Shown: one piece after another, positions 1 to 25,762 of the stretch
How positions within the stretch are numbered: position 1 is the first letter of the stretch
Layout of the letters: each line of letters begins with the position of its first letter
NCBI GenBank assembly: GCA_020444765.1
Contig: JAGRHW010000006.1
Location: 1 to 25,762, forward strand
Source: Gammaproteobacteria bacterium
GTDB lineage: Bacteria > Pseudomonadota > Gammaproteobacteria > Granulosicoccales > Granulosicoccaceae
Direction of reading: 5' to 3'
Length of the DNA stretch: 25,762 bases
Program-made: the position numbers and the translations under genes
The notes under the pieces: model-generated
Databases searched by the model: none
What the model saw: the letters and a program-made list of their open reading frames with translations, nothing else
What the model was told of the DNA's origin: nothing

Positions 1-656
1 GGGAAAATGTTTCACAAATCGGCCAGATGCTGGACCTTTCCGTCCAGCTGGGCGCGGATTTCGTCGAACTCGCCACGACCCAGTACTACGGCTGGGCCTT
101 TCTGAACCGTGACGCATTGATGCCGAGCAGGGAACAGGTTCTTCAGGCGGAAGCGGATACCAATGAATTCCGGGAAACCCGCATGCCTGACAACATGAAG
201 GTTTACTACGTCATCCCCGATTATTTTGAAAACCGCCCGAAGCCCTGCATGAACGGCTGGGGCAGCATCTTTCTTGTTATCACACCCGATGGCACCGCCC
301 TGCCCTGTCACGCGGCGCGCCAATTGCCGGGTATCGAGTTTCCGAATGTCAGGGATTACCCGGTTGCGGATATCTGGAACAACTCCGGCGCCTTCAATCA
401 CTTCCGCGGCTATGAGTGGATGAAAGAGCCGTGCAGAAGCTGCGCGGAAAAGACCAAGGATTTTGGTGGCTGCCGATGCCAGGCGTATATGCTGACCGGT
501 GATATGTATGCCGCGGACCCGGTCTGTGAAAAGTCCCCCGATCACCGTAAAATCACTGAAGCAACGGCTTTATCCAGCCAGAGTGAGCACCATGAATCAC
601 CGCTGATCTTTCGCAATACCCGCAACTCAAAAGCCGGGCTTCACAAACACTCCTGA
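1..656 (+). CDS. pqqE: PQQ biosynthesis radical SAM protein PqqE, C-terminal part (5' end outside window)
   Basis: The reading frame is open from the left edge (codons start at base 3), so the gene begins upstream and only about 218 residues of the usual 370-390 are visible. PqqE is a cytoplasmic radical SAM enzyme that, with the PqqD chaperone, makes the first Glu-Tyr carbon-carbon crosslink in the PqqA peptide. The N-terminal CxxxCxxC radical SAM cluster is missing here. The SPASM part is seen with its cysteines in KPCMNGWG, LPCHAA, EPCRSC, GGCRCQAY and DPVC, which hold auxiliary Fe-S clusters. The family-typical TTQYYGWA segment is also present. After the last Cys there is a tail of about 40 residues that is rich in Ser and His and looks unconserved. 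It converges on the beta-propeller gene. A PQQ gene next to a PQQ enzyme supports the role of the whole locus. Confidence 0.95.
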   Translation, partial: ENVSQIGQMLDLSVQLGADFVELATTQYYGWAFLNRDALMPSREQVLQAEADTNEFRETRMPDNMKVYYVIPDYFENRPKPCMNGWGSIFLVITPDGTALPCHAARQLPGIEFPNVRDYPVADIWNNSGAFNHFRGYEWMKEPCRSCAEKTKDFGGCRCQAYMLTGDMYAADPVCEKSPDHRKITEATALSSQSEHHESPLIFRNTRNSKAGLHKHS

Positions 657-671
657 TCGTGCTTTATCGCG

Positions 672-1655
672 CTATTCCAGCAGAAAATCACCGAATGAAC
701 GGCTTCCTTCACCGGTTTCGATGGTTTCGATCAATTCGGCTTTTTCGGTATCTATCACAGACAGAGTTCCGTCAAACCAGTTCACCGCAAACAGACGCTC
801 TCCCCCGGAACTGATAGCCAGACCTTCGGGGTATTCGCCGACCTCGATATCCTTCAACCTGACCAGACGTTCGGCATCGATGACCGAAACCGTATTACCC
901 AACTGATTGGAGACATAGACTCTGTTCCTGTCCGGATGAATCACAATACAATACGGTGACTCTCCCACACTGACAGATCCGATCAAGCGGTTATCCTGCA
1001 GATCGACAACCGATACCGTATTGGACACCACATCCGCACTGTATAAACGCTGGTTTTCCGGATCGACCGCAAGCCCGAACGGATGTTCTCCGACACCGAC
1101 ACGGTCTATCACACTCAGCTTATCGAGATCGATCACGATAACTTGGTTTTTATCTCTTTCAGCAAGATATAAACGGCCTTTCCCCCTATCCAGCGCCAGA
1201 CCGGCCGGTGGTGTTTCCAGCTGCAGGGAATGCGTAACCTTGAGGGACTCAGTGTCATAAACGAGCAGCTTATTGGCATACCAGTCAGAAACAAACAGAC
1301 GGTGACCGTCAGGGTGAACCAGAATACCGACCGCCCCCTTCTCTACCGGAACACTGACAATTTCCTCTCGCAGACTGATATCTACGATCGAAATCAGCCC
1401 AAGCTCAGGCCGGCTTACATAAGCGCGATTATTGATCTTATCCAGAGAAATACCGACCGGCTTACCGGTCAGAGGTATTCTGTCGACAACGCGGGATGCC
1501 TCCAGATCAACGATGGCCAGATCCCCGCCCTGTTGATTGGTAATAAAGGCCTGCGCTGCATTGCCCGACGCACAGTAAATAAATACCAGGAAGCCAAGAA
1601 CACACTCCAGGAACCTGAACCTTGCTGAACGGATTGCTGAAAAACACCCGGACAT
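672..1655 (-). CDS. PQQ-dependent catabolism-associated YVTN beta-propeller protein
   Basis: This secreted protein of 327 residues has a hydrophobic N-terminal signal segment (about residues 12-33, cleavage likely near GNA-AQA), then about seven repeats of the YVTN/NHL type, each with a VIDL or VVDL strand and a VG(E/K).P.G(I/L) turn. Such repeats form a seven-bladed propeller. The family is repeatedly found beside PQQ-dependent alcohol oxidation genes, but its molecular role is not established; a scaffold or binding role in the periplasm is an inference. I chose the ATG at 1655, 10 bases after the stop of the upstream SRPBCC gene. A longer frame starts with TTG at 1679 and would overlap that gene by 14 bases. 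No clear Shine-Dalgarno sequence is seen at either, so translational coupling is likely. It is the last gene of the cupredoxin-mxaJ-mxaD unit. Confidence 0.85.
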   Translation of the reverse strand: MSGCFSAIRSARFRFLECVLGFLVFIYCASGNAAQAFITNQQGGDLAIVDLEASRVVDRIPLTGKPVGISLDKINNRAYVSRPELGLISIVDISLREEIVSVPVEKGAVGILVHPDGHRLFVSDWYANKLLVYDTESLKVTHSLQLETPPAGLALDRGKGRLYLAERDKNQVIVIDLDKLSVIDRVGVGEHPFGLAVDPENQRLYSADVVSNTVSVVDLQDNRLIGSVSVGESPYCIVIHPDRNRVYVSNQLGNTVSVIDAERLVRLKDIEVGEYPEGLAISSGGERLFAVNWFDGTLSVIDTEKAELIETIETGEGSRSFGDFLLE

Positions 1656-1665
1656 TGCACTATGA

Positions 1666-2199
1666 TCAATGACTCTCAAGCATCGCCTTCAGATTATCCA
1701 GCCCAAGGTTATACAGGCCCTCGACCGCCTCAATCGCCGCCTTGTCGTTCAATTCCGGCGGCGGATCGTTGTTCGGATATCCCCGGTAAAAAGCTCCTTT
1801 CCAGGAAACCACGCTGCCACCGTTACCATCATCCTTGACTGATATAGTGGAGCTGTAGTTAGAGACAGGCAAGATAGAGGTATCACCCTCGGTAATGCGG
1901 TACTTTAGTTGAAAGGTATCCGGGTCAAGAGATTTCAGCGTTTCTTCCAGGTACTTTCCTCCAACGGTCAGCTTGCGCACCGCACCTTCTTCCGTCGGCG
2001 TGCCGCTGATGATTTCGCATTTTTCCACCGGAGGCAGCCATTTATCCAGTGCCGCGAAATCGCCAACCACGGCCCATGCCTCTTCGGGACTCACGTTTAC
2101 AACCCGCTCCACCGCAACTTTCTGGCGTGAAGGACCGTGGGCATACACGAGACCCGGCAACATAAGAACCGACAATAAAACAAGAAACCTGATTTTCAT
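1666..2199 (-). CDS. mxaD: MxaD-like periplasmic SRPBCC family protein
   Basis: The protein has 177 residues. A signal peptide (MKIRFLVLL..., cleavage after VYA) is followed by a START/polyketide-cyclase-like fold with the pattern VSPEEAWAVVGDFAALDKWLP near the mature N-terminus and a Trp-containing strand, VVSWKGAFY, near the end. This matches MxaD, a periplasmic protein reported to help electron transfer between methanol dehydrogenase and cytochrome cL in methylotrophs. The ATG at 2199 has a GGGGAA ribosome site about 8 bases upstream; the longer frame to 2214 starts with TTG and contains this site, so it was rejected. It lies 41 bases downstream of mxaJ. The gene symbol rests on family and context; SRPBCC proteins are diverse. 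Confidence 0.75.
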   Translation of the reverse strand: MKIRFLVLLSVLMLPGLVYAHGPSRQKVAVERVVNVSPEEAWAVVGDFAALDKWLPPVEKCEIISGTPTEEGAVRKLTVGGKYLEETLKSLDPDTFQLKYRITEGDTSILPVSNYSSTISVKDDGNGGSVVSWKGAFYRGYPNNDPPPELNDKAAIEAVEGLYNLGLDNLKAMLESH

Positions 2200-2240
2200 G
2201 AAACAATTCCCCAAAATATAGTTGCTAATGAGAACGGTGA

Positions 2241-3131
2241 TCAGTCGTCATCATCGTCATCGGCTTTTTCTTTGTCGGCCTGCGTTTCAATCGGCTCAAT
2301 CAAAGGTACATTGTACTGAGCCAGTATTGATTTTATCTGATCACGATTGGCTTCGATCAATTGATTCAATTGATCAGCCATTTCCCCGTTCGGAAAGTGA
2401 ACCCCCATCGCAATCGCGTAATCCATAACCAAACCTTTCTGGCGATCCGATTCGATCGGCAATATGGCTATTTCCTTGTCTTTGGTGATTCTTTTAAGCT
2501 CACCCGCCAGCGGCCCCCATAATACAGCCATGTCTATCTTGCCGTTAAGCAGATCTTCACTCTCCTGCTCGCCGGGGCGCACATTCGGGTCACCAAGCTG
2601 GGCGACATAGGGCACCAGCTGATCAAGCATATTATTATCTGCAAGCCAGCGGACTCCGGGATTTCGTTCATGCATGCCAAAGCGAATCTTTCCGCGCCGC
2701 TCAGGATTCAGAGCAAGAATGTCAGCGGCGGACCCGATATCGTCAAAGCCCTGCCCCTTGACATAAACAAGCGCATACGTTGACCGGTACCAGGGTTTCG
2801 TCGGCTTGACAAGCTCATAACCGGCGGGAACGCCGATAACGACATCGCACAAACTGTTTCCGGCATCATCCTTTTTCCGCAGCGTATTACGGATAAAGCC
2901 AAGACGTTGGGGAAACCAGTAATACTTGAGCTCCATGCCCAGCTGATCGGCGAAAAGCTGGGCAACTTTGTTTTCAAAACCTTCGAGCTTCCGGTTCGAC
3001 ATCGGCATATAGTTGCCATCAGCACAAACCTTGAAGGCCCGGTCGTCACCGCCTTCAGCATATACCGGTGCCGCCAATAGTACTAATACAAGCCCGCTAA
3101 GGATTGATTTTACTATACTGTCCAGTCGCAT
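2241..3131 (-). CDS. xoxJ: Quinoprotein-associated periplasmic binding protein (MxaJ/XoxJ family) with poly-Asp tail
   Basis: The protein has 296 residues: a signal peptide (cleavage near VYA-EGG), then a family 3 solute-binding fold of the subgroup linked to quinoprotein dehydrogenases. Recognisable parts are the start of the mature domain (FKVCADGNYMPMSN, then GFENKVAQLFA), the segment LCDVVIGVP, and RSTYALVYVKGQGF. MxaJ and XoxJ are thought to bind and activate the partly folded methanol dehydrogenase rather than carry a nutrient. The C-terminus ends in six Asp codons just before the stop, after an acidic linker. The ATG at 3131 is preceded by GGGGGCG five bases upstream; an alternative ATG at 3143 has no such site. 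It follows the cupredoxin gene by about 20 bases. Whether to call it mxaJ or xoxJ cannot be settled here; xoxJ is chosen because the enzyme upstream is XoxF-like. Confidence 0.85.
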   Translation of the reverse strand: MRLDSIVKSILSGLVLVLLAAPVYAEGGDDRAFKVCADGNYMPMSNRKLEGFENKVAQLFADQLGMELKYYWFPQRLGFIRNTLRKKDDAGNSLCDVVIGVPAGYELVKPTKPWYRSTYALVYVKGQGFDDIGSAADILALNPERRGKIRFGMHERNPGVRWLADNNMLDQLVPYVAQLGDPNVRPGEQESEDLLNGKIDMAVLWGPLAGELKRITKDKEIAILPIESDRQKGLVMDYAIAMGVHFPNGEMADQLNQLIEANRDQIKSILAQYNVPLIEPIETQADKEKADDDDDD

Positions 3132-3153
3132 CAGCGCCCCCATTCAGACAAGC

Positions 3154-3606
3154 TTATAGTACGCCCCGTTCTTCCATTTCCTTGCGCAGTTTTTTTATCA
3201 ACCCCTTGGCAGGTTTAAGAGCGCCATCCGTCTCGATAACCTCCATATAAGCATCCAGAATTTCAGCGGCATTCTCGGGTGAACCGATGACAATACCGCC
3301 TCCCATTCTCGCCCCCCAGTGAGGCGTGCATTTGTACATATGTATACCGGACTGCTCAACAACGGTATAGGTGTAGGTCTCACCGATCGGAGACAGCATT
3401 TTCTCGGCATCAGCCGGCATCATACTCTCGATGGATTCCACCATATGAGCGGGCATATTAGTCCAGGTTATTGTGTCGCCAGGTTGGGCAAATACAAATA
3501 ATGGCTCGAACACCAGCCCGACAGCTTTGATGACATGCTCCTCGGCTTTTAGCTGATGCGAGACCAGAAAAAAAACCATGGCGGCCAATGACACTACTTT
3601 TTTCAT
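3154..3606 (-). CDS. Pseudoazurin-like cupredoxin (periplasmic blue copper protein)
   Basis: A protein of 150 residues with a signal peptide (cleavage after LKA). The type 1 copper ligands are all visible: His54 in NMPAHMVES, then Cys93, His96 and Met101 in KCTPHWGARM, the C-x2-H-x4-M spacing of pseudoazurin. A C-terminal extension of about 40 residues is predicted to be helical, again as in pseudoazurin. Such proteins pass single electrons between periplasmic enzymes. The gene sits where xoxG/mxaG, the cytochrome cL gene, often lies between the dehydrogenase and xoxJ/mxaJ, so it may accept electrons from the PQQ enzyme; this is an inference. The start has a strong site (GAGGATGAGGAAG) directly upstream. 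It begins a new transcription unit after the xoxF terminator. Confidence 0.9.
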   Translation of the reverse strand: MKKVVSLAAMVFFLVSHQLKAEEHVIKAVGLVFEPLFVFAQPGDTITWTNMPAHMVESIESMMPADAEKMLSPIGETYTYTVVEQSGIHMYKCTPHWGARMGGGIVIGSPENAAEILDAYMEVIETDGALKPAKGLIKKLRKEMEERGVL

Positions 3607-3947
3607 ACTTCCTCATCCTCGATATTGCTATTAACAGTATTATGCAAGCCATAATAATCAAGCCTGCTTTTTGAAACAAAGGAAAATGTCCTGTATTTAT
3701 AACTGGTACATATGCCCCGGATACTTCAGTTTTGCAACCTCAGGCACCTTGCCTGAAATCGAAAAAATATTAAAAAATCCGCGTAACTATCTGACACAGA
3801 AAACATCACGATTTCAGCAGTCATCGCAATAGAATCACTGTAGACACGCGTATTCAGGTGATAAAAAAGGCCCGAAGAACTCGGGCCGTAGAGTCGATAA
3901 TCCTGCTTCTATATTATTGCTTTATTCTCTCAAGGGAAGGAGAGAGG
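3607..3947. other. Intergenic region between xoxF and the cupredoxin unit
   Basis: These 341 bases have no supported gene. They contain the xoxF terminator (3862-3887) and, nearer the cupredoxin, AT-rich sequence that should hold a promoter on the minus strand. I could not pick a convincing -35/-10 or -24/-12 pair. The short frame at 3458-3679 reaches into it but is a shadow of the cupredoxin gene. Confidence 0.6.
3862..3887 (-). terminator. Rho-independent terminator of xoxF
   Basis: On the minus strand a perfect 7-bp stem, GGCCCGA / TCGGGCC with a 5-base loop GTTCT, is followed directly by six T residues. It lies about 60 bases after the xoxF stop and separates xoxF from the cupredoxin unit, so the two may be expressed at different levels. 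Confidence 0.9.
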
Positions 3948-5750
3948 CTAGTTTGGCAAAGCAAAGACTGTCATGGTGCCGCCAAGCTGCGTATAGCTTG
4001 AAAGCTTTCTGTACGCACCTACTGCACCCAGACCATCTGTGTCGTTTTCAAGTCCGGCCGCCATACCGATACCGGCCCAGCCACCTACACCGGAAAGCAC
4101 ACCGACATACTGCTTACCATCGTACTCCCAGGTATTCACATTACCGATAATGCCGGAAGGCGTTTTAAAGCGGTACAGCTCTTTGCCTGTTTCAGCATCC
4201 ACGGCTTTTAAATAACCCTCCAGTGTGCCGTAGAAAACGATGTCACCATCGGTTGAAAGTGCACCACTCCAGACAGAAAAGCGCTCCGGAATCGACCATT
4301 TGATTTTGCCGTTGATGTTGTCCCAGGCAATGAAGTTACCAAGATTATGAGTACCGTCTCCGGTGACCTTGCCTGCCGGGAACATGCTCAATGTTGCACC
4401 GACATAAGGCTGACCCGCAACGTATTCAACTTCAAACGGTTCATAGTTCATGCAAACGTGATTGGTCGGCACGTAAAAGGTCTTGGTTTTGGGCGAGTAG
4501 GACGCCGGTTGCTGATCCTTGCTGCCGAGGGCTGCAGGGCATACGTTTTCTGTGTTGACATCCTCCCCGTTGAGGTGAGTACTGTACTCGGCAACCACCT
4601 GCGGACGACCGGTTTCCATATCAACATGGGTGGCCCAGTTAACGGCCGGGTCGTATTTTTCCGCGAGCAGAAGCTCACCGTTAATCCTGTCGAGCGTATA
4701 GGCAAAGCCGTTGCGATCGAAATGAGTCAGCAGCTTTCTTTCACTACCGTTGAACTCCTGCTCGGTCAGGATCATTTCATTGATACCATCAAAATCCCAC
4801 TCGTCATGAGGCGTCATTTGATAGAGCCAGCGGGCCATGCCGGTATCCGCATCGCGTGCCATGATGGTCATGGTCCACTTGTTATCGCCGGGACGAACAA
4901 CCGGATTCCAGGTGGACGGATTACCGGTACCGTAGTAAATCAGGTTTTCATCCGGATCGAAGGTGTACCAGCCCCAGGTTGTGCCACCACCGATTTTCCA
5001 CTGGTCGCCTTTCCAGGTGCTCAGACTTGAGTCTTTGCCGACCGGCTTGAGCATGCTTGTAGTTTTTTCCGGATCGACCAGCATTTCGTCATCCGGTCCG
5101 GTGCTGAAAGCCTTCCAAGCCAGGCTGCCGTCTTTTATGTGATAGGCCGCGACAAAACCGCGCACGCCATATTCCCCGCCACTGATGCCGGTATAGACCT
5201 TGTCACCATACACGACCGGAGCGTTGGTGTTGGTCTCGCCGACCTTCGGATCACCGTTTTTCACACTCCAGACCACTTCGCCGGTTTTGGCATCCAGCGC
5301 TACCAGCGTTGTATCGGCCTGCTGCAGAAATATTTTTCCATCAGCATACGCCAGACCACGGTTTACCGTATCGCAGCACATCACCGGTATGGTTTCTTCG
5401 CCATTCTGTTTCGGCTCGTACATCCAGTTGAGAAACTGATCTTTCAGATTCATGGAAAAGACTTTGTTGGGAAACGCCGAGTGAACATACAAGGTATCAC
5501 CCACTACCAGCGGACCTCCTTCATGACCGCGCAGAACACCTGTCGAAAAAGTGTAAGCGACTTGCAGATTGCCAACATTATCCTTGTTGATCTGATTCAG
5601 CTGGCTGTATCTTTGCCCGGCATAGTTACCCCCCCAAATTGCCCAGTTTGCAGGATTGCTGATCGCCTCCTTCACACTGTCATTCGCTGTGCCGATTGCA
5701 GGCAGCGCTATCGCTGCAGCAACCGTCAGCACGGTTATATATTTTTTCAT
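3948..5750 (-). CDS. xoxF: Lanthanide-type PQQ methanol dehydrogenase (XoxF-like)
   Basis: This 600-residue periplasmic quinoprotein oxidises methanol and similar primary alcohols. A signal peptide (residues 1-22) precedes an eight-bladed PQQ propeller. Visible features are the vicinal disulfide Cys125-Cys126 ([11 protein letters not shown]), metal ligands Glu193 (SGGEYGVRG) and Asn277 ([11 protein letters not shown]), catalytic Asp319 followed by Asp321 in [12 protein letters not shown], and Arg346 ([12 protein letters not shown]). The second Asp, two residues after the catalytic one, is the mark of lanthanide enzymes; calcium-type MxaF has Ala there. The C-terminal [19 protein letters not shown] resembles MxaF/XoxF rather than ethanol dehydrogenase ExaA. 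The ATG at 5750 has GGGGAAAGAA just upstream and begins a normal signal peptide. An in-frame ATG at 5783 also has a strong site (GGGGAGGAAAG) and would add 11 residues. The gene is monocistronic by its terminator. The XoxF clade cannot be assigned from sequence reading alone. Confidence 0.93.
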
Positions 5751-6221
5751 TTCTTTCCCCACTTCTAATGTTTGTATATGCATAAATACTTTCCTCCCCT
5801 TGGCAGTTTTTTCCCTGAAGAAAAGACCACCGATAGACCAATCAGCAAGTTGCATACCGAAGAAATCGACACGCTGAAAATATTTATTCTGGGAAGATTT
5901 TCAGGCCTTAGCAGGAAGTTTTCCCGACCTTTGAAGGCTTTTGTTTGAAATGAAATATTATAATTGAATCATAGCCTTAGCGGTTTCCATAAAAATCATA
6001 GCCGCTTAATGACCATACTTGATAAATATATAACTTTATTCAAAGATACTTATGGATTGCTCAGTTCCAAAATTTTTTTTGCACAGCCACACGTCCATTA
6101 GTGAAACAAAAAAATTCCGAACTGTTTCGATCTGACACAGCCCACGAACCTCTGAAGGATTACCGCTCTCTATCAACAAATCAGCGGCTTACAATCACGA
6201 CCAGATCGGGAATACAACATC
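5751..6221. other. Divergent promoter region of xoxF and the zinc hydrolase gene
   Basis: These 471 bases are AT-rich, especially 5940-6120, and carry no supported gene. They hold the xoxF leader with two ribosome sites (GGGGAAAGAA next to 5750 and GGGGAGGAAAG near 5789-5800) and a possible sigma-54 element at 5844-5859 on the minus strand. On the plus strand TTGATA near 6019 could be a -35 box but has no good -10 at the right distance. The plus-strand frame at 6101-6328 is a shadow. Confidence 0.55.
5844..5859 (-). promoter_or_regulatory. Possible sigma-54 (-24/-12) promoter for xoxF
   Basis: On the minus strand the sequence CGGTATGCAACTTGCT shows GG, ten bases, then GC, with a full TTGC(T) -12 element. 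The -24 half keeps GG and one A of the TGGCAC consensus. Transcription would start near 5833, giving a leader of about 50-80 bases before the two candidate starts. The window also encodes a sigma-54 activator. The match is partial and could be chance. Confidence 0.3.
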
Positions 6222-7169
6222 ATGATATACAAGCCTGGCTCTCTTTTAAAAACACTGATATTGATTTGTTTGATTTTCCTGCCAGTCACTTTTGTTACCG
6301 CCGAAGAGAACAAATGCACTTCAAATGAAAATTATACACAAGTCGCTGATGGGATTTTTGTCCGGCAAGGCCGGGACGGCATCACGTTTGAGGACAGCAA
6401 TGTCGCCAACATCGGGTTCATCCTTGGTCAGAATTGTGTGGCCGTGATCGATACGGGAGGAAGCAAGGCGGAAGGCGAAGCACTGAAGTGTGCAATCAGG
6501 CAAATCACCGACTTGCCTGTTTGCTACGTTATCAATACCCATTTTCACCCCGACCATATCATGGGCAACATTGCCTTCAGGGATTCAGGAGCGACATTCA
6601 TCGGCCACCAAAATCTGCCCCAGGCTATCGGCCTGGCTGCCGCCACCTATAGCGGACGAGCCACGGTATACGAAGCTCGGAAGGTCAGTCCGGACGAATT
6701 GAAGATACCGTTTGTTACCGTAACCACGACCCTGTCCATCGATATCGGTAAAAGGCTACTTGAAATCACCGCCCATGATATTGCACATACCAACAATGAT
6801 CTCAGCCTTTACGATCCTGCGAGTCAAACCTTATGGTTGTCTGACCTGTTGTTCACCAGCCATACTCCGGTTCTGGCGGGCAGTCTTAACGGCTGGCTGG
6901 AAACCGTCGAGACCCTGCGTCTGAAGCATGCTGAGCGAGTCATACCAGGCCACGGCCCGGTAAGCGCAGTCTGGCCTGAGGCCGCAAATACACAGATAGA
7001 TTATCTGACCACCTTGAAAAAGCAGGTAAAAACAGCCATAGACGAAGGTGTCTCACTACTGGCCGCTCAGGAACGGCTAATGAACGACAACCCCTGGCAC
7101 TGGACACTTTACGAGGAACTTCGAAAACGGAATATTATTAATGCCTATGCGGAACTTGAGTGGGAATAA
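6222..7169 (+). CDS. Quinoprotein relay system zinc metallohydrolase (SoxH-like metallo-beta-lactamase fold)
   Basis: The protein has 315 residues: an N-terminal signal segment (residues 8-27) and a metallo-beta-lactamase fold with HFHPDH at 107-112, His189 (IAHTNND), Asp208 (LSDLLF) and His244 (IPGHGPV), i.e. a complete two-zinc site. It resembles the SoxH-related hydrolases that occur beside PQQ dehydrogenases and SoxYZ-like carriers. Related enzymes (SoxH, glyoxalase II) cleave thioester or persulfide-type bonds, so a role in releasing a group from the SoxYZ carrier encoded next is a reasonable inference; no substrate is known. The ATG at 6222 was chosen because it begins a clean signal peptide; the ribosome site (GGGA) is weak and distant. 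It is divergent from xoxF and followed by the carrier gene after 65 bases without a visible terminator. Confidence 0.85.
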   Translation: MIYKPGSLLKTLILICLIFLPVTFVTAEENKCTSNENYTQVADGIFVRQGRDGITFEDSNVANIGFILGQNCVAVIDTGGSKAEGEALKCAIRQITDLPVCYVINTHFHPDHIMGNIAFRDSGATFIGHQNLPQAIGLAAATYSGRATVYEARKVSPDELKIPFVTVTTTLSIDIGKRLLEITAHDIAHTNNDLSLYDPASQTLWLSDLLFTSHTPVLAGSLNGWLETVETLRLKHAERVIPGHGPVSAVWPEAANTQIDYLTTLKKQVKTAIDEGVSLLAAQERLMNDNPWHWTLYEELRKRNIINAYAELEWE

Positions 7170-7234
7170 CAGCACTATGATAAGGCCTGATTAAAATAAC
7201 TCATCGAACAGATCGCGCAAGCGGGAGGAACTGC

Positions 7235-8083
7235 ATGTATCACCCAACATTGAAATCACCCGGAATACTGATCCTGGCCAACTGTCTTCTGCTTCTGCTG
7301 GCACAAAGCGTGTCGGCGGCCGAACAATCGGAAGTGGGTATCTGGGAATCCTCGTTAAGAAACACCTATTTCGGTACCAGCGAAATCGAGGAGAATAATG
7401 ACATCATTCAAATTGAGGCGCCGAAGCGGGCGGAAGATCCCGCGCTCCTGCCACTCAAGATCAAAACAGGGATTCCTCAATCCGAGCAACATTATATCAA
7501 GAGCGTATCGCTGATTATCGACAGAAACCCGGATCCGCTTGCCGGCGTTTTTCATTTCACGCCGGACAATGGTAAAGCCGATCTGGAACTTCGGGTAAGA
7601 CTGGACCAATATTCCCATGTTCGCGCCATTGCGGAAATGAACGACGGAAAACTGTACATGACCAGCCGTTATGTAAAAGGCAGTGGGGGCTGTTCAGCAC
7701 CGGCGGCTGGCGATCTTGCCGCGGCCATGGCCAGACTTGGAAAAATCAAACTGCAAACCGGGGCACCTTCTGCCGACACAGATTCGCCCCTGGTATCCGC
7801 CATGCTGCGCATCAGTCATCCGAACATCACCGGCATGCAGAAAAACCAGATGACGCAGCTTTTTTATCCATCTCACTACGTCCAGGAGGTCAAGGTCAAG
7901 CTTGACGACAAGCCCATCTTTTCCGCTGAACTTGGCATTTCTATCAGTGAAAATCCGTCCTTTCTGTTCTACCTGAGCCCTGAACAGAGCGGCCGCCTGA
8001 CCGCTGAAATCAGAGACAGCGAGGATCTGACGTTCGTACATACCGAAGAGGTCAGGATCAAATCCGTAAAAGGTGCGTCCTGA
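7235..8083 (+). CDS. Quinoprotein-associated SoxYZ-like fusion carrier, copy 1
   Basis: This secreted protein of 282 residues (signal peptide to about residue 29) fuses a SoxY-like domain (about 40-160) to a SoxZ-like domain (about 185-280). The carrier cysteine is Cys153 in KGSGGCSAP, matching the GGC swinging arm of SoxY, but here the arm is internal instead of at the C-terminus. The SoxZ half shows ISHPNITGMQ and SISENPSFLF. In the Sox pathway SoxYZ carries the substrate covalently on this Cys while periplasmic enzymes act on it. This fused form is known from PQQ dehydrogenase clusters, where the carried group is unknown. A strong ribosome site (GGGAGGAA) precedes the ATG. It probably shares a transcript with the zinc hydrolase and ends before a hairpin at 8119-8154. 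Confidence 0.88.
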   Translation: MYHPTLKSPGILILANCLLLLLAQSVSAAEQSEVGIWESSLRNTYFGTSEIEENNDIIQIEAPKRAEDPALLPLKIKTGIPQSEQHYIKSVSLIIDRNPDPLAGVFHFTPDNGKADLELRVRLDQYSHVRAIAEMNDGKLYMTSRYVKGSGGCSAPAAGDLAAAMARLGKIKLQTGAPSADTDSPLVSAMLRISHPNITGMQKNQMTQLFYPSHYVQEVKVKLDDKPIFSAELGISISENPSFLFYLSPEQSGRLTAEIRDSEDLTFVHTEEVRIKSVKGAS

Positions 8084-8118
8084 CTGCAACAGCCGCATCA
8101 AGGCGGTCCGAGCCGTGT

Positions 8119-8154
8119 GACCGTTACTTCCCCGGCCTGAAGGAAGTGACGGTC
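8119..8154. terminator. Hairpin between convergent genes, possible bidirectional terminator
   Basis: A 13-bp stem (GACCGTTACTTCC with GGAAGTGACGGTC, one T-G pair) surrounds a 10-base loop. It lies between the convergent SoxYZ copy 1 and DUF302 genes. Only three T residues follow on the plus strand and there is no T run on the other strand, so it is not a textbook intrinsic terminator. Confidence 0.5.
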
Positions 8155-8201
8155 GCTTTCCGCCGTCCGGTTTCGTCTCTCCTTAAACTGCTTTCCCGGA
8201 A

Positions 8202-8693
8202 CTAATCCTGGACAGCATAATTGACGATATCTCTCATCATCTTGTTGACTCTCCGGGCCACCTCCAGCATTGCCGGGTCCGCCTCGGTCAGCAAGCGCGC
8301 ATCGACAACCACGGCATTGTCTTCAAGTCTTTCTCTGACGGTTATACGACAAGGCATATGCAAAAGATAGGATGAATCTATTGCCAGTATTTCCTTGGCC
8401 GCCTGCGTATTACAAAAATGCAAGACCGTCGCCTCCTTGAATTTTTCACCATCCATCTCGGCAATCGACGCGCCCACCCGGTTGCGGCCGGTCAGCCTGT
8501 AATTAAACTGACTGATTGCAAACTCCACATCCGCCACCACATCGGTAAAATTTTTCTTGACGGTTTCACGGGTATAACGCCCGACCTGCTTTTCCGAAAG
8601 TCCGTCATCGGCAAGTACGGCCTGGCCGGAGACGAGCAATAACAACAGCGCAAGACCCGCCAGCAAACGGCCATAGCCCGAGCATTTATTCAT
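8202..8693 (-). CDS. DUF302 domain secreted protein
   Basis: The protein has 163 residues, with a signal peptide (MNKCSGYGRLLAGLALLLLL, cleavage near VLA-DDG) and a DUF302-like alpha/beta domain (about 40-150). Typical parts are the long N-terminal helix with VKKNFTDVVADVEFAISQ, the strand VLHFCNTQAAKEIL and LLHMPCRITVRE. The function of DUF302 is unknown; proposals include binding of small ligands or metal. The ATG at 8693 overlaps the stop of the upstream SoxYZ copy by 8 bases, which suggests translational coupling. The longer frame to 8807 would lie inside that gene and lacks a signal peptide at its start. It is the last gene of the three-gene minus-strand unit. Confidence 0.8.
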   Translation of the reverse strand: MNKCSGYGRLLAGLALLLLLVSGQAVLADDGLSEKQVGRYTRETVKKNFTDVVADVEFAISQFNYRLTGRNRVGASIAEMDGEKFKEATVLHFCNTQAAKEILAIDSSYLLHMPCRITVRERLEDNAVVVDARLLTEADPAMLEVARRVNKMMRDIVNYAVQD

Positions 8694-9567
8694 CGGCTTT
8701 GATGGTCTGGTACAGATAAAACTCTTTGTCATCGGTATCCCGCATGCGCGCCACCAGCTCGCCGGATTCATCCGGTGCAAACTTAAAGCGGAAGCTGGGA
8801 TTTTCACTGATGGTAAATGAAGTCTCGGCCTTTAACAGCCGCTCATCGTTAAAGCTCACTTCGACTTCCTTGACATAACTTTGCGGAATAAGCATGGTGG
8901 ACAACTGATCTCTTTGCATGCCGGTATTGTTCGGATGTGAAATCATGAGCTGGACCGCTTTCGACTGGTTTTGCGAACTTTCGAGCGCCTGGGAAAATTT
9001 AAACCGCATATTCCCGAGGGAAGCTTTCGCCTGTTCCTGATTCGTACCTGGCGGCGCCGAACAGCCCGCGCCTCTTGACTTGACCCACTGCTTGTCCATA
9101 TACAGCGTTCCGTCCGTCATTTCGGCAATCGCCCGGATATAGGTGTAGCCGTTGACACGCACCCGGGTTGCAATATATTCCGGATTTCTGGTCGGCGAGA
9201 CGGTGAACTTCGCCGCCATCGGCGATGGATTGATATCGACGGTCAGGTAGATGTTTTGAATCGCGGCGCTAAAGCCTTCCGGCAGCTCGGTGTGAATCTG
9301 CACCGGCACCAGCGCATCGTTTTCAGCGCGGGCTGGGGCTTCTATCCTTATCACACGCTGTTTGTCCGACTCGATGATTTCTCTTTCGCCAAAAAATCCC
9401 AGCGCCAGCCCCTGCCAAAGCCTGTCTCCTTCAGGCTGCGTAAATGCGCCGCCCCAATCGGCATAGTCTGCTGAGTTCTCCTGAGCCCCCTGTACCGTCG
9501 GCAAAGCCGAACAGGCAAGCAGGAAAAACAGCGCCGTTTTCAATCTCCGGTGATTAACCTGACCCAT
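8686..9567 (-). CDS. Quinoprotein-associated SoxYZ-like fusion carrier, copy 2
   Basis: This is a second fused SoxY-SoxZ carrier, 293 residues with a signal peptide to about residue 28. The carrier cysteine is Cys169 in SRGAGCSAP. It is clearly a paralogue of copy 1: both have IAEM.DG.LYM, ISHPN.TGMQ and ISENPSF at the same places. They differ over most other positions, so the duplication is old or one copy came from elsewhere. Copy 2 has an insertion near the mature N-terminus (about residues 30-50, WGGAFTQPEG). It follows the small Cys protein by 8 bases and overlaps the DUF302 gene, so these three genes form one operon. An AGTAGG ribosome site lies close before the ATG. Confidence 0.87.
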   Translation of the reverse strand: MGQVNHRRLKTALFFLLACSALPTVQGAQENSADYADWGGAFTQPEGDRLWQGLALGFFGEREIIESDKQRVIRIEAPARAENDALVPVQIHTELPEGFSAAIQNIYLTVDINPSPMAAKFTVSPTRNPEYIATRVRVNGYTYIRAIAEMTDGTLYMDKQWVKSRGAGCSAPPGTNQEQAKASLGNMRFKFSQALESSQNQSKAVQLMISHPNNTGMQRDQLSTMLIPQSYVKEVEVSFNDERLLKAETSFTISENPSFRFKFAPDESGELVARMRDTDDKEFYLYQTIKADE

Positions 9568-9575
9568 GTATAGAC

Positions 9576-9950
9576 CTACTGATTATCTTTTTGTTGTTGT
9601 CCTGAAGCCTGGGTCCGCACCGTACAGGACTTTAAGGCCTCGGTTTTCATCTTGTCGATAGAACGAAGGAACTCACGGGCATTCGGCACATCTCTGAATG
9701 CACCACCCTTTTCCCCGGGCGTATTGATCATTGCCCTAAGCGTTTCCGCCTCGACAAACTGGTCATAAGTCAGTTTTTCAGACAGCTTGTCGACCGAGCA
9801 GGAACAGGCGTACAGATTCTGAATGGTCTGCCCGCCCTGCTCCTTCATACACAGCAGCGCATACTCCACGCGCGCCTGCGTGGGAAAATCATTCGCAAAG
9901 ACGGTCCCTGACAACAGGGTAAACGTCAGGATCAGGATAGATTTTTTCAT
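9576..9950 (-). CDS. Small secreted protein with four cysteines, function unknown
   Basis: The protein has 124 residues with a clear signal peptide (cleavage after VFA). The mature part has Cys34, Cys49, Cys51 and Cys109; the CSCS motif follows a helix-like stretch with QNLYA. The rest looks helical and charged, and the last 15 residues are Gln-rich. I do not recognise a named family. The C-x-C pair and distant single Cys residues suggest disulfides or a metal or thiol function in the periplasm. It is the first gene of the unit that contains SoxYZ copy 2 and DUF302, with 8 bases to the next gene, so a role with the thiol carrier is plausible but unproven. Confidence 0.7.
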   Translation of the reverse strand: MKKSILILTFTLLSGTVFANDFPTQARVEYALLCMKEQGGQTIQNLYACSCSVDKLSEKLTYDQFVEAETLRAMINTPGEKGGAFRDVPNAREFLRSIDKMKTEALKSCTVRTQASGQQQKDNQ

Positions 9951-10121
9951 GAGAATATCACCAGCTTCACCGGCTTTAATTTATACCACCAAAAACGAGG
10001 CGACCTCGATCAGAAAATTCGGATCAGGAAAAATCTCCGAGAATGCGGGAATTTTTCCCAGCCGGCAGGACTCGGACAGGCAATTATACTGTGATGAAAA
10101 ACCAGCCAGGTTTATGCAGGC

Positions 10122-11405
10122 ATGCGTTTGTTAAAACGACTCAATCCAAAAAAAACCGGCAAGAGCGAATCACCGCCCAGCCTGCCAAGGCGTGATTTTT
10201 TCCGCAACAGCGCCTCCGTGTCCCTGGCCTCTATCGCTGCCTCGAACGCACTGGCCGCGCAAACAACCGAACCGCCGGCGTGGATGTCTGTGCCCGGCAA
10301 ACCGTTTTCAAATTACGGCCAGCCTTCCCCGCACGAGAACACCATTCGCTGGATTGCCGACACGCCCGGCTCGGCCGGCAACGGCGTGTCCTGGACGCCT
10401 TTGCATCAACTGGAAGGCACCATAACACCCAACGGCCTGCATTTTGAGAGACACCACAATGGCGTACCGGACATAGACCCTGCCGGACATACGCTGTACA
10501 TTCACGGCCTGGTCGGCAAACCGCTTGCCTTCACCCTGGATCGTTTGCATCGCTATCCCCTGCAATCCAGAGTCTGCTTTATCGAATGTGGGGGTAACAG
10601 CAACGCCGGCTGGCGGGAGAATCCGCTGCAAACACCGGCCGGACTGATACACGGCATGCTCTCGTGCAGCGAATGGACCGGCATACCGGCCCACTACCTG
10701 CTCGAAGAGTGCGGCCTTGGCAAAAGCGCAAAATGGGTGATTGCGGAAGGCGCCGATGCCTTCGGCATGAAAGTCAGTATTCCTCTGGAAAAGCTGCTGG
10801 ATGATGCAATACTGGCACTCTATCAGAATGGCGAAGCCATACGCCCGGAAAACGGCTACCCGCTCCGCCTGATCCTGCCCGGCTGGGAAGGCGTCACCCA
10901 GGTAAAGTGGCTGAGGAGACTGCATGTCGCCGACCGGCCCGTCATGTCCCGAAACGAGACGGCCAAATACACCGAGCTGCAAAAAGACGGAACGGCGCGC
11001 CAGTTTACCTTTCCGATGCAGACCAAGTCGCTGATTACCTCTCCCTCTTACGGCATGCATCTGGATGGACCGGGCTTGTATCAGATCAGCGGTCTGGCCT
11101 GGAGCGGTAACGGCAGGATCGTCAGGGTCGAGATCTCTTCAGACGGCGGGAACAGCTGGTCTGAGGCCGGACTCGAAGCCCCTGTTCTGCCAAAGGCCCT
11201 GACCCGCTTCCGCGCTCCCTGGCGATGGGATGGTAAATCCGCCGTGCTGAAAAGCCGGGCCACCGATGAAACAGGACAGCTGCAACCTGAGCGGGATCAA
11301 CTTATCGCCGACCGGGGCCGGCAAGGTTACTACCATTACAACGCGATCGTGCACTGGAAGGTTCATCCGGAAGGGAATATTGAGCACAGCTATGACAATG
11401 CCTGA
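10122..11405 (+). CDS. soxC: SoxC-type sulfane/sulfite dehydrogenase, molybdopterin subunit
   Basis: The protein has 427 residues. A Tat signal is visible (RRDFFRNSAS at 23-32), as needed for a cofactor-loaded molybdenum enzyme. The sulfite-oxidase-fold domain holds the molybdenum ligand Cys156 in CFIECGGNSNAGW, then SCSEWTGIPA and GYPLRLILPGWEG. The C-terminal dimerisation domain shows SGLAWSGNGRIVRVE and SSDGGNSW. This pattern is that of SoxC, which with the cytochrome SoxD oxidises the sulfur bound on SoxYZ. The matching SoxD-like gene is not next door but at 14434-15006, after the formaldehyde operon. SoxB and SoxXA are absent from the window, so the substrate may differ from thiosulfate-derived sulfur. 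The ATG at 10122 has only a weak site. The gene is divergent from the small Cys protein. Confidence 0.9.
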   Translation: MRLLKRLNPKKTGKSESPPSLPRRDFFRNSASVSLASIAASNALAAQTTEPPAWMSVPGKPFSNYGQPSPHENTIRWIADTPGSAGNGVSWTPLHQLEGTITPNGLHFERHHNGVPDIDPAGHTLYIHGLVGKPLAFTLDRLHRYPLQSRVCFIECGGNSNAGWRENPLQTPAGLIHGMLSCSEWTGIPAHYLLEECGLGKSAKWVIAEGADAFGMKVSIPLEKLLDDAILALYQNGEAIRPENGYPLRLILPGWEGVTQVKWLRRLHVADRPVMSRNETAKYTELQKDGTARQFTFPMQTKSLITSPSYGMHLDGPGLYQISGLAWSGNGRIVRVEISSDGGNSWSEAGLEAPVLPKALTRFRAPWRWDGKSAVLKSRATDETGQLQPERDQLIADRGRQGYYHYNAIVHWKVHPEGNIEHSYDNA

Positions 11406-11460
11406 CCCGCAAACCAGCGCAGGCCGGCAGGCGACTCAAGCGGTCATTCAGCGGGCAGGC

Positions 11461-12093
11461 TTATTTGCTTTTTACCAGCGACAGAGGCTCCACCGCCTGA
11501 GCGCATCCGGTACCAAGCCAGACCATTTCCAGAACCGCCTCCGAGAAGGCGGAAAGCGGTTGATCTATCGCGCCGTCAAGCCGCAACTGAATCAGGCGAA
11601 AGGCGCCGCCAAAGATCACCGAGGTAGCCACCCAGGGGTCGGCTTTTTTAATAAGACCCTGCTTCATGCCGTCCTGCACGATATTGCGCATTTTTATAAA
11701 CGGCGCGGCATCGCAGATCAGTGGCTCTTGCGGCAGGAACTCCACATGCTTGGCGTTGAACACGAACGCGATGATATCCCGATGGGTTTCAGTGTATTGA
11801 AACAATTGTTCGATAATACTCTCGCACTGGCTCACTGGCGAGGGTATTTCAGCGATGGTGTCATCGACCATTTCTTCTATCTGCTTGAGGATATGCTGAT
11901 AAAGCGCTCTGGCAATCCCCTCTTTGCCACCAAAATGGTTATAGATAGAACCGATGCTGACATTGGCCCGTTTCTGGATTTCGTGCACCGAAACATTGTG
12001 GTAGCCGTGCAGCACAAACAACTCCAATGCCGCAGTCATGATTCTGCAGTCTATCGGTTCCGGAACGGGAGGATCGGTGCGTAAATACGGCAT
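11461..12093 (-). CDS. TetR/AcrR family transcriptional regulator
   Basis: The protein has 210 residues with an N-terminal TetR helix-turn-helix (about residues 17-62: ALELFVLHGYHNVSVHEI, then RANVSIGSIYNHFGGKEGI) and a helical ligand-binding domain. It is divergently placed 380 bases from the formaldehyde oxidation genes and converges on soxC. The position suggests that it represses or senses something for the frmA-fghA-soxD operon, and possibly itself; the ligand is unknown. The ATG at 12093 was kept because the helix-turn-helix begins soon after it. Two short dyads in its upstream region could be operators. Confidence 0.88.
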   Translation of the reverse strand: MPYLRTDPPVPEPIDCRIMTAALELFVLHGYHNVSVHEIQKRANVSIGSIYNHFGGKEGIARALYQHILKQIEEMVDDTIAEIPSPVSQCESIIEQLFQYTETHRDIIAFVFNAKHVEFLPQEPLICDAAPFIKMRNIVQDGMKQGLIKKADPWVATSVIFGGAFRLIQLRLDGAIDQPLSAFSEAVLEMVWLGTGCAQAVEPLSLVKSK

Positions 12094-12108
12094 GCAGCAA
12101 TAGTACAG

Positions 12109-12120
12109 AAACAGATGTTT
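12109..12120. promoter_or_regulatory. Dyad, possible TetR operator
   Basis: AAACAGATGTTT has 5-bp inverted arms around a 2-base centre, 16 bases upstream of the tetR start. A second dyad follows at 12139-12148. The spacing suits autoregulation, but such short dyads arise by chance. Confidence 0.25.
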
Positions 12121-12138
12121 TGTGGCAATTGACAGAAG

Positions 12139-12148
12139 TGAACATTCA
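12139..12148. promoter_or_regulatory. Dyad, possible TetR operator (second)
   Basis: TGAACATTCA has 4-bp inverted arms TGAA/TTCA. TGAA...TTCA-type half-sites are common among TetR operators. It sits 30 bases from the first dyad, between tetR and frmA. Confidence 0.25.
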
Positions 12149-12437
12149 TTCTATTCTAGATCCAGTTGTTTTTTCTGCCTGCCGGAACAGTGCATCCGAA
12201 GCAGACAGAAAATAAAAAAATACAATACCGCAAGCCGAAACCGGCTGCTGCTGTGTAGCATTTTCATTCAGGCCGCTTGCCTTTCGCGGCAGGCCGATAG
12301 AGATGTGTTGACAACAAATATCAGGGCTGCCGCCTGGCCCCAACACTGGCAGCGGAACGATGGATTCCGCGGCGCATTCGGTTCCCGTACGCAATCCTCT
12401 GCGGTTGAGCACAAAGCGCCCCGGTCACCCCTGATAA

Positions 12438-13583
<1,146 letters not shown>

Positions 13584-13592
13584 GAGGGAACC

Positions 13593-14432
13593 ATGCAGGA
13601 ATCTGAAAGCTTCAAGGAGTTCGGGGGTTGGCTTAAACGCTATACCCACGACTCCGAAACATGTCATTGTCAAATGACCTTCTCCGTGTATCTGCCGCCG
13701 CTGGCGGAAACGCAGAAAGTCCCTGCTGTTTACTGGCTGTCCGGGCTGACCTGCACCGACGATAATTTTCGTGACAAGGCAGGGGCGCAACGCTACGCCT
13801 CGGAACTCGGCATCGCCCTGATCATACCCGACACCAGCCCGAGAGGGGACGATGTCCCCGACGAGCCGGACCGGTACGATCTCGGCAAAGGCGCCGGTTT
13901 TTATGTTAATGCAACCCAGGCGCCGTGGAACAAGCATTATCATATGTACGACTATATTACGCAGGAGCTTCCGGCACTGATCGAGAAAAACTTCCCGATC
14001 ATTCCCGGCAGGCGGTCGATTTCCGGGCATTCCATGGGCGGGCATGGCGCCCTGATCTGCGCCTTGAAAAACCCCGGCATGTACAAGTCGGTATCGGCTT
14101 TTGCACCAATCTGCAACCCGGTCAATTGCGGATGGGGACATGGCTGCTTCGGCGCTTATCTCGGCGATCAGCAATCCGACTGGGCGGCCTATGACGCCAC
14201 CTGCCTGATCGAAAACGGCGCCGAGCCCATCCCGCTCCTGATCGATCATGGCACCAGCGATGAATTCCTCGCCGATCAGCTTTATCCGCAAAACCTGCAA
14301 AAGGCCTGCGAGGAAAGCAACTTTCCTGTAACGCTGCGCATGCAGGAACAATACGATCACAGCTATTACTTCATTTCGACATTTATCGGTGAACATCTGG
14401 CCTATCACGCCAAGGCACTGATGGCTGACTGA
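13593..14432 (+). CDS. fghA: S-formylglutathione hydrolase
   Basis: This 279-residue cytoplasmic esterase hydrolyses S-formylglutathione to formate and glutathione. It has the esterase D alpha/beta-hydrolase fold with Ser147 (SGHSMGGHGAL), Asp223 (DHGTSDEF) and His256 (QYDHSYYF). The WLSGLTCTDDNF segment near residue 50 and PWNKHYHMYDY are characteristic of the family. A GAGGGAA ribosome site precedes the ATG. The stop codon is separated by a single base from the start of the SoxD-like cytochrome gene, so that gene must be cotranscribed. It is named frmB in Escherichia coli. Confidence 0.97.
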   Translation: MQESESFKEFGGWLKRYTHDSETCHCQMTFSVYLPPLAETQKVPAVYWLSGLTCTDDNFRDKAGAQRYASELGIALIIPDTSPRGDDVPDEPDRYDLGKGAGFYVNATQAPWNKHYHMYDYITQELPALIEKNFPIIPGRRSISGHSMGGHGALICALKNPGMYKSVSAFAPICNPVNCGWGHGCFGAYLGDQQSDWAAYDATCLIENGAEPIPLLIDHGTSDEFLADQLYPQNLQKACEESNFPVTLRMQEQYDHSYYFISTFIGEHLAYHAKALMAD

Positions 14433-14433
14433 T

Positions 14434-15006
14434 ATGCACCGCAAACCGGCCCCGGGCAGACGAGTTCTGAGTTACCTGGGGCCGGCTTTGCTCACACTGC
14501 TCTGCCTGGCAAACGGTAAAACCACCGAAGCAGGTCAAGACTCTCCCGGTCTCGGCTTACCCGTCGATCAATCCATTCTCGAACGACTCGATCAACGCGA
14601 TATCTTCCCGGACGGAAAAAACCTGCCGCCCGGCAACGGAACCGTCAGCGCCGGGCGGACACTATTCCAGCAGCAATGCGCGCATTGCCATGGTCGCGAA
14701 GGACTTGGAGGAAACGCCGAGGCACTGGCCGGCGGCGAAGGACAACTGACGGACTCCTATCCCGATAAGGTCATCGGGCTGTACTGGCCTTATGCATCGA
14801 CTTTATTCGACCTGATCAGACGTGCGATGCCGCTCGATCGGCCCGCCAGCCTGCGAGATGATGAGGTTTATTCACTGACCGCCTATCTTCTGTATATCAA
14901 CGGTATCCTTGAGTCCGACTCCGGAACAGTTGACAAACAGGCCCTGCAGAATATCCAGATGCCCAATCGCAACGGTTTTATCCGGATCTATCCGTCCTCT
15001 GAATAA
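14434..15006 (+). CDS. soxD: SoxD-type monohaem cytochrome c
   Basis: The protein has 190 residues with an N-terminal signal segment (about 11-33). The single haem site is CAHCH at 82-86. Around it are segments I recognise from the N-terminal cytochrome domain of SoxD: PDGKNLPPGNGTV, LAGGEGQL, YWPYASTLFDLIRRAMP and DDEVYSLTAYLLYIN; Met132 in RAMP is a likely axial ligand. Known SoxD proteins of chemotrophs are often dihaem and about twice this length, so this is a short form with one haem. SoxD takes electrons from SoxC, so its partner is probably the soxC gene at 10122-11405. It starts one base after the fghA stop (TGATATG), with no good ribosome site of its own, which implies translational coupling to formaldehyde oxidation. 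Confidence 0.85.
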   Translation: MHRKPAPGRRVLSYLGPALLTLLCLANGKTTEAGQDSPGLGLPVDQSILERLDQRDIFPDGKNLPPGNGTVSAGRTLFQQQCAHCHGREGLGGNAEALAGGEGQLTDSYPDKVIGLYWPYASTLFDLIRRAMPLDRPASLRDDEVYSLTAYLLYINGILESDSGTVDKQALQNIQMPNRNGFIRIYPSSE

Positions 15007-15010
15007 GGCT

Positions 15011-15514
15011 CTAGACTTTTTCCGGTGGCTTGGAAATAAAACAATAGACCGTCGAATCGTCGGAATTGTTTACGCTCTCGGTCAGCAGGGAATAAGGTAT
15101 CGCACCCAACTTCCTGCTCTTGTCCTCATCGGCAACGCTGTAAACCGCCAGAAAGGAATTATAGGTCTTGTCACATCCCTGATAATGCCTCGCCGCCACC
15201 CAGGGTTGACCGACCGCAGTCTGGTCGCTGAAGGATGAGGAAAACACCGCATATTCAGCCTTGGCTTTTTTATCCGGCGACACCATGCTCGCACCAATCA
15301 GGTTATGAACGCTCACTTTTTGGATCAACCACGACTTGTCGCCAAGACGGATCTCGCCACCTACGACCTCCTGCCTGCTTTCGGCATTTAGTTCAAAATA
15401 TCCGCCGGCGGCAATCTCTGCCACCAGTAATTGTTGAGCCATTACATTGCCGGATATCAGTAGACAAATGGCGCTGACAGCCCATGCCGCCGTTGAGGAA
15501 ACTATTTTCTGCAC
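15011..15514 (-). CDS. Secreted protein of unknown function
   Basis: The protein has 167 residues, a signal peptide (cleavage after VMA), then a beta-rich domain with QQLLVAEIAAGGYFELNAE, IRLGDKSWLIQKVSVHN and two cysteines (in YQGCDKTY and TVYCFIS) that could form a disulfide. I do not recognise the family. The start is GTG at 15514 with AGAGG about 10 bases upstream. It converges on soxD with only 4 bases between the stops. A terminator-like hairpin lies in its leader. Confidence 0.65.
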   Translation of the reverse strand: MQKIVSSTAAWAVSAICLLISGNVMAQQLLVAEIAAGGYFELNAESRQEVVGGEIRLGDKSWLIQKVSVHNLIGASMVSPDKKAKAEYAVFSSSFSDQTAVGQPWVAARHYQGCDKTYNSFLAVYSVADEDKSRKLGAIPYSLLTESVNNSDDSTVYCFISKPPEKV

Positions 15515-15813
15515 GTTTTTATGCCTCTGGAAATCTTTATGTCAGGAAAAAATCCCGAAGCTGTCCGGGATAAATACATCTTCGTCGGTTCCAGTTAATG
15601 CACTTTCGGAAGAATACTGTAATGCAGCGATTTCCCGCAATTCTCCGCTAAAGGTAAGATGCATGAACCTGGTATTCATGTTATCTTTTATGGGTATTAT
15701 ATCAAAAATAAATATACCGTTCTCGGTAAAGCTGGTTCTAATAAAGAGGTAGCGGACGCGTGTAAATCAATAAAAATAAATTCCGCTGCCCATAACATAT
15801 CGGGAGGAAAGTT
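15515..15813. other. Divergent region between the unknown secreted gene and the sigma-54 activator
   Basis: This region of 299 bases holds the leader of the minus-strand gene with a terminator-like hairpin (15547-15571) and the promoter region of the activator gene. On the plus strand a 29-codon frame starting with ATG at 15663 encodes a hydrophobic peptide; it has only a weak ribosome site and is not called as a gene. A TATTAT -10-like box near 15696 has no matching -35. Confidence 0.5.
15547..15571 (-). terminator. Terminator-like hairpin in the leader of the 15011-15514 gene
   Basis: On the minus strand ATCCCG, an 8-base loop and CGGGAT are followed at once by a run of T residues. It stands about 33 bases upstream of the GTG start. 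No minus-strand gene lies upstream for it to end, so it may act as an attenuator. Confidence 0.5.
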
Positions 15814-17817
15814 ATGAGCAGGGCTTTTGTTGAGTCTGGGAAAAATATCTCCAGGCTTGATCAAATACTTACGACCATAAAACAAGAGCGTCAATTGGCG
15901 CGCCCCAGTCGACGACTGCACGTCGTTCGCTCCTGGGAACGCTGCCTGAACGACTTTCGCCTTAATCCGGACGGCCCTGCCCGACCAGTGGTGCTGGATG
16001 AGACCGAACTCGACGAACGATGCACTGAAAAATGGCCGCTGCTGGCGATAGCCCAGTGCGAAATCGAGAACCTGCATGAGCAATTGTCGGGTAGCGGTTC
16101 CGCAGTGATGATCGTCGACACGGATGGCTATGTGCTGAAATACCTGGGCGACCGGGAGTTTTCCGAAATAACCCGCATGAGCGGTCTACACGCCGGCGCA
16201 AACTGGAGCGAATCGGTCCAGGGCACAAATGCCATGGGAACCTGTCTGGCCGAAAGACAGCCAGTCCTCATCCACCACACCGAACATTTTTTCTCACGCA
16301 ACGTTGTGCTGACCTGCGCAGCCTCGCCTATTTTCGACGCACAGGGAGAGCTGCTGGGCGTACTCGATGTCTCCTGCGCCTCAAGCCTTGCACAGCAGCA
16401 TACTGCGGTGCTGGTCAACATGTCCGCACAGACGATTGAAAACCGCCTGTTTATGGACAAATACCGCAATTTCTACTGTATCCGCTTTCACAGCCGCCCG
16501 GAGTTTATCAACACGCCGGGAGAAGGCATTATCGCTTTTGACGGCGCCGGCAAAGTCATTGCCTTGAACAGATGTTCGAGACAACAATTCGGCCTCAAGC
16601 AAGCCATCCAGGCCGGGCAATATTCTCTTCGGGATCTGTTCGAAGCCACCGAGGATGAACTGCTGGCCTTTGCCGAACGCCAGTCAATCTATCCGACAGA
16701 AATCAGATGTGCCCAGAACGGCAGGCGCTTTTACGCGCTGGCACAACCGCCATCCTCATCCAACCCATCCCGGCTGGTCAGTCTCAGACAACCGGAAGCA
16801 AAACCCAAGGCGAAAAGAAATACAATCAAAGCACCGCTGATCGATTCGCTTGAGTTTGGCGACGATTATATGCGGGCTTGTATTGAGCGGGCAAAAAAAG
16901 TTATCAACATAAGTCATTTACCGATAATCATCAGCGGAGAAACAGGCACCGGAAAAGGCCTGCTGTCCAAGGCCCTGCACCCTTTCAGCGACCGGGCCGA
17001 CAAACCGTTTATTTCGGTCAACTGTGCGTCCATCCCCGAGTCGCTGATTGAAAGCGAGTTTTTCGGTTACTCCGCCGGCGCCTTTACGGGAGGCAGCCGG
17101 GGCGGCAATATTGGCAAAATTCAGGCTGCGGACGGGGGCACGCTTTTTCTCGACGAAATCGGTGATATGCCCTTACACCTGCAAACCGCTTTATTGCAGG
17201 TTCTTGAAGACCGCGAAGTGATACCGCTTGGTTCATCGACCCCTATACCCGTTAACATAAGATTGATCAGCGCAACACATCAGGACCTCGGCAAACTGGT
17301 TGAAAAACGGCAGTTTCGAGAAGACCTGCTGTACCGCCTGCAAGGTCTGACGATTCAACTGCCGCCGCTGCGGGAAAGAAAAGACCGGCTTAACCTGGCC
17401 TGTAGTTTTCTCAACGAAAACGCAATAAAGCAAATGTCCTTCAGCAAAAAAGCCGAAGAGTTGATTCAGGGATATGTGTGGCCGGGAAACATCCGACAAC
17501 TCCGAAAAACAATACAAACGGCGCGCATTTTCGCCAGATCGGAGGTTATCTGTACCAGTGAGTTCCCAGAGGAAATAATCCGCAACTTTTCACCCGAACT
17601 CTTAAACGAAGCACTGGCAATCGGGGACAGTCTGGAACAGCCGTTTCCATGCACGCATCAGGCTTTCTCTCCGTTGGAACAGGCCGAAAAACGGGCCATC
17701 GAAAATGCTCTGCGGGATTATTCATGGAGTGTGACCAAAGCGGCCAGGCATCTTAATTTAAGCAGAACCACTCTATACAGAAAGCTGAAAAAATACGGGA
17801 TTGAATCGCCTGTATAG
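15814..17817 (+). CDS. AcoR-type sigma-54-dependent transcriptional activator
   Basis: The protein has 667 residues. An N-terminal GAF-like sensor region (about 75-215) is followed by a PAS-like segment (about 235-310), a sigma-54 AAA+ domain (about 345-585) and a Fis-type helix-turn-helix (about 625-665, ATTLNLS-like TKAARHLNLSRTTLYRKLK). Walker A is GETGTGKG at 375-382, Walker B LFLDE at 444-448, and the arginine finger region is FREDLLYRL. The sigma-54 contact loop reads GAFTGG at 422-427 instead of GAFTGA. Relatives activate acetoin, alcohol and PQQ dehydrogenase genes when a small molecule binds the sensor domain; the effector here is unknown. The start has a strong ribosome site (GGGAGGAAAG). 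xoxF is a possible target. Confidence 0.92.
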   Translation: MSRAFVESGKNISRLDQILTTIKQERQLARPSRRLHVVRSWERCLNDFRLNPDGPARPVVLDETELDERCTEKWPLLAIAQCEIENLHEQLSGSGSAVMIVDTDGYVLKYLGDREFSEITRMSGLHAGANWSESVQGTNAMGTCLAERQPVLIHHTEHFFSRNVVLTCAASPIFDAQGELLGVLDVSCASSLAQQHTAVLVNMSAQTIENRLFMDKYRNFYCIRFHSRPEFINTPGEGIIAFDGAGKVIALNRCSRQQFGLKQAIQAGQYSLRDLFEATEDELLAFAERQSIYPTEIRCAQNGRRFYALAQPPSSSNPSRLVSLRQPEAKPKAKRNTIKAPLIDSLEFGDDYMRACIERAKKVINISHLPIIISGETGTGKGLLSKALHPFSDRADKPFISVNCASIPESLIESEFFGYSAGAFTGGSRGGNIGKIQAADGGTLFLDEIGDMPLHLQTALLQVLEDREVIPLGSSTPIPVNIRLISATHQDLGKLVEKRQFREDLLYRLQGLTIQLPPLRERKDRLNLACSFLNENAIKQMSFSKKAEELIQGYVWPGNIRQLRKTIQTARIFARSEVICTSEFPEEIIRNFSPELLNEALAIGDSLEQPFPCTHQAFSPLEQAEKRAIENALRDYSWSVTKAARHLNLSRTTLYRKLKKYGIESPV

Positions 17818-17830
17818 ACCTTCAGATAAA

Positions 17831-18871
17831 TTACCGCAGCTTATCATCGGCCCGCTTTAAAACAGCGGGCCAGGACTTGTCGGCAACACGCCTCAAGCTC
17901 TGCCACAGATAGAACAGCAAAAAACACAACAAGGCCAAAGCGGAAAAATATGGCGCAAGCACGGTGCTTTTGGTCTTTTTACTGATAAACTCCCTGGATT
18001 TCAGCAAAGCCTTCAAATCCGTTCCGGGCGACGCATTAAAATAATGCAAATTCAGTGTGCGGCTTAACTCCTGCAGATGCGATTCTTTCAGGGAGGACAA
18101 GTGCTCGGTGCCCTGCTCGATTCTCTTTTGCAGATTTTCATCATCAACCCCTACCGGCGCTTTCCCGTCATTTGTGCTTCGGCCCAAGGAATAGTTATCG
18201 ACCTGCAAGACCTGGCCTGCCTTCCAGTAACCGATAAAGTTGCCTTTATAGGAATACAACGGTATAGGTACAGGCAGCGATCCTCCGATACCGATAATAG
18301 CGCCGGACACCGCTTTGTTCTGACCCGAATATTTCGGACGATAGGTTTCGTGCAGAGGCGGCGCTTCATGTCCGTCCGTCAGAAAAACCACATTCACGGG
18401 CTCGTCCAGCAAATTCTCCGATACCTCCAACGCCGAAAAAATCCCCTTGCTTACCTCACTGCGTGCCTCCCAGGCCATCCGCCAATCAATTGCATCAATT
18501 GCACTGGAAATTTCCGTGTAGTGCTCACAGACCTCAACGGCCTTAAAAAGTGCAAAGCTTCTGTGGCCGGTAAAAATACCCAGAGCGATCTCAGACCCGC
18601 AAGGCAAATCGGCAAGGGCCTCGATAACCAGCTTTTTTGAATACTGCAGGCGCGATACCTGATCATCGCCCAGAGCGATATCCTTTACATTCATGCTTTG
18701 GGTGATGTCGAAGACAATAAAATGATGGTAAACCTTGCCTGGAATATTCACTCTGAAATCGCATGCCGCCAGTATCACCAGAAACAGACCGGCCAGCGAT
18801 AACACCAGCCGCGGGGTGGCAAAACGGCGAATACCGGATAGTCCTGTCAGAGCGCGATTGAAGCTGTCCAT
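17831..18871 (-). CDS. mxaL: MxaL-like von Willebrand factor A domain protein
   Basis: The protein has 346 residues: an N-terminal membrane anchor (about 21-37), a VWA domain with MIDAS motif DITQSMN at 55-61 and downstream FLTDGHEAP, and a C-terminal membrane helix (about 305-325). The VWA domain faces the periplasm in the predicted topology. MxaL belongs to the MxaRSACKL group needed in Methylobacterium for calcium insertion into methanol dehydrogenase. It is the last gene of this operon. The ATG at 18871 has no clear ribosome site; a GTG lies directly before it and a short upstream frame ends just before that. A perfect 8-bp inverted repeat at 17849-17871 lies in its final codons. Confidence 0.82.
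   Translation of the reverse strand: MDSFNRALTGLSGIRRFATPRLVLSLAGLFLVILAACDFRVNIPGKVYHHFIVFDITQSMNVKDIALGDDQVSRLQYSKKLVIEALADLPCGSEIALGIFTGHRSFALFKAVEVCEHYTEISSAIDAIDWRMAWEARSEVSKGIFSALEVSENLLDEPVNVVFLTDGHEAPPLHETYRPKYSGQNKAVSGAIIGIGGSLPVPIPLYSYKGNFIGYWKAGQVLQVDNYSLGRSTNDGKAPVGVDDENLQKRIEQGTEHLSSLKESHLQELSRTLNLHYFNASPGTDLKALLKSREFISKKTKSTVLAPYFSALALLCFLLFYLWQSLRRVADKSWPAVLKRADDKLR
17849..17871. repeat. Inverted repeat at the 3' end of mxaL
   Basis: GGCCCGCT and AGCGGGCC pair perfectly over 8 bp around a 7-base loop. It lies in the last codons of mxaL and just past the end of the convergent activator gene. No T run follows on either strand, so it may help end or protect transcripts but is not a standard terminator. 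Confidence 0.45.
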
Positions 18872-18874
18872 CAC

Positions 18875-18910
18875 TCAATACCCAACACTGGTGTTATCGT
18901 GGTCGCTCAT
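18875..18910 (-). CDS. 11-codon leader frame before mxaL
   Basis: An ATG at 18910 with a strong ribosome site (GGAGAGAGGAA) opens a frame for MSDHDNTSVGY that stops at TGA, directly followed by GTG-ATG of mxaL in the same frame. It may be a translated leader that feeds ribosomes to mxaL, or the true N-terminus of MxaL interrupted by a stop. Confidence 0.35.
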   Translation of the reverse strand: MSDHDNTSVGY

Positions 18911-18931
18911 TTCCTCTCTCCGCTTGCCACT

Positions 18932-19480
18932 TCACGGCAAACGTTCATAGGCGGTTGTTTCAACTGGCGCACTGGGACTTCTCTCCGGCATGATGTCATC
19001 CTCCTGGGCCTCACGGAATTCGGCGTCCGGCAGAACCTGCAGCACTCTGGCCAGATTGTAGCGGGATGGCCAGTGCGAATTGTCAGCACGCAATATCATC
19101 CGATAGTTTTCCTTGGCCAGCTCGATGTAAGGGATCCGTGCGTCTGATCTGGCTGACTCTTCGAGCGCCACCGCCTTACGCAGATAGATCTCGGCCAGAT
19201 TGAAACGTGCATTTTGCACAAGGCTTTTGTCGTCGAAGGTCAGGACGGTATTGTAGTATTTCTCCGCTGTGTCGAAGTCACCGTCGTGATAAGCCTTCCA
19301 GGCCACCAGTGATTGCGCAAAAGCCGATTTATCAACCAGGGCTGCATCAAAACCACTGCTATCCAGCACTGCCCGGTTCATTGCACTTTCCAGCTGGTAC
19401 GAGCGATATTCAACGCCGATCAGGACCAGGCTTATCAGCATGATGACAACAGCACCCGTTTTCGGTAAAGACCGCCTCAT
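18932..19480 (-). CDS. mxaK: MxaK-like membrane-anchored protein
   Basis: The protein has 182 residues: one N-terminal membrane helix (about 8-24), then a helical region with a TPR-like stretch (WKAYHDGDFDTAEKYYNTVL and NARFNLAEIYLRKAV). The C-terminal 25 residues are acidic and Pro-rich. Its place between mxaC and mxaL and its size match MxaK, one of the proteins needed for calcium loading of methanol dehydrogenase; its precise job is unknown. The ATG at 19480 overlaps the mxaC stop as ATGA, which decides the start; a longer frame begins with GTG at 19504. The naming rests mainly on gene order. Confidence 0.75.
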   Translation of the reverse strand: MRRSLPKTGAVVIMLISLVLIGVEYRSYQLESAMNRAVLDSSGFDAALVDKSAFAQSLVAWKAYHDGDFDTAEKYYNTVLTFDDKSLVQNARFNLAEIYLRKAVALEESARSDARIPYIELAKENYRMILRADNSHWPSRYNLARVLQVLPDAEFREAQEDDIMPERSPSAPVETTAYERLP

Positions 19481-20484
19481 GAGTTCTGCCTCGCTGCCGG
19501 CCACTGCCTTAGCTCCAACAAGGTAGCCAGCACAATGACAAGCGCCAGCAAAGCGGCCACCGAATAGCAGACTGCGGCATAACTTTTACGCGGCCTGATT
19601 TCCTCATAGCGCATCGGCAAATTCTGCAAGCTGTTGATGTCGTCCGCCGCCCGCTGCATATCGTCCGGATTTTCAGCCATATACGCATGATAAGGCGTAT
19701 CCGTACTGTCGAAAAAGCGATGTAATGCCAACTCCGGAGACGGATCCGGATTATCGCCGATAATTCTCGGCCCGGTAGCCGAGCGCATATACAGCCAGTA
19801 CACGGTAACCTGATTGGCTCTCAGCAGATCCCTGATGGTTTTTCGCATACTCCCGTCCAGCTGGGCCGCACCGTCGGAAACGAGAATGACAATCCGTGAG
19901 CCGGTATAGGGTTTGTCGTCAAAATAACGGATCGCACTTTCCATACCCGCGCCGATATTGGTCTGCGCCAGACCGCGTCCGATTGCGCTGCTTTCTATGG
20001 ACGCCTTGACGATATCGTGCTTGTTGGTCAACGTTACCACCGGAATCGGCAGCGTGCTGAAGATCATCGTACCCAGCATGTCGGATTTTCGCTTGTCGAC
20101 AAATTCACCGAGAATCCGGCGGGCAACCGTTATTTTCGAATCCTCGTTAACAAGCTGGCTGACGGAAATGATTTTTTTATTGGTGGCAAAGGTTTGGTCC
20201 ATACTGCGGCTTCTGTCGAGCAACAATACGATTTGCGCGCCCTGTCCGATTGTGGAAACCGTGTACTGTGGCTTGTGTATACCGGCCAGCGCCACGATGA
20301 CAAGAGCTATCAACAATACCCCCGACGCTCTTAAAAAATAATCCAGATATCTTGACAGAGGATCATCCGGAATCAGATTGACCGAGGTAAACCTGAATTC
20401 ATCGGATGTTTTACCCAACAGTGGCAGTATTGCCAACGGTAACAGCCATAATACGTAGGCGTGCGAAAAGGCCAGGCCTTTCAT
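19477..20484 (-). CDS. mxaC: MxaC-like von Willebrand factor A domain protein
   Basis: The protein has 335 residues: two N-terminal membrane helices (about 8-24 and 50-68), a VWA domain with MIDAS motif DRSRSMD at 90-96 and ILVSDGAAQ further on, and a C-terminal membrane helix (about 305-325). This layout is that of BatA/MxaC proteins. MxaC acts with MxaA, MxaK and MxaL in metal insertion into methanol dehydrogenase. The ATG at 20484 overlaps the mxaA stop as ATGA; an upstream ATG at 20517 would give 11 extra residues within mxaA. The VWA domain lies on the opposite side of two helices from the short tail, probably in the periplasm. Confidence 0.83.
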   Translation of the reverse strand: MKGLAFSHAYVLWLLPLAILPLLGKTSDEFRFTSVNLIPDDPLSRYLDYFLRASGVLLIALVIVALAGIHKPQYTVSTIGQGAQIVLLLDRSRSMDQTFATNKKIISVSQLVNEDSKITVARRILGEFVDKRKSDMLGTMIFSTLPIPVVTLTNKHDIVKASIESSAIGRGLAQTNIGAGMESAIRYFDDKPYTGSRIVILVSDGAAQLDGSMRKTIRDLLRANQVTVYWLYMRSATGPRIIGDNPDPSPELALHRFFDSTDTPYHAYMAENPDDMQRAADDINSLQNLPMRYEEIRPRKSYAAVCYSVAALLALVIVLATLLELRQWPAARQNS

Positions 20485-21434
20485 GCCAGACGCTCCAGGC
20501 GCCGGCAGGTTCTGCATAATGGCAAAAGATCATTTTCAATACTCAGCGGCTTGCTTTCCTTGCGGGAAAAATCATAAAACTCCGCGTTTATCGAATCGTA
20601 GACGGCTTGTATAATCTTCCGACAATCTGAAAATACCGGATATTTCTGAAAGAAATCATCAAGGTCTTCGGACATCACCACTGAGCCATAGGTTTCCCGC
20701 ATGGCACCGTGAACTACCTTTAAAGCATCTCTGTACCCCGCTGCCTTTTCGTTACGGGAAATAACCGACAATTCACGGACGGCTTTGGCAAACGGCTTGT
20801 TACGTGCGCGGAGCAAACCCGGCCCATAGATAAGAAACAACAAATAGAGCAAAGCCAGCAAAAATAATCCGACCAGAGCCAGTATCCGCCACAAACGGTA
20901 GTTGACATCGAGCGGCCGGGGCGGCTCGGCCATCTGCAACTCCGGCAACTGACCGGGGTTGCGAACCTCGTGAGTCAGCACAGGCGCCAGGGTATAAGCG
21001 GTGGGTCCAATCACCACAGGCCAGCTTTCATCCCCTGAGACAAGATTGAAATCTATCGGTGGAACCACCAGGGCAGAAAGTTTTTCAGGATTACCGACGA
21101 TCAGGTAGCGAAATTCTACAGACATCCTTCCTGCTTGCATTATTCCTGACTCATCGATATCCACTGATAATACTTCCAGCCAGCGGTTGATGCGGCGAAT
21201 CTCCGGTAATGATTTTGTATCCAGCGTCCAGCCGTCGTTTAATTGCAGTTCAGCCTTGATGGAGATAATATCCCCTACCCGGTAGCCGATAGGCGCCGGC
21301 TGTTCGACCCGCATCTCGATGACAGCATTTTCCGAAGCCCGCAACGACTGACAGACCAATACCTGAAGAAGCAGCGCTAAAAGGCATCTGAAAAAAATCC
21401 AGTGTCCTGTTTTAATAATATATTCCGTAGACAC
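20481..21434 (-). CDS. mxaA: MxaA-like membrane protein
   Basis: The protein has 317 residues with a signal or anchor segment (about 11-30), a periplasmic beta-rich domain (about 35-175), a membrane helix (about 180-205, ILALVGLFLLALLYLLFLI) and a cytoplasmic helical tail with ALKVVHGAMRETYG. Its position between the DUF58 gene and mxaC and this layout match MxaA of the methanol dehydrogenase metal-insertion set. The start is GTG at 21434, 2 bases after the mxaS stop; no ATG lies near enough to include the signal segment. Sequence conservation in this family is low, so the call depends on the order of genes. Confidence 0.78.
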   Translation of the reverse strand: MSTEYIIKTGHWIFFRCLLALLLQVLVCQSLRASENAVIEMRVEQPAPIGYRVGDIISIKAELQLNDGWTLDTKSLPEIRRINRWLEVLSVDIDESGIMQAGRMSVEFRYLIVGNPEKLSALVVPPIDFNLVSGDESWPVVIGPTAYTLAPVLTHEVRNPGQLPELQMAEPPRPLDVNYRLWRILALVGLFLLALLYLLFLIYGPGLLRARNKPFAKAVRELSVISRNEKAAGYRDALKVVHGAMRETYGSVVMSEDLDDFFQKYPVFSDCRKIIQAVYDSINAEFYDFSRKESKPLSIENDLLPLCRTCRRLERLA

Positions 21435-21436
21435 CG

Positions 21437-22300
21437 TTAGTGACCCAGAAAATAATGACTGACACGCTCCGCGCTGAACTCATCGCACAGCATCAGCGGT
21501 CGCATCCCATAACGTGCAAACTGCCTGAAAACCTGCTGATCGTGTTCATGCTGATTGTCCCTGAGTTTTTTGAGAAAGCGCTCGCGTAATAAAAACATCT
21601 TTCTTTCGCGGGACTCGCTATCGTAAACATGCGCTATACCGAATCTCGACGTATCCAGGGTTTCAGCGCTATCCCTGAGAACAACCGGAACCACCATGTG
21701 CCCGCTCAGGCTCAAGGCCAGCTTCTCGATGAAATCCGCTTCAAGGTAAAAATCCGACACCAGAAAAACCAGTGACTTTTTACCCGGCAAGGCGTGCACG
21801 GCATCCAGCAGGCCGTTTGCGCTTCGCCCGTCAAAATGCAGTTCATTGATCCTTTCGGCCAGATCGATCCCAGCTTCCGGACGGCGCATTTTATAAAGGG
21901 AAATATTTTCCCTGTAGCGCTCATCAGCACCCAGGAAGCTGTACACATCACCATTCCGACATACCGACAACGCCAGCGATGCCAGAAATGAAGCCATCAA
22001 TGTCTGCTTGCTGGCTGTGCCCGTGAAATTCATGGACGCCGACATGTCCGCCAGCATGATCACATTGATGGAGCCCTGCTGCTTGTAACGCCTGACGAAC
22101 AATCGGCCAAGCGGGTCTTTCAGACCGGCCCTGACATCAAACCGTCTCGGGTCCTCTCCGTCGCCAAATGGCCTGAAGTCGTTAACCTCAAACCCGGCCC
22201 CGGTTTGTCTTGAACGGTGCAAGCCCGCGCGCCCGGTTTTGGGTTGCCACTGGATATGGTAATAAAATTCCTCGAGTTTTAACTTCCGACCTGCAGACAT
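21437..22300 (-). CDS. mxaS: MxaS-like DUF58 protein
   Basis: The protein has 287 residues with no membrane segment. The DUF58 signature is clear at 41-71: DFRPFGDGEDPRRFDVR, then DPLGRLFVRRY. A VWA-like region follows with a MIDAS-type DMSAS at 85-89 and FLVSDFYLEADF. DUF58 proteins commonly pair with MoxR ATPases and are thought to work as cytoplasmic adaptor or substrate-binding partners. Here it follows mxaR by 10 bases and matches MxaS. Its exact role in methanol dehydrogenase maturation is not known. Confidence 0.85.
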   Translation of the reverse strand: MSAGRKLKLEEFYYHIQWQPKTGRAGLHRSRQTGAGFEVNDFRPFGDGEDPRRFDVRAGLKDPLGRLFVRRYKQQGSINVIMLADMSASMNFTGTASKQTLMASFLASLALSVCRNGDVYSFLGADERYRENISLYKMRRPEAGIDLAERINELHFDGRSANGLLDAVHALPGKKSLVFLVSDFYLEADFIEKLALSLSGHMVVPVVLRDSAETLDTSRFGIAHVYDSESRERKMFLLRERFLKKLRDNQHEHDQQVFRQFARYGMRPLMLCDEFSAERVSHYFLGH

Positions 22301-22310
22301 GATTTTGTCT

Positions 22311-23345
22311 TTACGGCGAACTGATAGTGCTTATCATGCTGTCGACAAACGCATCGGCTATCTCGGTTCTGCGCATTTCATACACCGGCGTAAAAAAAAT
22401 CCGGTGCTTCATGCAGTCGGCGAACAGATCCCGGATATCCTCCGGCAGCACGATTTCCCTGCCCTCCAGCCAGGCACGAACCCGCGCGGCCTTCAGTAAC
22501 ATACTCATGCCGCGCGGGCTTGCTCCGGACTGAATCAGACGGCTTACGTCAACATCGCTCACACTGATGGAATACAACTCCGGCTCCCTGCTGGCACTAC
22601 AAAGTGAAAGTGCATACTCCTGGACTTTTCTGGATACATGCACCTGATTTTGAATCAGCCCGGAAATCGCATTGAGTTTTTTAAAATCCAGAATATTTTC
22701 CGCCACCGATTCGATCAATGTGTCGGCATCGTGGAATCTGACATCAGTCATCAGGGCGAGCTGCAGTTCGGGATCTTTCGGCAGACCGATGCTGAACTCC
22801 ATCATAAAGCGGTCGCGGGCGGCAGCGGGAATTTCGTAGGTTTCGTCCCTCTCCATCCGGTTACGGTCAGCAAATACCTGCAAATGAGGCATATAATAAT
22901 CGGTGTTGAAGGCGGTTACGCTGCGCTCCGCCATCACGCGTAACATCATGGAATGGACCTGCGGTCTGGCCCGGTTGATTTCATTGAAAAAAAAGATCGA
23001 CAGACGCTCACCGTGCTTGAGTATCGGCCCCGGATTGACCACCGGCTTGCCTTCCTCGCTGATATACGTGTGATAGACGAGGTCACTGGGAAGAAGGTCG
23101 ACCGTTCCCTCGATACGTTCGATCTCACCGCCCACGGCCCGGCTGACGGCCCGCAGCAGGGTAGTTTTACCCACCCCGACATCGCCTTCCAGCAGAACGT
23201 GGCCACGGGAAAAGACCGCTACTGTAATCAACCGTATGGCTCTCGACTGGCCGACCACGACCTTGCCTATCTGCTCCTCCATTGACAAGGCCAGCTTGCG
23301 CCAATGATCCAGATCTTCGGAAAGGGGCTCATTGCTATTCGCCAT
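22311..23345 (-). CDS. mxaR: MxaR, MoxR-type AAA+ ATPase
   Basis: The protein has 344 residues. The MoxR-type AAA+ core shows Walker A GDVGVGKTT (54-62), a Walker B region IFFFNEINRARPQ (117-129) and ATPase sensor segment FADRNR (158-163), then PAAARDRF. The Walker B acid before Glu is Asn121 instead of the usual Asp, while Glu122 is kept. MoxR ATPases act as chaperones with VWA and DUF58 partners. This is the first gene of mxaRSACKL, the maturation set for methanol dehydrogenase. The start is uncertain: ATG at 23345 has no ribosome site; GTG at 23357 has AGGGGA about 10 bases upstream; TTG at 23426 is unlikely. The upstream region has an inverted repeat at 23453-23478. Confidence 0.87.
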   Translation of the reverse strand: MANSNEPLSEDLDHWRKLALSMEEQIGKVVVGQSRAIRLITVAVFSRGHVLLEGDVGVGKTTLLRAVSRAVGGEIERIEGTVDLLPSDLVYHTYISEEGKPVVNPGPILKHGERLSIFFFNEINRARPQVHSMMLRVMAERSVTAFNTDYYMPHLQVFADRNRMERDETYEIPAAARDRFMMEFSIGLPKDPELQLALMTDVRFHDADTLIESVAENILDFKKLNAISGLIQNQVHVSRKVQEYALSLCSASREPELYSISVSDVDVSRLIQSGASPRGMSMLLKAARVRAWLEGREIVLPEDIRDLFADCMKHRIFFTPVYEMRRTEIADAFVDSMISTISSP

Positions 23346-23452
23346 ATCAACGTTCACAATCGTTTTTTCCCCTGTATTTCCCGTAAAAATCCGACTCAGT
23401 AAGACAAATATTTTATTAAAATGCAAGCTGCTGGATTAAAGTAATTATTAAA

Positions 23453-23478
23453 ATCAGCGGCGTTAAAAAACCGCTGAT
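23453..23478. repeat. Inverted repeat between mxaR and the hydrolase gene
   Basis: ATCAGCGG and CCGCTGAT form a perfect 8-bp stem with a 10-base loop rich in A. On the plus strand a run of seven T residues comes 9 bases later (23488-23494), too far for a standard terminator. It lies between divergent genes, about 100 bases from mxaR, and may be an operator or leader hairpin. Confidence 0.45.
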
Positions 23479-23584
23479 AGAAGCCCGTTTTTTTGTTCAT
23501 TTAAGCAACTGTTGATTGCTTTTTGTGACAAAATGCCCCATCGATGCTACAACGTGATATGGGCTTTCCAACAGGTGTTTCACG

Positions 23585-24532
23585 ATGATTTTATCCAGAC
23601 GATTAATCACGCATTTGTTACCCGCGCTCGTTTTGTCATTCCCCGTCTCTGCTGCCAGCCGCCTCTTTACCGACATCGACACGCCACCGGGCATTAAAAT
23701 CTGGCATGGCAACCATAATAACCATATATTCTGTACCGGCAGCGGCTCACCGACCGTCGTCCTCGAATCCGGTCTTGGCGGCAACTCCCTGGACTGGGTG
23801 CTGGTCCAACCGGAAATCGCCCGCTTTACCCGGGTTTGCAGTTATGATCGTGCCGGCTATGGCTGGAGCGATTCGGGCAATTTACCCCGCTCGATTCCCC
23901 GCCTGGCTGCCGAGCTGGAGATATTGCTGCGACTGGCCGGGGAAACGCCGCCTTATATTCTGACCGGGCATTCTTTCGGCGGGCTGATCAATCAGTTTTT
24001 CGCTGCCAGCTATCGTGACAAGGTGGTGGGCATGGTGCTGGTCGACTCCTCGAATACGGAACAATTCGAGCGCCTGGAAAACGACCGCAGGACCGCGAGG
24101 CTCACGCCGACCAGCCCGAGTTTTATCTTGTATAACAGCACCAGCATTCCGGAGGCCATTCCGAATGAATACAAACCCCTGGCGAGATTGCTGGCGACCA
24201 AACGTAAATCGGTCCGCGCGCTGTACAGTGAATTGCGAAACTTTCGCCGCTCCGTCGATGAACTCAAGGGGCTCGATGCAAGCCGGGCGGATATTCCGGT
24301 AAAGGTGATCAGTCGTGGCGTTATTCCGCCGGCGGGCTCCAGCTTGTCAAACGATCAAGTCGGCAAACGGGAGGTCGTCTGGAAAAAAATGCAGGAAGAT
24401 CTCGCCAGAAAAAATAATGCGGCCTTGCTTGTATCAAAGAAACCGGATCACTATATCCAGTTATCCGATCCCGCTATTGTCGTCGATGCGGTCAGGTCGG
24501 TATTCAACGATGTCAGGAATAAAGGCCTGTGA
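23585..24532 (+). CDS. Secreted alpha/beta hydrolase
   Basis: The protein has 315 residues with a signal peptide (cleavage near VSA-ASR). The alpha/beta-hydrolase fold shows the oxyanion region LESGLGGNSLDW, YDRAGYGWSD at 87-96, the nucleophile Ser130 in TGHSFGGL and a likely catalytic His289 in KKPDHYIQL. The acid residue is less certain. The substrate is not known; esterase or lactonase activity is possible. Its stop overlaps the GTG start of the sensor kinase gene, so the two are coexpressed. A CAGGTG ribosome site precedes the ATG. It is divergent from mxaR. Confidence 0.83.
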   Translation: MILSRRLITHLLPALVLSFPVSAASRLFTDIDTPPGIKIWHGNHNNHIFCTGSGSPTVVLESGLGGNSLDWVLVQPEIARFTRVCSYDRAGYGWSDSGNLPRSIPRLAAELEILLRLAGETPPYILTGHSFGGLINQFFAASYRDKVVGMVLVDSSNTEQFERLENDRRTARLTPTSPSFILYNSTSIPEAIPNEYKPLARLLATKRKSVRALYSELRNFRRSVDELKGLDASRADIPVKVISRGVIPPAGSSLSNDQVGKREVVWKKMQEDLARKNNAALLVSKKPDHYIQLSDPAIVVDAVRSVFNDVRNKGL

Positions 24533-25762
24533 GTCTGACACTACGCATTAATCTGGTACTGACCGTCTTGCTGCTGTTTGCCTTTTACATCGCAGCAATC
24601 GTCAGCGGTAACAATATTCAGAAGGTTATTCTGGAGCAGGTCAACAAATCCAGTGATGCGGCCCTGTCGCTTATCAGCAGCATCCTGACCAATCAGAAAC
24701 TGGATGATAAAAGCAAACGACAGCTGATCGTACACGTATCGTCCCTGATCGACACACAGTTATTACAAGTCGACTACTACGGTGTCGACGGACAAACGAT
24801 CTTTACCGCCAACGCACCCAGCGATCGATCAAAACAACAGGCTCCCGCCTGGTTCAGCAAACTGATCTCCATCGATACCCCACCCCGTTATCAGATTTTT
24901 TTACCCACGACGCCGAACAGCCGGGTTCAACTCGGCATAGACCCCAATGACAAAATCGATGAAGCCTGGGAAAATACCAAGCCCTTGTTGCTGCTGGCCT
25001 TGTTATTTGCAGCCTTTTGTTATCTGCTGGTTTTTCTCAGCGTTAAATCGGCCCTGAGACCCGTCATCAGCATTGTAAACGGTCTGGAATCGATCAAGAA
25101 AGGCAATTACGAGGCACGTATTCCCCGTTTTCGTTCCCCCGAGCTGAGCGATATTTCCGAAAAGATCAACGGTGTCGCTGAAACGCTGGAGACAGCGAAA
25201 AACCTCGAACAAACCATGGCGAAACAAGCCGTACAGGCACTGGAAAAAGAACGCCAGTACCTTGCCAGGGAATTGCATGACGAGCTGGGCCAGTCCATCA
25301 GCGCCATCAAGGCCATCGCGGTCAGCTCCGGTTGCGATGAAAACAACACGCATATTTCCAGCAAACAGGCCATCGAGGACCTTTGCGATCATGTCTATGG
25401 CGTGGTAAATACACTGATGCGACGGCTTCGCCCGGTTGTGCTCGAAGAGCTCGGTCTGGTGGTTGCACTGCGTCAAATGATCGATGACTGGAATGACAAG
25501 AACAGCGAGGTTTTCTGCAAATTGTCAATCCGTGGTGATTTCGAGCAGCTGTCCGACGAGGCGTCTATTCATCTGTACCGTGTCGTGCAGGAAGGCTTGA
25601 CCAATATTTCAAAACATTCAAATGCGACGGAAGTGGACATCAAATTGATACATCAAGCTGACACCGGTATCTCCTTGACCATACGGGACAACGGGAGTAT
25701 TACAACTATCGATAGCTCCGACAGCCGATACGGTCTTCGCGGTATACGTGAAAGAATCGACG
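24529..25762 (+). CDS. NarL-family sensor histidine kinase (3' end outside window)
   Basis: The frame is open from GTG at 24529, which overlaps the hydrolase stop (GTGA), to the right edge: 411 residues. It has a membrane helix (about 8-26), a periplasmic sensor domain (about 27-150), a second helix (about 152-172), a HAMP region (about 173-228) and a HisKA_3 domain with His250 in ARELHDELGQ. The ATPase part has QEGLTNISKH (354-363), RDNGS (386-390) and GLRGIRERI (402-410), where the window ends. Such kinases pair with LuxR/NarL-type response regulators, which is probably encoded just outside. In some methylotrophs a kinase-regulator pair of this class (MoxYX, FlhSR) controls methanol oxidation; a similar role for this one is an inference from its place beside mxaR. 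Confidence 0.9.
   Translation, partial: MSLTLRINLVLTVLLLFAFYIAAIVSGNNIQKVILEQVNKSSDAALSLISSILTNQKLDDKSKRQLIVHVSSLIDTQLLQVDYYGVDGQTIFTANAPSDRSKQQAPAWFSKLISIDTPPRYQIFLPTTPNSRVQLGIDPNDKIDEAWENTKPLLLLALLFAAFCYLLVFLSVKSALRPVISIVNGLESIKKGNYEARIPRFRSPELSDISEKINGVAETLETAKNLEQTMAKQAVQALEKERQYLARELHDELGQSISAIKAIAVSSGCDENNTHISSKQAIEDLCDHVYGVVNTLMRRLRPVVLEELGLVVALRQMIDDWNDKNSEVFCKLSIRGDFEQLSDEASIHLYRVVQEGLTNISKHSNATEVDIKLIHQADTGISLTIRDNGSITTIDSSDSRYGLRGIRERID

What the first reader, a model, noticed from the sequence alone, without database searches (positions are those of the whole stretch)
6222..15006. Quinoprotein-linked Sox-like module with two thiol carriers, a SoxH-type hydrolase and a split SoxC/SoxD pair
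The window encodes two fused SoxYZ carriers, a SoxH-like zinc hydrolase, a DUF302 protein, a small Cys-rich secreted protein, a Tat-exported SoxC and a one-haem SoxD. SoxB and SoxXA, which load and cleave sulfur in the normal pathway, are not here. SoxYZ-like carriers and SoxH-like hydrolases near PQQ enzymes are known from annotation, but their chemistry is not settled. The addition of SoxC, and of SoxD cotranscribed with formaldehyde oxidation genes, suggests a full periplasmic route: a group bound on the carrier Cys, oxidised by SoxCD, and released by the hydrolase. One idea is that formaldehyde from the PQQ enzyme binds the carrier thiol, parallel to the glutathione route in the cytoplasm; methanethiol or other sulfur compounds are the alternative.
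Basis: partly seen in the sequence, partly recalled or inferred. Interest (0 to 1): 0.8.

Follow-up and report, generated by a model that had tools for sequence, protein, structure and literature searches.

The report
Sox oxidase with methanol-enzyme thiol carriers
Beside a lanthanide-type methanol dehydrogenase, this bacterium carries two fused sulfur-carrier proteins, a zinc hydrolase and a molybdenum oxidase with a haem partner, and related genomes suggest that they form one little-noticed module, probably oxidising sulfur attached to the carrier.

Summary
The genes are as described: two fused SoxYZ carriers, a SoxH-type hydrolase, DUF302, a small Cys protein, SoxC and a one-haem SoxD-like cytochrome. 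The wider link is the new part. The window's SoxC lies in one SoxC clade (100/99), apart from SoxC of soxB operons. In 185 genomes sampled across the class, all 11 with window-type SoxC also have fused SoxYZ, against 2 of 14 with other SoxC; SoxB occurs in 1 of 11 against 12 of 14. A fused carrier lies beside soxC in 13 of the 80 nearest loci. The Cys protein belongs to a four-Cys family without Pfam or NCBIfam model, found only in genomes with PQQ alcohol dehydrogenase (19 of 19). The frmA-fghA-soxD linkage was not seen in any of 80 relatives, so it is weak support for formaldehyde. Best reading: a Sox branch without SoxAXB that oxidises sulfur held on the fused carrier and protects or serves the PQQ enzyme. 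Substrate and function are inferred; 8 of 50 chosen relatives have SoxA and SoxB with only this SoxC; soxAXB in the window's own genome is untested because it is not held.

The parts
3948..5855 (-). XoxF-type PQQ methanol dehydrogenase; DEWDFDG (extra Asp) and adjacent Cys-Cys
   Evidence: PF01011; sequence; that these motifs mark lanthanide XoxF is recalled
6222..7169 (+). SoxH-type zinc metallohydrolase, 65 bases before the first carrier; THFHPDH motif
   Evidence: TIGR04559 335 bits over cut-off 280; sequence
7235..8083 (+). fused SoxYZ carrier 1, arm VKGSGGCSAP
   Evidence: TIGR04557 260 bits; Cys invariant in 88 of 88 distinct carriers
8202..8693 (-). DUF302 protein with signal-like N-terminus; likely start at 8693, overlapping the stop of carrier 2 (start inferred)
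   Evidence: PF03625; homologues within 2 kb of the carrier in L092, L099, L105, L176, L178, L179
8686..9567 (-). fused SoxYZ carrier 2, arm VKSRGAGCSAP
   Evidence: TIGR04557 247 bits; model matches SoxY and SoxZ structures 4uwq, 2ox5
9576..9950 (-). small secreted four-Cys protein, 8 bases before carrier 2 on the same strand
   Evidence: 24-sequence alignment with C34, C49, C51, C109 invariant; 19 of 185 genomes, all 19 with PQQ alcohol dehydrogenase
10122..11405 (+). SoxC, molybdopterin subunit, Tat signal; divergent from the four-Cys/carrier 2 genes (171 bases between)
   Evidence: TIGR04555 568 bits; 2xts_A; C156 invariant in 68 of 68 SoxC
11461..12093 (-). TetR-family regulator, between soxC and frmA
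   Evidence: PF00440
12474..13583 (+). frmA, S-(hydroxymethyl)glutathione dehydrogenase; lies between soxC and soxD only here
   Evidence: TIGR02818; not found near soxCD in 80 relatives
13593..14432 (+). fghA, S-formylglutathione hydrolase
   Evidence: TIGR02821
14434..15006 (+). one-haem SoxD-type cytochrome c, directly after fghA
   Evidence: 2xts_B E 1.3e-31; one CXXCH

Best explanation
A Sox branch that works without SoxAXB and is tied to PQQ alcohol dehydrogenases. Shown by sequence and comparison: the fused SoxYZ carrier has one invariant Cys on the linker between its SoxY and SoxZ halves, and a distinct SoxC clade with a one-haem SoxD goes with it. Inferred: reduced sulfur in the periplasm (sulfide, persulfide, thiosulfate, sulfite, or sulfur stuck to PQQ or to the enzyme's Cys pair) becomes attached to that Cys; SoxC oxidises the bound sulfur and SoxD passes the electrons on; the SoxH-type zinc hydrolase frees the oxidised group, in place of SoxB; a thioredoxin-like protein or the four-Cys protein resets the thiol. 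The purpose is most likely to keep sulfur nucleophiles off the PQQ enzyme, with electrons as a by-product.
For: In 185 genomes, fused SoxYZ in 11 of 11 with window-type SoxC against 2 of 14 with other SoxC (Fisher 2e-5); among the 32 genomes with PQQ alcohol dehydrogenase over cut-off, SoxC in 11 of 20 with fused SoxYZ and 0 of 12 without (0.0016). Fused SoxYZ beside soxC in 13 of the 80 nearest loci, in 12 directly upstream on the same strand by 101-594 bases, scattered over the carrier tree (15 of 88 rows, 11 changes, at least 7 forced by supported branches). In one carrier clade of 14 rows, 8 sit by soxC and 3 by a xoxF-like gene. Of 50 relatives, 6 give no match for a separate SoxY/SoxZ pair; 5 of these have fused SoxYZ, and in all 5 it lies beside soxC. 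SoxC and cytochrome are nearest 2xts. A thioredoxin-fold gene (AhpC-TSA hit; one of the three just under cut-off) flanks three such operons. Methylophaga thiooxydans, with soxCDHYZ, two soxYZ fusions and no SoxAB, is reported to make more of some Sox proteins on dimethylsulfide (PMC6548844 section 27). SoxH is said to stand in for SoxB in Sulfurimonas CVO (PMC11237559 passage). Some nearest relatives of carrier 2 bear the names Thiosocius teredinicola, Thiolinea and Granulosicoccaceae.
Against: No experiment. Of 22 genomes with fused SoxYZ, 9 have no SoxC over cut-off and 11 no window-type SoxC, so the carrier has a job without it. In 67 of the 80 loci no full carrier was found beside soxC (some loci are short, L059 has a partial one). 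In 8 of 50 relatives with SoxA and SoxB the only SoxC is window-type, and PMC12810054 (passage) reports soxCD together with one SoxB cluster in Methylobacter. Up to 44 of 50 also have a separate SoxY/SoxZ pair. One-haem SoxD is not special to this clade: 16 of 17 other SoxC outside soxB operons have it too. PMC11237559 argues that fused SoxYZ-S2/S4 are unlikely to act directly in sulfur metabolism and that SoxH replacing SoxB is improbable in hosts that have soxB. Genomes are related, so Fisher p-values overstate independence. No loader in place of SoxAX is identified.
Confidence: 0.45

Rival explanations
1. Maturation or redox factor: the fused carrier, hydrolase and four-Cys protein make or mend the adjacent-Cys disulfide or the cofactor of the PQQ enzyme, and SoxCD only drains electrons from the carrier thiol.
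For: All 22 genomes with fused SoxYZ have a PQQ alcohol dehydrogenase hit (20 over cut-off, G058 and G110 below or in pieces); the four-Cys protein occurs only in such genomes, in 15 of 19 within 6 kb of a PQQ enzyme or carrier gene; disulfide formation or cofactor stabilisation is proposed for Pseudomonas putida (PMC12997753 section 15).
Against: SoxC and SoxD are nearest the 2xts pair; P. putida transposon mutants showed minimal effects, though without rare earths (same section).
Confidence: 0.22
2. SoxCD is a free-standing sulfite (or other) dehydrogenase that happens to share genomes with the carrier.
For: In 67 of 80 nearest loci no full fused carrier was found beside soxCD; NCBIfam names the family sulfite dehydrogenase.
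Against: Repeated YZ-soxC-soxD operons; 351 bits to 2xts_A against 102 to SorA, and SorA's PGYYGTYW stretch reads PGWEGVTQ here and PGWEGNMW in 2xts.
Confidence: 0.15
3. SoxCD serves an ordinary, separate SoxYZ (with or without SoxAXB) elsewhere in the genome.
For: Matches for a separate SoxY/SoxZ in up to 44 of 50 chosen relatives; SoxB in 11 and SoxA in 13 of 50; in 8 of these the only SoxC is window-type; soxCD goes with one SoxB cluster in Methylobacter (PMC12810054 passage).
Against: Five genomes without a separate pair have fused YZ beside soxC; G033, G047 and G050 hold both SoxC kinds; SoxB in 1 of 11 class-sample genomes with window-type SoxC.
Confidence: 0.1
4. The carrier thiol binds formaldehyde made by XoxF, SoxCD oxidises the adduct and the hydrolase releases formate.
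For: frmA, fghA and soxD are nearly contiguous here; the hydrolase has weak likeness to hydroxyacylglutathione hydrolase (TIGR03413 21.5 bits, cut-off 200.8).
Against: 0 of 80 relatives have frmA or fghA near soxCD; the 22 solved relatives of this SoxC are named as sulfite or nitrate enzymes.
Confidence: 0.06

Closest known systems
Sox thiosulfate-oxidising system (SoxXA, SoxYZ, SoxB, SoxCD) of Paracoccus pantotrophus
   Same: Carrier with arm Cys; SoxC and cytochrome nearest the 2xts chains
   Different: No SoxA or SoxB among the scanned window ORFs; fused carrier; SoxC in a clade apart from soxB-operon SoxC, whose SoxD has two haems
Quinoprotein-associated fused SoxYZ (TIGR04557) and SoxH-related hydrolase (TIGR04559); SoxYZ-S2 and SoxYZ-S4 of PMC11237559; PP_2677/PP_2678 of Pseudomonas putida
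   Same: Same families beside a PQQ alcohol dehydrogenase (PMC11237559 passages; PMC12997753 section 15)
   Different: The passages read name no SoxCD partner or four-Cys protein for them
Truncated Sox sets of Methylococcus and Methylophaga (SoxCD with SoxYZ, no SoxAB)
   Same: Same gene absences; M. thiooxydans also has two soxYZ fusions (PMC8527097 passage; PMC6548844)
   Different: There the role is called unclear or put down to inorganic sulfur; soxCD is not tied to the fused carrier as one module in the passages read
Sulfite dehydrogenase SorAB
   Same: Molybdenum subunit and one-haem cytochrome (SorB recalled)
   Different: SorA scores 102 bits against 351 for 2xts_A

Membership tests
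Quinoprotein-associated SoxYZ-like carrier (TIGR04557) | score over curated cut-off, SoxY and SoxZ fused, arm Cys kept | tested here: met
   260 and 247 bits over 140; SoxY and SoxZ domains; Cys in both
SoxH-related PQQ hydrolase 2 (TIGR04559) | score over curated cut-off | tested here: met
   335 bits over 280
SoxC (TIGR04555) | score over curated cut-off and invariant molybdenum-binding Cys | tested here: met
   568 bits over 420; C156 in 68 of 68; its role as metal ligand is recalled
SoxD | cytochrome homologous to 2xts chain B, gene beside soxC | tested here: met
   E 1.3e-31; beside soxC in 77 of 80 relatives though not in the window
SoxD | two haem domains as in soxB operons | tested here: not met
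   one CXXCH here and in 43 of 43 window-type loci with a cytochrome, also in 16 of 17 other loci outside soxB operons; two in 7 of 7 soxB-operon SoxD
Canonical Sox system | SoxAX and SoxB present | tested here: inconclusive
   no SoxA or SoxB among scanned window ORFs; own genome not held; SoxB over cut-off in 11 and SoxA in 13 of 50 chosen relatives; SoxX not searched
Canonical Sox system | thiosulfate or sulfur oxidation | not testable with these tools
   needs biochemistry
SorAB sulfite dehydrogenase | SorA over NCBIfam cut-off | tested here: not met
   132 bits against cut-off 600

The most novel reading that the evidence does not exclude
A self-contained periplasmic route in methylotrophs in which fused SoxYZ acts as the acceptor thiol: the group bound to its Cys (sulfur from adducts on the PQQ enzyme, or even a one-carbon unit) is oxidised by a dedicated SoxCD and freed by the zinc hydrolase, so that lanthanide methanol oxidation depends on a previously unrecognised carrier cycle.
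Probability: 0.12. Interest if true: 0.88.

Novelty: new variant of a known kind. Interest (0 to 1): 0.6.

Why it matters
Fused SoxYZ and SoxH-type proteins beside PQQ enzymes, and SoxCD without SoxAXB in methanotrophs, are two open puzzles in the papers read in part. Tying them into one module, with a four-Cys protein family that two model libraries do not hold, gives a testable set of partners in cultured strains such as Methylococcus capsulatus and Methylophaga thiooxydans. If right, it links lanthanide methanol oxidation with periplasmic sulfur chemistry.

Tried and rejected
Own-genome search for soxAXB: not possible, no genome held. Nearest kin of carrier 2 (proteins P0002-P0005, 66-75% identical) could not be placed on contigs: 63 genomes of the order of G015 and a class draw of 369 genomes gave at most 47% identity, so the frmA-fghA-soxD order in the closest relatives is untested. 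Fold search of the four-Cys protein: best PDB match E 1.5. A link of soxCD with formaldehyde genes: not seen in 80 loci. Residues that set window-type SoxC apart from the rest: five positions passed the filter; I draw nothing from them. Simple ORF calling in G+C-rich loci was poor, so contexts rest on tblastn. One-haem SoxD as a mark of this clade: rejected, since 16 of 17 other SoxC outside soxB operons have it. SoxX, and the co-occurrence of methanethiol oxidase, were not searched.
Full report
What is there. The window is a 25,762-base contig whose genome is not held. From left to right: an ORF with a SPASM domain at the contig edge (the end of a pqqE-like gene, inferred), a beta-propeller protein, an SRPBCC-type protein, a binding-protein-like gene (weak PF00497 hit; XoxJ position, name recalled), a cupredoxin and a PQQ methanol dehydrogenase with DEWDFDG and a Cys-Cys pair; then the module of the finding; then a sigma-54 regulator and vWA, DUF58 and MoxR genes like the mxa accessory genes (likeness recalled). 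By spacing, soxH-YZ1 (+), four-Cys protein-YZ2-DUF302 (-) and frmA-fghA-cytochrome (+) look like operons; soxC (+) diverges from the second over 171 bases.

Identity. SoxC is over the curated cut-off of TIGR04555 and far below that of SorA. Its closest solved protein is 2xts chain A (351 bits; SorA 102) and the cytochrome's closest is chain B of the same entry (113 bits); that 2xts is the SoxCD of Paracoccus pantotrophus is recalled. Where SorA reads PGYYGTYW the window reads PGWEGVTQ and 2xts PGWEGNMW. Both carriers pass TIGR04557; the model of carrier 2 matches SoxY and SoxZ structures, and its Cys169 lies in a less certain stretch between the two halves. In 88 distinct fused carriers the arm Cys is invariant and is the only Cys column above 30%.

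The split soxC/soxD. The 80 nearest SoxC loci in genome contigs (the best 80 of 369) come largely from Methylococcaceae, Methylophaga, Methyloversatilis, Hyphomicrobium and unnamed Gammaproteobacteria. In 77 the cytochrome follows soxC on the same strand within 0.9 kb; the other three loci end within 300 bases after soxC. No frmA or fghA hit appears in any of the 80, though many loci are short. So the split here looks local, and the cotranscription with formaldehyde genes is not a conserved clue. The closest kin of this contig could not be inspected.

A separate SoxC clade. A tree of 68 distinct SoxC (33 of the 80 loci, the window, and soxC from the class sample, from the 50 genomes and from three plasmids) puts the 44 window-type rows on one side of a 100/99 branch; the seven SoxC from soxB operons and the 17 others lie on the other side. 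The label window-type was set beforehand by score above 440 bits; two outside rows score 437 and 439. All 43 window-type loci with a cytochrome have a one-haem form and all seven soxB-operon loci a two-haem form, but 16 of the 17 other SoxC loci are one-haem as well, so one haem marks absence from a soxB operon rather than this clade. G033, G047 and G050 hold both a soxB-operon SoxC and a window-type SoxC.

Co-occurrence. In 185 genomes drawn evenly from the class of G007: fused SoxYZ over cut-off and without internal stop in 22 (six further genomes over cut-off showed only a read through a stop between soxY and soxZ and were left out), SoxC over cut-off in 25, SoxB in 74, PQQ alcohol dehydrogenase in 32. 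Window-type SoxC occurs in 11 (10 of them placed by the tree, G008 by 64% identity), all with fused SoxYZ; of 14 with other SoxC only, 2 have it (Fisher 2e-5). SoxB is in 1 of those 11 and in 12 of those 14; G108, with SoxB in pieces below cut-off, is counted as without. Among the 32 PQQ genomes SoxC is in 11 of 20 with fused SoxYZ and 0 of 12 without (0.0016). If G058 and G110, both with fused SoxYZ and SoxC and with PQQ hits below cut-off or in pieces, are added, it is 13 of 22 against 0 of 12 (6e-4). Kinship among the genomes makes these p-values optimistic.

Gene order. In 13 of the 80 loci a fused carrier lies beside soxC, in 12 directly upstream on the same strand at 101-594 bases; a partial one in L059 is not counted. 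On the carrier tree (88 rows) the soxC neighbourhood needs 11 changes, at least 7 of them forced by supported branches; the two window rows are among its 15. It turns up in Hyphomicrobium, in a Burkholderiaceae genome and a near relative, in a Methylococcaceae locus (other orientation) and in a clade of unnamed Gammaproteobacteria, in which sister carriers sit beside a xoxF-like gene instead. Transfer of a ready-made operon between some of these is not excluded: Hyphomicrobium and Burkholderiaceae SoxC fall in one group (93/94).

Sox parts elsewhere in relatives. In 50 of the 80 genomes (chosen, not random): fused SoxYZ over cut-off in 48, TIGR04559 in 46, SoxB in 11, SoxA in 13. In 37 neither SoxA nor SoxB passes. 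Six have no match beyond the fused ones, or none at all (G009, G016, G021, G022, G040, G043); five of them (not G022) carry fused SoxYZ, and in all five it lies beside soxC. In the other 44 I read the further, lower matches as a separate SoxY/SoxZ pair. Against exclusivity, eight genomes (G004, G006, G010, G014, G017, G028, G029, G031) have SoxA and SoxB, and their only SoxC over cut-off is window-type (by tree, or by 62-65% identity), so there SoxCD may serve both. Many of these genomes are incomplete.

The four-Cys protein. Homologues found in the fetched loci gave a 24-row alignment with four invariant Cys (C34, C49, C51, C109) and invariant T24, D54 and G82. The window member has no Pfam match at 0.1 and no member has an NCBIfam match at 0.01; the model (pLDDT 80) is helical, best PDB match E 1.5. 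In the 185 genomes it occurs in 19, all among the 32 with PQQ alcohol dehydrogenase, and in 17 of the 22 with fused SoxYZ; in 15 it lies within 6 kb of a PQQ enzyme hit or a carrier gene. It looks like an undescribed accessory of these enzymes.

Literature. PMC12997753, section 15 read, offers disulfide formation, cofactor stabilisation or protection of PQQ from sulfur nucleophiles. PMC11237559, passages, describes SoxYZ-S2/S4 beside PQQ enzymes and SoxH, cites SoxH standing in for SoxB in Sulfurimonas CVO but calls that improbable where soxB is present, and leans to carbon metabolism or protection of methanol dehydrogenase. PMC8527097, passage, and PMC6548844, passages and section 27, note SoxCD without SoxAB in Methylococcus and Methylophaga; the latter cites XoxF oxidising thiosulfate in Advenella and finds some Sox proteins raised on dimethylsulfide. 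PMC12810054, passage, finds soxCD together with one SoxB cluster in Methylobacter. PMC6553558, PMC11582611, PMC13333085, PMC12911358 and PMC12172469 were seen in passages: soxYZ with SoxCD in Methylotetracoccus; a SoxYZ fusion and SoxH assigned to PQQ alcohol catabolism in Hyphomicrobium denitrificans; no SoxCD in USC-gamma; sox genes in Methylotuvimicrobium; a soxYZ fusion among highly transcribed genes of a symbiont. None of the passages read joins fused SoxYZ to SoxCD as one module, nor do the titles and starts of abstracts listed by searches (25 of 288 and 25 of 207 papers listed in 43 and 44). Most subscription papers are not in the library.

Mechanism and weight. Shown: the partnership in genomes, the separate SoxC clade, the conserved carrier Cys, the lack of SoxB in most genomes with this SoxC (10 of 11 in the class sample; SoxA was searched only in the 50 chosen relatives). 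Inferred from the families: SoxCD oxidises sulfur held on the carrier Cys, and the zinc hydrolase releases it. Unknown: what loads the carrier. I rate the sulfur reading at 0.45, a maturation role at 0.22, an independent dehydrogenase at 0.15, service to ordinary SoxYZ at 0.10 and a one-carbon adduct at 0.06.

Noticed in passing
window 3154-3606: A plastocyanin/azurin-type cupredoxin (PF00127) lies between xoxF and the XoxJ-like gene, where the cytochrome XoxG is usual (recalled); homologues in the same order in L142 and L144.
   Followed up: partly
window 9576-9950 and 19 genomes: Four-Cys periplasmic protein family without Pfam or NCBIfam model, confined to genomes with PQQ alcohol dehydrogenase in the class sample; in G078 and G220 it lies within 0.5 kb of that gene although no fused SoxYZ was found.
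   Followed up: yes
window 17831-23426 and 24529-25761: vWA, DUF58 and MoxR genes like the mxa accessory cluster, and a sensor kinase with a LapD/MoxY domain cut by the contig end.
   Followed up: no
L225 (NZ_CP044425.1, plasmid pPAN2): Paracoccus pantotrophus carries a plasmid soxC plus one-haem cytochrome, outside both the window clade and the soxB-operon rows.
   Followed up: no
L186, L215, L216 (G050): A Methyloversatilis genome holds three SoxC over cut-off of three different tree groups; L216 was dropped from the tree as identical to L078.
   Followed up: partly
L181 (G007 C2:408000-422000): Methylococcus capsulatus has separate soxZ and soxY in opposite orientation about 0.55 kb apart, with no SoxA or SoxB hit over cut-off in the genome.
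   Followed up: no
window 15011-15514: Secreted-looking 167-residue protein without a Pfam match at 0.001, convergent with the SoxD-type gene.
   Followed up: no
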